Positions 1 through 64,000 of a DNA stretch of 64,000 bases are shown here, piece after piece. A program made the position numbers and the translations under genes. This stretch comes from Sedimenticola thiotaurini (GTDB lineage Bacteria; Pseudomonadota; Gammaproteobacteria; Chromatiales; Chromatiaceae). Location: the NCBI RefSeq assembly GCF_001007875.1, contig NZ_CP011412.1:1984001-2048000 (forward strand), read 5' to 3'. Numbering within the stretch: the first letter of the stretch is position 1; each line of letters begins with the position of its first letter. The notes beneath the pieces are model-generated. The model did not search any database, was not told where the DNA came from, and was given only the letters and a program-made list of their open reading frames with translations.

Positions 1-1190
1 TTCTTCACTATTAGCAGCGAAGAGTCTTTAGTTAAGAAGGAGTTCCGACCCTCCGGGCCGGGTTACTTTTACGGGTAAAAGTAACCAAACCCCCCCGCTC
101 CACCCCGCCACCCCTACGGGGTTCCCTGCGTTTCTCGCCAGCGACGGGGCGCGCATAACTCGCTGCGCTCAGACAAATGCGCGCCGTTTTCCGTCGCCGG
201 CTGCGATACACGGTGGCGTGGAAGTCGGGCTATCCTACGAAGCCTAAACCTTAGAATGAAGTTTTTATATGAAGAACAAGCGGATTGGCAGGCTGTATAT
301 CAGTGCGCCTCCCCGTTCAGCCTGTCGAGCATCGCAGGGCTGAGCGGAATCAAGCGTGAAATTGTCTGAGCCGCAACGCGGCGAGTTTTTTCACGCGCCG
401 CTCAGACCGAGAAGCGCAGAGTACCCGAAGGGCAGGCTGACCGGGGAGAGGCTTTTGGATACTTTTAGCCTCAAAAGTACCTCGCTAAAGGCCGCCAGGC
501 CGGGCGAAATGCCTTTCGCTGCTCAAGTATTTCTTAACTATTAGCAGCGAAGAGTCTTTAGTTAAGAAGGAGTTCCGACCCTCCGGGCCGGGTTACTTTT
601 ACGGGTAAAAGTAACCAAACCCCCCCGCTCCACCCCGCCACCCCTACGGGGTTCCCTGCGTTTCTCGCCAGCGACGGGGCGCGCATAACTCGCTGCGCTC
701 AGACAAATGCGCGCCGTTTTCCGTCGCCGGCTGCGATACACGGTGGCGTGGAAGTCGGGCTATCCTACGAAGCCTAAACTTAGAATGAAGTTTTTATATG
801 AAGGACAAGCGGATTGGCAGGCTGTATATCAGTGCACCTCCCCGTTCAGCCTGTCGAGCATCGCAGGGCTGAGCGGAATCAAGCGTGAAATTGTCTGAGC
901 CGCGACGCGGCGAGTTTTTTCACGCGCCGCTCAGACCGAGAAGCGCAGAGTACCCGCAGGGCAGGCTGACCGGGGAAAGGGTTTTGGGTACTTTTGGCCA
1001 CAAAAGTACCTCGCCAAAAGGCCGTAGGCCGGGCGAATTCCTATAGCAGATCAATTCTTTTTTAAACCGGGGATCCGGCCCATTGGGCCGGGTTACTTTT
1101 ACGGGTAAAAGTAACCAAAACCCCGCTCCACCCCGCCACCCCTACGGGGTTCCCTGCGTTTCTCGCCCAAGGCTGTCCAGCCAGGCGAAA
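1..1190. repeat. Composite palindromic repeat array, locus A (two ~530-bp units plus a partial third)
   Basis: Two nearly identical units follow each other with a 530-bp period (landmark GGTTACTTTT at 61 and 591), and a truncated third copy starts near 1061 (landmark at 1091). Each full unit holds several inverted repeats: GGTTACTTTTAC/GTAAAAGTAACC around a GG centre; a long one near 139-213 with arms GCGACGG/CCGTCGC and GCGCGCAT/ATGCGCGC; CCGTTCAGCC/GGCTGAGCGG; and GGTACTTTTG/CAAAAGTACC (987-1010). No transposase is present. Short open frames of 60-63 codons run through the units, but a 1-bp insertion in the first copy (about 249) breaks the frame seen in the second, so I regard the units as non-coding. 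The same unit recurs at 39691-40990. Confidence 0.9.
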
Positions 1191-1363
1191 CCCTTTACCT
1201 GACAAAAATAGTTGGATATTTCCCCGCCTATTTAACCTTGATCAAGTCGCCACCCGAGGCGGTTCTGGTAGATTAGCTGTAACTTCCCATTAACCGACTG
1301 ATTTACAAAGATCAATTGGATTTCCATTCGGACCAATAACGGATCTTTCACGGAGTTCAATCG

Positions 1364-1978
1364 ATGACAGAGGCGGTAGACACACTCAATTCCGATCAGC
1401 TGCCAGAGGCTACTGATCAGCCAAACCGTTATCCACCGGGAGACCTGGCGATCTGGATCTTCATTCTGGCGGAGCTGTCGGTATTCGCGGTCTTTTTTGG
1501 CGCCTACGCCTTCACCCGCATGAATCATGTTGCCCTGTTCAATGAGTTCCAGCTCCATCTGGATCGCCAGGCGGCCCTGATCAATACCCTGGCCCTGATC
1601 ACCAGCTCCTATTTCGTGGTGCGCGCGGTATCCGCCATCAAACAGAACAACAGCATCGCCTGCAGCCGTTGGCTGGTTGCCGCCATGTTCATGGGGGCGG
1701 TTTTCCTGGTGGTGAAATCAGCCGAATACAGCCACCACATCGAACTGGGGATCAATCTCAGCACCAACACCTTCTACATGTTCTACCTCTCCCTCACCTT
1801 CTTCCACTTTATGCACGTCATCATGGGCATGGTGATCCTGGCAGCCGTCGCACTGAAGGCGAAAAGAGGTGGCTATTCCGTACAGGAGCACACCGGCGTC
1901 GAGACCGGCGCCTCCTACTGGCATATGGTGGACCTGGTGTGGTTGATCCTGTTCCCACTCGTTTACGTCATGCGCTGA
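1364..1978 (+). CDS. norE: NorE-like haem-copper oxidase subunit III family protein
   Basis: Inner-membrane protein of the cytochrome c oxidase subunit III family. Being followed directly by norF, norQ and norD makes it NorE, an accessory of nitric-oxide reductase assembly or activity rather than a true oxidase subunit. Five hydrophobic segments are visible (about residues 27-50, 71-90, 102-120, 136-164, 183-203), with the family signatures HFMHVIMG at 148-155 and YWHMVDLVW at 185-193. The 204-residue length fits NorE and is shorter than a seven-helix CoxC. The ATG is preceded by GGAG about 8 nt upstream. The upstream 170 bp separates it from the repeat array and should carry the promoter; I found no clear FNR/NNR box there. 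Confidence 0.85.
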   Translation: MTEAVDTLNSDQLPEATDQPNRYPPGDLAIWIFILAELSVFAVFFGAYAFTRMNHVALFNEFQLHLDRQAALINTLALITSSYFVVRAVSAIKQNNSIACSRWLVAAMFMGAVFLVVKSAEYSHHIELGINLSTNTFYMFYLSLTFFHFMHVIMGMVILAAVALKAKRGGYSVQEHTGVETGASYWHMVDLVWLILFPLVYVMR

Positions 1979-1986
1979 GGTAACCC

Positions 1987-2262
1987 ATGAGCAACAAACC
2001 TTTTCTCGGCATACTCCCCAGCACCTGGGTATACGGCATCCTGATCCTGTTGACCTTTGTCACCTACTCGATCGGTGAACAGGGGTTGGGCGGTCTCCAG
2101 ATCTCCCTGCTGGTGCTGGGCATCGCCATTATCAAGGGCCATCTGGTGGGCAGTTATTTCATGGGACTTGGCCAACTGCGTGGACTGTGGCGCTGGCCTG
2201 TGTCAGTCTGGCTGATCATCCCCGGCGCTCTGATCGCCACTGCCTTCACGTTATCTTATTAA
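1987..2262 (+). CDS. norF: NorF-like small membrane protein (cytochrome oxidase subunit IV family)
   Basis: Small hydrophobic protein (91 aa) with three predicted membrane segments (about residues 14-30, 38-60 and 70-90) resembling prokaryotic cytochrome c oxidase subunit IV and NorF. It starts 8 bp after norE, so the two are almost certainly co-transcribed. NorF is needed for full nitric-oxide reductase activity in some denitrifiers, but its biochemical role is not defined. The assignment rests on length, topology and position beside norE; sequence similarity in this family is weak. Confidence 0.75.
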   Translation: MSNKPFLGILPSTWVYGILILLTFVTYSIGEQGLGGLQISLLVLGIAIIKGHLVGSYFMGLGQLRGLWRWPVSVWLIIPGALIATAFTLSY

Positions 2263-2289
2263 ACCAATATATATTACGGGATTGATCGC

Positions 2290-3108
2290 ATGAGTAACGC
2301 ACCCCAGGCCGCAAGCCAGACTCTGGCGCCCGCAACGCCATTTTACAAACCCCAGGGCAACGAAGTTGAGCTGTTTCAACACGCCTTCAAACACCAGTTG
2401 CCGATGCTGATCAAGGGACCGACCGGCTGTGGCAAAACCCGTTTCATCAACTACATGGCTGCCCAACTGGGTCGACCGGTCTATACCGTGGCCTGTCATG
2501 ATGACCTGACCGCCGCTGATCTGGTGGGGCGCCACCTGATCGGGGAAAACGGCACCTACTGGAGCGATGGCCCCCTGACCCGGGCGGTTCGGGAAGGTGC
2601 GATCTGCTACCTGGACGAAGTGGTGGAGGCACGCAAGGACACCACGGTGGTGCTGCATCCGTTGACCGATGACCGTCGCATTCTGCCCATCGAGCGCACC
2701 GGCGAAATTCTCCATGCACCGCCCGAGTTCATGCTGGTGGTCTCCTATAATCCCGGTTATCAGAATCTGCTCAAGGGGATGAAACCGAGTACCCGGCAAC
2801 GTTTCGTAGCGGCACGGTTTGACTTCCCCAGCAGCGATCTGGAGCAGGAGGTGATAATCGGCGAAACCGGTATCGATACCGCCACCGCCAAACGGCTGGT
2901 CAACCTGGCCAACAGCCTGCGCGCGCTCAAGGATCACGATCTGGAAGAGGCGGCATCGACCCGCCTGCTGGTCTACACAGCAACCCTGATTCTCGGTGGT
3001 TATGACCCTGTGGAGGCCTGTCGTGCCGCCATGGTGGAACCGTTGACGGATGACGATGAGACTACCGCGGCGCTGATGGAAATTGTCCAGATCGCTTTTG
3101 GCAAATAG
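2290..3108 (+). CDS. norQ: NorQ, MoxR-type AAA+ ATPase for nitric-oxide reductase activation
   Basis: AAA+ ATPase of the NorQ/CbbQ (MoxR) family, 272 aa. Walker A is GPTGCGKT at residues 43-50 and Walker B is ICYLDEV near 118-124; a QNLLKGMKPSTRQRF stretch with the arginine expected of a sensor/finger region follows. NorQ works with the von Willebrand factor A protein NorD (three genes on) as a chaperone pair that inserts the metal cofactor into cytochrome-c nitric-oxide reductase. CbbQ, the Rubisco activase homologue, is nearly indistinguishable by sequence, but the norE/F/D neighbours decide for NorQ. It lies 27 bp downstream of norF in the same operon. Confidence 0.88.
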   Translation: MSNAPQAASQTLAPATPFYKPQGNEVELFQHAFKHQLPMLIKGPTGCGKTRFINYMAAQLGRPVYTVACHDDLTAADLVGRHLIGENGTYWSDGPLTRAVREGAICYLDEVVEARKDTTVVLHPLTDDRRILPIERTGEILHAPPEFMLVVSYNPGYQNLLKGMKPSTRQRFVAARFDFPSSDLEQEVIIGETGIDTATAKRLVNLANSLRALKDHDLEEAASTRLLVYTATLILGGYDPVEACRAAMVEPLTDDDETTAALMEIVQIAFGK

Positions 3109-3114
3109 TACTTC

Positions 3115-4131
3115 ATGGGTCTGATCAAACGCGCAACCCGGCAGCAGATCAACCGGTTCTGGTTCCAGACCGGATTTTTCTGCCTGTTTATACTGGCCCC
3201 GCCCCTGGATCTGTTTCGCTTTGATCTGACCCGGAACCATTTCTTCTTCCTGGGGCAGCACTGGACATTGGGGCTGGATGCTTTTATCAGCGGCGATATC
3301 GGGCCCGGACAGGCGGCGATCAATCTCATATTTCGGGGCTTTTTGCCCATCGTGCTGGTGGGCGGAGGGCTGATCTGGACCGCCTGGCGCTATGGCAGAC
3401 TCTACTGCGGCTGGCTCTGTCCCCATTTTTCCGTGGTGGAGACCATCAACAGACTGATGTACCGGGCCAGCGGTAAACCCAGTATCTGGGAGAAAAATCC
3501 ACTGCCGGAGCTACAGGCCAACGGCACCATACAGAAACCGGATCGGCGTTTCTGGCCCGTCACCGTGCTGGCAGCCCTCTTTTTTGCCTTTCTCTGGGCG
3601 TTATCCCTGCTCACCTATCTGTTGCCGCCGGTGGAGATCTACCACAATCTGCTGACCCTCTCCCTGACTCCCAACCAGATGCGCTTTCTGGGTATTGGCA
3701 CCCTGTTGTTATTCATCGAGTTCATGTTCGCCCGGCACCTGTTCTGTCGTTTCGGTTGTGCGGTGGGTCTGTTTCAGAGCCTCGCCTGGATGGCCAATGA
3801 CAGGGGCATGGTGGTGGGATTCGATCGCCAGCGGGCCAGTCTCTGCTCAGACTGCAACAATGCCTGCGACAACGCCTGCCCCATGCGACTCAAGCCCCGT
3901 TCGGTGAAACGCAAAATGTTCACCTGTACCGAATGCGCCCAGTGCATCTCCGCCTGTACCCAGGTACAGGCGCAACAGGCCCGCCCCGGTCTGCTCAGCT
4001 GGGTTGCTGATCAACAGGCGATGGCAGCTGTCACAGGACGTGATATCTCAAGCAGGCCCAAGCCATCCCCTTCCGGTACAAACCATCGGCAACCCTCTGC
4101 GCCGATCTCCACCAGTTGCCAGGAACCCTAG
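3115..4131 (+). CDS. NapH/NosR-like polyferredoxin membrane protein in the nor cluster
   Basis: Membrane-bound ferredoxin of the NapH/CcoG type, 338 aa. Hydrophobic segments lie around residues 18-35, 60-85, 140-165 and 180-205. Two membrane-edge cysteine motifs, YCGWLCPH and FCRFGC, precede two C-terminal [4Fe-4S] motifs, CSDCNNACDNACP and CTECAQCISAC. Proteins of this class pass electrons from the quinol side to periplasmic or cytoplasmic maturation steps. It starts 6 bp after norQ and its stop is 2 bp before the norD ATG, so it is an integral part of the operon. The last ~50 residues are polar and low in complexity. Its exact job in nitric-oxide reductase maturation is not known to me. Confidence 0.8.
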   Translation: MGLIKRATRQQINRFWFQTGFFCLFILAPPLDLFRFDLTRNHFFFLGQHWTLGLDAFISGDIGPGQAAINLIFRGFLPIVLVGGGLIWTAWRYGRLYCGWLCPHFSVVETINRLMYRASGKPSIWEKNPLPELQANGTIQKPDRRFWPVTVLAALFFAFLWALSLLTYLLPPVEIYHNLLTLSLTPNQMRFLGIGTLLLFIEFMFARHLFCRFGCAVGLFQSLAWMANDRGMVVGFDRQRASLCSDCNNACDNACPMRLKPRSVKRKMFTCTECAQCISACTQVQAQQARPGLLSWVADQQAMAAVTGRDISSRPKPSPSGTNHRQPSAPISTSCQEP

Positions 4132-4133
4132 AT

Positions 4134-5969
4134 ATGGAAGAGAAAGTTGGCGAACTCTGGCACCGCATCATTACCCGTATGGCGAACACCCGGTATCCGG
4201 ATGCGGCGGTGCACCTGGAGGAGATCGAACTGCGCATCGGCATTCTGTTCCGTGCCCTGGGCGGCGATGGCGGCCTGGAGGTCTCCGCCGCACCAGCCAC
4301 CCGTCACGGTGCCCGGCGGGGTCTGCTGGCCCGTGTGGCCGGCAGCAACAAACGGGTCGAACTGGCCTGGCGTGATCAACGCTCACTGCGACTGCCAGCC
4401 ACCATCGACTACTTTCCCCACCGGCAACTCAACCACTACCTCTATACCTGGCTGGCGGCTCTGGCGGTCGGGGATCACCAGGAGGAAGAGGCGTGGATCG
4501 CCAAGAACCAGCGCCTGACAGTAAAAACGTTGCACGATTACCCCGGCATAACCAGCCGCTACCAGCAGCTGGTGGAGGCCCATCTGGCGGAGCGTATGCC
4601 GGCGGATCGTTTACCACCCTCAGAAGCTGCCCAGGAGACCGCTATTCGCCAGGCCCTGCTGAAACCCGGCAGCATCGACCGGCTGCCGTCTGCCAACAGA
4701 CCACCACAGCCGGTGCCTCTCTGGCTGCACCCCTTCCCGCCCATTACGGCCCCCGGCAGCGCTGACACACCAGACCAGGAAGGGGGGCGTGGCCATGGCG
4801 AAACCAAGGAGATCGACGACCAGCAACGGCACACGGCGGAGCGCGCCAAAAAACCGGATAAAGAGGACCAGGGCCTGATCACCATTCGGATGGAAAATAT
4901 CTTCACCTGGGGCGAATTCATGAACCTGGATCGGGGCTCGGAAGAGAACGATGATCTGGACAGCGCCGCCGACGCCCTCAAGGATATGGACAGCCTCAGT
5001 GTCAGCCGCGATGCCAAGGCGTCGGCCGGCAAACTGCGCTTCGACCTGGACCTGCCCTCGGAGGCCAATGATGACCGGGTTCTTGGCGAAGGTATTCTGT
5101 TGCCGGAGTGGGACTTTAAGAAACAGAAACTGGTACCGGAACAGTGCCGCATCCTGCCCATGATGGCGGCCGATGCGCGCTCCATGGAGCTACCCGAGCG
5201 GCTGCGCAGAACAGCTAAAAAACTGCGTGCCCAGTTTCAGCACCTGACACCGGCCCGCATCTGGCACCGGGGCCAGCAGGACGGCTGTGAGATCGACCTG
5301 GATGCCTATCTGCGCTTTGCCAGTGATCGGGCGGCGGGCCACACCTCCACCAGTGACGGACTCTACCGGGATCTGCGGGTTGGTGCCCGGGACCTGGCCT
5401 GTCTGCTGCTGGCCGATCTGTCTCTCTCAACCGACACCTGGGTCAATGACCACAGCCGGGTCATTGACGTGATCCGTGATTCACTGTTCCTGTTCGCCGA
5501 AAGCCTCTCCGCCACCGGCGATCAGTTCGCCATGTATGGCTTCTCCTCCCGCAAACGGGATCCGGTCCGGGTCCATCAGTTGAAAAACTTCGATGAACAC
5601 TACTGCGGCACTGTCCGGGGTCGTATCGATGCCATAAAGCCGGGCTATTACACCCGCATGGGTGCAGCTATAAGACACAGCAGCAACATCCTGCGGGAAC
5701 AACCCGCCGGTCGCCGGCTGTTGCTGATTCTGACCGATGGAAAACCCAATGACCTGGATAAATATGAGGGGCGCTACGGCATTGAAGATACCCGTCAGGC
5801 TATCCATGAAGCCCGTCAGCAGGGACTGCAACCCTTCTGCGTCACTATCGATGCCCGGGCAAATGACTACCTGCCCTACCTGTTTGGTAGCGGCAGTTAT
5901 GTGGTAATCCACAAGCCATCCCAACTACCCCGTGAATTGCCACTGCTGTACGCAAAACTGACCGCCTGA
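4134..5969 (+). CDS. norD: NorD, von Willebrand factor A domain nitric-oxide reductase activation protein
   Basis: NorD (611 aa) is the partner of the NorQ ATPase. The N-terminal half is helical and variable; residues 225-260 are charged and disordered (DQEGGRGHGETKEIDDQQ). The C-terminal von Willebrand A domain begins around residue 420, with the metal-site motif DLSLS inside LLADLSLSTDTW and the later ILTDGKPNDLDKYEGRYG. I start it at ATG 4134, 2 bp after the upstream stop, rather than the in-frame TTG at 4116 that overlaps that gene. The structural genes norC and norB, usually directly upstream of norQ, are not in this window. No clear terminator follows. Confidence 0.9.
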   Translation: MEEKVGELWHRIITRMANTRYPDAAVHLEEIELRIGILFRALGGDGGLEVSAAPATRHGARRGLLARVAGSNKRVELAWRDQRSLRLPATIDYFPHRQLNHYLYTWLAALAVGDHQEEEAWIAKNQRLTVKTLHDYPGITSRYQQLVEAHLAERMPADRLPPSEAAQETAIRQALLKPGSIDRLPSANRPPQPVPLWLHPFPPITAPGSADTPDQEGGRGHGETKEIDDQQRHTAERAKKPDKEDQGLITIRMENIFTWGEFMNLDRGSEENDDLDSAADALKDMDSLSVSRDAKASAGKLRFDLDLPSEANDDRVLGEGILLPEWDFKKQKLVPEQCRILPMMAADARSMELPERLRRTAKKLRAQFQHLTPARIWHRGQQDGCEIDLDAYLRFASDRAAGHTSTSDGLYRDLRVGARDLACLLLADLSLSTDTWVNDHSRVIDVIRDSLFLFAESLSATGDQFAMYGFSSRKRDPVRVHQLKNFDEHYCGTVRGRIDAIKPGYYTRMGAAIRHSSNILREQPAGRRLLLILTDGKPNDLDKYEGRYGIEDTRQAIHEARQQGLQPFCVTIDARANDYLPYLFGSGSYVVIHKPSQLPRELPLLYAKLTA

Positions 5970-6352
5970 AGCGGCCTGGAACCGTGAAAAAAGGCCATTC
6001 GATTTTCTTATTCATGCAAAACAATTTTGAATGAACGAAAAATTCCCAGCCGCATAAAAAAAAATCGCCTTACCAATCAAGATGATAATCGGTGTTTAAT
6101 CCAACCTTTGCGCCCCATTTCAAGGGTCCGCGCCATATAGTGGAAAACCACCACCTGCTTTGCAATAACCCAGAATATCCCGTACCATCGTCATGAATAA
6201 TAAAGAGAAACTCTGTATTTATAGAGACAAAAGGAGCGGGGATCAGGTGCTGTATAAGCAGGTGGGAGTAATAAAAACAGACCCCGCCTGACTATTCCTG
6301 TTATCCACGATCGCTCCAAATCCAAAGGGTAGGAAATTTTCGAGGATTGTGT
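5970..6352. other. Intergenic region between norD and the tetrahaem cytochrome gene
   Basis: This 383-bp gap is AT-rich compared with the flanking genes. I see a small palindrome (CAAAA-CAA-TTTTG near 6016) and a distant inverted pair GCGGGG/CCCCGC (about 6236-6289), but no tRNA, convincing terminator or FNR box. A 32-codon open frame from 6193 lacks a ribosome binding site and is probably meaningless. The promoter of the cytochrome gene should lie in its second half. Confidence 0.6.
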
Positions 6353-6925
6353 ATGGCAGGCAGCTCCAGTGGTCAAAGCACCTCTAGAACAAAAATGGCA
6401 GTTATCCTTGGGCTGGTATTTATCGCGGGGATAATCTTTACCGGACTGTTCAATATCGGACTATCTTCAACTAACGAAATGGAGTTCTGTACCTCTTGCC
6501 ACTCCATGCAGGTCAATCTTGAAGAGTATAAAGAGTCGGCCCATTACCTGAACACATCAGGTGTGCGGGCCACCTGTTCCGATTGTCATGTCCCCAAGGA
6601 GTTCGGCCCCAAGATTGTCGCCAAAGTGGTGGCCGTCAAAGATGTGTTCCATGAGATTATCGGCACCATTGATACCCGGGAGAAGTTTGAAGCTCACCGT
6701 TGGGATATGGCGAGCCGGGTATGGGCCAAGATGAAGGCCACCGATTCCCGGGAGTGCCGCAGTTGTCACAACTTTGATCAGATGGACCTGAGCAGCCAGA
6801 GCCGCATAGCCCGAAAGCGCCACTCAAAAGCGGTGGACGAAGGACTGACCTGCATCGACTGCCATAAAGGGATTGCCCATATGGAGCCGGATGAACCTGA
6901 AGAACCAAGCGAAGACAGGGGTTGA
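6353..6925 (+). CDS. NapC/NirT-family membrane-anchored tetrahaem cytochrome c
   Basis: Quinol-oxidising, membrane-anchored c-type cytochrome of 190 aa. One N-terminal membrane anchor (about residues 14-36) is followed by four CXXCH haem sites: CTSCH, CSDCH, CRSCH and CIDCH. This is the NapC/NirT/CymA layout. Such proteins hand electrons from the quinol pool to periplasmic reductases; beside nor genes, a nitrite reductase (NirT role) is a natural partner, but neither nirS nor napA is in the window, so the partner is not fixed. I use ATG 6353 with GAGGA 6 nt upstream, in preference to TTG 6347. The last ~15 residues are acidic (EPDEPEEPSED). The ankyrin gene follows 40 bp later. Confidence 0.88.
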   Translation: MAGSSSGQSTSRTKMAVILGLVFIAGIIFTGLFNIGLSSTNEMEFCTSCHSMQVNLEEYKESAHYLNTSGVRATCSDCHVPKEFGPKIVAKVVAVKDVFHEIIGTIDTREKFEAHRWDMASRVWAKMKATDSRECRSCHNFDQMDLSSQSRIARKRHSKAVDEGLTCIDCHKGIAHMEPDEPEEPSEDRG

Positions 6926-6965
6926 ACATCCGCCACGGTTCCAACGAAGGGAGACGCCTGAGATC

Positions 6966-7928
6966 ATGAAGCTGAATTGGATCTTCGTTCTACTGCTAGA
7001 CTGGGTAATCATCACATCTGCGTTCGCGGGAGATAGCCCCCGGGAAGTTGAGTATCGACTGGCCGCGAGTATCGGTGATATCGATACCGTGGCCCGACTG
7101 CTGGATGAAGGGGTGGACGTGGACAGCGCCAATCAGTTCGGTGTCACCGCTCTGATGATGGCTATCCAGAATGACAATTTCGAAACCACCGCCTACCTGC
7201 TGACCCGGGGTGCTGATGTCAATGCCAAAGCCACCGTCGGCTGCACCGCCCTCACCTTTGCGGCGGAAAATGGCCACGCCGCCCTGACCGCCATGCTGCT
7301 GGAACGGGGTGCCGATCTGAATGCCAGAACCCGCGCCGGTTGGGACTCTCTCGCCATAGCGGCCCGTTATGGTCTGACCGATATCGTTGAACAGCTGCTC
7401 TACAAGGGGGCGAACCCCAATCAGGGCGACAACCACGGGCGCACCGCACTGATGCATGCCGCCGAAAAAAATCATGCTGAAACCGCCGCCAAGCTGATCG
7501 AGTGGGGTGCCGACCTGGAAGCCCGCGATGCGCAGGGCAGTTCGGCTCTGATAATTGCCGCAGACAAGGGGCACCTGGAGGTCATTCAAACACTACTGGA
7601 CAAAGGTGCCAACGTGAATGCCCGGGACCATGATGGGGCCACAGCCCTGATCTGGGCAGTGGGCCGGGGTAAACTGGCTGCGGTTGAACTGCTACTGCGT
7701 CGTAAGGCGGATGTGAACATAGCCGACAACGACGGGATCACTGCCCTGATGGAGGCGGTATCCCTGCGGGACGAAGAGCTGGTTAAACTGCTGCTGATCA
7801 ATGACGCGGATATCACACTGACCGACAAACAGGGACGCAGCGCGGCTGATATTGCCCGCAAGAAACGGAACGACCGGGTAATCTCACTGCTGGCGGATCA
7901 TGCACGGACCCATCCAGAGCACCCATAG
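6966..7928 (+). CDS. Periplasmic ankyrin-repeat protein
   Basis: A 320-aa protein with a signal peptide (MKLNWIFVLLLDWVIITSAFAG) and then about eight ankyrin repeats running to the C-terminus, recognisable by G-TAL-AA, LL-GA and VN-D spacing. Ankyrin repeats mediate protein-protein contact and have no catalytic role of their own. The gene starts 40 bp after the tetrahaem cytochrome and is probably co-transcribed, which suggests a periplasmic scaffold or protective partner for that electron-transfer chain; this is inference from position only. I start at ATG 6966 because it opens directly on the signal peptide; an upstream in-frame start at 6873 would overlap the cytochrome gene. Confidence 0.85.
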   Translation: MKLNWIFVLLLDWVIITSAFAGDSPREVEYRLAASIGDIDTVARLLDEGVDVDSANQFGVTALMMAIQNDNFETTAYLLTRGADVNAKATVGCTALTFAAENGHAALTAMLLERGADLNARTRAGWDSLAIAARYGLTDIVEQLLYKGANPNQGDNHGRTALMHAAEKNHAETAAKLIEWGADLEARDAQGSSALIIAADKGHLEVIQTLLDKGANVNARDHDGATALIWAVGRGKLAAVELLLRRKADVNIADNDGITALMEAVSLRDEELVKLLLINDADITLTDKQGRSAADIARKKRNDRVISLLADHARTHPEHP

Positions 7929-7956
7929 ATTTGTAGCCGGCATACCGGCACATCCA

Positions 7957-7981
7957 GACATGAAACTGTTAAATTCATGTC
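7957..7981. promoter_or_regulatory. Inverted repeat upstream of fccAB (candidate operator)
   Basis: Perfect 8-bp arms GACATGAA and TTCATGTC are separated by 9 bp, about 110 bp before the fccA start. No T-run follows, so it does not look like a terminator for the ankyrin gene. A second, shorter pair, AAGAGG/CCTCTT, lies at about 8035-8052. Either could be an operator for sulfide-responsive control, but I know of no regulator that matches. Confidence 0.35.
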
Positions 7982-8089
7982 GTAAAAAGTGATGCGGGAA
8001 AGACCTATCCTAGGAATTTCCGTATCGTTAAAAAAGAGGTACTAAATCCTCTTGTTTGAAAAAAAAGCCTGAAAACCAAAGGAGGTATC

Positions 8090-8710
8090 ATGGCGTATAA
8101 AACTTTAACAAGGGCCGCACTGGTCGCTGGACTCGCAGTTGGTGCTGCGTTCACAGCCACGGCAGCGGACAAACCAAAGACAATGATGGGCGCAGATGCC
8201 GCCATGCTTGCCAACACCTGTGCCGGTTGCCACGGAACCAACGGCAACAGCATGGGCCCCGCAGCACCCAGTATTGCGGGACTCTCTCCAGACTACTTTG
8301 AGGAGACCATGGTGGGCTTTGCCAGCGGCGAGATTCCGGCAACCATCATGGACCGTATCGCCAAGGGATACATTGAAGAAGAGATCAAGGCCATGGCACA
8401 GTTCTATGCCGGTAAAAACATGGTCAAGGCAAAGCAGTCATTCGATGCCGATCTGGCTGCCAAAGGTGCCAAGCTGCACGACAAGTATTGTGAGAAATGC
8501 CACGCCGACGGTGGCCAGTCCGCAGATGACGATGCTGGCGTACTGGCGGGCCAGTGGACACCCTACGTCAACTGGACCCTGGCGGACTACAAGGCGGGTG
8601 ATCGGGTAGCCACCAAAAAGATGAAGAAACAACTCTCCCGATTGCTGGAACGGGAAGGCAGCGACGGTGTCATTGCACTCCTCAACTACTACGCCAGCCA
8701 GCAGAAATAA
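8090..8710 (+). CDS. fccA: Flavocytochrome c sulfide dehydrogenase, dihaem cytochrome subunit
   Basis: Periplasmic dihaem cytochrome c, 206 aa, and the electron-accepting subunit of flavocytochrome c, which oxidises sulfide in the periplasm. A Sec signal peptide ends near residue 26 (ATAADKP). Haem sites are CAGCH (C44, C47, H48) and CEKCH (C134, C137, H138), in two class I cytochrome c domains of about 90 residues each, the usual FccA plan. A strong AAGGAGG lies 5 nt before the ATG. fccB follows after 18 bp, confirming the pair. Electrons from the flavin subunit would pass on to soluble cytochromes and a terminal oxidase or reductase. Confidence 0.92.
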   Translation: MAYKTLTRAALVAGLAVGAAFTATAADKPKTMMGADAAMLANTCAGCHGTNGNSMGPAAPSIAGLSPDYFEETMVGFASGEIPATIMDRIAKGYIEEEIKAMAQFYAGKNMVKAKQSFDADLAAKGAKLHDKYCEKCHADGGQSADDDAGVLAGQWTPYVNWTLADYKAGDRVATKKMKKQLSRLLEREGSDGVIALLNYYASQQK

Positions 8711-8728
8711 GATAGGGGAACTAGAGAC

Positions 8729-10018
8729 ATGAAGATTACACGTCGAGGATTTATTCAAACTGCCGGCGCTGCAACCGCTGCCGGCATGATCGGTATGCCT
8801 TACATTGCACTGGGGGCATCAAAAAAGGTGGTTATTGTCGGTGGTGGTACCGGTGGCGCTACCGCTGCCAAATATATCCGCATGGCTGACCCCAGCACCG
8901 AAGTCACCCTGATCGAGGCAAATCGCAACTACTACACCTGCTACATGAGTAACGAGGTGCTGGGTGGTGAGCGTAGCCTGGATTCCATCAAGTTCGGCTA
9001 CGACGGTCTGGCAAAACATGGCGTCAAAGTGGTGCATGCCCGGGTCACCGGCATCGATGCCAAGGCCCGTGTGGTTAAGACCGATGATGGCGGCAGTTAC
9101 AACTACGACCGCTGCGTGGTAGCACCCGGTATCGATTTCAGATGGGATCAGATCGAGGGCTATGACGAGAAGGTTGCCGAGACCATCCCGCACGCCTGGA
9201 AGGCCGGTCCCCAAACCGCCACTTTGCGCAAGCAGCTTGAGGATATGAAGGATGGTGGTACCGTGGTACTCGCCGCGCCACCCAACCCGTTCCGCTGTCC
9301 TCCCGGACCCTATGAGCGTGCCAGCCAGATCGCCATGTATCTGAAACAGCACAAACCAAAATCAAAGGTTCTGATCTTTGATCCCAAGCCGAAGTTTTCC
9401 AAACAGGGCCTGTTTATGGGTGCCTGGAAAAAGATGTACGGCTACGGTACCGACAATGCCATGATCGAATGGCACGGCCAGCAGGAAGAGGCCGGCGTGG
9501 TCAAAGTGAACGCCGCCAACAAATCAGTGGTAACCGCATTTGGCGACGAGATCAAAGCCGACGTACTGAACGTGATTCCACCCCAGAAAGCGGGTGCGAT
9601 CGCCTTCGCTGCGGGTCTGACCAACGACGGCGGCTGGTGCCCGGTCGATCTGGGCACGTTCGAGTCCAAGATCCACGCCAACATCCATGTGCTGGGTGAT
9701 GCCAGTATCGCCACCGGCATGCCGAAATCGGGTTACTCCGCCAACTCCCAGGCGAAGGTCTGCGCCGCAGCTATTGTGGCCATGCTGAATGGTCAGGAGC
9801 CCGGCACACCCTCCTACATCAACACCTGCTACTCCATCGCGGGTAAGGATTACGCCTTCTCAGTGGCAGCCGTCTATCGACTGGCTGACGACCGTTCCAA
9901 GATCACTTCTGTTTCCGGCGGTCTGACCCCAGGCGATTCCAGCCCCGAGGTGTTCAAGCGGGAGGTGGCTTACGCCCACAGTTGGTTTAATAATATCACC
10001 CACGACATCTTCGGCTGA
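8729..10018 (+). CDS. fccB: Flavocytochrome c sulfide dehydrogenase, flavoprotein subunit
   Basis: FAD subunit of flavocytochrome c (429 aa), which oxidises sulfide and gives electrons to FccA. A twin-arginine signal (RR at residues 5-6, [10 protein letters not shown]) exports the folded flavoprotein. The dinucleotide fold [14 protein letters not shown] is at 34-47. Cys71 in [11 protein letters not shown] matches the cysteine that carries covalent FAD in characterised FccB, and Cys190 ([12 protein letters not shown]) with Cys367 (INTCYS) matches the redox-active disulfide pair. All key residues are intact, so the enzyme should be functional. A strong bidirectional terminator follows the stop. 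Confidence 0.94.
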
Positions 10019-10032
10019 TCAGCAGCCGGCAG

Positions 10033-10064
10033 AAAAAAACGGGGCCAGTCCGGCCCCGTTTTTT
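10033..10064. terminator. Bidirectional Rho-independent terminator between fccB and a convergent cytochrome gene
   Basis: The stem ACGGGGCC / GGCCCCGT, with loop AGTCC, is flanked by an A-run on the left and a T-run on the right, so it can end transcription from both directions. It sits between two convergent genes, which is the expected place. Confidence 0.92.
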
Positions 10065-10078
10065 ATTGACTATCCAAC

Positions 10079-10825
10079 CTAGCGTATCGGCTGATGGGCA
10101 GGAAAACCCTGCCGGGGAGGACGCACATAGTCCGGAAAATCGGGATTCAGCCAACCCGCCGGCGCCAGTTTCTCGGCCGGCGGCCTGATCCTGGAGACAT
10201 AATCCAACACCGCATACTCCTCTCGCTGGGAAAAGCGCTGGATCTGTCTGACCATCTTTTTATCCGCATTGCGCCGCTTGCCGGTGCGTATCCAGTCAAA
10301 CTGGCGAATCAGGTAGAAGTAGTTCTGTCCCTGTATCAGGGGTATATGGTCATCGGCATCACCTTCACCCGATGCACCGTGACACTCGGCGCACTGATCC
10401 TTGTACAGCCGCTCACCCAGCGCCAGATCAAATCCGGGACCAACCATATTGTTGGGGTTCATGGGCAAGGCAGCGATGTAAGCCGCTACGTCGGCGATCT
10501 CCTGCGCCCCACCCAGCAAACGGGGCGAAGTAAAGGGCCGCATGGTGGGATTGTCACGATTGCGCGCCCTGATATCCGCCAACTGCTTGATCAGCACACT
10601 GGCCTGCTGGCCGGCAATCTGGGGATACATACCATCCGGGCTCGCCCACCCTTCGGGGCCATGGCAGACGGTGCAGATCATATAAACCTTCCTGCCGTTG
10701 TCCGGGTCTGGCGTCAGATGCAACGCCTTTTCCACTTCCCGGGCAGCCTCCTCCGGCCCCTGCGCCAACCCCGTTGAGGCGAACAGTGAAAACAAAACAC
10801 CCAAGCCACCCAGTTTAATCCTCAT
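10079..10825 (-). CDS. Periplasmic dihaem cytochrome c4-like protein
   Basis: Secreted c-type cytochrome, 248 aa, with a signal peptide ending near LAQGPEEA (about residue 22) and two haem sites, CTVCH near residue 52 and CAECH near 140. The two-domain layout with GP-G and P-I-GQ motifs is that of cytochrome c4 and related electron carriers. Facing fccAB tail to tail, it may accept electrons from sulfide oxidation or serve the nitrogen-oxide reductases, but nothing here fixes its partner. The C-terminal ~35 residues are proline-rich (DYVRPPRQGFPAH). It is a single-gene unit with its own promoter region in the 190 bp before the ATG. Confidence 0.85.
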   Translation of the reverse strand: MRIKLGGLGVLFSLFASTGLAQGPEEAAREVEKALHLTPDPDNGRKVYMICTVCHGPEGWASPDGMYPQIAGQQASVLIKQLADIRARNRDNPTMRPFTSPRLLGGAQEIADVAAYIAALPMNPNNMVGPGFDLALGERLYKDQCAECHGASGEGDADDHIPLIQGQNYFYLIRQFDWIRTGKRRNADKKMVRQIQRFSQREEYAVLDYVSRIRPPAEKLAPAGWLNPDFPDYVRPPRQGFPAHQPIR

Positions 10826-11016
10826 GTAAATCTCCCTGTCAGCACTCGTACGGTGCTGTTTCTAATATTTTTAACCTAACGTGATGATTTCGGAGTAACT
10901 TTTAAGGTTAAGTGAATAGCTGTATCAGGTTCAATTGGGTAATACCCTAAACAGAACACGTCACCGGTCGGGGCTTACCGGCAAGACCATTGCCCTGCAT
11001 CGTAAACGCCCCTACT

Positions 11017-11418
11017 TCAGTTGGCGGAGTGCTGCAGTCGGCGCAGCGCTGTCAGCGCGCTGTTCGCCTGTTCATAGGGCACGAAGATATGATCGTGATG
11101 CACACCGGCAACCACGTTGCAACTGATACCAACCTCGCCAAGCGCGGTGGAAAAAGCTGCCGTCAAACCCACGGCGGCCAGATCAGAATGGACATTAAGT
11201 GTTATCCATGCAGCGCGAAACAGAACGGGCAGTTCCAGGTGTACCGCTGTCTCCTCCGTCACTACCAGGGATACCCCTTCCGGCTCCCGTATACTGGCCA
11301 CAATCGATGCCGGATCAATAGCCACACCATCCGGGAGCATGGTGAATATATAAACGCCCGGCGTCTGAACGGGCTCCATGGCCTGCAGTAATCGGCCGAG
11401 ATCGGAAATGGGCTGCAT
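11017..11418 (-). CDS. ACT-domain protein (DUF2241/COG3602 type)
   Basis: Small cytoplasmic protein of 133 aa with a tandem ACT-like fold: the opening ISDLGRLLQAMEPVQTPGVYIF, the middle GVSLVVTEETA and the closing SCNVVAGVHHDHIFVPYEQA are characteristic of the COG3602 family. ACT domains bind amino acids and regulate enzymes or transcription; no specific ligand is known to me for this family. I start at the ATG giving MQPISDLG because homologues begin there; an in-frame GTG 45 bp upstream would add 15 residues. The gene stands alone between a cytochrome and a divergent kinase gene. Confidence 0.8.
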   Translation of the reverse strand: MQPISDLGRLLQAMEPVQTPGVYIFTMLPDGVAIDPASIVASIREPEGVSLVVTEETAVHLELPVLFRAAWITLNVHSDLAAVGLTAAFSTALGEVGISCNVVAGVHHDHIFVPYEQANSALTALRRLQHSAN

Positions 11419-11537
11419 CTTCAAAAACCTGTCACCAAGGGTGGAAGTGGTATAGGTTAGCACTTTTTACACCTATACCAGTCCACGCCGTTGTACACTA
11501 TAACGTCGATTATCCCGGACTCGATACCCACCCAACC

Positions 11538-13541
11538 ATGAATATCCGTTGGAAGCTATTCGTCACTATCAGTAGCGCACTCATCATTAACCTGGCAGTG
11601 GGGTATTACGCCTTCATCAGTTTCAGGCAGGCGACACTTAATGCCAACAGAATAACCGAGCACACCTTCACCATTGTCACCGAAAGCCTGGCCACCCAGG
11701 TGCATTTCAAAAAACAGGTGCAGGAGTGGAAAAATATTCTGATCCGAGGCCACCAGGATGAACTCTACGCGCGATACTTCGAACAGTTTGAACAGGAAGA
11801 GACCTTGACCCAGCAGAGTATCAGGCGGCTGCTGGAACTGCTCGAGCCGGAAACCGATTCCTGGCAGGCCGCCCACAACTTCCAACTGGCCCATGAAACA
11901 CTTGGCAAAGAGTATCGGCAGGCACTGCAGAACCACCCCAGGATCACCAACAGCAGCTATACCGAGATCGACCGGACCGTAAGAGGCATTGACCGCCAGC
12001 CCACGGAATTGATGCGCCAGGTGGTGGATGCAGCCGTGGCTTACAAAAACAGACGATTGGACCAGATCACCCGGGAACAATCGGCGACACAGCAGCGCAT
12101 TCTGTTTGCGGCTATCGGCGTGCTGACCCTGACCGTCATGCTGCTGGTCTGGTTTGGCGACCAGGTGATTGCCCGGCCAATTGCCCAGGCGACCCAGGTA
12201 GCCAGGCGTATATCCAAGGGTGATCTGGATGGTACCATCCCCATACATGGCAATGATGAAGCGGGTGAGCTGCTTCAGGCATTGAAAACCATGCAGGATA
12301 GCGTGGCGACCTCCCAGGAGAGACTGAAGCAGGAGCAGTCACAGCTGGCGGAGCGGGTGGAGCGGCGTACCCGGGCCCTCAACATCGCCAACGCCGAACT
12401 GGCCCGCGCAGCCAAGACCAAGGATATGTTCCTGGCCACCATGAGTCATGAGTTACGCACTCCCCTGACCACCATCATGGGATTGACGGAGATGTTGCAG
12501 GATCAGCTCTACGGCCCGGTAAACAGCGGCCAGGGACGCTCATTGGCCACCATCCAGGAGAGTTCCCGTCACTTGCTGACCCTGATTAACGACATCCTGG
12601 ATGTGGCCAAGGTGGAATCGGGCAAGATGGTGCTGAAATGGGATTATCTACCGGTCGATCAACTTGCCGAAGCCAGCCTGAGAATGGTCCGGCAACCCGC
12701 CAACAGCAAACACCATCAACTGAAACAGCACATCGATCCGGCCATACAACTGATCCATGGTGATGGACGGCGTCTGAAACAGTTGCTGGTCAATCTGCTG
12801 GGCAACGCGATCAAGTTTACTCCGGAAGGCGGCACTATCGGCCTGGATATCTCTGCCCGGGATGACAATCGCGCAATCGAGATCTGCGTCTGGGACAACG
12901 GCATCGGTATCGAGCAGGAGCAGCAGTCCCATCTGTTTGAACCCTTCGTACAACTGGACAACGACTCGACCCGGCGTTACAGCGGTACCGGTCTCGGCCT
13001 GACGCTGGTGAAACGCATGACCGAGCTGCACGGAGGTCAAGTGGGTGTGGAGAGTACGCCAGGGGTCGGCAGCCGCTTTACCATCACCCTGCCCTGGACC
13101 CCGGAAGATAACGCCGCACATCAGCACAAACTGCCCCAGGAGCAAACCAGCAACGCCACCCTGCAACCGGAAGTCCTGGCGGAGAAAACGGTGCTGGTGA
13201 CCGAAGACAACCCGGCGAACCGCAGCATGGTCAGCGATTTCCTGGAACTGCAGGGTTTCCGGGTGATCAGCGCCAGCAGCGGTACAGAGGCCCTGAAACT
13301 GGCCTACCAGAATCTGCCCGACATTATCCTTATGGATATTCAACTCAGTGACATGGATGGTCTGGAAGTGACACGCCAATTACGCAAGCACCCACTCCTG
13401 GCCAAGACGCCGATTATTGCCCTCACGGCTCTGGCCATGCCCGGTGATCGGGAGCGCTGCCTGGAGGCCGGGATGGACGACTACATGAGCAAACCGGCCG
13501 GCCTGAAGGAGATCTACCAACGGCTGCTTAACCACCTCTGA
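11538..13541 (+). CDS. Hybrid sensor histidine kinase with receiver domain
   Basis: Membrane sensor kinase, 667 aa. Two membrane spans (about residues 8-28 and 187-207) bracket a ~160-residue periplasmic helical sensor region, followed by HAMP (about 210-262), a short coiled coil, the HisKA site MSHELRTPL with phospho-acceptor His304, a HATPase domain with WDNGIGIEQEQQSHLFEPF and GTGLGLTLVKRM, and a C-terminal receiver whose phosphorylated residue should be Asp600 (ILMDIQL). The lysine of the receiver pocket is in MSKPAG. There is no adjacent response regulator, so it is an orphan; output must go through a phosphotransfer protein or a distant regulator. A strong terminator follows. Confidence 0.9.
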   Translation: MNIRWKLFVTISSALIINLAVGYYAFISFRQATLNANRITEHTFTIVTESLATQVHFKKQVQEWKNILIRGHQDELYARYFEQFEQEETLTQQSIRRLLELLEPETDSWQAAHNFQLAHETLGKEYRQALQNHPRITNSSYTEIDRTVRGIDRQPTELMRQVVDAAVAYKNRRLDQITREQSATQQRILFAAIGVLTLTVMLLVWFGDQVIARPIAQATQVARRISKGDLDGTIPIHGNDEAGELLQALKTMQDSVATSQERLKQEQSQLAERVERRTRALNIANAELARAAKTKDMFLATMSHELRTPLTTIMGLTEMLQDQLYGPVNSGQGRSLATIQESSRHLLTLINDILDVAKVESGKMVLKWDYLPVDQLAEASLRMVRQPANSKHHQLKQHIDPAIQLIHGDGRRLKQLLVNLLGNAIKFTPEGGTIGLDISARDDNRAIEICVWDNGIGIEQEQQSHLFEPFVQLDNDSTRRYSGTGLGLTLVKRMTELHGGQVGVESTPGVGSRFTITLPWTPEDNAAHQHKLPQEQTSNATLQPEVLAEKTVLVTEDNPANRSMVSDFLELQGFRVISASSGTEALKLAYQNLPDIILMDIQLSDMDGLEVTRQLRKHPLLAKTPIIALTALAMPGDRERCLEAGMDDYMSKPAGLKEIYQRLLNHL

Positions 13542-13560
13542 CTACATAATAACCCTTGCA

Positions 13561-13592
13561 AAAAAAAGCGCCGGCAGGAGCCGGCGCTTTTC
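13561..13592. terminator. Bidirectional Rho-independent terminator between hybrid kinase and copper receptor genes
   Basis: The stem AAAAGCGCCGGC / GCCGGCGCTTTT has a four-base loop AGGA, an A-run before and a T-run after. It lies between two convergent genes and can serve both strands. Confidence 0.92.
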
Positions 13593-13613
13593 TCTAGTCA
13601 CAAACTGCCAGAA

Positions 13614-15914
13614 CTAGAAGCTGTAGTTAACCCCGGCATACAGGGAACGACCCATTCCCGGTACCGGCGTACCCCAGGCCACTCCGGTTCCGGACATGGT
13701 CTTGCCCTGACCGGTGTAGGCGCCACCCAGCGGGTGGTTGTAGAACTTGTCAAACAGGTTCTCCACGCCAAAGTCCAGGCGCAACTGCTTCCACTCGTAG
13801 CTGCCGCGCAGGTGCAGCAGTGCATAGGAGTCGGTTTCCAGCTCGTTCCTGACACTGGAGACATCGTCCTTGCTGTCCACCAGTTCCACCTCGATGGCGT
13901 TGGTCCAACCGCCATACTGCTGCTCAACCGCCAGCTTGGCATTCAACGGCATTATGTTGTAGAGATTGTCGCCGGTATCCCGGTTCTCACCCCGTACGTA
14001 GCTCAACGCACCGCGGGCGGTAAAGCGGCCAAACCGGGTGCCCTTGGCCAGCGGGTAGTGACCGGAGATATCCAGCCCATACAGCCTGGCCGACTGGTTG
14101 ACAAACTGCAGGTAGACAAAGGCATTCGTTGCCGTCTGGTTGGCGGCGCCACAGTTCATATTAGCCGAGGCGCAGCGTTTCGCATCGATATAGTCATCCA
14201 CGTAGGTGAAGTAAGGGGTCAACTTGAGGCCCCACTCCTTCCCATCTGCGGCATGCCAATCAAAGGTTGCACTCAGGGTGTGGGCGATCTCCGGCTCCAG
14301 ATCCAGGTTACCCACGTAGCCGTTGCCATCACCCGCCATGTTGATCATGCGCATGGCCATGCCACCGGTCGACCAGGCGTAACGCTCATACAGGTTGGGT
14401 GAGCGGGTCTTGCGGGCGTAACCGAATTCAATGGAACGATTCCGGTCCGGGGTAAAACGGGCCAGGGCGGTCAGATCCAGATTGTTGTCGGTCTTATCCC
14501 GGTCAGCCGCGTTGAATGCCGCCGACTCCGCCGCATACTGTGCCGAGGTGGTGTTATAACCCTGTACCTCACCGGCATCCATGCTGACGCGCTCACCCCG
14601 CAGGCCAAACTGGGTCAGCCACTGAGGCGTCCACTGGGCCTCCCACTCGGCAAACAGGGCCAGACGATCCCGTTGACCATCGTTGATATTGATAAAGGCG
14701 TCCGGCCACATGCCCTTTCCGGCAGGTTCCCACCAGTCATCCAGCCGGTAGCGCTGGACCTCACCGCCGACTCGCAACATATCCCGTAAGGAGAGGGGGA
14801 TTTCCGCTTTCACCTGCAACCCCAGGTTATCACCCTCGGTATCCATCGGCATGCCTGCGGCACAACCAGCACCTCCACCAGCCGGTGTGCAGGGCACACC
14901 ATCTGTGTTGGGCGCAGGAGGATTGGGCCCGTACCAGAACAGTTTATCGTCACCAAACTGCATCTTGTGCCGGGTATGTTCCCGATAGGCCCGGGCATCC
15001 AGGCTACCCCAGTCAAAATCGCCCTTGTAGCCGAAGTTGATCTGGGTGCTGTCGTTGCCGGTCATATCCATGCGCTGATTGGGATAGCCCTGGTCGGAGA
15101 TATCCTGCAAGCCCAGGGTCAGTTCAAACAGGTGATTGCCATTGCGCAGACCAATATCCAGCGCATGGTTGGTGGAGTCGTAGTAGGTGGAGCCAACTTC
15201 ATCGGCATCCAGCCACTCCCGACCGGCCGCCGCCGGCCCCGCCGGTTTGAAGGCGCCGCCCGCTTTATAATCATCCGCCTTGATGGTGGAGCCACGGTAG
15301 GTCAGGCTGAGGTTCTCGTTGGCAATCGTCGCTTTCACATTACCGCCACGCACATTGCCATTGCTTCGGTAAGTGGCGCCCACCTCGCCCTTGGTCAGCA
15401 ATCCGGCGCCTGGCTGGGCAAATTCCGGATCGGGCGAGTCAACCAGGATCGCGCCACCAATACTGTCACCACCCACACTGACCGGGGTAATACCGGCAAA
15501 CACCTGGGCATTGCTGACGCTGGTGGGATCGATATAGGAGAGTGGCGGATTCATATGGTTGCCACAGGCCGAGATCAGATCCATACCATCCACTTTGACA
15601 CGCAGACGGTCATCAGCCAGTCCATGGATCACCGGCAGACTGGAGACACCACCGGCACTATAGGTCATCACACCGGGGATATTTTTCAGCATACTGGCGG
15701 TGTCGCTGGTGGCGGCCCGCGAGCGTTTCACCACGGCTGCATCCATGGCCGTCCGGTCGGGAGCTTCACCGTCAGTGACAGGCTCCGCGCTAACCGTAAT
15801 ACTGGGGGCTGTATCCTCTGCCAGGGCACTGCCCTGAACCAGAAAAGCGGTCAGCAAGACCAGCAAACGTCGTCTGAAAGGAGGTGTATTAATCCCACTA
15901 CTGTTTTTATTCAT
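13614..15914 (-). CDS. oprC: TonB-dependent outer-membrane copper receptor (OprC/NosA-like)
   Basis: Outer-membrane active transporter, 766 aa: a signal peptide ending near ALAEDTAP, a plug domain (about residues 60-200) and a 22-strand barrel ending in the aromatic-terminated ...LYAGVNYSF. The copper-site pattern of OprC, CxxxM plus HxM, is present: Cys117 and Met121 in ACGNHMNPP, and His316 and Met318 in TRHKMQFG. OprC/NosA import copper and in denitrifiers supply nitrous-oxide reductase. I start at the ATG with GGGAGAA 8 nt upstream; a TTG 18 bp further up is less likely. Barrel and plug are complete, with no frameshift. The 356 bp upstream carries its promoter. Confidence 0.88.
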   Translation of the reverse strand: MNKNSSGINTPPFRRRLLVLLTAFLVQGSALAEDTAPSITVSAEPVTDGEAPDRTAMDAAVVKRSRAATSDTASMLKNIPGVMTYSAGGVSSLPVIHGLADDRLRVKVDGMDLISACGNHMNPPLSYIDPTSVSNAQVFAGITPVSVGGDSIGGAILVDSPDPEFAQPGAGLLTKGEVGATYRSNGNVRGGNVKATIANENLSLTYRGSTIKADDYKAGGAFKPAGPAAAGREWLDADEVGSTYYDSTNHALDIGLRNGNHLFELTLGLQDISDQGYPNQRMDMTGNDSTQINFGYKGDFDWGSLDARAYREHTRHKMQFGDDKLFWYGPNPPAPNTDGVPCTPAGGGAGCAAGMPMDTEGDNLGLQVKAEIPLSLRDMLRVGGEVQRYRLDDWWEPAGKGMWPDAFININDGQRDRLALFAEWEAQWTPQWLTQFGLRGERVSMDAGEVQGYNTTSAQYAAESAAFNAADRDKTDNNLDLTALARFTPDRNRSIEFGYARKTRSPNLYERYAWSTGGMAMRMINMAGDGNGYVGNLDLEPEIAHTLSATFDWHAADGKEWGLKLTPYFTYVDDYIDAKRCASANMNCGAANQTATNAFVYLQFVNQSARLYGLDISGHYPLAKGTRFGRFTARGALSYVRGENRDTGDNLYNIMPLNAKLAVEQQYGGWTNAIEVELVDSKDDVSSVRNELETDSYALLHLRGSYEWKQLRLDFGVENLFDKFYNHPLGGAYTGQGKTMSGTGVAWGTPVPGMGRSLYAGVNYSF

Positions 15915-16270
15915 TACTGCAAATTCTCCCAAAGTCCATCATCTATGCGCCATGGCCATGGACCGGACATCGCGCGACGCCGTACAGGCGGCAGTCTAGA
16001 GAGTTGGGAGCTAAAAGAAATGGTGGGCACCGGCTTTTTTCAAGTACCGATCACAAAAGCAAATACCCACCAAGACGATTAGGTCATTTGCCACACATAC
16101 TGGGTGATATGCAATGATTCATGAGGGACTATTCAGGCCGGAAAAACGGTAACCGGGATCGAAAAACCGCAGCAAAACCCTGTGGAAATAATAACTTAGG
16201 CAACCAATAACCTGATAAAAATCAATGTAAAAGATGTCATCGAATAACTTAATACCGGGTGCCGCAATTG
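15915..16270. other. Leader/promoter region of the copper receptor gene
   Basis: Non-coding gap of about 355 bp. A perfect 12-bp palindrome CCATGGCCATGG lies at 15950-15961, about 36 bp before the receptor start codon, and could be an operator. I looked for a cobalamin-type or other riboswitch in front of this TonB gene and did not recognise one. The left part serves the receptor; the right end follows the stop of the Fe-S gene and has no obvious terminator. Confidence 0.45.
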
Positions 16271-17545
16271 TCAGTCAGTGCGCTTCTCAGGCAGCAGGAG
16301 GTGTTCGGCCAGCAGTTCCGTCAGACCAATAACTTCCACATTCATTTCACGATCTTCGATCCCCTCCTCAAGCACAATACGGCAATTGGCACAGGCGGTA
16401 ACCATGGTCGTGACCCCCAGTTCATCGAGCTGTTTGCGCTTACGATCAAATACCTTGAGGCGCAGCTCCTCGGCCCGCTCATTGGCACTGACACCACCAC
16501 CGCCGCCGCAGCACCAGTTCATGGTGCCGTGATCCGCCATCTCCACAAAACCGCTGGCGACCTTGCCCAGCAGATCCCGGGGCGATTCAACTACCCCGCC
16601 ACGGCGCACGATCTGGCAGGGATCGTGAAAAGTGAGTGGCGTATCGGTGTGACCGGAGAGTTGCAGGCGTCCGGACTTCTGCAGTTCATCCAGCAGTTCC
16701 AGAATATGGATAACCTGGAAACGATAGGGCCGCCCGATCAGATTCGGCCCCTCCCAGCGGATGGCGCTGTAGGCGTGGCCACACTCGGGACTGATCACGT
16801 ATTTCACACCCAGTGATTCCGCCGCGTTCACCACCCGACCGACCAGCTCAGCCGCCGCCTGGTGACTGCCGATCTGTATACCGCTGTTAGTCGCCTCGAA
16901 CGCCTCGCTGCTGATGGTCCAGGAGACTCCGGCAGCAGCGAAGATGCGCGCCAGGCTTTCGATATATTCCGGGAAATTGACAATCTCCATGGAGGAGAAC
17001 AGGGTCATGTAGTCGGCACCCTGCTGATCCATCGGTATGTTCAGTCCGGTGTCTTTTTCAACATGGGCCAGCGCCGCCCGCAGAGTTTTCAGGGTTACCC
17101 CCATGGGACTGCCGATAGTCAGGGCACGATGCGTCGCCTCCTGCATACCCACCGGGGAATAACCTGCTGAAGAGAATCCCTCCCGCTCCTTGCGGATCAT
17201 GTAAGCGATATCGTTACCCACCGGGCAGACCATGGAGCAGCGGCCACACATGGTACAGCTGTCATACACCAACTCCTCCCAGTCGGCGAAATCCTGCTCT
17301 GTCAAAGGTTTGCTCAACCCCAGCTTGACGGCGAACTTGCCCCAGAAGGTGTGCTGCGCCTTCCACAACCGACGCATCGGTTCCAGCTTGTAGATGGGTG
17401 TATAACGGGGATCATCGGTCTCGGTGTAAAACAGGCACGCCTCGGCACAGAGTCCACAATGGATACAGGAAGAGAAATAGGCGGCGATCCTGGAGTCGAT
17501 CTGTAGACCCAGCTCCTCTACCCCTTTGGCAAAATCGTGCTCCAT
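16271..17545 (-). CDS. HdrD/DsrK-like iron-sulfur CCG-domain protein, last gene of the formate operon
   Basis: Cytoplasmic-side Fe-S protein, 424 aa, of the heterodisulfide-reductase D / DsrK family. Two ferredoxin motifs, CIHCGLCAEAC (about residue 27) and CTMCGRCSMVCPVG (about 97), precede two CCG-type regions; the second contains HDPCQIVRRGG, NWCCGGGGGV and ACANCR, the cysteines that bind the noncubane [4Fe-4S] cluster in this family. The first CCG region keeps only PECGHAYSA. With the NarI-like cytochrome b encoded just before it (14-bp gap), it forms a DsrMK-like quinone-linked thiol/disulfide module. Its position at the end of the formate dehydrogenase operon is unusual; the true substrate is unknown. 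Confidence 0.8.
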   Translation of the reverse strand: MEHDFAKGVEELGLQIDSRIAAYFSSCIHCGLCAEACLFYTETDDPRYTPIYKLEPMRRLWKAQHTFWGKFAVKLGLSKPLTEQDFADWEELVYDSCTMCGRCSMVCPVGNDIAYMIRKEREGFSSAGYSPVGMQEATHRALTIGSPMGVTLKTLRAALAHVEKDTGLNIPMDQQGADYMTLFSSMEIVNFPEYIESLARIFAAAGVSWTISSEAFEATNSGIQIGSHQAAAELVGRVVNAAESLGVKYVISPECGHAYSAIRWEGPNLIGRPYRFQVIHILELLDELQKSGRLQLSGHTDTPLTFHDPCQIVRRGGVVESPRDLLGKVASGFVEMADHGTMNWCCGGGGGVSANERAEELRLKVFDRKRKQLDELGVTTMVTACANCRIVLEEGIEDREMNVEVIGLTELLAEHLLLPEKRTD

Positions 17546-17559
17546 AATGGCCCCCGGAT

Positions 17560-18201
17560 TCAGGCGTTAACACCCTTGCGGCCCATGACGGCACCGCTAT
17601 AACTGCGGCTGAACGCAAAGGTGAAGGTGTGCATCAGGCTGCTGAACGGAAAATAGATCAACAGCAGTTCAGCCAGAAACAGGTGCAGCAGTCGCAACGG
17701 CTCAAAAGATTGTGCCAATGCCAGACAACCGGTCAGCATCACCAGAAAAACCAGTCCGGTGGCGATATGGTCATCGGCGGTTGACAGCAACCGGGTCACC
17801 GGATGCAGCAGACGGTGCAGCCAGAGCAGCAACAGACCGATGAAGGCAATCTCCGCACTGATAATAAAGCCCCAGTAGGGCAACGCCGGCCAGCCGAAGC
17901 CGGTAATCCGTTCAGCATAGAAATCCACGTGGGGACGGGCAAAAAACAGTAGCGCAAACAGCCCCAGGTGAAACAGATAACCGGCCACCAGTGTCAGCCG
18001 GCCACGGGTCGCCACATCCCGCCGGGGCAGAAAGAGGCTGAACAGGTTACGCAGGGCGCCACTGGAGCCACTGCCACGGGGCAGCGCCAGATCCGGCTTC
18101 AGGCCGACACGCAGGATACTGAAAAGACGAAACAGTACCCCGATACAGAACACACCCAGGGAGAAATACCAGAACGGTCCATCAATAAAGGCACCGATCA
18201 T
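17560..18201 (-). CDS. NarI/DsrM-like cytochrome b membrane protein
   Basis: Integral membrane protein of 213 aa with about six hydrophobic segments (near residues 10-28, 65-85, 105-130, 140-160 and 165-195) and several in-membrane histidines, matching the respiratory nitrate reductase gamma / DsrM family that carries two b haems and exchanges electrons with quinone. It overlaps the end of fdhC by 4 bp and is followed by the HdrD/DsrK-like gene, so the two act together. It is not a nitrate reductase subunit: no narG or narH is present. Together they give the formate operon a second quinone-reactive membrane module besides FdhC. Confidence 0.8.
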   Translation of the reverse strand: MIGAFIDGPFWYFSLGVFCIGVLFRLFSILRVGLKPDLALPRGSGSSGALRNLFSLFLPRRDVATRGRLTLVAGYLFHLGLFALLFFARPHVDFYAERITGFGWPALPYWGFIISAEIAFIGLLLLWLHRLLHPVTRLLSTADDHIATGLVFLVMLTGCLALAQSFEPLRLLHLFLAELLLIYFPFSSLMHTFTFAFSRSYSGAVMGRKGVNA

Positions 18202-19298
18202 CGGCTGCTCTCCTGTGCATCAACTGGTGGATTCAGCCGGAGACCGGCATCACCCCGCAGGCGGGAGACTTCCGCCTGCAGCACCACCTCGCCCTTCTGC
18301 TCGCAGCGCTCGGCCCACTGGGCGTGGTGTTCACGGGCCCAGTTGAGATCACAATAACCGGTGGTCATGCCGTCCAGCGCCCCTTCCATACCCACCGAGC
18401 CGATATAGATATGGCCCATGATCACGGCGATCATCAACAGCGTGGTGACCCCATGGGAGACGTGGGCCAGTTCCATGGTGATACGGGCCTGACCGAACAG
18501 GGGAAACACCAGAATCAGGCCGGAGCCCACAATCACGGCACCCACCAGTACCAGCAGCCAGAACATGCTCTTCTCGCCCATGTTGAAAAAGTTGGATGGC
18601 ACGTGGCTGTTGCCAATAATGCCACCCCCTTTCAACAGCCAGGTGAGATCACCCCGCTGATAGATATTACGCCGTACAAATCGGATAAAGACCAGCAACA
18701 GCGCCACCGCGAACAGCGGGCCGAACAGGTTGTGCCCCTCCTTGCTGGCCGAAGCGAACAGGGCAAACATCTCCTGCCCGATCAGTGGAATCAACAGGGG
18801 TTTACCAAATAGCAGAACAAGTCCGGTCAGGGCGAGAAACAGAAACACCGAGGCGATAAACCAGTGTATGACCCGTTCGTACAGGCTGTAGCGGAACAGT
18901 TTTTTATCGCTCATACCCGCATTCACCCGGACCTTGCCGCGGATGAAATAGAACAGTGCCAGCAACAGCAACATAGCGGCCAGCAGATAGCCGCTGTAGG
19001 GGATCAGCTGCTGCATACGGAAATTGCGCCAGGTTTCCCCGTAGGGGTTGATCAGGGTACCGCTGTCCACCCCCGCCACCTGGGTCCGGCCGGTGAACAC
19101 CCCATCCCGCTGGCGTACCTCCCGCCACAGTTCGGCACTTGGATTGGGCACCGGTATGGATTGGGCCCGTTCAACTCCCTCCGCCCCTGTCACCAGGGTG
19201 GATGTCAGTAACGGCAGCAACAGTACCAGGCAGAACAGTACCCAACCCCTGCCAGCCATCACGTCGGCCACTCTTTGCGGGAACCACTCCCTGCTCAT
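18198..19298 (-). CDS. fdhC: Formate dehydrogenase gamma subunit (cytochrome b556)
   Basis: Membrane cytochrome b of the FdnI/FdoI family, 366 aa, which anchors periplasmic formate dehydrogenase and passes electrons to quinone. An N-terminal signal-like helix (VLFCLVLLLPLLTSTLVTGAEG) and a ~80-residue extra-membrane region precede four core helices; haem-ligand candidates are the histidines in RVIHWFIA, EGHNLFGP, ELAHVSHG and VIMGHIYIG. I start at the ATG preceded by AGGAGG (7-nt spacing); the longer frame from 19361 adds 21 implausible residues. The gap to fdhB is 139 bp, wide for this operon, with nothing recognisable in it. The stop overlaps the next gene. Confidence 0.88.
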   Translation of the reverse strand: MSREWFPQRVADVMAGRGWVLFCLVLLLPLLTSTLVTGAEGVERAQSIPVPNPSAELWREVRQRDGVFTGRTQVAGVDSGTLINPYGETWRNFRMQQLIPYSGYLLAAMLLLLALFYFIRGKVRVNAGMSDKKLFRYSLYERVIHWFIASVFLFLALTGLVLLFGKPLLIPLIGQEMFALFASASKEGHNLFGPLFAVALLLVFIRFVRRNIYQRGDLTWLLKGGGIIGNSHVPSNFFNMGEKSMFWLLVLVGAVIVGSGLILVFPLFGQARITMELAHVSHGVTTLLMIAVIMGHIYIGSVGMEGALDGMTTGYCDLNWAREHHAQWAERCEQKGEVVLQAEVSRLRGDAGLRLNPPVDAQESSR

Positions 19299-19437
19299 TA
19301 CGCCCTCCTGACTGCAACCCTGGGTAGTCGGCAAGTGGCTGCGAAATCCACACAGTGGCACAGCCCGTTGCGAAAGTTTTCAACAGGCAGCCGGTGTCGG
19401 GCATCAACCCGCCATGCCAGCGTGCATGTCCGTGTCG

Positions 19438-20067
19438 TTATTTTTTATTACTCCCCTTACCCTCCATGCCACTGGAAGCGCGGAAGCCGGCGTTGCGATA
19501 GGAGACCCCCCGGTTGAGCACGCTGGCGCCCCGGTTGACCACCCGTTCCCGATACACATCCGCAATCACATTGGCATCACCGGCCAACAGCGCCTTGGTG
19601 GAGCACATCTCGGCACAGAGCGGCAGTTTGCCCTCGGCCAGCCGGTTGGAACCGTACTTGCGCCGCTCCTCCACACTGAAGTCCTCCTCGGGACCACCGG
19701 CACAGAAGGTACATTTGTCCATCTTGCCCCGGGAGCCGAACGCCCCCTCCTGGGGGAACTGGGGCGCGCCGAACGGACAGGCGTAGAAGCAGTAACCACA
19801 GCCGATGCAGATGTCCTTGTCATGCAGTACCACTCCGTCGATCGTATCGTAGATACAGTCAACCGGGCAGACCGCGATACAGGGGGCATCGGAGCAGTGC
19901 ATGCAAGCCACCGAAAGGGAGCGTTCACCCGGTTCACCATCCTTGATGGTGACCACGCGGCGACGGTTTACTCCCCAGGGCACATCATTCTCGTTTTTAC
20001 AGGCGGTGACACAGGCGTTGCACTCGATGCAGCGTTCAGCGTCACAATAGAATTTCATGCGGGCCAT
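19438..20067 (-). CDS. fdhB: Formate dehydrogenase iron-sulfur (beta) subunit
   Basis: Electron-transfer subunit with four [4Fe-4S] motifs, 209 aa: CIECNACVTAC, CMHCSDAPCIAVCPVD, CIGCGYCFYACPFG and the split CTFC...CAEMC. It relays electrons from the molybdenum subunit to the cytochrome b subunit. Unlike E. coli FdnH it has no C-terminal membrane helix and ends in a basic tail (SGMEGKGSNKK), resembling the shorter Fdh3B-type subunits. It lacks its own signal and would be co-exported with the twin-arginine catalytic subunit. It starts 16 bp after fdhA and is clearly in the same operon. Confidence 0.9.
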   Translation of the reverse strand: MARMKFYCDAERCIECNACVTACKNENDVPWGVNRRRVVTIKDGEPGERSLSVACMHCSDAPCIAVCPVDCIYDTIDGVVLHDKDICIGCGYCFYACPFGAPQFPQEGAFGSRGKMDKCTFCAGGPEEDFSVEERRKYGSNRLAEGKLPLCAEMCSTKALLAGDANVIADVYRERVVNRGASVLNRGVSYRNAGFRASSGMEGKGSNKK

Positions 20068-20083
20068 TGTTATATCCTCTTGT

Positions 20084-23005
20084 TTACGCTTTGCTGATCC
20101 TGCACAGGCTACACTTGGTTTCCTGCATCTGGGTCACTGAGTCATAGCCGTAGGTCATGGCCGTATTACAGGCTTCGCCCAACACATAGGGATCGGCCCC
20201 TTCCGGATACTTGGCGCGCAGATCCTTGCCTTCGAAATGTCCGCCAAAGTGGAACGGCATGAAGGCCACTCCAGAGGAGACCCGCCGGGTCACCTGGGCC
20301 TTCACCTTCACCCGGGCACCCTCGGCGCCCTCCACCCAGACGTCATCACCATCCCGCACGCCGGCATCGTTGGCATCCCGTGGATTGATCTCCACGAACA
20401 TATCCTGCTGCAGCTCCGCCAACCAGGGATTGGAGCGGGTCTCGTCGCCACCGCCCTCGTACTCCACCAGGCGACCAGAGGTGAGAATAATCGGGTACTC
20501 CGTGGAGTAGTCCTTGGCCTGAATGGAGGCGTAGCGGGTCGGCAGCCGATAGAACGACTTACGATCTTCGTAGGTCGGGTACTTCTCCACCAGATCACGC
20601 CGGCTGGTGTAGAGCGGCTCCCGGTGAATCGGCACCGGATCGGGGAAAGTCCAGACCACCGCCCTGGCCTTGGCATTACCGAACGGGGCGCAACCGTGTT
20701 TGATCGCTACCCGCTGGATACCGCCGGAACGATCGGTCTTCCAGTTCTTGCCCTCCGCCAGCTGCTGCTCTTCCGGAGTCAGATCGTTCCACCAGCCGAG
20801 CCTCTTCAGCAGGTCGGCGGTAAATTCCGGGTGACCATCCTTGAGCTCATTACCCACCGGGTAGGAGCCTTCCGCCAGCAGATTCACACCGTTGCGCTCC
20901 ACACCAAAACGGGCGCGGAAATTGAGCCCGCCACGCGCCACCGGCTTACCGGTATCGTAGAGATTGGGTGTCCCCGGGTGGCCCATCTCCGGCGTGCCCC
21001 AGCAGGGCCAGGGCAGACCGTAGTAGTCCCCGTCGCAGGGACCACCCTCCGCCAGCAGTGAGGTGTAATCGAAAGTACCCCAGTTCTGCTGGTGCAGCTT
21101 CATCCGCTCCGGATTCTGACCGGTATATCCGATGGTCCACATCCCCTGGTTGTACTCCCGTACGATATCCTCGATCAGTGGCTCTTCCCCGTTGACCTGG
21201 ATGTTTTTCACCAGCTGTTCGGCAAAACCGAGCTTCTTGGCAAACTTGTACAGGATGGTGTGATCCGGCAACGACTCGAACAGCGGCTCAATGACCTTGT
21301 CCCGCCACTGCAGTGAGCGGTTCGAGGCGGTGACCGATCCATAGGTTTCAAACTGGGTACAGGCGGGCAGCAGGTAGACGCCATCTGTCCGATCATGCAT
21401 GACCGCGGACACGGTGGGATAGGGATCGATAATCACCATCATGTCCAGCTTCTCCATGGCGGCTTTCATCTCCTTGCCACGGGTCTGACTGTTCGGTGCA
21501 TGGCCCATGAAGACCATAGCCCGGATGTTATCCTTCTGGGCGATGTTGGCCTTCTCTTCCAACACACCGTCGATCCAGCGTGACACCGGGATACCGTTGT
21601 TCTGCATCCCGTCTAACTTGTCGCTTCCGCCACCGTCCTCCTCGCCAAAGTATTCACCGGCCCGGGCCTCCCGGTCGAAACGTCCCTTAAGCCACTCATA
21701 GTCCACATTCCATACCTTGGCCCAATGTTTCCAGGCCCCCTCGGAGAGACCGTAATAGCCGGGCAGGGTATGGGAGAGCACACCAAAATCGGTGGCCCCC
21801 TGAACGTTGTCATGACCCCGGAAGATATTGGTACCACCACCGGACACACCCACGTTGCCCAGCACCAGTTGGAAGATACAGTAGGCCCGGGTGTTGTTAT
21901 TACCGATGGTGTGCTGGGTGCCGCCCATACACCAGATGAACGTGCCCGGCCGGTGATCCGCCATGGTCTTGGCCACGGCTAACATCTCGTGCTCCGGCAC
22001 CCCGGTCACCCGCTCCACCTCCTGCGGCGTCCAGTTGGCGACCTCTCTCTTCACCTCTTCCAGGCCATACACGCGCTGGTTGATGTAAGCCTTGTCCTCC
22101 CAGCCATTCTTGAAGATGTGCCACAACAGTCCCCAGATCAGTGGTACATCGGTGCCGGGACGCAGCCGCACATACTGGGTGGCGTGGGCGGCGGTGCGGG
22201 TAAAGCGGGGATCGATAACGATCAGCGGCGCATTGTTCTCCTCCTTGGCCTTCAACACATGCTGCAGGGAGACCGGGTGCGCCTCGGCGGGATTGCCCCC
22301 GATGATCAGGATCGCCTTGGAGTTGTGGATATCGTTATAGGAGTTGGTCATCGCCCCGTAACCCCAGGTATTGGCTACCCCGGCCACGGTGGTGGAGTGG
22401 CAGATGCGCGCCTGGTGATCCACGTTGTTGGTGCCCCAGAGAGCGGCAAACTTGCGGAACAGGTAGGCCTGCTCGTTATTATGCTTGGCCGATCCAAGCC
22501 AGTAGACCGAATCGGGTCCGGAGCTCTCCCGGATCTGGGCCATCCGGTCGCCGATCTCGTTGATCGCCTCATCCCAACTGATCCGTTTCCACTTACCGTC
22601 CACCAGTTTGGTGGGATACTTCAGGCGCCGCTCACCGTGGCCGTGCTCCCGCACCGAAGCGCCCTTGGCACAGTGGGCACCATGACTGAAGGGGTGATCA
22701 AAGGCCGGTTCCTGGCCGGTCCAGACGCCGTTCTGCACTTCGGCAATGATGCCGCAGCCCACCGAACAGTGGGTACAGATCGTCCTTACCTGTTCGGTGG
22801 TGCCACCCTTTGCCGGTTCGGCCGCCTGCACCCGTCTGATCATGCCGGGAGCGTAGTTGCCGGCCAATACCGCACCGCCAGCCATCAGACCGGAGTTGCG
22901 CAGGAATGCACGCCGGCTCAGGGCGCGTCGTCCGGGCATCGCTTCAGCGTGATTCTCGCCGCCTGATTGCGTGGCTATCTGATCAGATCTTTTTGTCAGT
23001 TTCAT
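20084..23005 (-). CDS. fdhA: Periplasmic formate dehydrogenase catalytic (molybdenum) subunit, cysteine form
   Basis: Oxidises formate to CO2 with a molybdopterin-guanine dinucleotide cofactor; 973 aa, full length for the family. A twin-arginine signal (SRRAFLRNSG, RR at 31-32) shows export to the periplasm. The N-terminal [4Fe-4S] site is C77, C80, C84 and C112. The catalytic position, aligned with the selenocysteine of E. coli FdnG in the RVUHGPTVA motif, is Cys202 here (ARICHSTTVAG), so no selenocysteine machinery is needed. The C-terminal MopB cofactor-binding domain (from about residue 840, IILTSGRLVEYEGGGDETRSNPW) is present. A dedicated small twin-arginine protein and a TorD-type chaperone are encoded immediately upstream. 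Confidence 0.94.
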   Translation of the reverse strand: MKLTKRSDQIATQSGGENHAEAMPGRRALSRRAFLRNSGLMAGGAVLAGNYAPGMIRRVQAAEPAKGGTTEQVRTICTHCSVGCGIIAEVQNGVWTGQEPAFDHPFSHGAHCAKGASVREHGHGERRLKYPTKLVDGKWKRISWDEAINEIGDRMAQIRESSGPDSVYWLGSAKHNNEQAYLFRKFAALWGTNNVDHQARICHSTTVAGVANTWGYGAMTNSYNDIHNSKAILIIGGNPAEAHPVSLQHVLKAKEENNAPLIVIDPRFTRTAAHATQYVRLRPGTDVPLIWGLLWHIFKNGWEDKAYINQRVYGLEEVKREVANWTPQEVERVTGVPEHEMLAVAKTMADHRPGTFIWCMGGTQHTIGNNNTRAYCIFQLVLGNVGVSGGGTNIFRGHDNVQGATDFGVLSHTLPGYYGLSEGAWKHWAKVWNVDYEWLKGRFDREARAGEYFGEEDGGGSDKLDGMQNNGIPVSRWIDGVLEEKANIAQKDNIRAMVFMGHAPNSQTRGKEMKAAMEKLDMMVIIDPYPTVSAVMHDRTDGVYLLPACTQFETYGSVTASNRSLQWRDKVIEPLFESLPDHTILYKFAKKLGFAEQLVKNIQVNGEEPLIEDIVREYNQGMWTIGYTGQNPERMKLHQQNWGTFDYTSLLAEGGPCDGDYYGLPWPCWGTPEMGHPGTPNLYDTGKPVARGGLNFRARFGVERNGVNLLAEGSYPVGNELKDGHPEFTADLLKRLGWWNDLTPEEQQLAEGKNWKTDRSGGIQRVAIKHGCAPFGNAKARAVVWTFPDPVPIHREPLYTSRRDLVEKYPTYEDRKSFYRLPTRYASIQAKDYSTEYPIILTSGRLVEYEGGGDETRSNPWLAELQQDMFVEINPRDANDAGVRDGDDVWVEGAEGARVKVKAQVTRRVSSGVAFMPFHFGGHFEGKDLRAKYPEGADPYVLGEACNTAMTYGYDSVTQMQETKCSLCRISKA

Positions 23006-23036
23006 TGCATTCCCCCTGCTGGGCTGCGAGTGCCGT

Positions 23037-23252
23037 TCAACTTCTCATGGTCTTGTAGTACTCGATGATGTGGGGCGTCAGGTGATACCCTTTCTGGGCC
23101 TTCGGCTCGCCTGCCGATCCATCCTGCCCGGCCGCCATGAGCGTGCCCGGCAACACCGTAGCGGTAGCGATACCCACCCCTGTCACCAGTGAGTCTTTGA
23201 TAAACCGGCGCCGATCAGCATCCGGGTTCCTGTTCTGATCCTGTTTCATCAC
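23037..23252 (-). CDS. Small twin-arginine-signal protein of formate dehydrogenase clusters
   Basis: A 71-aa protein with a twin-arginine motif (DRRRFIKDS), a hydrophobic stretch (VTGVGIATATVLPG) and a short conserved tail (KGYHLTPHIIEYYKTMRS). It matches what is known as the formate-dehydrogenase-region TAT target family, nearly always encoded just upstream of fdhA. Its function is not established; a role as an accessory subunit or in assembly of the exported enzyme has been assumed. It lies 31 bp before fdhA. Short length and a tight neighbourhood make it easy to miss. Confidence 0.85.
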   Translation of the reverse strand: MMKQDQNRNPDADRRRFIKDSLVTGVGIATATVLPGTLMAAGQDGSAGEPKAQKGYHLTPHIIEYYKTMRS

Positions 23253-23287
23253 ATCTCCTCCCGCAGTGGGCAGACAGTAAGTGTTGC

Positions 23288-23953
23288 TTAAACCTGCATG
23301 GCCAGGTAACGCTGCTCCAGATCCATGAAGGCGATACCAAAACGGCCCACCGCCCGGTAAAACACGGCGGATCGGGCTTCGCTCAAATCGACAAAGAAAC
23401 GTTTAAACCAATCGGCCATATGGGTATTAAAGAACTGAGACTGCTGTTCATGAGCCACCCCATCACTGATCAGCAGCTGCATCACTTCACACAGCGCCGC
23501 CACGTGATCTTCCGGCTCATGCACCGCCGGATCCCGCTGAAATCCCAGCGCGGCCAGATCGTTCCGCAACCGCCCCAGGGGTCGCTCCATCAGGAACCCG
23601 GTGAGATACCAGGAGCCGTAGGGCACCAGTTCACCCCGGCCCAGGCCGATAAACAGGGCATGGTATTCATCATCAATGGTTTCGGGGCTGCAGGATTTGG
23701 CCGCCAGCCCCAGCATGGACATGGCCAGCGCCATCTCATCGCCACTCTGATCAACCACGGCAAAGCCGGACACCCACCCCAGACGCTCCTGGTCCGGCGC
23801 TCCCCCCAGCAGCGAAGCCAGCAGGGCATAAGCACCGGCGCGGTAGTGCTGTTCCGGGGACGGATCACCATCCACCGGGGTGATCGCGGCGCTATCGGTT
23901 TCTGTTTGTTGTTCCACCGCCTCTGTCCGCATAGCCTCCACCTGATCGACCAT
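23288..23953 (-). CDS. TorD/DmsD-family redox enzyme maturation chaperone
   Basis: Cytoplasmic all-helical chaperone of 221 aa. The middle carries the family signature: YHALFIGLGRGELVPYGSWYLTGFLMERPLGRLRNDL, with the E-PYxSxYL-G pattern, and later EPEDHVAALCEVMQLLI. Such proteins bind the twin-arginine signal of molybdoenzymes and hold back export until the cofactor is inserted; here the client should be the FdhA encoded two genes on. The first 30 residues are a poorly conserved polar extension. It lies between the 540-aa Fe-S protein gene and the small twin-arginine gene on the same strand. Confidence 0.88.
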   Translation of the reverse strand: MVDQVEAMRTEAVEQQTETDSAAITPVDGDPSPEQHYRAGAYALLASLLGGAPDQERLGWVSGFAVVDQSGDEMALAMSMLGLAAKSCSPETIDDEYHALFIGLGRGELVPYGSWYLTGFLMERPLGRLRNDLAALGFQRDPAVHEPEDHVAALCEVMQLLISDGVAHEQQSQFFNTHMADWFKRFFVDLSEARSAVFYRAVGRFGIAFMDLEQRYLAMQV

Positions 23954-24049
23954 TCCACCTTCCTCATTACCAGCTATAGAGCAATGGGCGGGCCAGACGC
24001 CCCGGGAAAAAAATGACCGATAGGGAGTAATACAACCAGGCCGGATCGA

Positions 24050-25672
24050 TTATTGGAGCGTTTCGCCCTTTACACCCTGGGCCATCGCTTCCGGGTCCTG
24101 AACGATATCCACCACTCGACAATCTTCACAGAGAGTCAACCGGTGCCGTGCCCTGCCATCCTGGAACATCCAGTGTCCCTCCAGCTTCTGCAGCATGTTT
24201 TCTATCACCGAGCGGGTGGCGAACGGTTTGCCGCATTCGCTGCAGCAGAAGGGGGGTTCCCGGTGCAGCAGGCGCACCCGGTTGCGCTCTTGCCGGTTGA
24301 ACAGCAACCGGGGAGTGATCCAGATGGCGTCCTCGGGACAGGTGCGGGTACAGATGCCGCACTGCAGACAGTTGGCCTCGATAAAGCGCAGCTGGGGCTC
24401 CTCCTGACCCGCCAGCAGTGCATGACCTGGACAGGCACTGACACAGGCCAGGCAGAGTGTACAGGCATCCGCCGCCACCTGAGCGGTACCAAACGGTGCA
24501 CCCACCGTCAGCTCCACCAGGGGTCGCTGTCCCGGTGACTGCTCATACAGGTGATCAATAGCCAGGTAGGCGACCTGTCGCTTGCCGCCACGGGCAGAGT
24601 AGTTGGCCGGCGCAATGGCCACTGCGCCGCTCCCGTCACCGTCGGTCAGGTCCGCCCCATCCAGCAGCCGGATGGCATCGGCCGGATAACCCAGCGCCGC
24701 CAGGATCTCCCCCGCAGTCAGCAGCTGCTGTTTTACTGCCGTGGCAACCCGCTCCGGCAGGGCGTTGCGCTCCATCAGCAGGACCGACTCTGCGCCATAG
24801 GCCAGCGCACTTAACCACACCTCCAGCCCGACACTGGCCAGCTCCTCCACCTGCAATGGCAGCATATGGGGGGAAAGAGTCGGAGGCTCACCATCCCCAT
24901 CCGCGTAAATCACCAGCACCGGATTAAAGCCACCCGCCTGGCGATAGCTGTTGAGCATCAGGCGCACCCGTTCCAGCGTGTCTGCCGGTTGGGGATAGCG
25001 GTAGCGGATCGCTCCGCTGGGGCAGACCGTGGTACAGACCCCACCACCCTGACAGCGATAGGGGTCCACGCTGATCTGTTCCACCAGTGAGCTGATCGCC
25101 TCGGCCGGGCAGGTGTCCATACAGCGGGTACAGGCGATCTGGCCGGACCGGCCATGGGCACAGATCGATGGGTCGTAATCGAAGTAGCGCGGTTTGTCGA
25201 AAGTACCCACCAGTTCAGCGAGCTGTTCAGCCGCCCGGGTCAGATCGGGTTCATCACTGCTGCTGCAGATGTAACCCGGCGGCTTCATCGGCATCGCCAG
25301 TTGCGGCACCGCCCCCAGATCCAGGATCAGATCCGCCGTGACCAGCTCCCCGTTGGGTTTGTCCGGTTCGCCCAACTGCAAGCGAAATGCCCCCAGGTGA
25401 CCATCAATACGGAGGGTTCGTCCGCCCTGGGAGATGACCGGTACGCCGGGCAGCTCTTCGCCATCGGTTAACAGCACCTGGGCATGCAGGGGCGGACGCA
25501 ACCGGGGGGCAAACTCCAGCGCCTCATTGCCTCCGATAATCAACACCCGCCCCCGGGACTGGTAGTCAACCAGGTCAGTGGCTGTTGTTTCCAGGCCGGC
25601 AACCGCTTCCAGTGCGGCCTCTCGCGCACGCAGATTGCGTATCCGGGTCGTGTCGGTTATGGATTCATTCAT
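24050..25672 (-). CDS. Large multi-[4Fe-4S] ferredoxin-like protein of the formate dehydrogenase operon
   Basis: Cytoplasmic Fe-S protein, 540 aa, without signal or membrane segments. An N-terminal ~150-residue region with a nucleotide-fold look (RVLIIGGNEALEFAP) leads to two ferredoxin motifs near residues 170-225 (CTRCMDTCPAEAI, CQGGGVCTTVCPSGAI), a ~170-residue middle domain, two more motifs at about 400-445 (CTLCLACVSACPGHAL, CLQCGICTRTCPEDAI), and a C-terminal CxxC pair set (CCSECGKPF, CEDCR) that could bind zinc. Related proteins accompany formate dehydrogenase genes in other proteobacteria with DUF3305/DUF3306. It may feed electrons to cofactor assembly or link formate oxidation to a cytoplasmic acceptor; neither is shown. 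Its start overlaps the DUF3306 gene. Confidence 0.8.
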   Translation of the reverse strand: MNESITDTTRIRNLRAREAALEAVAGLETTATDLVDYQSRGRVLIIGGNEALEFAPRLRPPLHAQVLLTDGEELPGVPVISQGGRTLRIDGHLGAFRLQLGEPDKPNGELVTADLILDLGAVPQLAMPMKPPGYICSSSDEPDLTRAAEQLAELVGTFDKPRYFDYDPSICAHGRSGQIACTRCMDTCPAEAISSLVEQISVDPYRCQGGGVCTTVCPSGAIRYRYPQPADTLERVRLMLNSYRQAGGFNPVLVIYADGDGEPPTLSPHMLPLQVEELASVGLEVWLSALAYGAESVLLMERNALPERVATAVKQQLLTAGEILAALGYPADAIRLLDGADLTDGDGSGAVAIAPANYSARGGKRQVAYLAIDHLYEQSPGQRPLVELTVGAPFGTAQVAADACTLCLACVSACPGHALLAGQEEPQLRFIEANCLQCGICTRTCPEDAIWITPRLLFNRQERNRVRLLHREPPFCCSECGKPFATRSVIENMLQKLEGHWMFQDGRARHRLTLCEDCRVVDIVQDPEAMAQGVKGETLQ

Positions 25673-26237
25673 GATGCGCTACCACCTCCTGATCGAGGCC
25701 GGGCTGCGGGTCCGGTTGCCCGTCGGAGATGGTCTCCTGAGTTACCGGTTGACCGGTGGTCGATTCGGTCTGGGCGGCCGCAGTAGCCGACCCGGACTCG
25801 TCCGACTCCAACTGCAGAGCGGCTTTCAGCCGCTCCTCCGCCATGGCCATCTGATGGCGCATATCCGCGGTGATAATGTCGCCCAGTTTGGTGAAGCTGG
25901 TGAAATCGTCCGCATAGTCATCCAGGCCGTCACAGACGTTGAAGGACTCCAGGTGAAACAGCTTCTGCAACGCCTGACGGCGTAACGCTTCACTCACCTG
26001 TTCCGACAGGAAACCGCTGTAATCGGATGACTCATCCAGGCTCTCCAGCGGCGGCATGTCCGCATCGGTCAGAGGTTCCGGCTCCGGCGCCGGTTCCGCG
26101 GCCGGCAACTGCGCTGCGGCACGCTGTGTCACCGGCTCAGGGGGTGATGAACCAGCGGCCTGTTTCAGACGCGACCAGCGCGACACAAAACCATCCCCCT
26201 GGTCATAATCCAGCAGCTCTTTCTCGTCCCGGCTCAT
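25665..26237 (-). CDS. DUF3306 domain protein
   Basis: A 190-aa protein of the DUF3306 family, recognised by the start MSRDEKELLDYDQGDGFVSRWSRLK and the conserved middle PPLESLDESSDYSGFLSEQVSEALRRQALQKLFHL followed by a DGLDDYADDFTSF segment. The C-terminal third is polar and glutamine/threonine-rich. No enzymatic motif is visible. I start at the ATG inside the ATGA overlap with DUF3305 (GGGAG upstream), not at the longer frame from 26270. DUF3305 and DUF3306 occur as a pair in formate dehydrogenase operons; their role is unknown, assumed to be in biogenesis. Confidence 0.82.
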   Translation of the reverse strand: MSRDEKELLDYDQGDGFVSRWSRLKQAAGSSPPEPVTQRAAAQLPAAEPAPEPEPLTDADMPPLESLDESSDYSGFLSEQVSEALRRQALQKLFHLESFNVCDGLDDYADDFTSFTKLGDIITADMRHQMAMAEERLKAALQLESDESGSATAAAQTESTTGQPVTQETISDGQPDPQPGLDQEVVAHHE

Positions 26238-26755
26238 GACGCCACGCTCCCGTTCTGATTCTGATGCCACTCGGTTCGCCGACGTTTTTTTCGCTTTTCC
26301 GGCACATACTGGTTCAGTACAAACAGCTCACACCAGCGGTACAGCTCCGCCGGAATGGCCACTGCGTAGACCACCTCGTCACCCTCCTGGTAGGCATTGG
26401 CCTCGTCAAAACTGAGGGTGACCAGAAAGGGGACCGGCACACCCTCCTCGTCCGCACGCGCCAACACGAACATCCGCGGCGAAGGGGAACAGAGATTGTG
26501 GTAATAGCTTTCACACTCATCCAGATGGAGTTGCAGACGGAAGCCGCTGTAGAGATAGTGGCGCAGTTCCCCCTCCTGGTGCACCAGGTGCACGGCCGGG
26601 GAGACCCCATCCGTCCAGTGGGAGGCGGTGACTCCGGTCGCTTCCCAGGCGTACCGCTGCCAGGGGCTGGTAGCGGGAGACCGCTGCATCACCACCGACA
26701 GGGAAAAAACCGTGGGCGACAGTTCAGCCAGATAATCGGTACCCTGCTCAGACAT
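26234..26755 (-). CDS. DUF3305 domain protein, first gene of the formate dehydrogenase operon
   Basis: A 173-aa cytoplasmic protein of the DUF3305 family: it begins with a beta-rich core (VFSLSVVMQRSPATSPWQRYAWEATGV) and contains YLYSGFRLQLHLDECESYYHNLCSPSPRMFVL, typical of the family, then a basic tail (EKRKKRRRTEW). Function unknown; it is paired with DUF3306 by a 4-bp overlap and heads a ten-gene minus-strand operon that ends with the HdrD-like gene. A sigma54-type promoter lies 40 bp upstream of its ATG, and GGAGGTGA lies close before the start. Confidence 0.82.
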   Translation of the reverse strand: MSEQGTDYLAELSPTVFSLSVVMQRSPATSPWQRYAWEATGVTASHWTDGVSPAVHLVHQEGELRHYLYSGFRLQLHLDECESYYHNLCSPSPRMFVLARADEEGVPVPFLVTLSFDEANAYQEGDEVVYAVAIPAELYRWCELFVLNQYVPEKRKKRRRTEWHQNQNGSVAS

Positions 26756-26794
26756 CCCCTATCACCTCCTGTCCGCTATCCATTGCAACCACGA

Positions 26795-26810
26795 CGCAAG
26801 GACCATACCA
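26795..26810 (-). promoter_or_regulatory. Sigma54 (-24/-12) promoter of the formate dehydrogenase operon
   Basis: On the minus strand the sequence reads TGGTATGGTCCTTGCG: GG and GC dinucleotides with the canonical 10-bp spacing, and TTGC at -12, compared with consensus TGGCAC-N5-TTGC. It is 40 bp upstream of the DUF3305 start codon, leaving room for a transcription start about 12 bp downstream. Upstream heptamers at 26897-26925 would serve an enhancer-binding protein. Seen by eye, not tested. Confidence 0.7.
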
Positions 26811-26896
26811 GTCGCGCTATTCAGCCGCTGAATCAGCAGCGATCAGATCCCGCGGATCAACCGGGCCGCTCGGCAACCTGAAAAATTGCGGCAAAA

Positions 26897-26925
26897 TGTC
26901 ACAGCCGGTCCGGATTACTGGGACA
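26897..26925. promoter_or_regulatory. Paired heptamers TGTCACA / TGGGACA, candidate enhancer-binding sites for the formate operon
   Basis: TGTCACA (26897-26903) and TGGGACA (26919-26925) lie 22 bp apart, about two helical turns, some 87-115 bp upstream of the sigma54 element at 26795-26810. The same two heptamers form a 17-bp inverted repeat in the intergenic region of the NtrC-type regulator and mobB (35896-35912). The left heptamer touches the first stem of the moaA riboswitch on the other strand. Confidence 0.55.
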
Positions 26926-27032
26926 AATAACACCACTCCTCCCCGACATCCGGCACACCATTCGGGAAAAAACGCCCGGATCAACTCCAGTGGCTGGCAG
27001 CCTCCCCGGCAAAGAGTGCACCGGACCGGCTG
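26902..27032 (+). ncRNA. Molybdenum-cofactor (Moco) riboswitch candidate upstream of moaA
   Basis: A 12-bp perfect outer stem is formed by CAGCCGGTCCGG (26902-26913) and CCGGACCGGCTG (27021-27032). Inside are CCACT/AGTGG (26933-26937 with 26989-26993), ATCCGG/CCGGAT (26948-26953 with 26976-26981) and a region CTCCCCGGCAAAG with a GNRA-like GCAA. It lies in the 5' leader of moaA, where Moco RNA is known in gammaproteobacteria. The inner segment CAGCCTCC (26998-27005) is perfectly complementary to GGAGGCTG (27074-27081) outside the outer stem, a plausible switch pairing. Just before the start codon, CTCTC/GAGAG (27090-27101) overlaps the AGGAG ribosome binding site. I could not compare it with the family model. 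Confidence 0.65.
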
Positions 27033-27109
27033 CCGTGCCGGAATAACCCTAGTAATCAACTATGGTATTTACCGGAGGCTGAATCTACACTCTCCCGAGA
27101 GGAGAAACT

Positions 27110-28141
27110 ATGACATCATCCGGACCCAGTGATCGCGACCACACCAGTGAGCCGAACAGACTGATCGATCGGTTCGGCCGCGAGATCAAGTACCTGCGCA
27201 TCTCGGTTACCGACCGGTGTGATCTGCGCTGTGTCTACTGCATGTCAGAGGATATGCAGTTTGTCCCCCGCTCCCAGCTGCTCACCCTGGAGGAGCTCTA
27301 CCGGGTCGGTAAAACTTTCGTGGAACTGGGAGTCAACAAGATCCGCATCACCGGCGGCGAACCCCTGACCCGACGCAATATCCTGCAACTGTTCCACGCC
27401 CTGGGGCAGTTGGAAGGGCTGGACGATTTCACCCTCACCACCAACGCCACCCAGTTGCCCCGTTATGCCCAGGAGTTAAAGGCGGCGGGCGTCAACCGGA
27501 TCAACATCAGCCTGGACACCCTGCAGCCGGAGCGCTTCCGAGCCATCACCCGCACCGGCGAACTGCAGAACACCCTGGATGGTATTGATGCCGCACTGCA
27601 GGCCGGTTTTGATCGCATCAAGATCAATGCGGTGATCCTGAAGCACCGCAATCACGACGAAGTGGTGGATCTGGTCCGGTTCTGCCAGGAACGGGGATTA
27701 GATATCAGCTTCATTGAAGAGATGCCCCTGGGGGTGATCAGCGAACATGACCGGGCCGAGGCCTACTACTCCAGCGACCAGATCCTGGGGGATCTGCAAC
27801 AGGTCTACCGGATGGTGCCTACCACGGAGACCACCGGCGGTCCGTCACGCTATTACCGGCTCGGTGACAGCGAGACCCGGGTGGGTTTCATCTCGCCCCA
27901 CAGCCACAACTTCTGCGACAGCTGCAACCGGGTACGCATGACCGCCGAAGGCCGGCTGCTGCTCTGCCTGGGTCAGGAGCACTCCATGGATCTGCGCCGG
28001 GTGCTGCGGGCCAATCCCCTGGATGACGCGCCCCTGCGTGCCGCCATCCACGCCTCCATGAAGATAAAACCCAAAGGTCACGAGTTTGATCTCACCAGCC
28101 AGCCGGTGCTGTTCCGGCACATGAACGCTACCGGCGGTTAA
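27110..28141 (+). CDS. moaA: GTP 3',8-cyclase MoaA (first step of molybdopterin synthesis)
   Basis: Radical-SAM enzyme that with MoaC converts GTP to cyclic pyranopterin monophosphate; 343 aa, normal length. The SAM cluster motif CxxxCxxC is Cys37, Cys41, Cys44 (DRCDLRCVYCM); GGEPLTR follows in TGGEPLTRRNI; the C-terminal cluster motif is FCDSCNRVRMTAEGRLLLC; and the protein ends in the Gly-Gly tail (NATGG) known to be needed for activity. The GAGGAG ribosome binding site is 5-6 nt from the ATG. The leader carries a Moco riboswitch candidate. It is divergent from the formate dehydrogenase operon that needs the cofactor. moaC, moaD and moaE are not in the window. Confidence 0.95.
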   Translation: MTSSGPSDRDHTSEPNRLIDRFGREIKYLRISVTDRCDLRCVYCMSEDMQFVPRSQLLTLEELYRVGKTFVELGVNKIRITGGEPLTRRNILQLFHALGQLEGLDDFTLTTNATQLPRYAQELKAAGVNRINISLDTLQPERFRAITRTGELQNTLDGIDAALQAGFDRIKINAVILKHRNHDEVVDLVRFCQERGLDISFIEEMPLGVISEHDRAEAYYSSDQILGDLQQVYRMVPTTETTGGPSRYYRLGDSETRVGFISPHSHNFCDSCNRVRMTAEGRLLLCLGQEHSMDLRRVLRANPLDDAPLRAAIHASMKIKPKGHEFDLTSQPVLFRHMNATGG

Positions 28142-28167
28142 GCGTAATTTCCGATGATGTGAATCAA

Positions 28168-28194
28168 CGCACACTACGGCACATCGTGCCATAG
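28168..28194. promoter_or_regulatory. Palindrome between moaA and the following small gene
   Basis: GGCAC-ATC-GTGCC, extended imperfectly by CTA/TAG on its two sides, lies 30 bp after the moaA stop and 40 bp before the next ATG. There is no T-run, so it is weak as a terminator; it may be an operator or a stabilising 3' hairpin. Confidence 0.3.
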
Positions 28195-28230
28195 TTACTG
28201 GTGAGAGTATCCAACCGGAGGGATCTAGCC

Positions 28231-28506
28231 ATGCTTACTTTTGAAGACTGCGTCGGCCTCTGTGATCTGGATGAAGATGAGATAAAGGCCATTGCCGAGC
28301 ATGAACATGTCCCGGAGATCGTCGCGCTGGAGTTAGCCCAGTATCTTATTCGTCTGCCAGACGGAACAATTGCCATCAAGCGCATGATTATTGAGGATAT
28401 TCAGCACGCCAGGGAGAGCAACAACCCGGACCATGCCAAGCTACTGCAAAATGTACTGAAACATTTTATAGCCAGTCACCCGGACTTCGAATCCTACAAA
28501 TCCTGA
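28231..28506 (+). CDS. Conserved small hypothetical protein (91 aa)
   Basis: A small acidic, helical cytoplasmic protein beginning MLTFEDCVGLCDLDEDEIKAIAEHEH, with HVPEIVALELAQYLI and DIQHARESNN further on. I recall similar short proteins in sulfur-oxidising gammaproteobacteria, but no function. There are no catalytic motifs, signal or membrane span; two cysteines in the first 12 residues are not arranged as a metal site. A GGAGGG ribosome binding site sits 8 nt before this ATG; the longer frame from 28201 ignores it. It stands alone downstream of moaA with 90 bp between. Confidence 0.75.
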   Translation: MLTFEDCVGLCDLDEDEIKAIAEHEHVPEIVALELAQYLIRLPDGTIAIKRMIIEDIQHARESNNPDHAKLLQNVLKHFIASHPDFESYKS

Positions 28507-28628
28507 CTCTGAATTCAACCAGGCCATTGACGCGGGCAGGCGGGCCGTTCCAAACCGACACCTGCCCCATCGACTTCAGCCCCGCCATATCTATTAACCG
28601 CTGAAAAGACAGCTCAACCTGTGCCTGG

Positions 28629-29273
28629 CTATAGGTAGACCCGTTGCCGATCACCCGGACTGTTACCGGGAGAAGCCGCGAATGGGAGTATCGGTCGTTC
28701 CAACGGTACGGCACGAATCACAAAGCGTTCCGGACCACCAGGCAGCCAGGCATCAAACGGGTAACAGGTGATCAGGGTCAGCAGGGTTTGCCCCTGATCC
28801 AGTAACCAAAGCTCACTTTTATCATGCACTTCGGCGCTGGCGACCGCGTAGCTCAGCCGGGCCCCCTTCAGGGTGACCAACTCAAGCCGGTCACCCGGCT
28901 GCAGCTGTTGCAGAAACCGAAAATGGGTATCCCGGTGTGCGCTGACCACGCTGTTCCCGGCAGCGCCCGGTTCGGCCGTACCGGCCATATGACCCGGCCC
29001 GAAAGCCAGGGTCCGACCACTTGCGCCGGCCAGGATAATCTGGTCCACACCGAGCCTGGGCACCTGCAGCCGGGCCAGCGGCCAGGTGTCGGCCCAGGGC
29101 CAGGGACGAACCCGTTCACCACCGGCCCGGGCGGTTTCCCAGGCTGACTGCAACAGGTACTGGGCTAACCAAACCTTCGCCTTGATATAACCGCCTTCGG
29201 CAATCTGCCAACCGCCGACAAGCAGCATGATGATAAGGATCGGATGGATTACTCTGGATGGGACAAAAGACAC
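28629..29273 (-). CDS. Class GN sortase of the proteobacterial dedicated sortase system
   Basis: Membrane-anchored transpeptidase, 214 aa, with an N-terminal membrane helix (IHPILIIMLLVGGWQIAEGG) and the sortase barrel. The catalytic triad is visible: His113 (VSAHRDTHF), Cys170 (TLITCYPFDAW) and Arg183 (GPERFVIRA). It would cut the single LPQTA-bearing target protein encoded nearby. I prefer a GTG start because GGGAG lies 6 nt upstream and homologues have short N-termini; an ATG at 29312 would add 13 residues. It is the last gene of the minus-strand pdsO-target-sortase run. Gram-negative sortases usually have one dedicated substrate, which fits. Confidence 0.88.
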   Translation of the reverse strand: MSFVPSRVIHPILIIMLLVGGWQIAEGGYIKAKVWLAQYLLQSAWETARAGGERVRPWPWADTWPLARLQVPRLGVDQIILAGASGRTLAFGPGHMAGTAEPGAAGNSVVSAHRDTHFRFLQQLQPGDRLELVTLKGARLSYAVASAEVHDKSELWLLDQGQTLLTLITCYPFDAWLPGGPERFVIRAVPLERPILPFAASPGNSPGDRQRVYL

Positions 29274-29370
29274 AACAGACTCCCGCTGAATGTTACAGAT
29301 GCCGGGCGGCACGGTGGGCAGTCCCGCCGCGCCGCCGACGGTTCAATCAAATGTGCAAACCGGATGCCGT

Positions 29371-29523
29371 TTAACGCCGCCCCGATTTTGCCGGTGCATT
29401 GCCCCGTCCACCACCCGAGAGTCCGCCAGTCTTGCTTGGCCAGTTACCACCGGGAAATCCCGTGGCCGGGCGGCCCCCGCTCTTCATACCACCACTACCC
29501 TTTGAACCGGTTGTTTTTGCCAT
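29371..29523 (-). CDS. Tiny Gly/Lys-rich protein (50 aa) between sortase and its target
   Basis: A 50-codon frame coding for a Gly/Ser/Lys/Arg-rich, low-complexity protein: it starts MAKTTGSKGSGGMKSGG, has FPGGNWPSKTGG in the middle and ends GGGRGNAPAKSGRR. A strong AAGGAGG lies 7 nt before the ATG, the best evidence that it is translated. The composition and the NWPSKTG/SGGGRGN pattern recall tiny basic proteins I have seen in marine gammaproteobacteria, function unknown. It has no signal peptide and no LPxTA. At about +10 net charge it might bind nucleic acid or polyanions; that is a guess. Confidence 0.65.
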   Translation of the reverse strand: MAKTTGSKGSGGMKSGGRPATGFPGGNWPSKTGGLSGGGRGNAPAKSGRR

Positions 29524-29605
29524 CTTGGCCTCCTTATTGATGCCGGGTCAGAAAGATCGACTTGGGGCGGTGATCCCCGGCCGCAACACCGCCCGTCGGG
29601 TTGTA

Positions 29606-31774
29606 TCAGCTGAACCGAAACCGCTTTCCATCCAGCCATTTTCGACTGAACCAGCCCAGCGTCAGCAGCAGCGCCCCCAACAGCAGTTGGAAATCGGCGG
29701 CGGTGGCGGTTTGGGGCAGGCTGCCGAACACCTTGTTAGCACGCCATCCCTGGGGCAGGTTGGTCGGCACCGCCTTGTTTTTCAGCTCCCGCTCTCCCGG
29801 TCGGGAGACCGTTTTATCCACAGCCACCAGGCTGGTGTAACGACTCACCAACTGGTGCGCCAGCGCCACCTCCAGCACCGCCTGGCGCACCGCTGCTTCC
29901 GCTACGCCCCGGGCCCGGCCATCCATCAGATCGGCGATCTTGCGCCGCGCCCAGAGCTGGTGGACACCGGATCGGGCTGATCCACCCCGCAGGATTACCT
30001 GCTGCTGCCAGGGCGTGCCGGCGGCACTGCCGGTCAGGGTTAGGGGCAGGTTCGACCGGGCCATTTTCAGCGCCACCAGCACCGGTTCCCCCTGGTAGAG
30101 ATCGGGGATACGGGCCGGCCACATCTCCACGCTCTGATCCTCCGGCCAGTGGATTTCGATATCGGTCAGGCGCGGCGTCTCCAGTTTGCTGAACAGGTTG
30201 GCCATCTTTTCACCCACTTCCGACACCTTGCCGATATAGGTGAAGGTGCCCCGGCCGAACCGGGCCGCCCGGGTCATGAAAAAACTGTTGGGGGCCGAGC
30301 CGATACCTACGGTGAACAACCGGCTGTCACCGAGTTGCTGATGGATCAGGCTGAACAGTGCCTGTTCATTACCCACGCTACCGTCAGTGAGGAACACCAC
30401 CTGGCGTAATATGCCCCGCTCCGCCTGCTGCCCCAGGGCCAATTGCAGGGCCGGCAACATCTCGGTGCCCCCATCCGCCACCAGGTGATCCACGTAGGCG
30501 TCAGCCCGACGCAGATTGTCCGGGGTCGCCGACACCGCCCGGGGAAACAGGGCAGATGTCTGGTGATTGAACTGGATCACGTTGAACCGGTCAGCCGGCT
30601 TCAGCCGCTGCAACGCCAGTTTGAGGGCCGCCCGGGCCTGGACAATGGAGGCACCGTGCATGGAGCCCGATGTGTCGATCACAAAGATCACTTCCCGCGG
30701 CATGGCTTGCGGCAGCGTCTCCGGCGCCAGTGGCGGCATCAGCATCAACAGGGCATACTCATTTCCCTGCCACTGCTCATTGAACAGCGCCGCCTGGGGT
30801 GCGTCCCCCGTCTGCGGCACCCAGACCAGTTCAAAGTCCCGGTTGGCGGGCACCGCCGTGTCGCGCAGCGCCAGATGGTAGACCCCGTTCTCATCATGCT
30901 GCTGTGTGATGGGGTGATAGACGCTCTCCAGGTGTGCCAGGGGCATTCCCGGATCGAGCCGGACAGTGATCGACACCGGATTGACAGGAGCTTCAGACGG
31001 ATCCAGCACCGGCGGGGTGATGCGTGCCGCATCGGGCACCTGTGGGGTATTCTGCGCCCAGCCGTTACCGGAGAACGCCGTCACCTGCTCCCTTCCCAGG
31101 GGAGTACCCGGGATGTAGCGGGGTGCCACCACCAGCGGAAAACGGAGCCTGAACTGCCCCTGGCTGTAGGCGATGGTCTGTTGATATTCAATCTCCACCT
31201 GTACCGTCTCACCCGGCGCAATATTGGCCACGGCAGTGGTGAAGATATTCGGGCGTTCCTGGCTCAGCAGGCTGGCCTTTTTACCCGCCCGCCGGGCCGC
31301 CTGGTAGGCTTTACGGGCCGCACCCTTCTCCCGGATCTCTCCCTCGATCAGGCGCTCACCGATACGCAGACGCATCCGATCCACGGCCGCATGCTCCGGC
31401 AGTGGAAACACATAGGTACCTTCGACCCATTCAGTGCCGGGATTGCGAAAGCGCTGGCTGACCAGCACCCGGGCGATCATACCGCTGATGTTCATCTGCA
31501 CATCGCTCTGCAGCACCGGTGCATCTACTGCCACACCGCCACTGGCCAGTTTCAGCAGCAATGAACCCCGCTGTACCTGACCAGGCTCGATCCGGTTCTG
31601 TGCAGCTGCTGTGGGGTCCGGGGGGGCAATGCTCTCGGCCGCTTCCACCGGGCTCATCAGGAGAAACGCCAACAGTCCCAGTAACAGGGAGGTCACCACC
31701 CCCGCCAGCAGGGAGATCAGCGAGGTAAACCACATATCCCGCCCCAGATGATTAATCGTTTTTTGCTCGGCCAT
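29606..31774 (-). CDS. Sortase target protein with VIT and von Willebrand A domains (LPQTA sorting signal)
   Basis: Large envelope protein, 722 aa, of the marine proteobacterial sortase target family. After an N-terminal membrane segment (SLISLLAGVVTSLLLGLLAFLL) come a VIT domain (about residues 70-190, with FPLPEHAAVDRM and ERPNIFTTAVANI), a von Willebrand A domain (from about 315; metal site DTSGSMHG) and a C-terminal sorting signal: LPQTA at 686-690, a hydrophobic stretch (FQLLLGALLLTLGWF) and a basic end (RKWLDGKRFRF). I use the ATG giving MAEQKTINHLG; an upstream ATG at 31840 adds 22 polar residues. The adjacent sortase is its expected processor, giving attachment in or release from the envelope. 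Confidence 0.9.
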   Translation of the reverse strand: MAEQKTINHLGRDMWFTSLISLLAGVVTSLLLGLLAFLLMSPVEAAESIAPPDPTAAAQNRIEPGQVQRGSLLLKLASGGVAVDAPVLQSDVQMNISGMIARVLVSQRFRNPGTEWVEGTYVFPLPEHAAVDRMRLRIGERLIEGEIREKGAARKAYQAARRAGKKASLLSQERPNIFTTAVANIAPGETVQVEIEYQQTIAYSQGQFRLRFPLVVAPRYIPGTPLGREQVTAFSGNGWAQNTPQVPDAARITPPVLDPSEAPVNPVSITVRLDPGMPLAHLESVYHPITQQHDENGVYHLALRDTAVPANRDFELVWVPQTGDAPQAALFNEQWQGNEYALLMLMPPLAPETLPQAMPREVIFVIDTSGSMHGASIVQARAALKLALQRLKPADRFNVIQFNHQTSALFPRAVSATPDNLRRADAYVDHLVADGGTEMLPALQLALGQQAERGILRQVVFLTDGSVGNEQALFSLIHQQLGDSRLFTVGIGSAPNSFFMTRAARFGRGTFTYIGKVSEVGEKMANLFSKLETPRLTDIEIHWPEDQSVEMWPARIPDLYQGEPVLVALKMARSNLPLTLTGSAAGTPWQQQVILRGGSARSGVHQLWARRKIADLMDGRARGVAEAAVRQAVLEVALAHQLVSRYTSLVAVDKTVSRPGERELKNKAVPTNLPQGWRANKVFGSLPQTATAADFQLLLGALLLTLGWFSRKWLDGKRFRFS

Positions 31775-31913
31775 GACGCACCCCGCTGCTGTTTTTCTGT
31801 TTCTGATGTTGGCTGCCCGGCCGTCCCGGCCGAAGTTCATAGAGTTCCCGATGCATAGTCTCTGGCGAGCAGTAGAGAAACTGCTCGCTGAGGGGCTGGA
31901 TCAACTGGCTCAT
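31752..31913 (-). CDS. Candidate 53-aa ORF overlapping pdsO and the sortase target gene
   Basis: The frame starts at an ATG inside the pdsO stop (ATGA overlap) with GGAGGTG 4 nt upstream, and ends 23 bp inside the target gene. It codes for MSQLIQPLSEQFLYCSPETM, then a basic, glycine/glutamine-rich tail. The overlap pattern is typical of translational coupling and could carry ribosomes from pdsO to the target gene. However, the tail is low in complexity and I recognise no homologue, so it may be only a coupling leader or chance. Confidence 0.4.
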   Translation of the reverse strand: MSQLIQPLSEQFLYCSPETMHRELYELRPGRPGSQHQKQKNSSGVRHGRAKND

Positions 31914-32662
31914 GGGGCACCTCCAACCTGCAGACGGATCACCACCTGACGGTCATATACCAACCCCTCCGGGTCGTTGACGGAATAACGGGCCGCTGTC
32001 TCTCCGTGGGCCTGCCGGGAGATGCGGGCCGGCTGCACACCCTGTTGAATCAGGGCATGACTGACCACCTCGGCCCGCGCCGCACTCAACGCCTGATTAG
32101 CCCCCTGTCCGCCACGCCGGTCGGCATGGGCATGCAGCACGATCCGCCACTCATCCAGGGTTCGCAGCATGGCGGCCAGTTCGGCCAGATCCTGCCGATC
32201 TTCCGGCTCCAGGGTCGTTTCACCGGTGCGGAAATGGATACGCTGTACGAATCCCCGGGCGATCACCTCCAGCCGTTGCCGGTAGTCGGATTGTGCCGCC
32301 GCCAGTTGCCGGGTCAGCGTCTGCAGCTGCCCGCTTTTGACCCGCTCCGCCTGGCTCAACTGCGCCATCGCCTGCCGGGTACTGTGCAGATCCGCTTCCA
32401 GCCCCCGGTGACGGCCGAGCAGTCCGCCACCGGCGGCACCCACGATAAATCCGGGCGGTCCACCAATGATGGCCCCGGCGATGGCACCGATGCCGGCACC
32501 CTGCCAGGTTTCCCGGTAGTCGGTGGTATCGGCTGACTCTCCGCTCCAGGGCTGCTGCCACTGTTCCAGCCCCTGGGGGCTCTCCTGGTCACCCCCATAG
32601 GCGCTGGCGTTGCCCGCCAGCAGCATCCCGATCATCAACGAATTAACGAGTTGTCTGTTCAT
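31910..32662 (-). CDS. pdsO: PdsO, sortase-associated OmpA-like protein
   Basis: Envelope protein of 250 aa belonging to the OmpA-like family tied to the dedicated sortase system. A signal peptide ends near GNASAYGG; a glycine-rich, membrane-like stretch (AGIGAIAGAIIGGPPGFIVGAAGG) at about 52-75 is followed by a coiled region (75-125) and a C-terminal OmpA peptidoglycan-binding fold (about 135-245) with IHFRTGETTLEPEDR and the NQALSAARAEVV / ISRQAHGE pattern. It heads the minus-strand run to target and sortase. Four TGGCA-type elements and a sigma54-like sequence lie in its 338-bp upstream region, shared with the divergent regulator gene. Confidence 0.88.
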   Translation of the reverse strand: MNRQLVNSLMIGMLLAGNASAYGGDQESPQGLEQWQQPWSGESADTTDYRETWQGAGIGAIAGAIIGGPPGFIVGAAGGGLLGRHRGLEADLHSTRQAMAQLSQAERVKSGQLQTLTRQLAAAQSDYRQRLEVIARGFVQRIHFRTGETTLEPEDRQDLAELAAMLRTLDEWRIVLHAHADRRGGQGANQALSAARAEVVSHALIQQGVQPARISRQAHGETAARYSVNDPEGLVYDRQVVIRLQVGGAP

Positions 32663-33000
32663 CCCCTACTCCTGGTTGGCCCAGCGCACCTTCCCTGGTG
32701 AGACAGTCATCCTGACTTGCGCCGGTTGCTGGTTGTGTTGGCAGTGATTAAACAGGGCGGGGGTGGCAGATGGGTTGCACAGGCCGGGCAAGGTGGTGGC
32801 AGATTCGGGCAGAATTGTGGCAATTTGTCCAAACGGCGCCGGGAGAGTGGTACAAATCGGCCCATATCCTGCGAACTGCCCCTGGCGAGCCATCAGGGAC
32901 CTCACCCCAATATCCAGACAGAAAAGGGGGATAAAATCAGCGCGGTATGAAATTTGCCTGAGAATTCCGGGTCCAGCCGGCGAAACCAGGGAATTCAGCG
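32663..33000. promoter_or_regulatory. Divergent control region of pdsO and the HTH/molybdate-binding-like regulator, with repeated GGTGGCAGAT
   Basis: No gene is visible. GGTGGCAGAT occurs twice, at 32762-32771 and 32795-32804, exactly 33 bp (three turns) apart, and TGGCA recurs at 32739 and 32818. At 32816-32832, TGTGGCA-ATT-TGTCCAA resembles, with one mismatch per half, the heptamer palindrome found near mobB. These look like regulator sites (PdsR is an obvious candidate), but no match to a known box is claimed. Confidence 0.45.
32764..32779 (+). promoter_or_regulatory. Possible sigma54 element (TGGCAGATGGGTTGCA)
   Basis: GG and GC are spaced by 10 bp with TGGCA and TTGCA flanks, a close match to the -24/-12 consensus. 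It faces the HTH/molybdate-binding-like regulator gene but is about 230 bp from its start, and it overlaps one of the GGTGGCAGAT repeats, so it may be fortuitous. Confidence 0.35.
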
Positions 33001-33915
33001 ATGGTGGCCACAATGCCCCCCCAGAGCGATGCGTTTATGAGCGTCAAACAGGTGGCGGAGTATCTCCATCTGAACGAGAAGAAGATCTATGCACTGGTCA
33101 ACGAGGGGGGCATCCCGGCCACCAAGGTGACCGGCAAATGGATGTTTCCCCGGGAATTGGTGGATCGCTGGATGCTGGACTCCACCCATGGCGGCCTGCT
33201 CAGTGACCGGTTAGTGATCTCCGGTGGCGACGATCCACTGCTTTATCACCTGGTACAGGAGTTCGCCCGGGAACGGGGGAGCCACGCCCTGATCTGCTAC
33301 ACGCCAACCGGCACCCGACTGGGGCTGGACCTGCTGCAGTCCAACCGGGTGGACACCTGCGCCATCCACTGGGGGCCGGACGGAGAGAGCCACATCCGCC
33401 ATCCGGCCCTGTTGAGCCAATACTCCCAGCATCGCCAGTGGGTGCTGATCCGCGCCTTCAGGCGGGAACAGGGTCTGATGGTCAACCCCACTCTGGCAGC
33501 CGGGGAGAAGGAGCCGCAACAGCTGTTTGAGAAGCGCTATCGCTGGGTGTTGCGGCAGAGTGGATCGGGGGCACAACGATTCCTGCTGGAGCTGTTCAGC
33601 CATCACGGTGTCGATTGGGATCAGCTGAACTGCCTCACCACCGCACTCTCCGAACGGGAAGCGGCGGCGGCCATTGCCATGCGGCTGGCGGATGTTGCAC
33701 CCGGCACCCGGGCCACCGCGACGGGCTATGGTCTGGGGTATATCCCCTGCGGGCAGGTCTCGTTCGATCTGGTCCTGCCCCGGGCAATCTGGTTCAGAAA
33801 GCTGTTTCAGGAGCTGTTGGGACGCCTGAAGTCCCAACCCTGCCAGGCGATGGCCGACCTGTTGACCGGCTACGATCTGGAGGAGACCGGTCGCTTGATC
33901 TGGGGCGATGAGTAA
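33001..33915 (+). CDS. One-component regulator: excisionase-type HTH fused to molybdate-binding-like domain
   Basis: A 304-aa cytoplasmic protein. The N-terminal ~65 residues are a winged HTH of the excisionase/MerR-like type (MSVKQVAEYLHLNEKKIYALVNEGGIPATKVTGKWMFPRELVDRWM, starting at residue 13). Residues ~80-300 form a periplasmic-binding-protein fold of the kind grouped with molybdate-binding domains (LGLDLLQSNRVDTCAIHWG, RQSGSGAQRFLLELF, ATGYGLGYIPCGQVSFDLVL). It probably senses an oxyanion such as molybdate or tungstate and controls molybdoenzyme genes; this fits moaA, mobB and fdh nearby. The start could instead be 33013 or 33037; the HTH is complete in all cases. It splits the sortase locus in two. 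Confidence 0.82.
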   Translation: MVATMPPQSDAFMSVKQVAEYLHLNEKKIYALVNEGGIPATKVTGKWMFPRELVDRWMLDSTHGGLLSDRLVISGGDDPLLYHLVQEFARERGSHALICYTPTGTRLGLDLLQSNRVDTCAIHWGPDGESHIRHPALLSQYSQHRQWVLIRAFRREQGLMVNPTLAAGEKEPQQLFEKRYRWVLRQSGSGAQRFLLELFSHHGVDWDQLNCLTTALSEREAAAAIAMRLADVAPGTRATATGYGLGYIPCGQVSFDLVLPRAIWFRKLFQELLGRLKSQPCQAMADLLTGYDLEETGRLIWGDE

Positions 33916-33927
33916 CCCGGGGAATCC

Positions 33928-34176
33928 CTATTCGAGATGCTCCAGCCCCTTCAGGGCGTCTTCCAGAGGTTCGCCCTGCAGATAGCGGGAGCAGCGTTCA
34001 CGCCACTCGTCACGGGACATTTCTCCCTCAGCCAGCATCGCTGCCACTACCTGTCCCCAGCGCACCAGGTAGCTGTTTTTGTCCAGCAGGTTGGCGTGCT
34101 GTTCAAGCATATCCCGGCGCTGTTTGCCCAGGTCGTCCAGTTCATCTTCAACAATTAATCCGTGCTCATCGGTCAT
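33928..34176 (-). CDS. Small hypothetical protein (82 aa)
   Basis: A short acidic cytoplasmic protein beginning MTDEHGLIVEDELDDLGKQRRDMLEQHANLL, then YLVRWGQVVAAMLAEGEMSRDEWRERCSRYLQ. It is almost entirely helical, without signal, membrane segment or known motif. The ATG used here opens on the conserved-looking acidic stretch; an upstream start at 34251 would add 25 unlikely residues. It converges with the HTH regulator (12 bp between stops) and lies downstream of the NtrC-type regulator on the same strand, so it may belong to that transcript. I do not recognise a family. Confidence 0.65.
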   Translation of the reverse strand: MTDEHGLIVEDELDDLGKQRRDMLEQHANLLDKNSYLVRWGQVVAAMLAEGEMSRDEWRERCSRYLQGEPLEDALKGLEHLE

Positions 34177-34353
34177 AACAGTACCGCCTGTAAAACATCC
34201 ATAATCCTGATCCCTGCATGGATAGTATCCGCTCGCCGGTGCCAGGGCCAACTGAATGTGGGTTTTTGCTGTGGTGCTGATCGGCGGAGCAGCGAGCCGG
34301 TCCCACCTGATAGAGAGATCGTGCCGGACGTGACGGGGAAAGCGACGCTCTGT

Positions 34354-35691
34354 CTAGCCGTTCAACCCCCACGCCTGGACTTTTCGTTCCAGGGTTTTAC
34401 GGGATATACCCAGCAGCCGGGCCGCCGCCGACTTGTTTCCCCGCTCACTCTCCAGCACCCGCAGGATGTGCCGTTTTTCCACGCTCTCCAGTTGCAGGTC
34501 GTTATCATCCTCGCCCCCTGTGCCGGGTATCGAACTGCCGGGGTTAATACCCGCCAGGCATTGACTGGGAGTGCAGTTCAGCAACAGACAGCGCTCGATC
34601 ACATTCTTCAGTTCGCGCACATTGCCGGGCCAGTCATAACGCTCCAGGCAGGCCAGTTCAAAGGCGGAGAACTCCGGCCTGGCGACCCCCAGTTCCGCCG
34701 CCAGGGATTGGCTGAAATAGTCGGCCAGCACCGGAATATCACCAACCCGCTCCCGCAGTGCTGGCATGCGGATCGAGAGCACATTCAGGCGGTAGAAGAG
34801 ATCCTCCCGAAACTCGCCGCTGCGCACCCGCTCTTCCAGGTTCTGGTTGGTCGCGGCGATAATCCGAACCGCCACCGGCACCTCCTTGTTGGAGCCGACC
34901 GGACGCACGGTGCGCTCCTCCAATACCCGCAGCAGATGGGCCTGCATGGAGAGCGGCATCTCACCGATCTCATCCAGGAACAGGGTCCCTTCATTGGCAT
35001 AAGTGAAAAGTCCCTCACGGGCCTGGTGTGCCCCGGTAAAAGCCCCCCGGATATGGCCGAACAGCTCACTCTCCAGCAGTTCCGCAGTGATGGCACCGCA
35101 ATTCACCGGTACAAAACTGCCGGGTCGACCACTCCACTGGTGGATCGCCCGGGCAGCCAACTCCTTGCCGGTGCCGGACTCTCCCTCGATCAGTACGGTG
35201 GATGGCATCGGGGCGACCCGTTTAATCACCTGACAAAGATGGCGGATCAGTTCGCACTCACCCACCATGCCGGAACTGTCATAGAGATGATCCACCTGAC
35301 GCTGCAGCACATAGTTCTCCCGCTGCATTTTCTGACGATCCACGAAACGCTTGACCGCCGCCAGCATCTGCTCCATGCGAAACGGCTTCATGATGAAATC
35401 CTCGGCACCGGCCCGAAGTGCGGCGATGGCGGAGCCCAGGTCGGCGTTGGCGGTCATGAAGATGACTCCGGTGGCGGCACCCTGACCCCGTAGCGAAGTC
35501 ACCCACTCGACGCCACCACTGCCCGGCAAGCGGATATCCGCAATGATCAGATCAAAATAGCAGCGATCATTGAGAACCTCTGCAGCTGCGGCGCTCTCCG
35601 CCGTCTCCACCAGGCTGAAATAGTTTTTCAGACCGCGCTGCAGAAAACTGCGGGACTCCGGTTCGTGGTCCACAATCAGCACCGAAGTCAT
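34354..35691 (-). CDS. NtrC-family sigma54-dependent response regulator (orphan)
   Basis: Three-domain enhancer-binding protein, 445 aa. The receiver holds Asp52 (IIADIRLPG) and the pocket Lys in IMKPF; the AAA+ domain has Walker A GESGTGKE at 170-177, the sigma54-contact loop GAFTGA at 216-221 and Walker B LFLDEIGEM; the C-terminal Fis-type HTH ends in SAAARLLGISRKTLERKVQ. It activates sigma54 promoters. No kinase gene is adjacent. A 17-bp palindrome (35896-35912) is 205 bp upstream of its start, and sigma54 promoters precede mobB and the formate operon. I use the ATG giving MTSVLIVD, the usual receiver start; two longer starts exist (35724, 35805). Confidence 0.92.
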   Translation of the reverse strand: MTSVLIVDHEPESRSFLQRGLKNYFSLVETAESAAAAEVLNDRCYFDLIIADIRLPGSGGVEWVTSLRGQGAATGVIFMTANADLGSAIAALRAGAEDFIMKPFRMEQMLAAVKRFVDRQKMQRENYVLQRQVDHLYDSSGMVGECELIRHLCQVIKRVAPMPSTVLIEGESGTGKELAARAIHQWSGRPGSFVPVNCGAITAELLESELFGHIRGAFTGAHQAREGLFTYANEGTLFLDEIGEMPLSMQAHLLRVLEERTVRPVGSNKEVPVAVRIIAATNQNLEERVRSGEFREDLFYRLNVLSIRMPALRERVGDIPVLADYFSQSLAAELGVARPEFSAFELACLERYDWPGNVRELKNVIERCLLLNCTPSQCLAGINPGSSIPGTGGEDDNDLQLESVEKRHILRVLESERGNKSAAARLLGISRKTLERKVQAWGLNG

Positions 35692-35895
35692 GCGCGTCTC
35701 TGAATCGATCCTTCTGGGATCCATTTGATGCTCTGCCACTGTTGTCACCTTCCGTCTGGAATCCGGGAATGGATAAGCACGGGAACCGACCTGGCCCGTG
35801 GACATCTTGTTATTCTGAAAGCTTTATAAAAGATAGTGTGACCGATCAGTCAGGCCGCTGCAGAGGGGCGATAACTGCCCTGCGTCTCCCAAGTA

Positions 35896-35912
35896 TGGGA
35901 CATTTTGTCACA
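35896..35912. promoter_or_regulatory. 17-bp inverted repeat, candidate upstream activator site of the NtrC-type regulator
   Basis: TGGGACA-TTT-TGTCACA: the two halves are inverted repeats with 6 of 7 matching positions. It is 184 bp upstream of the sigma54 element of mobB and 205 bp from the regulator gene, a usual distance for an enhancer. A lone half-site TGGGACA follows at 36005-36011, and both heptamers recur at 26897-26925 ahead of the formate operon. Confidence 0.6.
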
Positions 35913-35958
35913 AATGCCAGTGGCCAAATGACGACAATCTGACCATACCACCGGAGGA

Positions 35959-36090
35959 TCAGCCTTCCGACCCGATCCTGCCCATGACAAACGGACCCGC
36001 CTGTTGGGACAAACAGCCCATTCTGCTGACTTTTTTCAGATTTCCGACCTGCATGGTCGACCCGGCTTTATACGGTTCCTGACAGATCAT
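35959..36090 (-). CDS. Candidate 43-aa cysteine-containing small ORF in the regulator-mobB gap
   Basis: The frame codes for MICQEPYKAGSTMQVGNLKK and then VSRMGCLSQQAGPFVMGRIG. With a TTG start at 36129 it would gain 13 residues including another cysteine (GASCMICQ), giving CxxC plus a third cysteine, as in a small metal-binding protein. The possible ribosome binding site (AAGGG) is distant. It lies in a region with regulatory sites on the other strand, so it may be chance; evidence is thin. Confidence 0.25.
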   Translation of the reverse strand: MICQEPYKAGSTMQVGNLKKVSRMGCLSQQAGPFVMGRIGSEG

Positions 36091-36095
36091 GCAAC

Positions 36096-36110
36096 TGGCA
36101 CCCTTATTGC
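36096..36110 (+). promoter_or_regulatory. Sigma54 (-24/-12) promoter of mobB
   Basis: TGGCACCCTTATTGC matches the consensus TGGCAC-N5-TTGC at every fixed position, with the required GG-N10-GC spacing. It lies 68 bp upstream of the mobB start and downstream of the palindrome at 35896-35912, next to the gene for a sigma54 activator. This is the best sigma54 match I found in the window. Confidence 0.82.
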
Positions 36111-36178
36111 TGATTAGATAACCGTGCAACCGTAAACAGGCTTCCCTATTCTGACAGCCGGGCCAGGACAGCAGACAT

Positions 36179-36748
36179 ATGATTGAATTTCCGCTGCCGA
36201 TTTTTGGATTCAGTGCCTTCAGCGGGACCGGCAAAACCCGCTTGCTGACCCAGGTGCTGCAGATACTGGGGCGACAGGGGCTGCGTATCGGTGCCGTCAA
36301 ACATGCCCATCACCGGTTCGAGGTGGACCACCCTCAGAGTGACAGCTACCAGCTGCGCATGGCGGGGGCCGACCAGATGCTGGTGGCATCCCCCAACCGC
36401 ATGGCCCTGGTGACCGAACTGGACGAAGCGGAACCGGAGCCCCGCCTGGCCGAACTGCTCAGGGTGCTGGATCCCTCCAGCCTGGATCTGGTACTGGTGG
36501 AGGGGTTCAAGAGAGAGCGTTTTCCCAAGATCGAGCTGCACCGGCCCAGCCTGGGTAAACGACTCCTCTACCCGGACGATCCGGACATTATCGCCATCGC
36601 CACCGATGGCCCGCTCACCACCCAGCCATGCCATATTCCGCTACTGAACCTGAACCAGCCGGACAGTATCTCCGACTTCCTGCTTGCACGCTGTTTCGGC
36701 CGTCCCGGGAAGCCGGCACCGGTCGTGCCGGAGTTCGGACAGGGTTAA
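36179..36748 (+). CDS. mobB: MobB, molybdopterin-guanine dinucleotide biosynthesis accessory GTPase
   Basis: P-loop protein of 189 aa: Walker A region GFSAFSGTGKT (residues 10-20), then IGAVKHAHHRFEVDHPQSDSYQLRMAGA, the MobB hallmark, and LVLVEGFKRERFPKIELHR. MobB binds GTP and assists MobA in forming the guanine dinucleotide form of the molybdenum cofactor used by formate dehydrogenase. mobA is not in the window. A consensus sigma54 promoter precedes it. A 7-bp hairpin CCCGGCA/TGCCGGG lies just after the stop without a T-run. The sortase regulator pdsR follows 120 bp later but probably has its own promoter. Confidence 0.9.
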   Translation: MIEFPLPIFGFSAFSGTGKTRLLTQVLQILGRQGLRIGAVKHAHHRFEVDHPQSDSYQLRMAGADQMLVASPNRMALVTELDEAEPEPRLAELLRVLDPSSLDLVLVEGFKRERFPKIELHRPSLGKRLLYPDDPDIIAIATDGPLTTQPCHIPLLNLNQPDSISDFLLARCFGRPGKPAPVVPEFGQG

Positions 36749-36868
36749 CCCGGCATCCCGACCCGGTCTGCCGGGCAGGTATTCTGTGGGTGAGTTAACG
36801 CCACACACCACTTATTGCCAAGGGTCGATATGGTGTAAAGTGCAGTGCAAAAAGCGCACGCTGACACC

Positions 36869-37579
36869 ATGAAAAAACTGATAGCCATTGTTGAAGACGA
36901 ACCCGCCATCCGGGAAAACTATGCCGACCTGTTACGTCGTGAAGGTTACGAGGTGCGAGGCTATGCCTCGCGCCAGGAGGCGGACGCAGCGTTTCGTGAA
37001 CAACTGCCTGACCTGGCCATTCTGGATATCGGCCTGGATGATGAAATGGAGGGTGGATTCACCCTGTGCCGTGAACTGCGTGCCCGCTCCAGCACCCTGC
37101 CGATCATCTTCCTCACTGCCCGGGACAGCGAACTGGATGCCGTATCCGGTCTGCGTTTGGGGGCGGATGACTACCTGACCAAGGACATCACGTTGGCCCA
37201 CCTGGCGGCCCGTATCTCCGCTCTGTTTCGTCGTATGGAAGCACTCAGCCAACCGGTCCAGGAGGAGAATATCATTCAGCGCGGCCCCCTGAAGCTGGAT
37301 CTGGACCGGCTGCAGGTGAGTTGGCAAGCGACACCGATCGACCTGACCCTGACCGAATTCTGGTTTGTCCACGCCCTCTGTCAGCGACCGGGTCACGTGC
37401 GCAGCCGGGATCAGCTGATGGAGGCCGCCAATATCCTGGTGGATGCCACCAGCATCAGCACCCATATCAAGCGTATCCGGCGGAAATTCGAAGAGTGCGA
37501 TCCGCAGTTCAACGCCATCGAGACCGTCTACGGCATCGGTTATCGCTGGCAAAACAGTAACCCCACCGCCTCGGGATGA
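36869..37579 (+). CDS. pdsR: PdsR, response regulator of the dedicated sortase system
   Basis: OmpR-type response regulator, 236 aa: a receiver with Asp53 (AILDIGLDDEMEGG) and Lys in DYLTKDITL, and a C-terminal winged helix with SRDQLMEAANILVDATSISTHIKRIRRKF and VYGIGYRW. The extended loop LDDEMEGGFTLCRELRAR after the phospho-site is typical of the subfamily that accompanies proteobacterial sortases. It overlaps pdsS by 4 bp, so the pair is co-translated. Likely targets are the pdsO and sortase genes 4 kb away on the other strand; repeats upstream of pdsO are candidate sites. I start at MKKLIAIVEDE; a GTG 24 bp upstream is less likely. Confidence 0.9.
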   Translation: MKKLIAIVEDEPAIRENYADLLRREGYEVRGYASRQEADAAFREQLPDLAILDIGLDDEMEGGFTLCRELRARSSTLPIIFLTARDSELDAVSGLRLGADDYLTKDITLAHLAARISALFRRMEALSQPVQEENIIQRGPLKLDLDRLQVSWQATPIDLTLTEFWFVHALCQRPGHVRSRDQLMEAANILVDATSISTHIKRIRRKFEECDPQFNAIETVYGIGYRWQNSNPTASG

Positions 37580-39690
37580 GCCAAAAGCGCCGCTTTTCCC
37601 AGAGTATCCGCTTCAAGCTGCTGCTGGTGGCACTCGCCCTGCTGGCGATTCCCTGGGCCGGCTACCGTTACCTGCAGGAGACCGAGCGATTCCTGCGCCA
37701 GACCCAGGAGACCATGCTGCTGGGAACGGCCCAGGCGGTGGCCGCCATCCTGCACAACAGCAGCGCCATGAGCCGCTCCTCCCGCCTGCCGTCAGGTGGC
37801 TCAGCGGAACCTTTGCAGTATGTGAATCAGCTGGAACAGCCGATCCAGCCGGATGGCTACAGCGAGGAGTGGCAGCCCTACCTCGGTAATCTGCAACGCT
37901 ACCCGGAGCCGGATAAGTGGCTGTTCGAGGGTATCCTGGGCGAATACGGCGACTACCTCTACCTACTGCTGCGTGTGCAGGATCACCAGGTTCGCTATCG
38001 CCCACCGGGCAACACCCGCCTGGACCAGGGGGACTATGTGGAGCTCCGCCTCACCGCCAGGACCGGGGAACCGGTCCGCTACCGGATCGCCCCCACCGGC
38101 CCCGGCTATGTCACGGTGCGCCGGATGCCGAACGACAGCGAAGCGCCGTTGCCAATCGGCCGGGAAGACCGCATCCGGGGCGGCTGGCAGACCTCGGAGA
38201 GCGGCTACACCCTGGAACTGAAGATCCCCCAATACCTGGTTGGGGAGCAGATCGCCATCACGGTGGCAGACCTGCACGACGGCAGCGGATCATCAACTTA
38301 CCATCGGGTAAATTCCACCGGCCCTGGGCAACCGCCTCCACTGGGACGTATCGTGCGCCCCGACCCGGAGATCGGTCGCCTGATCGGAGGTCTGGAACAT
38401 GAGAACGCCCGCATCTGGGTGATCAACAACCAGCGCCTGGTGCTGGCCAAACGGGGCCGCCTGCAACCGCCGGAATCGATCACCGACGACAGCGACTCCC
38501 TGCGCATCTCGCCGTTGCAACCCCTGTTGCGACTGGTACTGGATCAGCCCAGCACCAATTTCCAGGACGACCTCTCCCGCAGCGCCCGCCTGACCGGGCC
38601 CGAGATCGACGCCGCGCTGGCGGGCCAGCCACAATCACGCCGGCGCAGCACACCGGACCAGCGGGCGGTTATTCTCTCCGCCGCCTGGCCGATCCAATCA
38701 TCCAGCGGCGTCACCGGTGCGGTGCTGGTGGAGCAGACCACCAACCAGATCCTCACCCTGCAGAACCGGGCGCTGGAACAGATCAGCGGCATCACCCTGG
38801 TGCTGTTTCTGTTCATCGGGCTGGCGATCCTCGGCTTCGCCAGCCTGCTGACCAGCCGGATACACCGCCTCAGTCGGCGGGTCGACAAGGCGGTAACCGC
38901 CGATGGGCGCATACTGGGCACACTGGAGCCGGACCGTTCGGCGGATGAGATCGGCGACCTGAGCCGCAGCTTCTCCGGGGTGCTGAACCGACTGGCCGAG
39001 TACAACCGCTACCTGGAGGCGATGGCGTCAAGACTCGCCCACGAGTTCCGCACACCGCTGACCATCGTCAGCTCCTCGTTGGAGAATCTGCAGGGCAACA
39101 ACGTACCGGAAGATCAACAGCGCTATATCCGGCGCGCCCAGGAGGGAGTGGAACGGCTCGGCCTGATCCTGCATCGCATGCGCGAGGCGACCCGACTGGA
39201 GCAACAGCTGCTCCAGACCGAGCTGGTCGCGTTCGATCTTGGCGGGTTGCTGGATATGGCCCTGGAGGGCTACCGGGGTGCCTTTCCCGAGGTGGCGTTC
39301 GAACTGGAGCGGTGCCCGGAGCCGATCGTGATCCAGGGCGCTCCCGACCTGATCAGTCAGGCCCTGGATAAACTGATCAGCAATGCAGTGGATTTCCACC
39401 AGACCGGTACACCGATCCGGCTGATCCTGGAAAGAGTGGACCAGCAACAGGTTCTGTTGAGTGTCTGCAACAGCGGCCCGGCCCTCCCCCCGGGGATGGA
39501 GCAGGAGCTGTTTTCATCCATGGTGTCGATCCGTAAAAAGAGCAGCGACGAACCGCACCTGGGGCTGGGTCTCTACCTGGTGCGCCTGATCAGCGAGTTT
39601 CACGGTGGTCATGCCGAGGCGGTCACACTGGAGACACCTGCCGGGGTGGCGTTCCGGCTGTTTTTCCCGGTCGCACAGCCGTCCCGTTAG
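37576..39690 (+). CDS. pdsS: PdsS, sensor histidine kinase of the dedicated sortase system
   Basis: Membrane kinase, 704 aa. The first membrane helix is near residues 13-30, a large periplasmic sensor spans about 40-400, and the second helix is 404-426. The sensor's middle (about 95-245) has a beta-sandwich look similar to carbohydrate-binding domains (WLFEGILGEYGDYLYLLLRVQDH, YTLELKIPQYLVG), suggesting a cell-surface polysaccharide signal. Then come HAMP (about 427-475), HisKA with His489 (RLAHEFRTPLT), and a HATPase domain (LGLGLYLVRLISEFHGG). The length and architecture match the sortase-associated kinase family. Its stop is 5 bp before the second repeat array begins. Confidence 0.9.
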   Translation: MSQKRRFSQSIRFKLLLVALALLAIPWAGYRYLQETERFLRQTQETMLLGTAQAVAAILHNSSAMSRSSRLPSGGSAEPLQYVNQLEQPIQPDGYSEEWQPYLGNLQRYPEPDKWLFEGILGEYGDYLYLLLRVQDHQVRYRPPGNTRLDQGDYVELRLTARTGEPVRYRIAPTGPGYVTVRRMPNDSEAPLPIGREDRIRGGWQTSESGYTLELKIPQYLVGEQIAITVADLHDGSGSSTYHRVNSTGPGQPPPLGRIVRPDPEIGRLIGGLEHENARIWVINNQRLVLAKRGRLQPPESITDDSDSLRISPLQPLLRLVLDQPSTNFQDDLSRSARLTGPEIDAALAGQPQSRRRSTPDQRAVILSAAWPIQSSSGVTGAVLVEQTTNQILTLQNRALEQISGITLVLFLFIGLAILGFASLLTSRIHRLSRRVDKAVTADGRILGTLEPDRSADEIGDLSRSFSGVLNRLAEYNRYLEAMASRLAHEFRTPLTIVSSSLENLQGNNVPEDQQRYIRRAQEGVERLGLILHRMREATRLEQQLLQTELVAFDLGGLLDMALEGYRGAFPEVAFELERCPEPIVIQGAPDLISQALDKLISNAVDFHQTGTPIRLILERVDQQQVLLSVCNSGPALPPGMEQELFSSMVSIRKKSSDEPHLGLGLYLVRLISEFHGGHAEAVTLETPAGVAFRLFFPVAQPSR

Positions 39691-40990
39691 GCTGTTTAAA
39701 CCGGGGATCCGGCCCGCTGGGCCGGGTTACTTTTACGGGTAAAAGTAACCAAAACCCTCACTCCACCACGCCACCCCGGCGGGGTTCCCTGCGTTTCTCG
39801 CCCGCGCCGCGGCGAGTTTTTTTCACGCGCCGCTCGGACCGAGAAGCGCAGAGTACCCGAAGGGCAGGCTGACCGGGGAAAGGCTTTTGGGCAGTTTTGG
39901 CCACAAAAGTACCTCACCAAAGGCCGCCAGGCCGGGCGAATTCCTATAACAGATCAATTCTTTTTTAAACCGGGGATCCGGCCCATTGGGCCGGGTTACT
40001 TTTACGGGTAAAAGTAACCAAAACCCTCGCTCCACCACGCCACCCCTGCGGGGTCCCCTGCGTTTCTCGCCAGCGACGGGGCGCGCATAACTCGCTGCGC
40101 TCAAACAAATGCGCGCCGTTTTCCGTCGCCGGCTGCGATACTCGGTGGCGTGGAGGTCGGATCTTCCTGCGGAACCCAAACTTCGAATGAAGTTTTTATA
40201 TGAAGAACCAGCGGATTGGCAGGCTGTATATCAGTGCGCCTCCCCGTTCAGCCTGTCGAGCATCGCAGGGCTGAGCGGAATCAAGCGTGAAATTGTCTGA
40301 GCCGCAACGCGGCGAGTTTTTTCACGCGCCGCTCGGACCGAGAAGCGCAGAGCACCCGAAGGGCAGGCTGACCGGGAAAAGGCTTTTGGGCAGTTTTGGC
40401 CACAAAAGTACCTCGCCAAAGGCCGCCAGGCCGGGCGAAATGCCTTTCGCTGCTCAAGTATTTCTTAACTATTAGCAGCGAAGAGTCTTTAGTTAAGAAG
40501 GAGTTCCGACCCTCCGGGCCGGGTTACTTTTACGGGTAAAAGTAACCAAAACCCTCGCTCCACCCCGCCACCCCTGCGGGGTTCCCTGCGTTTCTCGCCA
40601 GCGACGGGGCGCGCATAACTCGCTGCGCTCAGACAGATGCGCGCCGTTTTCCGTCGCCGGCTGCGATACTCGGTGGCGTGGAAGTCGGGCTATCCTACGA
40701 AGCCTAAACTTAGAATGAAGTTTTTATATGAAGGACAAGCGGATTGGCAGGCTGTATATCAGTGCGCCTTCCCGTTCAGCCTGTCGAGCATCGCAGGGCT
40801 GAGCGGAGATACGCGTGAAATTGTCTGAGCCGCAACGCGGCGAGTTTTTTCACGCGCCGCTCAGACCGAGAAGCGCAGAGTACCCGCAGGGCAGGCTGAC
40901 CGGGGAAAGGCTTTTGGATACTTTTGGCCACAAAAGTATCTCGCCACAAGCCGTCAGGCCGGGCGAAATGCCTTTAGTCCGTCAATCCTT
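39691..40990. repeat. Composite palindromic repeat array, locus B (one short plus two full units)
   Basis: Same element as at the left end of the window. Landmark hairpins (arms GGTTACTTTTAC/GTAAAAGTAACC) are at 39725-39750, 39994-40019 and 40522-40547. The first unit is only ~270 bp, missing the central part with the long GCGACGG palindrome; the other two are ~530 bp. Sequence identity to locus A is very high over full units, including the GGTACTTTTG/CAAAAGTACC-type hairpin. The array starts 5 bp after the pdsS stop and ends about 27 bp before the stop of an ABC permease gene. Short frames within it are not conserved as proteins. Confidence 0.9.
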
Positions 40991-41016
40991 TTTCCACCGT
41001 CATCTGCAAAGAATCT

Positions 41017-41793
41017 TTAGTTCTTGATACCCACGCCACGATTGAGCAGGCGCAGACTGAAACCGGTCAGGACTACGATAAACAGCACCACAATACCCAG
41101 CGCCGCGCCGATGGGAATATCCGAAACCCCCAGCAGGCCGTATCGGAATGCGTTCACCATGTAGAGTATGGGATTGGCCAGTGACACTGTCTGCCAGAAC
41201 TCCGGCAACATGCTGATGGAGTAGAACACCCCGCCAAGGTAGGTCAGCGGGGTCAGCACGAAGGTCGGCACAATGGAGATGTCATCAAAGCTCTCGGCAT
41301 AGACCGCGTTGATGAAACCGGCCAGGGAGAACAGGATCGCGGTCAGCACGAACACTGTCAGGGTCCAGACGTAACTCTGCACCTGGATATCGGTGAAGAA
41401 TAGCGACACCCCGGTCACCGCGATCCCCACCAGTACGCCGCGCGCCACGCCACCGGCCACGTAACCGGCCAGGATCACCCAGTTGGGCACCGGCGAGATG
41501 ATCAGCTCCTCCACGTGGCGCTGGAACTTGCTGCTGAAAAATGACGACACCACGTTGGAGTAGGAGTTGGTGATCACCGCCATCAGGATCAGTCCCGGCA
41601 CGATAAAGTCGATATAGCTGAAACCATCCATCTCACCGATCCGGGAACCGATCAGGTTGCCGAAAATGATGTAGTAGAGCACGGTGGTGATCACGGGAGG
41701 CAGAATGGTCTGCAGCCAGATCCGGGTGAAACGCAGCAGCTCCTTGGTAAATATGGTCTGAAAAGCGGTCAGGTAGCGGCTGAAACGGCTCAT
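41017..41793 (-). CDS. ABC-2 type exporter permease
   Basis: Membrane permease of 258 aa with six hydrophobic segments and the ABC-2 signature around residues 220-245; the start RYLTAFQTIFTKELLRFTRIWLQTILPPVITT is typical of YadH-like permeases. It pairs by a 4-bp overlap with the ATPase encoded just upstream. YadGH-like exporters are widespread; the substrate is unknown, with suggestions of lipids, polysaccharides or drugs. The C-terminus lies next to the repeat array but is complete (RLLNRGVGIKN). Confidence 0.88.
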   Translation of the reverse strand: MSRFSRYLTAFQTIFTKELLRFTRIWLQTILPPVITTVLYYIIFGNLIGSRIGEMDGFSYIDFIVPGLILMAVITNSYSNVVSSFFSSKFQRHVEELIISPVPNWVILAGYVAGGVARGVLVGIAVTGVSLFFTDIQVQSYVWTLTVFVLTAILFSLAGFINAVYAESFDDISIVPTFVLTPLTYLGGVFYSISMLPEFWQTVSLANPILYMVNAFRYGLLGVSDIPIGAALGIVVLFIVVLTGFSLRLLNRGVGIKN

Positions 41794-42719
41794 TTCGACG
41801 CTCCGTTCCGGCTGTTCTCCACCATGTTCATGAATAACTGCTCCAGTCTGTTCTGTTTATTGCGCAACGAGGTGATACCGATCCCCTGCCGGGTAAGCTG
41901 TTCGAACAGCTGGTTGATACTCTGCTCACTGCTGACCGACACTTCCACCCGCTGCTCATCCAGCCGTTTCAGCTCAAAACCCTGTAGCCGGGGCAGCTCC
42001 GCCACCTCATCGCGCAGATTCAGGATAAAGGTCTCGGTACGCAGCTGATGCAGCAGCTGATCCATGCGGGAGTGCTCCACCAGACGCCCCTGGTTGATAA
42101 TGGCGATATTGCGGCACAGGCTCTCCGCCTCTTCCAGGTAGTGGGTGGTGAGGATGATGGTGGTGCCCTGTCGGTTCAGCTCAACCATGAACTCCCACAT
42201 GGAGCGGCGGATCTCCAGATCCACGCCGGCGGTCGGCTCATCAAGTATCAGCAGTTTTGGCTGGTGCACCAGGGCCCTGGCAATCATCAGCCGGCGTTTC
42301 ATGCCACCCGAGAGGGTACGGGACATCTGGTGCCGCTTGTCCCACAGATCCAGTTGTCGCAGACTCTGTTCGGCGCGTCGCCACGCCTCTTTCCGGGGAA
42401 TACCGTAGAAGCCGGCCTGATTGACCACGATCTCGCCAATCGGCTCCCACATGTTGAAATTGAACTCCTGGGGTACCAGGCCGATGCAGGACTTCACTCC
42501 TTCCGGATCGCGATCCAGATCGTGACCAAACACCCGCACCTGACCAGAGGTCTTGTTGACCAGGGAGCTGATGATGCCGATAGCAGTGGACTTGCCGGCC
42601 CCGTTGGGCCCCAGCAGGGCAAAAAAGTCGCCCTCCTGTACGGTGATATCGACCCCTTTCAGGGCCTCAAAACCGTTCTTGTAGACCTTTTTCAGGCCCC
42701 TGATTTCGAGTGCATTCAT
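41790..42719 (-). CDS. ABC transporter ATP-binding protein (YadG-like)
   Basis: Cytoplasmic ATPase, 309 aa: Walker A GPNGAGKST near residue 37, signature LSGGMKRR near 140, Walker B LLILDEPTAGVD near 160 and the H-loop TTHYLEEAE near 195. The C-terminal ~80 residues (RLDEQRVEVSVSSEQS) form the small regulatory domain of this subgroup. It is translated together with the ABC-2 permease downstream. Together they make a two-gene exporter with no substrate clue in the neighbourhood. Confidence 0.92.
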   Translation of the reverse strand: MNALEIRGLKKVYKNGFEALKGVDITVQEGDFFALLGPNGAGKSTAIGIISSLVNKTSGQVRVFGHDLDRDPEGVKSCIGLVPQEFNFNMWEPIGEIVVNQAGFYGIPRKEAWRRAEQSLRQLDLWDKRHQMSRTLSGGMKRRLMIARALVHQPKLLILDEPTAGVDLEIRRSMWEFMVELNRQGTTIILTTHYLEEAESLCRNIAIINQGRLVEHSRMDQLLHQLRTETFILNLRDEVAELPRLQGFELKRLDEQRVEVSVSSEQSINQLFEQLTRQGIGITSLRNKQNRLEQLFMNMVENSRNGASK

Positions 42720-43080
42720 GGGTTATGGATAAATCCGGATAGCTGATCTGGGTAGCGGACGAACAATAGAGGAAACAGCGGCACCGGATCAACCGCCCGG
42801 GCACGTCACACAACCATTGGCAAAAATATTACGCCTATATGGAGCCGTTAATGATGAAATCAACCGCACAAGCCGCGCTTCCGGCTGACCGCCAAGAGCA
42901 ATCCATATTCGTAACAGGTTCGGATCACCCGGACAGTCCGTCGGCTTTATCGGTCCACCTGACCGATGACCCGGTTCACCAACCCTGCCAAAGGCAGGGA
43001 GACGACCAGGGCAAAATCGATATAATGGGAAAAAATGTACCGGGTCTCCCGGCCATTATCCCTTTCCCTGAGGTACAGGC
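42720..43080. promoter_or_regulatory. Divergent intergenic region with hairpin and TATAAT box
   Basis: No convincing gene here. A perfect hairpin CCCTGCC-AAA-GGCAGGG lies at 42983-42999, and a consensus -10 box TATAAT at 43021-43026, 55 bp before the flavoprotein start; no good -35 is seen at 17 bp. An 81-codon frame from 42839 ends inside the flavoprotein start codon but lacks a ribosome binding site and has no recognisable sequence. Confidence 0.45.
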
Positions 43081-44208
43081 ATGAACAGAATCACTATAGT
43101 CGGGGCCGGATTCGCTGCCCTGACCGCCGTGCAGAAACTGCGCGCCGCCGATCCCACCGCTGAAATCACCCTGGTGGCACCGACCCCCGAATTCTCCTAC
43201 CTGCCCGGCACCATCTGGATTCCCGCCGGACTGCGCCAGCCCGAGCAACTGAAAGTCGACCTGAACAACTTCTTCCGCCGCATGGGGGTCAACTACTACC
43301 AGGGATCAGCTACTGGACTCAAGGCAGAGGGAAGAGTCCTGGTCACCGACCAGGGAGAGATCGAAAACGACGGCCTGATCATCTGTTCCGGCGGGCGCTT
43401 CATCAAGAAACTGCCTGGCATTGAACACGCCATCACCCCCTGTGAAGGGATACCGGCAGCGGTCCGGATCCGCGACCGGCTGCGGGAACTTCAGGAGGGC
43501 ACCATCGCCGTTGGGTTTGCCGGCAATCCCAAGGAGCCCTCCGCCATGCGCGGTGGCCCGATGTTCGAATTTCTGTTTGGTATCGATCAACAGCTGCGTA
43601 ATGAAGGACGACGGGATCGCTTCAAACTGATCTTTTTCACCCCGGCACCGGAGCCCGGCAAGCGACTCGGACCCAAGGCGGTGGCGGGCCTGTTGCGGGA
43701 GATGCAAAAACGCGGCATTGAGACCCACCTGGGCCACAAGATGAAACAGTTCACCGACAACAAGGTAGTCACCGAGGGCGGGGAGTTTGACGCCGACCTG
43801 ATCCTGTTCATGCCCGGCATGACCGGTAACCAGTGGTTTGACAACACCGACCTGCCCCGCTCGCCAGGTGGCCTGGTGAAGGCGGATGCCCAGTGCCGGG
43901 TGGAGGGGATGCCGCGGGTCTACGTGGCCGGCGATTCCGGCAGTTTCCCCGGTCCCGACTGGATGCCCAAACAGGCGCACATGGCCGATCTGCAGGCGGA
44001 AGCCTCCGCTGCCAATCTGCTGGCCGAGCTGAACGGGCAACAACCGACCCGCACGTTCAAGGTGGAGCTGTTCTGTATTGTGGACAGCCAGACCCGGGGC
44101 AGCCTGGTGGCCCGCACCAGCAAACGCAATATCGCCCTGCCCCAGATGCGGGCGTTCCATTGGCTGAAGCGGCTGTTCGAGTGGTGGTACCTGCGCCAGT
44201 ATCGCTGA
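43081..44208 (+). CDS. FAD-dependent oxidoreductase related to sulfide:quinone reductase
   Basis: Two-dinucleotide-fold flavoprotein, 375 aa: VGAGFAALTAVQKL at the N-terminus, LIICSGGR near 99-105, VAGDSGSFPGPDWMPKQAHMA near 282-302, and a C-terminal amphipathic stretch (FHWLKRLFEWWYLRQYR) able to sit on the membrane, as in sulfide:quinone reductases. Cysteines are at 102, 121, 272 and 332. By my reading Cys121 and Cys332 could match two of the three catalytic cysteines, while the central one is replaced in RGGPMFEF. So it may be a divergent SQR or another quinone-linked flavoenzyme. It converges with ptsP and stands alone. Confidence 0.7.
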   Translation: MNRITIVGAGFAALTAVQKLRAADPTAEITLVAPTPEFSYLPGTIWIPAGLRQPEQLKVDLNNFFRRMGVNYYQGSATGLKAEGRVLVTDQGEIENDGLIICSGGRFIKKLPGIEHAITPCEGIPAAVRIRDRLRELQEGTIAVGFAGNPKEPSAMRGGPMFEFLFGIDQQLRNEGRRDRFKLIFFTPAPEPGKRLGPKAVAGLLREMQKRGIETHLGHKMKQFTDNKVVTEGGEFDADLILFMPGMTGNQWFDNTDLPRSPGGLVKADAQCRVEGMPRVYVAGDSGSFPGPDWMPKQAHMADLQAEASAANLLAELNGQQPTRTFKVELFCIVDSQTRGSLVARTSKRNIALPQMRAFHWLKRLFEWWYLRQYR

Positions 44209-44245
44209 ACCGACAGCGGCTGACCTCTATCCCCCGAACGGCCGG

Positions 44246-46510
44246 CTATTTACCCGGACGTACCAGGCCGCCGAGGCCCATCTCGTCGAGGGATTTCTCC
44301 ATCAGTTCACGGACCTGCCGGGCGTCGGTCATGCGCAGCGCCGCCTGCAGCAGGCTCTTTGCCCTGGCCCGACTGTAACTGCGGATAACCCACTTGATCT
44401 TAAGCAGACTGCCGGCACTCATGCTGAGGCTGTCCACCCCCATGCCGAGCAGCAGCACAGCCGCCAGCGGATTGCCGGCCAGCTCACCACAGACACTGAC
44501 CGGCCGTTGGTAGGTGGCCGCGCCCTCCACAATCTGCACCAGCGCCCGCAGCACCACCGGATGCATATCATCAAAGATCGCCGCGACCCGGGGGTTGTTC
44601 CGGTCCACCGCCAGCAGATACTGGGTCAGGTCGTTGGTGCCCACGGAGAGGAAATCGACCCGGCGGGCAATCTCGTCAATCTGGTAGACCGCCGACGGCA
44701 CCTCGATCATCACTCCCACCGGCGGCAATTCGGCCTTGTACCCCTCTTCCAGCAACTCCTCATGGGCGCGCTGGATCAGCATCTGCAGCTCTTCTACTTC
44801 GGAGACCTTGGTGATCATGGGCAGCATGATCCGCAGATTGTTCAGGCCGATGTTGGCCCGGATCATGGCCCGGATCTGAGTCAGAAAGATCTCCGGATGA
44901 TCCAGCGAAATGCGCACGCCGCGCCAGCCGAGGAACGGGTTGGACTCGGTGAACGGGAAATAGGGGAGCGGCTTGTCACCACCGATATCCAGAGTACGCA
45001 GGATCACCGGGCGGGGTGCGAACATGGTGAGCATGCGCTGATAACTCTCCACCTGCACCTCCTCACCGGGGAAACGGTCCCGCACGATGTAGAGCAGTTC
45101 GGTACGGTGCAACCCCACACCCTCCGCCTCATTCATCCCCATATCCATCACATCGGAGATCAGTCCGGTATTCAGGTAGAGCGGAACGGTTACGCCATCG
45201 GTGGTCTCGGACTTCAGGCCGCGCATCATCTCCAGTTCACTGGAGATCTCGGACTCCTCCTGGGCCAGGCGTGCATACTCATCGGTGACCGATGGATCGG
45301 GAGAGACGTAAACCCGACCCCGATAACCGTCGATGATGATATCCAGCCCCTCCAGCCGACCGACCGGCAGTTCGCTCACCCCCATCACGGCCGGGGCACC
45401 CATGGCCCGTGCCAGGATGGAGACGTGGGAGGAGCTGGAACCCTTGGCGGAGACGATACCGGCCAGCCGTTCCGGCGGCACCTCCGCCAGCTGTACCGGG
45501 CTGATATCGTCTCCCACCAAAATGGTCTTTTCCGGAAAATTCATCTCCCGTGGCTTTTCCGTCTGCAGATGCATCAACAGGCGGCGGCCGAGATTGCGAA
45601 TATCGGATGCCCGCTCCCGGAGATAGACGTCATCCATGTTATCGAACATCCGGGCGTGGGTTTCGATAGTGTCGCGCAGCGCCCCCTGCGCCCACTGTCC
45701 CTGTTCAATGCGCAGTACCGTCTGGTTCACCAGGGTATCGCTGCCAAGCATCAGCAGCAGCGCATCGAACAGCGCCAGCTCTTCCACCGGCAACTCTTTG
45801 GAGAGCCTGTTCTTGACGTTCTCCAGCTCCTGCCGGGTCAGGGAGACCGCATCCTTGAAAGCAGTGACATCGGCCTCGACATTGTCCGTGGTACGACTCG
45901 GCACCGCATCCAGATCCGCCAACTGATAGGCGACCACCGCCTGCCCCGTCCCCACACCGGGCGAGGCCGGCTGCCCGCTCAGATAACGATTGAGCGGTTT
46001 GCGTGAGGGCTGCAGCTGGTTCAGTTCGCCACTGGCCCGGGCATGGGTAATAGCCCCGGCCAGTTGTGCCGCCAGGGTAAACAGGAAGGTGACCTCGTTG
46101 TCATCAAACTTGCGCGACTCCACCTGCCGCACCACCAGCACCCCCAAAACCTTGCGATTCTGGATAATGGGTACACCCAGGAAACCCCGATACTGGGTCT
46201 CACCGGTGGAGTGCTTGGCCAGGTAGCGGGGATGCTCCGTGGCATCATCCAGGTTGACCGTCTCGGCCCGTTCACAGACCAGGCCCACCAGGCCGCGATG
46301 CATGGGCAGGCTGACCTTGCCGACCGCATCCTGGCGCAGACCTTCGGTAGCCAGCAGCACGTGCTCACGCCGGTCGAAATCGGTCAGATAGACCGAGCAG
46401 ACATCGGTTTTAATCGCCTGCTTGACCCGCTTCACAATTACATTGAGCGCCTCACCCAGGTCCGGTGCGGCGTTGACCTCTTGTACTATCCGGTGAAGTA
46501 TCTCAAGCAT
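44246..46510 (-). CDS. ptsP: PtsP, phosphoenolpyruvate-protein phosphotransferase with GAF domain (enzyme I-Ntr)
   Basis: First enzyme of the nitrogen-related phosphotransferase system, 754 aa. GAF sensor at about residues 15-160 (GLVGLVCERAETVNLDDA, FLGVPIIQ), then the enzyme I swivel domain with phospho-His362 (AKGSSSSHVSILARAMG), and the PEP-binding barrel with GLHRTELLYI, LDIGGDKPLPYF, FLGWRGVRISL and CGELAGNPLA. It passes phosphate from PEP to NPr and then EIIA-Ntr, signalling nitrogen and potassium status. rppH lies just upstream on the same strand, the usual gammaproteobacterial order. Confidence 0.94.
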   Translation of the reverse strand: MLEILHRIVQEVNAAPDLGEALNVIVKRVKQAIKTDVCSVYLTDFDRREHVLLATEGLRQDAVGKVSLPMHRGLVGLVCERAETVNLDDATEHPRYLAKHSTGETQYRGFLGVPIIQNRKVLGVLVVRQVESRKFDDNEVTFLFTLAAQLAGAITHARASGELNQLQPSRKPLNRYLSGQPASPGVGTGQAVVAYQLADLDAVPSRTTDNVEADVTAFKDAVSLTRQELENVKNRLSKELPVEELALFDALLLMLGSDTLVNQTVLRIEQGQWAQGALRDTIETHARMFDNMDDVYLRERASDIRNLGRRLLMHLQTEKPREMNFPEKTILVGDDISPVQLAEVPPERLAGIVSAKGSSSSHVSILARAMGAPAVMGVSELPVGRLEGLDIIIDGYRGRVYVSPDPSVTDEYARLAQEESEISSELEMMRGLKSETTDGVTVPLYLNTGLISDVMDMGMNEAEGVGLHRTELLYIVRDRFPGEEVQVESYQRMLTMFAPRPVILRTLDIGGDKPLPYFPFTESNPFLGWRGVRISLDHPEIFLTQIRAMIRANIGLNNLRIMLPMITKVSEVEELQMLIQRAHEELLEEGYKAELPPVGVMIEVPSAVYQIDEIARRVDFLSVGTNDLTQYLLAVDRNNPRVAAIFDDMHPVVLRALVQIVEGAATYQRPVSVCGELAGNPLAAVLLLGMGVDSLSMSAGSLLKIKWVIRSYSRARAKSLLQAALRMTDARQVRELMEKSLDEMGLGGLVRPGK

Positions 46511-46654
46511 GCTCTCGTCTGATCAGGTTGTGTTGCCAAATGCGGGGTACGTTGCCGGGCAGCAACGCAGATACCCTGTCCCGCCCGGGGTGGTCCGGGC
46601 ATCCGGGTAGTTCCAACCGGCACCCCACTTCAGGATGCCGATCGGTTGGGTTGG

Positions 46655-47182
46655 TTACGGGCGCCGATTCTGGCGCAGATAGTTGGCCTGTGTCCGGGCG
46701 GGCGGGCCTTCCGGAAACAACAACGGCGCCAGCTCTTCAAGCGCCCGCACGTAGACCTTGCGCTTGAAGTAGACCACTTCGCGTAACGGATGCCAGTACT
46801 TTACCCAACGCCAACTATCAAATTCCGGCTTGGGGGCGTGATCCAGGCAGAAATCTGTCTCTTCACACAGCACCCGCAGCAGATACCAGAGCTGTTTCTG
46901 GCCGATGCACAACGGCTTGCAGTGGCGGCGCAGAAACCGTTTCGGCAAACGGTATTTCAGCCAGTCTGACGTCACACCCATGATCTCCACCTGGTGCTGA
47001 CGCAGCCCCACTTCCTCTTCGAGTTCACGAAACATCGCCTCTTCCGGCGTCTCGCCCTCGTTGATCCCGCCCTGGGGGAACTGCCAGGCATCCTGCCCTA
47101 TTCGTCTACCCCAGAACAGTTGCCGCTGATTATTGCAAAGTATGATACCGACGTTAGGTCTATACCCTTCTGAATCAATCAA
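46655..47182 (-). CDS. rppH: RppH, RNA pyrophosphohydrolase
   Basis: Nudix hydrolase of 175 aa that removes pyrophosphate from 5' triphosphate mRNA ends and so starts RNA decay. The Nudix box is [23 protein letters not shown], matching Gx5Ex7REUxEExGU in full. The family start [17 protein letters not shown] and the stretch RLPKRFLRR are as in E. coli RppH. The order rppH-ptsP is conserved in gammaproteobacteria, though 144 bp separate them here. It is divergent from an HAD phosphatase gene. Confidence 0.95.
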
Positions 47183-47374
47183 AGGAAAACCTATCTAAAA
47201 TCAATAAACTGACTTGATTGTTCCATAATTTACCGTACCCCGGCAACCACCAGCACACATATCCGGCAGCTTGCCGGAACCGAAACGGGTCAGGTTTTCC
47301 CTCCCGGCATGACTTATATCGCTGCAGCTTTCCAGGTTAAAATGCTCGCCCCCGACACATGAGGAGCATAAACC

Positions 47375-48031
47375 TTGGCTTTAGCGATATTCGATCTCGA
47401 CAACACCCTGCTGGATGGCGACTCCGACCACCTCTGGGGGGTATTCCTGGCCGAGCAGGGGATTGTGGATGGGGAGTGGTATGAGCGCGAAAACAACCGT
47501 TTCTACCAGGAATATAAGGAGGGACGACTGGATATCTTCGAATTCCTGCGCTTCTCCCTCAAGCCGTTGAGTGAGCATCCGCCGGCCCAGTTGCAACAGT
47601 GGCACCAGGCATTTATGCGGGAGAAGATCGAACCGATCCTGCTACCCGCCGCCCGCGCGCTGGTGGACAAACACCGGGCCGCCGGTGACACCCTGATGAT
47701 CATCACCGCCACCAATGCCTTTGTGACAGCGCCGATCGCCGCAGCTTTCGGCATCGATAACCTGATTGCCACCGAGCCGGAGATGGTTAATGGACGCTAC
47801 ACCGGCAGGGTAGCGGGCACCCCCTGTTTTCAGGAGGGCAAGGTGGTCCGGTTGCAACAGTGGCTGGAACAGCATCAGCAGAGTCTTGCCGGCAGCAGTT
47901 TCTACAGCGACTCCCACAACGACCTGCCCCTATTGAACCAGGTCGAGCGTCCGGTCGCAGTGGACCCGGATGAGATCCTGGCACAACATGCCAATACCCA
48001 CGGCTGGCCCATCATCAGTCTGCGCCAGTGA
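47375..48031 (+). CDS. HAD-IB family phosphatase (SerB-like)
   Basis: Haloacid-dehalogenase phosphatase, 218 aa: motif I DLDNTLLDGDSD at the N-terminus, motif II with IITATNAFVTAP near 108, and a motif III/IV region SFYSDSHNDLPLL near 174. Members of this branch act on phosphoserine-like or phospholipid substrates; the exact one is open. The start is a TTG, supported by GAGGAG 8 nt upstream and by the fact that homologues begin with MALAIFDLDNT. It is the first gene after the divergent rppH promoter region. Confidence 0.88.
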   Translation: MALAIFDLDNTLLDGDSDHLWGVFLAEQGIVDGEWYERENNRFYQEYKEGRLDIFEFLRFSLKPLSEHPPAQLQQWHQAFMREKIEPILLPAARALVDKHRAAGDTLMIITATNAFVTAPIAAAFGIDNLIATEPEMVNGRYTGRVAGTPCFQEGKVVRLQQWLEQHQQSLAGSSFYSDSHNDLPLLNQVERPVAVDPDEILAQHANTHGWPIISLRQ

Positions 48032-48086
48032 ACCACATGCTATAGTCAGGCTATCCATAGGGCTTACATGGCAGACTGAGAAACCA

Positions 48087-48287
48087 ATGAAGCAAAAACC
48101 CTTTCTTCTGATAATGGTGGTTCTGATCGGCGTTATTATCTATGCCTATAACGCGCCGGAGAAATCCCCGGAATCGGCCAGCACCCTGACGCCGAAGCAG
48201 TATATTGAGCTGGTGGAGAAGAAAAAGGAGGCGCGGAGGGCTCAGGACAAGCAGGACGAGACCAGGGAGAGCAATAAAACCAGGTAA
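48087..48287 (+). CDS. Small single-span membrane protein (66 aa)
   Basis: Starts MKQKPFLLIMVVLIGVIIYA, one clear membrane helix, followed by a charged, helical tail (LVEKKKEARRAQDKQDETRE) that would face the periplasm or cytoplasm. It has no recognised family. It lies 55 bp after the HAD phosphatase stop on the same strand; its ribosome binding site is weak. Longer frames reaching back to 47970 overlap the phosphatase and are not credible. Confidence 0.55.
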   Translation: MKQKPFLLIMVVLIGVIIYAYNAPEKSPESASTLTPKQYIELVEKKKEARRAQDKQDETRESNKTR

Positions 48288-48461
48288 TAAACCTGAATCC
48301 CTTCTGGGAGTAACAGGCGCCCCACCACTGGCCGGGCCGGCAGACCAGATTCCGACTAGCGTTATTCGATAAACTCCAGCGGGTTTCGTTGTGGCGGGTT
48401 TTATGGGAATGGGCAGATAGTTTCCGGCAAAAACGCTTGCAGATGGATGCAGACCCCGCCC

Positions 48462-48869
48462 TTAGAATCTTCTGCAGACTGAGCGCTCATCCGGGTTTTC
48501 CACCGCATCCACGATGGCGTTGATAAACTGGCCCAGTTCGTCGGTACTCAATACATCCAGAATCCGGTTGAGCAGTTTCGGGTCCACCAGCGCCTGCACG
48601 GAACGCCCGTCGCTGAGATTGACGCTGACCCCGGCAGTATGCACATGCTCGGTTTCGTCGGCCTGCTCCACGAACAGCGCTTCGTTCATATCCAGCATCT
48701 CGTCATAGTAAGCCTCGATGTCATCCATCAGGCTGTCATCGGTATCTTCCGGCAAGCGCACCATAAAGCCCTGGGTTTCACTGGCGGAGAGCGGTTGCAG
48801 CCCTTTATCTTCCAGAAAAGTGATGAATTGCTGCCAGGGACGTTCGTCAAAAAAGATATATTCCAGCAT
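48462..48869 (-). CDS. Conserved hypothetical protein (135 aa)
   Basis: An acidic cytoplasmic protein beginning MLEYIFFDERPWQQFITFLEDKG, with a MVRLPEDTDDSLMDDIEAYYDEMLDMNEALF middle and a VNLSDGRSVQALVDPKLLNRILDVLSTDELGQFINAIVDAVE end. I recall relatives in gammaproteobacteria of uncertain function; the pattern suggests a two-domain alpha/beta fold with no catalytic motif. The ATG is chosen because the sequence opens on the conserved MLEYIFF; a 14-residue longer start is possible. It is divergent from the hox operon. Confidence 0.72.
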   Translation of the reverse strand: MLEYIFFDERPWQQFITFLEDKGLQPLSASETQGFMVRLPEDTDDSLMDDIEAYYDEMLDMNEALFVEQADETEHVHTAGVSVNLSDGRSVQALVDPKLLNRILDVLSTDELGQFINAIVDAVENPDERSVCRRF

Positions 48870-49112
48870 GGAGGGGACCTTGATCCTGCTATAACGGGTA
48901 TGCAGCAACATTCTTCACATTCAAGGCCTGAATGCAAGAATCGGCCATTGCCAGCCCCTATGCCCGGTGGATTGATCGAGCGCAAGATCCCGGCAAATAC
49001 CCTCATTGTTCCAAGGATTCCCTGCTCAAACGGGAGTGCCGGAAGGAGATGAATTACGCTATAGTGGACTGAGCCGAATGTATTCGCTATTGCATTCACA
49101 CTATTGGAAACC

Positions 49113-50921
49113 ATGGACTCCAAAATGACCGGAGACAATCCATATCAGAACACACAGGCCATGCATGGAAGCGGGGAACAGGACCCGTTCAACCTGCTCC
49201 AGATCCTGATCGGTATTCAGCAGTCGTCCCACTACATCCCGGAAGAGGCAATCCAGCATCTCGCTGAGTCACTCGGCCTGAGCCGGACGTTTATCCTCGG
49301 AGTGATCGAGTTCTACAGCTTCCTGCACCGCTCACACCGCGGCGACTATGAAGTTCTGTTCAGCGACAACATCACTGACCAGATGCAGGGCAGCCGACTG
49401 CTGGCTGAGCGTCTCGCCAGCCGGCTATCAGTCAAAATCGGCCAGACCCGCGACGATCAGCGAGTCAGTATCGACTACACCTCCTGTACCGGCATGAGCG
49501 ACCAGGGGCCGGCGGCACTGGTCAATGGCCGCACCGTTATTGGCCTGACGCCGGAACGGATCGATCAGATTGCGGCGCTGGTGGAACAGGCCGTGCCCCT
49601 TGCCGAGTGGCCGGCCGATCTGTTCCTTGTTCACGACAGGGTTGAGCGCCGCGACCTGGTACTCAGCGCTGACTATACCCCGGGAGCCGCACTGCGACGC
49701 CACCAGACCGAGGGTACAGCGGTAATTCTTGACCAGCTGAGCCAGGCCGGACTGCGGGGCTGTGGTGGGGCCGGTTTCAACACGGCACAAAAGTGGCAGA
49801 TCTGCGCCGACACTACCGCTGCCGAGCACTATGTGGTCTGCAATGCGGACGAAGGGGAACCCGGCACCTTCAAGGATCGTTACCTGCTGCAGGCGGAAGC
49901 GGACCGGCTGTGCGAGGGTATGACCCTGTGCGCGGCTGTTATCGGCGCCCGCCAGGGATTCATCTATCTGCGGGGCGAATATCGCTACCTGCTGGAACCG
50001 TTGCAACGCACCCTGCAACAGCGTCGGGAGCAGGGCCTGTTGGGTCCCAACATCCTGGGCCAGGAGGGTTTCGACTTCGATATCCACATCCACCTGGGAG
50101 CCGGCGCCTATATCTGTGGTGAAGAGTCGGCCCTGATCGAATCACTGGAGGGCAGACGCGGCATTCCCCGGATCCGTCCCCCCTTCCCGGTAACCCGGGG
50201 CTACCGGGACATGCCCACCGTGGTGAACAATGTAGAGACCTTTATCAACGCCGCCATGATCACACAACACGGTGCGGAGTGGTTCTGTTCCGTCGGTACC
50301 GCCAAATCCCCCGGCACCAAGTTGCTCAGCATTTCGGGTGATTGCGATCAACCGGGCATCTATGAATTCCCCTTCGGCACCTCCATAAACGACATACTGG
50401 CGGCCTGCGGAGCTCACCACACCCAGGCGGTGCAGATCGGTGGGGCCGCGGGTCGACTGATAGCGCCGAATGAATTCGACCGCGTCCTGGCCTTTGAGGA
50501 TCACGCCACCGGTGGATCCTTCATGGTGTTCAACCAGGGCCGGGAACTGCTCAATGCCATTGATAACTTCACCCGGTTTTTCCGTCACGAAAGCTGCGGC
50601 TTCTGTACCCCCTGCCGGGTCGGTACCAGTATGTTGACCAAGCAGATGAAAAAAGTGATGGTGGGCCACGCCACTATCCGGGATCTTGATGAACTCAGTA
50701 CCCTGGGCAATCTCATGCAACAGACCAGCCAGTGCGGCCTGGGACACACCGCCGCCAATCCAATTCTGGACGGCCTGGAGAAGTTCCCGGGCATTTTCCA
50801 GGCGCGCCTGCGCTCCACCAGTTTCGAGCCGGCATTTGACCTGGATGCATCCCTGGAAGAGGCCCGCAACCTGACTGGCCGCAACGACCCAGGCGCCCAT
50901 GTTAAGGGAGGTGGCGTATGA
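49113..50921 (+). CDS. hoxF: HoxF, NADH-oxidising diaphorase subunit of bidirectional NAD-linked hydrogenase
   Basis: 602-aa fusion of a NuoE-like thioredoxin fold (about residues 20-165) and a NuoF-like domain. The NuoF part has the nucleotide loop GCGGAGFNTAQKW, FMN-site NADEGEPGTFKDR and CGEESALIESLEGRRG, and the [4Fe-4S] motif ESCGFCTPCRVGT. In the NuoE-like domain only one of the four [2Fe-2S] cysteines remains (SCTGMSDQG); serine replaces its partner, so that cluster is probably absent, as reported for some members. It starts the hoxFUYHW operon by a 4-bp overlap into hoxU. I use ATG 49113; TTG 49104 is an alternative. Confidence 0.93.
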   Translation: MDSKMTGDNPYQNTQAMHGSGEQDPFNLLQILIGIQQSSHYIPEEAIQHLAESLGLSRTFILGVIEFYSFLHRSHRGDYEVLFSDNITDQMQGSRLLAERLASRLSVKIGQTRDDQRVSIDYTSCTGMSDQGPAALVNGRTVIGLTPERIDQIAALVEQAVPLAEWPADLFLVHDRVERRDLVLSADYTPGAALRRHQTEGTAVILDQLSQAGLRGCGGAGFNTAQKWQICADTTAAEHYVVCNADEGEPGTFKDRYLLQAEADRLCEGMTLCAAVIGARQGFIYLRGEYRYLLEPLQRTLQQRREQGLLGPNILGQEGFDFDIHIHLGAGAYICGEESALIESLEGRRGIPRIRPPFPVTRGYRDMPTVVNNVETFINAAMITQHGAEWFCSVGTAKSPGTKLLSISGDCDQPGIYEFPFGTSINDILAACGAHHTQAVQIGGAAGRLIAPNEFDRVLAFEDHATGGSFMVFNQGRELLNAIDNFTRFFRHESCGFCTPCRVGTSMLTKQMKKVMVGHATIRDLDELSTLGNLMQQTSQCGLGHTAANPILDGLEKFPGIFQARLRSTSFEPAFDLDASLEEARNLTGRNDPGAHVKGGGV

Positions 50922-51640
50922 GTGGCAGCTTCAGCATCGACGGTGTGACCGTACCGTTCACCGAGGGGCAGACCATCATGGATGCCGCCCTGGCCGCGAA
51001 GATCTATATCCCCCATCTCTGTCACAATCCGGAGTTCGTCCCCCAGGGCAGTTGCCGGTTATGTTGCGTGTCGGTTAATGATCGCATGGTCGCCGCCTGC
51101 ACCACCCCGGCCGCTGACGGGCTGGAAGTGGCCAATGAGACCCACGAGATCACCACCCAGCGACGCCTGCTGTTGAAACTGCTGTTTGTCGAAGGTAACC
51201 ACGTCTGCCCTGCCTGCGAAAAGAGCGGGGCCTGCCAACTGCAGGCGGTGGCCTACCACTGTGGCATGCTGGCCCCTGAGTTTGTCCACTTCTACCCGAA
51301 ACGGGAGGTGGACGCCTCGCACCCGGAGATGATCATCGACTTCAATCGCTGCATCCTCTGTGAACTGTGTGTCAGGGCCAGCCGGGATTACGACGGCAAA
51401 TCCGTGTTCAACATCAGTGGCCGGGGCATCAACGCCCACCTGACCGTCAACTCACCCAGCGGCAAGCTGGGCGACTCCAACTTCAGCGCCCATGACAAAG
51501 CGGCCCGGGTCTGCCCGGTGGGTGCCATCCTGCCCAGGAATCATGCCTACGAAACACCCATCGGCCAGCGCCTGTATGATCAGGAGTCGATCAGTCAGGT
51601 GGGAGACGTAGCCAGTCACCAGGAGCTCAGTGATGACTGA
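50918..51640 (+). CDS. hoxU: HoxU, iron-sulfur subunit of the hydrogenase diaphorase module
   Basis: 240-aa electron relay between HoxF and the hydrogenase dimer, equivalent to the N-terminal part of NuoG. A [2Fe-2S] ferredoxin domain (CHNPEFVPQGSCRLCCV ... ACTTPA) is followed by the His-Cys cluster motif (NHVCPACEKSGACQLQ) and a [4Fe-4S] set (CILCELCVRAS, then CPVGAI). All ligands look intact. It overlaps hoxF by 4 bp and hoxY by 8 bp, so the operon is tightly coupled. Confidence 0.93.
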   Translation: MSGSFSIDGVTVPFTEGQTIMDAALAAKIYIPHLCHNPEFVPQGSCRLCCVSVNDRMVAACTTPAADGLEVANETHEITTQRRLLLKLLFVEGNHVCPACEKSGACQLQAVAYHCGMLAPEFVHFYPKREVDASHPEMIIDFNRCILCELCVRASRDYDGKSVFNISGRGINAHLTVNSPSGKLGDSNFSAHDKAARVCPVGAILPRNHAYETPIGQRLYDQESISQVGDVASHQELSDD

Positions 51641-52172
51641 CAAGATTAAAATCGCCACCGCCTCTCTGGCCGGCTGTTTCGGCTGCCACATGTCCCTGCT
51701 GGATATCGATGAGCGACTGATCGAGCTGGTGGCCCACGTGGAATTCGACCGGTCACCGCTGACCGACATCAAGGAGATCGGCCACTGCGACGTGGGCCTG
51801 ATTGAAGGGGGTGTGTGCAATTCAGAGAATGTGGAGGTATTGAAGGCGTTTCGGCAACAATGCAATCTGCTGGTGGCGGTCGGGGCCTGCGCCATCAATG
51901 GCGGCATCCCGGCCATGCGCAACCACTACAGCCTGACAGAGTGCCTCGATGAGGCCTACCGCAACGGCACCAATATCGAGCAGCCCCAGATCCCCAGCGA
52001 TCCGGAGTTGCCCCTGCTGCTGGACCAGGTCCACCCGATCCATGATGTGGTCTGGGTCGATTACTTCCTACCCGGCTGCCCCCCTTCCGGCGACACCATA
52101 TTCACTTTCCTGGATGAACTGCTGTCGGGTAAACCGATCCAGTTCGCCTACAAGCAGATCCATTATGACTGA
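51633..52172 (+). CDS. hoxY: HoxY, small subunit of NAD-linked [NiFe] hydrogenase
   Basis: 179-aa small subunit carrying the proximal [4Fe-4S] cluster: CFGCHMSLLDIDE near residue 14, GACAINGGIPAMRN near 89 and PGCPPSGDTIF near 147 supply the ligands. It has no twin-arginine signal, as expected for the cytoplasmic group 3d enzyme, and lacks the C-terminal cluster domain of respiratory hydrogenases. AGGAG is 7 nt before the ATG; a GTG 3 bp upstream is possible. It overlaps hoxU and hoxH. Confidence 0.93.
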   Translation: MTDKIKIATASLAGCFGCHMSLLDIDERLIELVAHVEFDRSPLTDIKEIGHCDVGLIEGGVCNSENVEVLKAFRQQCNLLVAVGACAINGGIPAMRNHYSLTECLDEAYRNGTNIEQPQIPSDPELPLLLDQVHPIHDVVWVDYFLPGCPPSGDTIFTFLDELLSGKPIQFAYKQIHYD

Positions 52173-53670
52173 CAACACGCCAACCGACATCAACCGCCTG
52201 GAGACCGCGAAGCATCCGGAAAAACTCCGGCGCATCGCCATTGAACCGATCACCCGGGTAGAGGGCCACGGCAAGGTCACCCTGCTGCTGGACGATGAAA
52301 ACAGGATCCAGCAGGCGCGCCTACATATCGTGGAGTTCCGGGGATTCGAGAAGTTTATCCAGGGCCGTCCCTACTGGGAGTTACCGGTGCTGGTACAGCG
52401 ACTTTGCGGTATCTGCCCGGTCAGCCATCACCTGGCGGCCGGCAAGGCGATCGATCAACTGGTCGGAGTGGACCAGTTGACCCCCACCGCCGAGAAAGTT
52501 CGCCGCCTGATGCACTACGGCCAGATTCTGCAATCCCACGCCCTGCACTTTTTCCATCTCTCCTCGCCGGACCTACTGTTCGGATTTGACAGCGACATCA
52601 GCCAGCGCAACGTGGTGGGACTCATCGAGCAGTATCCGGAACTGGCCAAACAGGGCGTGCTGCTGCGCAAATTTGGCCAGGAAGTGATCCGGGTCACCGC
52701 CGGCAAACGGATTCACGGCACCTGCGCCATTCCGGGCGGTGTCAACAAGTCTCTGGACAGCGGCGAACGGGATTACCTGAAACAGGATCTTGTCCAGATG
52801 ATCGCCTGGGGACAGGAGGCGCTGGAACTGGCCCGCCGCCTGTTCCTGGAAGCGCGGGAGCAGCACCGGCGATTTGCCCGCATCGACACCCCGATGATGA
52901 GCCTGTGCCGCGACGACGGGGCGCTGGAGCTGTACCACGGCAACCTGCGGGTGGTCGCGGGCGATGGCAGCAAACTGCTGGATAACATTGATTCGCGGGA
53001 TTATCACAAGCACATCCGGGAGCAGGTGAAATCCTGGAGCTACATGAAATTCCCCTATCTGCAACAGTTCGGCACGGAGCAGGGCTCCTACCGGGTCGGC
53101 CCCCTGGCCCGGATCAACAGCTGCGACTATATCGACACCCCACTGGCGGAACAGGCCCGGGTCGAGTTCCGCGCCCTGGAGCCAGACGGGCTGGTGCAGT
53201 CCACCCTCGCCTACCACTGGGCCCGCATGCTGGAACTGCTGCACTGTATCGAGAAGATCCAGCAACTGCTGGATGACCCGGACCTGCTGGGCGACGAGCT
53301 GACACGGACCGGGGAGATGGGCTCCCGGGGCATCGGCGTGATCGAGGCGCCCCGGGGTACCCTGATCCACGACTATGAAATCAACCCGGACGGTCTGGTG
53401 ACCCGGGCCAACCTGATTGTCTCCACCACCCACAACAACCGGGCCATGAACGAATCGGTCAGGGCGGTGGCGGCGGATCTGTTCAATGGCCAGGAGATCA
53501 CCGAGGGGATGCTGAACAGTATCGAGGTGGCGGTCCGCGCCTACGATCCCTGCCTCTCCTGCGCCACCCACGCCCTGGGCAAAATGCCCCTGGTAATTGA
53601 GTTGCAGGAGCCGGATGGGCGCATCGTCGACCGGTTGATCAAGGATACCCGGGGTGAACTGAGCCGTTGA
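52165..53670 (+). CDS. hoxH: HoxH, large subunit of NAD-linked [NiFe] hydrogenase
   Basis: 501-aa catalytic subunit with the Ni-Fe site. N-terminal cysteines are Cys81 and Cys84 (RLCGICPVSHH) and C-terminal Cys463 and Cys466 in DPCLSCATH. The protein runs 32 residues past His469, the peptide that the maturation protease removes after nickel insertion; the protease gene hoxW follows directly. It starts at the ATG overlapping the end of hoxY (8 bp); the longer open frame upstream lies inside hoxY. hyp genes for metal insertion are not in the window. Confidence 0.94.
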   Translation: MTDNTPTDINRLETAKHPEKLRRIAIEPITRVEGHGKVTLLLDDENRIQQARLHIVEFRGFEKFIQGRPYWELPVLVQRLCGICPVSHHLAAGKAIDQLVGVDQLTPTAEKVRRLMHYGQILQSHALHFFHLSSPDLLFGFDSDISQRNVVGLIEQYPELAKQGVLLRKFGQEVIRVTAGKRIHGTCAIPGGVNKSLDSGERDYLKQDLVQMIAWGQEALELARRLFLEAREQHRRFARIDTPMMSLCRDDGALELYHGNLRVVAGDGSKLLDNIDSRDYHKHIREQVKSWSYMKFPYLQQFGTEQGSYRVGPLARINSCDYIDTPLAEQARVEFRALEPDGLVQSTLAYHWARMLELLHCIEKIQQLLDDPDLLGDELTRTGEMGSRGIGVIEAPRGTLIHDYEINPDGLVTRANLIVSTTHNNRAMNESVRAVAADLFNGQEITEGMLNSIEVAVRAYDPCLSCATHALGKMPLVIELQEPDGRIVDRLIKDTRGELSR

Positions 53671-54155
53671 GCCGCGCCCCGGTTGTCATTATCGGCTACG
53701 GCAATCCCTCCCGGGGCGACGACGCCCTGGGGCCGTTGCTGCTGGAGCGGCTGGAGCAGTGCCCGGATATCGCTGCCGGCATATATGAGCCGATCACCGA
53801 TTTCCAGCTACAGATTGAACACGTCACCGATCTGGAGCAGCGTCAACTGCTGCTGTTTGCCGACGCCTCGGTCTCGGCCGAGGCACCGTACGGATTTAGC
53901 CGCCTGACCCCACTGCAGGATCACAGCTACAGCAGCCACAGTTTGAGTCCGGCCACCCTGCTGGCGGTTTTCGAACAGGTCTATGGAATCCCGCCGCCAC
54001 CCGCCTACCTGCTGACCATGCCCGGTTACTCCTTTGAGCTGGGTCAGCCACTCAGCCCCCGGGCCGCCAGCTATTTCGAACAGGTGGTGGATTTTGTACG
54101 GGGATTGTTACAGCAGCCGCAGAGGGCGTTCTGGGACCGGGCAATTCGTCACTGA
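53667..54155 (+). CDS. hoxW: HoxW, hydrogenase large-subunit maturation protease
   Basis: 162-aa endopeptidase that trims the C-terminal extension of HoxH after nickel insertion. The family start VVIIGYGNPSRGDDALGPLL carries the GxGNxxRxDD motif with metal-binding acidic residues; LLLFADASVSAEAPY and SHSLSPATLLAVFEQVYG supply the second acidic site and the histidine region. It begins at a TTG that overlaps the hoxH stop by 4 bp, which is the only in-frame start that keeps the N-terminal motif. It is the last gene of the operon and converges with clpB. Confidence 0.92.
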   Translation: MSRAPVVIIGYGNPSRGDDALGPLLLERLEQCPDIAAGIYEPITDFQLQIEHVTDLEQRQLLLFADASVSAEAPYGFSRLTPLQDHSYSSHSLSPATLLAVFEQVYGIPPPPAYLLTMPGYSFELGQPLSPRAASYFEQVVDFVRGLLQQPQRAFWDRAIRH

Positions 54156-54263
54156 AGCGCGACCTGGCCCAACCCGGAATGAAAACAGGGGCTGCAGCCA
54201 GCACTGACTTCAACCCCTGCGGTTTGTCGATCAACCGACCGGTTGACCCGGCCGCTCTTCCGA

Positions 54264-56840
<2,577 letters not shown>

Positions 56841-56910
56841 GGAAATTACTCCGATATTTCTAAGGTTACCCAGGAGATGGGGCAATCGATATCGGAATTC
56901 AACTGAATAT

Positions 56911-57624
56911 TCAGATCGCTAACGGGTTCTCTTGATCCTCGTCACCTTCCAGGATGCCCTGTACCAGGGTCTGTAACTGATCCCGGCCCCAGGCTTCGGG
57001 ATAGATCACGGAAGCGGCCTTTATGCGTGCCCGACTGCGTAGCAGCACACCGCCGAACACGCTCCCGGCACCACGAATGCCGCTGATACGGTGCGGATAG
57101 ATGGGTGCGCCGGTGATCTGGGAAAGACGGATGGCACCGGCCTTGATGCGGCGGGGTGGATCCGAATCCAGGTGGATCCGGCCATGGGGAAACAGCGCCA
57201 CCACTTCACCACTGCGCAGACAGCGCAACGCCTCCCGCAACGCCTGTTCCGGGCGCTTTTCCCGATCCACCGGAATGCAGCCGATAGCCCGGAACAGCCA
57301 GTTGAGGCCGAAGCGCTGATACTCTTCCCGGGCAATGATAAAGCGCAGCGGACGGCGGGCCGAGGCGGCCAGCAGCAGGGGATCGAGTCCCGACACGTGA
57401 TTCGCCACCACAATCGCCGGGCCTTTCTTCGGCAGACGCATGCCGATCCGGTTGAGCCGATGATAGCGATAACAGAACAGCCGATTGAGCCCATCCAGCA
57501 GATTGACCCAGTCGTGCCCCCAGTCGACCCGGTTGGCACGGCGGCAGGCCCGGTAGAGCCGCTGCAGCGACCACAGCAGCAGGGCGATCAGCAGGAACCA
57601 GAGAATGACATCTATGGATGGCAT
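56911..57624 (-). CDS. Lysophospholipid acyltransferase family protein (PlsC-like)
   Basis: Membrane-associated acyltransferase, 237 aa: an N-terminal helix ([15 protein letters not shown]), then the block-I motif [11 protein letters not shown] (the NHxxxxD catalytic pair), [17 protein letters not shown], the block-[14 protein letters not shown], and [11 protein letters not shown]. It transfers fatty acyl groups to lysophospholipids or related acceptors, the exact substrate unknown. Block III reads FPHGR instead of the common FPEGT. I start at MPSIDVILW (GGAG upstream). It lies between clpB and def on the same strand, with separate spacing from each. Confidence 0.86.
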
Positions 57625-57720
57625 ACACACTCCAGCCGCAGGGTGGACACAGTTTCGTACCCACGCCAATAGTATGAAGACGAAATCCTGCCCGGATACA
57701 CCAGAGCGCTCCGGACAGGA

Positions 57721-58245
57721 CTATTTTTTCGACTTGCCACCTTTCTGGTAAACCTTGCGCTGAAACAGGTCGGTACGCCGGCTCACCACCCGGTCGATAA
57801 ACAGCATGCCGTCCAGATGATCCAGTTCATGCTGCACGGCGCGTGCCTCGTAACCTTCCATTTCGTACTCCAGCGGTTCACCCCAGGGATCCTGGGCACG
57901 GATCCTGATCCGGGTGGCTCGAATCACGTTACCGGTATAGTCAGGCACCGACAGGCACCCCTCCCGGCCCATCTCGAACCCGTCCCACTCGGTGATCTCC
58001 GGGTTTACCAGAATCATGTAGCCATGATTGGGCACCGGTTTCCGGGTATTGGAGACATCCACAATCACGATGCGTTGAAACCGCCCCACTTGGGGGGCGG
58101 CGATGCCGACCGCGGCGGGGCCGTCACGCCGGGTCTGCTCCAGGTCATCGATAAAGGCGCGCAGTTCATCATCAAACCGTTCGACCGGCTCCGATACCTG
58201 CTTCAGCCGTTCATCGGGTATTTTTAAAATTTCCAGAACTGCCAT
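57721..58245 (-). CDS. def: Peptide deformylase
   Basis: 174-aa metalloenzyme that removes the formyl group from new proteins. All three motifs are present: VGIAAPQVG (motif 1), EGCLSVPDY (motif 2, with the metal cysteine) and QHELDHLDGMLF (motif 3, HExxH). It is not next to fmt, as in the classical arrangement, so this may be a second copy; the motifs are however those of a standard active type I enzyme. It ends in a lysine-rich tail (QKGGKSKK). The gcvR-like gene ends 2 bp upstream, so they are probably co-transcribed. Confidence 0.93.
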   Translation of the reverse strand: MAVLEILKIPDERLKQVSEPVERFDDELRAFIDDLEQTRRDGPAAVGIAAPQVGRFQRIVIVDVSNTRKPVPNHGYMILVNPEITEWDGFEMGREGCLSVPDYTGNVIRATRIRIRAQDPWGEPLEYEMEGYEARAVQHELDHLDGMLFIDRVVSRRTDLFQRKVYQKGGKSKK

Positions 58246-58247
58246 TG

Positions 58248-58754
58248 TTATCCAATCAGTGTCTCAATCGGCGACACCTGCACATCGATATCACCCAGAT
58301 TATCCAATGCCGCTTCCAGCGACTCCAAGGGCAGGTCCGTATACCCCTGGATATGCATGATGTAGACCGGTCGCTCGCTGGAACCGGCCACGTCCGACTC
58401 CAGTTCCAGTATGTTCAACCCCTGCTCGGCCAGCAATCCGGTCACCTGGGCAACAATGCCGGCACGATCGGCACCGGTCACCCGCACCTGGATATTGGGC
58501 ACCACGTGTTGATGCAGTGAACCGGCAATTTCATCCACATGCATATGCAACCCCAGGGCATCCGCCACCGGTTGCAACACCGATTCAACGGTGCCCTCGC
58601 CGGTCACCATCATCATGATGGTGAAGTTACCCCCCAGGCGGATCATCGAGGCCTCGCCCAGATTCCAGCCCGCCTGGTACAGGGCATTAGTGACCTGCCC
58701 CACGATGCCGGGCTGATCGGCGCCGACCAGGGTCAGCATTTTCCAGTCATTCAT
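58248..58754 (-). CDS. gcvR: Double ACT-domain protein, GcvR-like transcriptional repressor of glycine cleavage
   Basis: 168-aa cytoplasmic regulator with two ACT domains: MLTLVGADQPGIVGQVTNALY at the N-terminus and VRVTGADRAGIVAQVTGLLAEQGLNI from about residue 90. This is the GcvR layout; GcvR modulates GcvA in control of the glycine cleavage system. There is no gcv gene in the window, so the regulatory role is inferred from family alone. It is followed at once by def. Confidence 0.82.
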   Translation of the reverse strand: MNDWKMLTLVGADQPGIVGQVTNALYQAGWNLGEASMIRLGGNFTIMMMVTGEGTVESVLQPVADALGLHMHVDEIAGSLHQHVVPNIQVRVTGADRAGIVAQVTGLLAEQGLNILELESDVAGSSERPVYIMHIQGYTDLPLESLEAALDNLGDIDVQVSPIETLIG

Positions 58755-58861
58755 CTCTCTTTCCCCCGTTGTTAAACGGTTGTTATTTCAATTCGTCGGG
58801 CGGCCACCCAGCACCTGCGCTAACCTTCCCCCGGTCACCCGGAAAGCCAGGCAACAGCGCC

Positions 58862-59605
58862 CTATTCCATCCAGATCATGGACGCCATGCGTCCTGTCAC
58901 TCCATCACGCCGATAGGAGAAGAAGCGTTCGCGGTCGGTTACTGTACAGTAATCCCCGCCGCCGATAAAACCGACCCCGGCCCGTTCCAGGCGCAACCGG
59001 GCCAGCCGGTAGATGTCTGCCAGCCAGTGTCCCGGCCGGCCCGGTTGAAACGCGTTATCGGCCCGGGGATCATCCTGCAGAAAGCGCGCCCTGACCTCGG
59101 CACCCACCTCGAAGGCGGCCGGCCCAATGGCCGGACCCAGCCACACCAGCAGCTGCTCGGCCGGATCATCGAAGCCCGCCAGGGTCGCCTCCAGCACGCC
59201 ATCGGCCAGCCCGCGCCAGCCGGCATGGGCCGCCGCGACCCGGTTGCCGGCGCGGTTGCAGATCAGCACCGGCAGACAATCGGCGGTCATCACTACGCAC
59301 ACCTGTCCGGGATGACCGGTGATGCTGGCATCCGCCTCCCGGTCCGCCAGGTCTGAAGCACACTCCAGCACCCGGGTACCATGCACCTGATTGAGCCAGA
59401 AGGGTGTGGCTGGTGCACCGGCGGCCATTTGTAGTCGTCGACGATTCTCGGCGACGGCGGCCGGATCATCCCCCACGTGATCGCCCAGATTGAGTGTGTC
59501 AAACGGCGGCCCACTCACGCCGCCGCGGCGGGTCGATATCACGGCGCGCACATTGGCCGGGGCCGGCCAGTCCGGCAGCAGCAGATCAGGCTGGGCCTCA
59601 GGCAT
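58862..59605 (-). CDS. pgeF: PgeF, peptidoglycan editing factor (multicopper polyphenol oxidase fold)
   Basis: 247-aa protein of the YfiH/PgeF family that corrects L-Ser errors in peptidoglycan precursors, long called laccase domain protein. The motifs are AVISTRRGGVSGPPFDTLNLG, PFWLNQVHGTRV, VVMTADCLPVLI and AAAHAGWRGLADGVLE, which provide the metal-binding His and Cys residues. The ATG overlaps the end of rluD by 8 bp, the conserved rluD-pgeF order. Confidence 0.93.
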   Translation of the reverse strand: MPEAQPDLLLPDWPAPANVRAVISTRRGGVSGPPFDTLNLGDHVGDDPAAVAENRRRLQMAAGAPATPFWLNQVHGTRVLECASDLADREADASITGHPGQVCVVMTADCLPVLICNRAGNRVAAAHAGWRGLADGVLEATLAGFDDPAEQLLVWLGPAIGPAAFEVGAEVRARFLQDDPRADNAFQPGRPGHWLADIYRLARLRLERAGVGFIGGGDYCTVTDRERFFSYRRDGVTGRMASMIWME

Positions 59606-60557
59606 GCTGACAATCCTCCCGCAGCGTCTCCAGCAACTGTTGCATATCCTCCGGCAGGGGTGTCTCCCACTCCATCCACTCGCCGCTGGCCGGATGGGTC
59701 AGCCCCAGTTTCAGGGCATGCAGGGCCTGGCGATGGAAACGGCGCAGGGCGTCACGCAGCTGTTCCGAGGCCCCGGCTGGCTGACGCAGCCGGCCCGCGT
59801 AAACCGGATCACCCACCAGCGGATAGCGCAGGTGAGCCATGTGCACCCGAATCTGGTGGGTACGGCCTGTCTCCAGTTTGACCTTCAGATAGGTATGGGC
59901 ACGGAACCGCTCCAGTACCCGGTAGTGGGTCACCGCCTCCTTGCCGGCCGGATGGACCGCCATCTTGATACGCTGGGTCGGGTGGCGACCGATCGGCTCA
60001 TCCACCGAGCCACCCGCGGTCATCACCCCGGTGGCGATGGCCCGGTACTCCCGGTCAAATTCCCGGGCCTGCAACTGCTCCACCAGGGACTTGTGGGCCG
60101 CCGGCGTCCGGGCTATCACCAGCAATCCGGTGGTCTCTTTATCGAGCCGGTGCACAATACCGGCCCGGGGCAACTGGATCAGTTCCGGGTCATGGTGCAG
60201 CAGGGCATTCTGCAGCGTGCCATCGGGATTACCGGCGGCCGGATGCACCACCAGTCCAGCCGGTTTGTTGATCAGGATAAGGGCCTCATCCTCATAAACA
60301 ATATCCAGATCGATCGCCTGCGGCTTGCACTCCACCTGATCCTCCAGGCGTGCCTCCAGGTCCACCCATTCACCGCCGATCACCTTGTCCCGTGGCCGAC
60401 AGGTGACTCCATCCAGGGTCACCAGACCCTCTTTAACCCACTGCTGCAGACGGCTGCGGGAGTAATCGGGAAACAGCTGGGCCAGGGCCTGATCGAGCCG
60501 TTTGCCCGCCAGTTCGATCCCGACCTGGGCCCTAAGATGTTCTACTCGTTCAGACAA
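59598..60557 (-). CDS. rluD: RluD, 23S rRNA pseudouridine synthase
   Basis: 319-aa enzyme making pseudouridines in helix 69 of 23S rRNA. An N-terminal S4 RNA-binding domain (RLDQALAQLFPDYSRSRLQQWVKEGLVTLDG) is followed by the catalytic domain with HRLDKETTGLLVIARTP, whose Asp is the catalytic residue, and KVKLETGRTHQIRVHMA. It is divergent from bamD, the standard gammaproteobacterial arrangement. The pair rluD-pgeF overlaps, indicating one transcript. Confidence 0.95.
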   Translation of the reverse strand: MSERVEHLRAQVGIELAGKRLDQALAQLFPDYSRSRLQQWVKEGLVTLDGVTCRPRDKVIGGEWVDLEARLEDQVECKPQAIDLDIVYEDEALILINKPAGLVVHPAAGNPDGTLQNALLHHDPELIQLPRAGIVHRLDKETTGLLVIARTPAAHKSLVEQLQAREFDREYRAIATGVMTAGGSVDEPIGRHPTQRIKMAVHPAGKEAVTHYRVLERFRAHTYLKVKLETGRTHQIRVHMAHLRYPLVGDPVYAGRLRQPAGASEQLRDALRRFHRQALHALKLGLTHPASGEWMEWETPLPEDMQQLLETLREDCQHA

Positions 60558-60743
60558 TGCCGCCGCTCCCGATCGTCCACTGTAAGGATAAAAAAGGGAG
60601 AGTTTACCCCATTCGGCCCCGCCGGGCCTCCCGAACCGGAACGGGAAATCACGGGCGCTGTCTGTAACCGGGTGTCGTGTCGCCCGGCCGGCACCTTTCG
60701 GGTATACTTTTCGGTTATATTCATCATCCGGTTCGCATCGCCA

Positions 60744-61568
60744 ATGGCCAAATATCCCATATTCACTGCTCTGCTCATCCTGTTACTGCTCTCCGGCTGC
60801 TCCCTGCTGCCCAAGGAGGAGGACGAAACCATCGGCTGGAGCGCCCAGAAATTCTATAGCGAGGCCAGCTTCGCCATGAACGAAGGCGATTACGAGACCG
60901 CTATCCGGTATTTTGAAGGACTGGAATCCCGCTACCCCTTCGGACGTTTTGCCATGCAGGCGCAACTGGACGTGGCCTACGCCCATTACAAGGATGGCAA
61001 TCCAGAAGCCGCCATTGCTGCCGCCGATCGCTTCATCCGGCTGCATCCACGGGACGCCCACGTGGACTACGCCTACTACCTGAAGGGGATTGTTAACTTC
61101 AATCGCAACCTGAGTTTCATTACCCGGTTTATCCCGACCGATACGTCCCAACGTGATCCCGGCTCCACCATTGACTCTTTCAACGACTTCGCCGAACTGG
61201 TACGCCGCTTTCCGGAGAGCCCCTATGCGGAGGATGCCCGCAAGCGTATGTACTATCTGCGCAACAACCTGGCCGCCCATGAGATTCATGTGGCCCGTTA
61301 CTATATGAGACGGGGCGCCTACCTGGCGGCTGCCAACCGCTGCGTTACCGTGGTGGAAAAGTACCAGCGCACGCCGGCGGTCAAGGATGCCCTGGAGATC
61401 ATGATCCAGGCCTATGACAAACTGGGACTGGAAGAGCTCTCGGCGGATGCCCAGCGGGTGCTGGCGCTGAACCTGGAGAACGGCGCCCTGCAGGTACCGG
61501 AGAGTGACTATGAGGAGAAGTCGCTAGGCAAAGCGATCTGGGACTACCTGGAACTGGACAAGAACTGA
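60744..61568 (+). CDS. bamD: BamD, outer-membrane protein assembly lipoprotein
   Basis: 274-aa essential lipoprotein of the BAM complex. A lipobox LLSGC ends at Cys19, the lipidation site. The remainder is five tetratricopeptide-like repeats (FAMNEGDYETAIRYFEGLESRYPFGRFAMQAQLDVAYAHYK and so on). It receives unfolded outer-membrane proteins and helps BamA insert them. I start at MAKYPIFTALL, which opens on the signal peptide; a much longer frame running back to 59490 overlaps rluD and is spurious. It ends before a strong terminator shared with glnB. Confidence 0.94.
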   Translation: MAKYPIFTALLILLLLSGCSLLPKEEDETIGWSAQKFYSEASFAMNEGDYETAIRYFEGLESRYPFGRFAMQAQLDVAYAHYKDGNPEAAIAAADRFIRLHPRDAHVDYAYYLKGIVNFNRNLSFITRFIPTDTSQRDPGSTIDSFNDFAELVRRFPESPYAEDARKRMYYLRNNLAAHEIHVARYYMRRGAYLAAANRCVTVVEKYQRTPAVKDALEIMIQAYDKLGLEELSADAQRVLALNLENGALQVPESDYEEKSLGKAIWDYLELDKN

Positions 61569-61596
61569 ACCAGCGCGATCCATCCGGTCTGACAAA

Positions 61597-61630
61597 ACAG
61601 AAGGGGGCGCCGGCGGGCGCCCCCTTCTGT
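61597..61630. terminator. Bidirectional terminator hairpin between bamD and glnB
   Basis: Perfect 14-bp arms ACAGAAGGGGGCGC / GCGCCCCCTTCTGT flank a 6-base loop CGGCGG. The flanking A- and T-runs are short, so it is a strong stem with a weak U-tract. It lies between two convergent genes. Confidence 0.85.
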
Positions 61631-61646
61631 CTGTTGTAACCGATTG

Positions 61647-62009
<363 letters not shown>

Positions 62010-62117
62010 TTACCGCATCGGCGGCAGATTTACTGTTTCATGGATACGCACATCTTACCGGAATTAAAGCCACCGGTAAGGTAGTGGAATAGATTTCGCT
62101 GCAATCGGGCAGCGCCG

Positions 62118-63731
62118 CTAGAATCCGTTGGTCAGGGGATAGCGCCGGTCCCGGCCGAAGGCACGCTGACTGATCTTGACCCCCGGCGGCGCCTGGCGAC
62201 GCTTGTACTCGTTACGATCCACCAGCCGCACCACGCGGCGCACATCCGCCTCGTCGAAACCGGCCGCCACTATCTCATCGACCCCTTTGTCCTGCTCGAT
62301 ATACATCGCCAGGACCGGATCCAGGATCTCGTAGGGTGGCAGGGAGTCAGAGTCTTTCTGATCCGGTGCCAGTTCCGCCGACGGGGGACGCTCAATCACC
62401 CGGCGCGGAATCACTTCGCCGGTCCGGTTACGGTACTCAGCCAACCGGTAGACCAGCAGCTTTGGCACATCCTTGATCGGGGCGAATCCCCCGGCCATGT
62501 CGCCGTACAGGGTGGCATAGCCAACCGACATCTCGCTCTTGTTACCGGTGGTCAATAGAATTTTGCCAGTCTTGTTGCTGATGGCCATCAACAGCACCCC
62601 CCGGCAACGGGCCTGTATATTCTCTTCAGTAGTATCGCGTGGAGCATCGGCAAAGGCCGGTTTCAGCAGATCCAGAAAGGCGTTGAACGCTGGCTCAATG
62701 GGGATAGTCTGGTGTTTTACACCGAGGAGTTCCGCCTCCTTTATCGCGTCCTCATTGCTCATATCCGCCGTATAGCGGGACGGCATCAGCACCACTTCCA
62801 CCTGGTCGGCACCCAGGGCATCCACTGCAATCGCCAGGGTCAACGCCGAGTCGATCCCACCGGAGAGCCCCAGTACCGCCCCTTTAAAACCGTTTTTCCG
62901 CACATATCCCCGCACACCACTGACCAGAGCAGTGTAGACCGCCTCCTCTTCAGGGAGCAGCGGAGCCACTGGGGCCGCAACGGGAAGCAGCTGACCTTCC
63001 TGCTCGACAAACTCCACCAACGGCTGATCCTCGCGGAAAAAAGCCGCCCGCTGGGTAATCTCCCCCCGGGGATCGACCACGAAGGAGCCGCCATCAAACA
63101 CCAGTTCGTCCTGCGCCCCCACCAGGTTGAGATAGATAATTGAAAGCCCGGTCTCCTGGGCCCGCTTCTGCAGCAGGGTCTCCCGTTCCGGCGCCTTGCC
63201 GGCATGGAACGGTGACGCATTCAGATTGAGGAGAATCTTCGCCCCCGCCTCGGCGGCGGAGGCGGCCGGGGTCCGGTACCAGATATCCTCACAGATAGTG
63301 ACGCCGACCGGCACACCCTGCAACTCGAACACACAGGGCTGATCACCCGACTCGAAATAGCGCTTCTCATCAAATACGCTGTAGTTGGGCAGCAGCGATT
63401 TGAAATATTCGGCAATAACCACACCGTCCCGAATTACGCCGGCGGCGTTGTACAGTTTGCCGTCCTGACATTTCGGGTAACCCAGGATCACATCAATACC
63501 GCGACATTCACGACACAGACGCTGCAGTTCCGTCTCCACCCGGGCAATCAGTTCCGGACGCAGCAGCAGATCCTCCGGGGGATAGCCGGTCAGCGTCAGT
63601 TCCGGGAACACCACCGCATGGGCCTGCTGCTGATCGCGGGCCACCCGCATCGCCGCCAGAACCCGGTCGGCATTGCCGCGGATATCGCCTACCAGCAAGT
63701 CGATTTGTGCTAAAGATATTCTCGGGCCCAA
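62118..63731 (-). CDS. nadE: Glutamine-hydrolysing NAD+ synthetase
   Basis: 537-aa enzyme making NAD from deamido-NAD with glutamine as nitrogen donor. The N-terminal nitrilase-type glutaminase (about 1-250) has the Glu (VFPELTLTGYPPEDLL), Lys (FKSLLPNYSVFDEKRYF) and Cys (VGVTICEDIWY) of the catalytic triad. The C-terminal synthetase has LGLSGGIDSALTLAIAVDALG and ends in the family tail FGRDRRYPLTNGF. The start appears to be a TTG with AGGTGG 4 nt upstream, giving MGPRISLAQIDLLVGD, in line with homologues. Confidence 0.94.
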   Translation of the reverse strand: MGPRISLAQIDLLVGDIRGNADRVLAAMRVARDQQQAHAVVFPELTLTGYPPEDLLLRPELIARVETELQRLCRECRGIDVILGYPKCQDGKLYNAAGVIRDGVVIAEYFKSLLPNYSVFDEKRYFESGDQPCVFELQGVPVGVTICEDIWYRTPAASAAEAGAKILLNLNASPFHAGKAPERETLLQKRAQETGLSIIYLNLVGAQDELVFDGGSFVVDPRGEITQRAAFFREDQPLVEFVEQEGQLLPVAAPVAPLLPEEEAVYTALVSGVRGYVRKNGFKGAVLGLSGGIDSALTLAIAVDALGADQVEVVLMPSRYTADMSNEDAIKEAELLGVKHQTIPIEPAFNAFLDLLKPAFADAPRDTTEENIQARCRGVLLMAISNKTGKILLTTGNKSEMSVGYATLYGDMAGGFAPIKDVPKLLVYRLAEYRNRTGEVIPRRVIERPPSAELAPDQKDSDSLPPYEILDPVLAMYIEQDKGVDEIVAAGFDEADVRRVVRLVDRNEYKRRQAPPGVKISQRAFGRDRRYPLTNGF

Positions 63732-63861
63732 GGAACCACCTATTTAAAGTGCCGGTACAAAGCGGCATCAGCTGAAAAACCGCCCCCTAAAATCAAGAAA
63801 CCGCCACCGACCTGACGGCCGGGGCGGCATATGATACCCAAAATCAGAGATTTTGGCGCTA

Positions 63862-64000
63862 TCAGCTCATCAGTTCCAGCATCTTGGCGCCGATCTCCGA
63901 CGGAGAGCGGACGGTTGCCACGCCAGCAGCTTCCAGAGCGGCGAACTTGCTGTCAGCCGTGCCCTTGCCACCACTCACGATGGCTCCGGCATGACCCATC
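63862..64000 (-). CDS. sucD: Succinyl-CoA synthetase alpha subunit, C-terminal fragment cut by the window edge
   Basis: The last 45 codons of a minus-strand gene: [20 protein letters not shown], then [20 protein letters not shown] and the end ELMS. The GHAGAI..GGKGTA stretch carries the phosphohistidine-loop neighbourhood of SucD. The gene continues beyond the right end of the window, where sucC would be expected further upstream. It catalyses the substrate-level phosphorylation step of the citric acid cycle. 130 bp separate it from nadE. Confidence 0.92.

Follow-up and report, generated by a model that had tools for sequence, protein, structure and literature searches.

The protein encoded at 34354-35691 (REG) in the window, the 64,000-nucleotide stretch of DNA from the sulfur-oxidising Sedimenticola thiotaurini analyzed here, is very likely a dedicated sigma54 activator of formate dehydrogenase synthesis and cofactor supply that in this lineage probably dispenses with phosphorylation. 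We infer that REG binds pairs of 17-bp palindromes of the form TGNGWCA-WWW-TGWCNCA, 32-34 bp apart and ahead of GG-N10-GC promoters by about 60-200 bp, that the AAA+ ring of the bound protein would remodel RNA polymerase-sigma54 at the formate dehydrogenase (fdh) operon, and that it would likewise activate mobB, or tupABC-mobA-mobB in many relatives. In Sedimenticola it may activate the gene of an HTH/PBP regulator, too. The model builds on the anatomy of the loci, the conservation of both elements, the co-occurrence of REG and fdh, and kinase loss with receiver decay, and this comparative evidence supports the earlier proposal that REG controls formate oxidation together with its cofactor supply. 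No described regulon of this kind was found in the open-licence literature.

34354-35691, minus strand: REG, activator with REC-AAA+(GAFTGA)-HTH_8 architecture, from domain and motif search

REG shares this architecture with response regulators of the NtrC, ZraR and NtrC1 type. A receiver domain (PF00072) at the N-terminus is combined with PF00158 (Sigma54_activat, E 1.7e-68) containing GAFTGA, intact Walker A and B motifs and a Fis-type HTH (PF02954). The best match among solved structures is the NtrC family protein 4l4u over residues 3-443, then 3dzd, 1ny5 and ZraR (1ojl), while in the best 25 of 118 NCBIfam models matched REG stays under the curated cut-off, the top one being AtoC with 387 of 714 bits. 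Its candidate sites resemble the paired palindromic enhancers of the NtrC class; REG differs from NtrC, ZraR and NtrC1 in its putative targets, formate dehydrogenase and cofactor genes, and in a receiver that is often degenerate. The genome contains one match to rpoN.

The putative first target is the fdh operon, with moaA divergent from it:

26919-26935, minus strand: fdh site B, candidate enhancer, degenerate palindrome TGGTGTTATTTGTCCCA, offset 32 bp relative to site A
26887-26903, minus strand: fdh site A, candidate enhancer, 17-bp palindrome TGCGGCAAAATGTCACA / TGTGACATTTTGCCGCA, invariant in 7/7 Sedimenticola loci
26796-26810, minus strand: predicted sigma54 -24/-12 element of the fdh operon, TGGTATGGTCCTTGC, GG-N10-GC, kept across the Sedimenticola alignment
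26234-26755, minus strand: DUF3305 gene (PF11749), leading gene of the operon
25665-26270, minus strand: DUF3306 gene (PF11748)
24050-25672, minus strand: polyferredoxin-like protein, 4Fe-4S domains
23981-23995, minus strand: -24/-12 element within the operon, before torD, TGGCCCGCCCATTGC, found in 6/6 Sedimenticola loci
23288-23953, minus strand: TorD/NarJ-type chaperone gene (PF02613)
20084-23005, minus strand: formate dehydrogenase catalytic subunit, top NCBIfam match TIGR01591, under its cut-off
19438-20067, minus strand: formate dehydrogenase beta subunit, NF038355 (FDH3_beta), over cut-off
18198-19361, minus strand: formate dehydrogenase gamma subunit, cytochrome b, TIGR01583, over cut-off
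27110-28141, plus strand: moaA (TIGR02666)

By eye, the translation of the catalytic subunit shows a Tat signal and a Cys active site (RICHSTT). Upstream of moaA a -24/-12-like match occurs in 13/33 loci, a raw count with no shuffle baseline. The putative second target lies beside REG:

35896-35912, plus strand: site A between REG and mobB, candidate enhancer, 17-bp palindrome TGGGACATTTTGTCACA
35930-35946, plus strand: site B, candidate enhancer, degenerate, 34 bp beyond site A
36096-36110, plus strand: predicted sigma54 -24/-12 element of mobB, TGGCACCCTTATTGC, 0-mismatch TGGCAC-N5-TTGC
36179-36748, plus strand: mobB (TIGR00176)

All GG-N10-GC and heptamer strings of the preliminary description are located where it had placed them, and the mobB promoter that it called a perfect consensus match is the sole 0-mismatch TGGCAC-N5-TTGC in the window. 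For fdh the GG-N10-GC string is present, but its match has 2 mismatches and is at chance level from the window alone: with up to 2 mismatches, 76 matches, the mobB promoter included, compare with 81 expected, hence no excess. The heptamers reported upstream of both genes are likewise there, but their frequency in the window is at chance, with 7 observed versus 11.5 expected for TGGGACA and 6 versus 7.2 for TGTCACA, neither being enriched. As single-window counts are at chance, it is because of the comparison with other loci that the fdh heptamers and promoter match are taken as real. The palindrome with 3-bp spacer at 35896-35912 is present and conserved in this comparison. The heptamer pair 22 bp apart at 26897-26925, in contrast, had to give way to a pair of palindromes and was discarded as a binding unit, each heptamer being one arm of a separate 17-bp copy: TGTCACA (26897-26903) is the right arm of site A, which has the same motif as 35896-35912 and is centred 85 bp from the -24/-12 element, and TGGGACA (26919-26925) is an arm of the degenerate site B. 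A weaker second copy thus lies 32-34 bp from the first at both the fdh and the mobB promoter; in a scan that left L112-L130 and L150-L159 out of the REG set, the best-scoring second-site offset was -32 at fdh (26 loci) and +34 at REG-mobB (33 loci). A third TGGGACA, at 36005, is unconserved across the aligned Sedimenticola loci and was dropped.

The 3.96-Mb genome contains 5 mismatch-free copies of TGNGNCA-N3-TGNCNCA, versus 1 for a reversed-pattern control, and two of the five are the fdh and mobB promoters. This is no clear genome-wide excess, so that the case rests on position and conservation. The other three (L013, L015, L103) were rejected as targets for want of a near -24/-12 element, the sole 1-mismatch example in the 3-kb stretches examined around them being about 570 bp off, at L013.

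In the Sedimenticola alignment, the palindrome and the -24/-12 element stand out as conserved islands at fdh and mobB. Conservation of the heptamers in orthologous promoters had been named as a check on the proposal, and both elements are indeed kept upstream of both targets above shuffles, inside the genus and beyond. Outside Sedimenticola, DUF3305 is preceded by a -24/-12 match in 32/32 loci (shuffles 1.15) and by the palindrome in 19/32 (0.60), and the palindrome is found upstream of REG in 15/27 (0.36); at up to 1 mismatch it is absent from the remaining 13/32 and 12/27, and at fdh in the Cocleimonas loci the -24/-12 element alone was found. Among 66 REG-divergent ortholog regions (10 paralogues and 2 short regions left out), 60 have the -24/-12 element versus 3.3 in shuffles, and 51 the palindrome at up to 1 mismatch versus 2.0. 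The palindrome spacer is almost entirely A/T, although the search pattern left it free. In five control-gene sets the palindrome was near chance throughout and the -24/-12 element in four, torD being the exception with an excess of its own; next to a clade of REG paralogues both were found in 0/10. Control and outside-genus counts used upstream regions no shorter than 250 bp and matches starting by residue 25; L062 and L068, which duplicate L040 and L042, were excluded. Note that the Y in the TGGYAC pattern was picked after matches in other loci were known and the pattern is therefore not fully independent, the shuffles using the same one, and that the loci mostly belong to related Gammaproteobacteria, which makes the counts non-independent as well.

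Further fdh regions from REG-bearing genomes, of which four (L175, L176, L177, L181) are on contigs equal in length to those of L061, L081, L080 and L055 and thus already counted, contain the -24/-12 element in 15/15 cases and lack the palindrome at up to 1 mismatch in 10/15, including 6/6 of genus g7. DUF3305 in combination with no REG match at 1e-130 was seen in two genomes, both of a single genus, and these have neither element. Across 210 genomes, with the REG cut-off of 1e-155 set after the match list was known, 49 have both REG and DUF3305, 4 REG only, 5 DUF3305 only and 152 neither. In many loci the gene order is fdh-moaA-HTH/PBP-(kinase)-REG-tup/mob, with REG between its putative targets.

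Beyond fdh and mobB, the HTH/PBP regulator gene and the internal torD promoter are probably part of the regulon. The torD element recurs outside Sedimenticola in 5/13 loci versus 0.39 in shuffles, and no palindrome was found beside it. As judged from its upstream region, the HTH/PBP gene is the predicted third target in Sedimenticola:

32816-32832, plus strand: site A before the HTH/PBP gene, candidate enhancer, palindrome TGTGGCAATTTGTCCAA
32848-32864, plus strand: site B, candidate enhancer, TGGTACAAATCGGCCCA, 32 bp on from site A
32943-32957, plus strand: GG-N10-GC element before the HTH/PBP gene, CGGTATGAAATTTGC, from the Sedimenticola alignment
33001-33915, plus strand: HTH_17 and PBP_like regulator gene (PF12728, PF12727)

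The palindrome, at up to 1 mismatch, precedes this gene in 6/7 Sedimenticola loci (shuffles 0.18). The GG-N10-GC element is aligned in 6/7 and shifted by an insert in L031, as seen by eye and for a variant without shuffle baseline.

In relatives, mobB is the last gene of tupABC-mobA-mobB or mobA-mobB, and in many of them the REG-adjacent promoter stands before tupABC-mobA-mobB. The older regulon would therefore have comprised formate dehydrogenase together with cofactor assembly and probable tungstate uptake, and mobB in the window appears as what remains of this target, a refinement of the preliminary description. The TupA of the relatives has the tungstate-binding model NF041772 as its sole match (236 bits, cut-off 400); for TupB the tungstate permease NF041773 ranks second behind a general permease model (186 of 320), and TupC matches many ATPase models, with 110 of 400 for the tungstate one. 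The tupABC genes of S. thiotaurini itself were rejected as an extra target: the surrounding 10 kb contains no palindrome with 1 mismatch or fewer, and the four with 2 mismatches are each more than 3 kb away from tupA. On the same strand, the closest upstream -24/-12 match has 2 mismatches and is more than 700 bp off.

The preliminary description had termed REG an orphan. Relatives carry a Cache-HAMP kinase beside REG, and judged from these its orphan state is secondary, by loss of the kinase. Such a kinase adjoins 43/65 scored orthologues (10 paralogues left out); none adjoins REG in the window, and a genome search with the relatives' kinase gave a best match of 32%, restricted to the kinase core. 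The window receiver reads DH/D/T/K, with DH for DD, and departs through this broken acidic pair from the response-regulator set of acidic pair, phospho-Asp, Thr/Ser and Lys. REG proteins were compared if they matched from residue 5 or before to at least residue 430 with at least 48% identity; identical ones were merged (89 to 78), and 3 rows without downstream sequence were dropped from the kinase/receiver table. Kinase-bearing REGs have 53 canonical receivers (10 paralogues included) and 0 degenerate ones, whereas the 22 kinase-less have 18 degenerate and 4 canonical (L041, L073, L122, L140); in two of the 18, L036 and L053, the Thr/Ser position alone deviates. Eight independent pairs on starred branches gave a mean of 5.5 in the same direction and 0 opposite (median p 0.031). 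With the kinase lost and a DH acidic pair, REG in the window lineage is probably active independently of phosphorylation. The ancestral REG would have served as response regulator to a membrane kinase whose Cache domain is periplasmic, the signal of this kinase being, at a guess, a small carboxylate such as formate; the predicted structure of the relatives' sensor has a mean pLDDT of 57, with residues 219-327 below 50. It is conceivable, if doubtful, that REG repeatedly became phosphorylation-independent and that control in such lineages passed to cofactor status, which the neighbouring HTH/PBP protein would sense in concert with REG; metal-cofactor supply rather than a periplasmic signal would then switch on formate dehydrogenase.

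Less probable still is that the HTH/PBP protein, perhaps sensing molybdate, tungstate or pterin, binds the palindromes instead of REG. Its gene is in the same stretch in 10/14 loci found through REG and has a palindrome of its own in Sedimenticola, but outside the genus this palindrome is at chance level (1/49), and genome G047, with a best HTH/PBP match of 34%, nevertheless shows palindromes with 1 mismatch close to REG and moaA. Moreover, an AAA+ activator, not a one-component HTH protein, is what one expects at paired sites that lie about 60-200 bp ahead of sigma54 promoters. We also consider it quite improbable that REG is decaying in the kinase-less lineages and no longer controls the promoters of fdh and mobB. 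The decayed receivers and a number of long branches would fit such a process, but upstream of the kinase-less, degenerate REGs the -24/-12 element is kept in 14/18 and the palindrome in 12/18 cases, and the ATPase and HTH motifs are kept, L149 being the one protein in which GAYTGA replaces GAFTGA. Very improbable, finally, is control of sigma54-dependent fdh and mobB promoters by another activator, REG being a mere neighbour: about 20 other genomic proteins match REG across the AAA+ domain and its receiver is degenerate, but REG is linked to and co-occurs with fdh, keeps its AAA+ and HTH motifs even with a decayed receiver, and has a paralogue clade without sites beside it.

REG as the activator thus appears to represent a wiring to the formate enzyme and part of its cofactor machinery that many related bacteria have retained. 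The comparison indicates that the partner sensor was lost repeatedly with the wiring still kept, and such losses, accompanied by decay of the receiver but not of the promoters or the ATPase, amount to a replicated natural experiment on the origin of orphan two-component regulators. A link of the enzyme to cofactor assembly and probable tungstate uptake would account for the joint production of a metal enzyme and its metal supply, and with a defined activator, candidate site and target set the control of formate oxidation becomes directly testable.

FhlA of enterobacteria is a one-component formate sensor and the sigma54 activator for formate hydrogenlyase. Like REG it is a protein of the sigma54 activator class tied to formate metabolism, but REG has an N-terminal receiver in place of the formate-sensing region, and its match to the FhlA model is confined to the AAA+ and HTH part (residues 119-444). 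GSU0777-0781 of Geobacter sulfurreducens, named under primer-extension tests, encodes a respiratory formate dehydrogenase and has an RpoN promoter, as predicted here for the fdh operon; unlike for REG, the account of these tests links no activator or cofactor genes to the operon (PMC2725144). The tungsten cofactor cluster moeA1-mobB-tupBCA of Methylorubrum extorquens joins tungstate uptake and mobB for a tungsten formate dehydrogenase, much as the relatives' loci group probable tungstate-uptake genes with mobB, but its description there includes no sigma54 or dedicated activator (PMC13197769). Pyruvate-formate lyases are named in the Desulfovibrio sigma54 regulome (PMC4641369), and no more than a slight fitness drop on formate is given for Cupriavidus rpoN (PMC11540253). 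Symbionts of lucinid clams are reported to oxidise formate (PMC11171427), and among the relatives considered here REG and fdh genes occur in Sedimenticola, uncultured Cocleimonas and the Solemya velum symbiont.

The window belongs to a genome of 3.96 Mb whose nearest named relatives are Sedimenticola, and it holds, in this gene order and together with a sortase system:

fdhCBA-torD-polyferredoxin-DUF3306-DUF3305, minus strand, fdh operon with DUF3305 as first gene
moaA
33001..33915, plus strand, HTH_17 and PBP_like regulator (HTH/PBP)
34354..35691, minus strand, REC-AAA+(GAFTGA)-HTH_8 activator (REG)
mobB
28629-32662 and 36845-39690, a proteobacterial dedicated sortase system in two parts, with the HTH/PBP-REG-mobB block between them

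The sortase genes are interleaved with the fdh-REG-mobB block and comprise a class GN sortase, its target protein, a PdsO-like protein (below its cut-off) and a dedicated response regulator and kinase; the kinase at 37576 therefore belongs to this system.

The most probable reading is that REG switches on fdh, mobB and the HTH/PBP gene via sigma54 from palindromic sites, and does so now without its kinase. The data establish the conservation and layout of the sites and the loss of the kinase; from these we infer that REG would bind the sites, activate from them and answer to a signal. All promoter and heptamer strings named in the preliminary description are present in the window, and the mobB promoter, described there as a perfect match, is indeed its sole perfect match to the -24/-12 (GG-N10-GC) pattern, searched as TGGCAC-N5-TTGC. 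The proposed fdh promoter string is likewise present, but taken alone it is one of 76 matches with at most two mismatches, versus 81 expected, and the heptamers at fdh and mobB, although present, show no window-wide enrichment and by themselves are weak. A genome search revealed that TGTCACA at fdh is part of a full 17-bp palindrome (26887-26903) whose motif recurs at 35896-35912, between REG and mobB. Its 3-base spacer, which the pattern did not constrain, consists almost wholly of A/T (53 sites). For a second site, the top-scoring offsets are -32 at fdh (26 loci) and +34 at mob (33 loci); offsets of +/-10 also score highly and are half-site overlaps. Two dimer sites in this arrangement are the usual layout for a sigma54 activator. 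In the window the palindrome centre lies 85 bp from the fdh promoter and 192 bp from that of mobB; in other loci these distances are mostly 60-130 bp and 90-200 bp, respectively, with outliers from 40 to 367 bp.

Within Sedimenticola, all 17 columns of the fdh palindrome are invariant in 7/7 aligned loci, where the -24/-12 element forms a second conserved island. The mobB promoter (TGGCAY-N5-TTGC) and, at up to one mismatch, its palindrome recur in 8/8 loci. The HTH/PBP gene is preceded by a palindrome at the same threshold in 6/7, by a second copy and, read by eye in the alignment, by GG-N10-GC. At torD the -24/-12 element occurs in 6/6 Sedimenticola loci, and none has an upstream palindrome. 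Near the start of moaA (~27045-27075) lies another block of strong conservation, CCCTAGTAA...TATGGTATTT, which is not a GG-N10-GC element.

The scan of related genomes that had been proposed places both elements at fdh, and the palindrome at REG, above shuffled upstream regions outside the genus. The two sites in the window defined the palindrome pattern; TGGYAC, the wider form of the -24/-12 pattern, was adopted once matches in Sedimenticola and other loci were known.

Matches outside the genus (in brackets, mean and largest number in shuffled regions)
DUF3305: -24/-12 32/32 (1.15, 4); palindrome 19/32 (0.60, 5)
REG: palindrome 15/27 (0.36, 3)
Control fdhA: -24/-12 3/25 (0.62, 4); palindrome 1/25
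Control polyferredoxin: -24/-12 1/29; palindrome 1/29
Control fdhB: -24/-12 0/25; palindrome 1/25
Control HTH/PBP: -24/-12 3/49 (mean 1.60); palindrome 1/49
Control torD: -24/-12 5/13 (0.39, 2); palindrome 1/13

The torD -24/-12 excess is real. In a larger genome set, REG-divergent regions carry -24/-12 elements in 60/66 cases and palindromes in 51/66; in a paralogue clade the same test gave 0/10 for each.

A further 20 fdh upstream regions comprised 15 from genomes with a REG match and five scored as lacking REG at 1e-130. The former have the -24/-12 element in 15/15 and the palindrome in 5/15 (11/11 and 3/11 minus four contigs counted before). Among the latter, two from one genus (97-99% complete) have neither; for G066, its contig of equal length, L074, carries a REG cut off at the contig end; G004 is 65% complete, and G101 has one-mismatch matches to both elements. 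Genus g7 (L037, L111-L130, L160) mostly has REG with the kinase, and one palindrome or a pair of them at the promoter next to REG; its fetched fdh regions lack the palindrome at up to one mismatch in 6/6.

In 43/65 scored orthologues REG has a neighbouring kinase (Cache, HAMP, HisKA and ATPase domains), to which no close match occurs in the window's genome. Across 75 scored rows, 10 paralogues included, receivers are canonical in 53 and degenerate in none where the kinase is present, and canonical in 4 and degenerate in 18 where it is absent. A quick REG tree built without receiver columns, which carries a long-branch warning, needs 15 kinase-label changes, 8 of them forced by starred branches; on it, 8 independent pairs changed in the same direction 5.5 times on average and never in the opposite one (median p 0.031, range 0.031-0.125). 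In kinase-less REGs the HTH and Walker motifs persist with minor substitutions, and all have GAFTGA except that of locus L149 (GAYTGA); most retain the promoter sites.

In relatives, the REG-adjacent promoter precedes tupABC-mobA-mobB (L037, L039, L042 and others), mobA-mobB or, in L038, tupABC-mobB; tungstate models are best or second best for their TupA and TupB, at scores under the cut-off. The window genome's own tupABC, found by a TupA match, is sited elsewhere without these elements, and mobB is thus what remains of the REG-adjacent target here. Near this tupABC (L104, a stretch of the same genome, 1581-9500) lie, named by eye, a 616-aa aldehyde ferredoxin oxidoreductase-like protein, an Fe-S protein, a permease and a moeA-like gene. 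In Methylorubrum, MobB has a role in assembling the tungsten cofactor for a formate dehydrogenase (PMC13197769). A search of open-licence papers found no description of a REG fdh-mobB regulon; as a sigma54-linked formate dehydrogenase is already known in Geobacter (PMC2725144), the general kind is known and this form of it new. In one MAG (G005:C48:9343-9819), DUF3305 contains an internal TGA.
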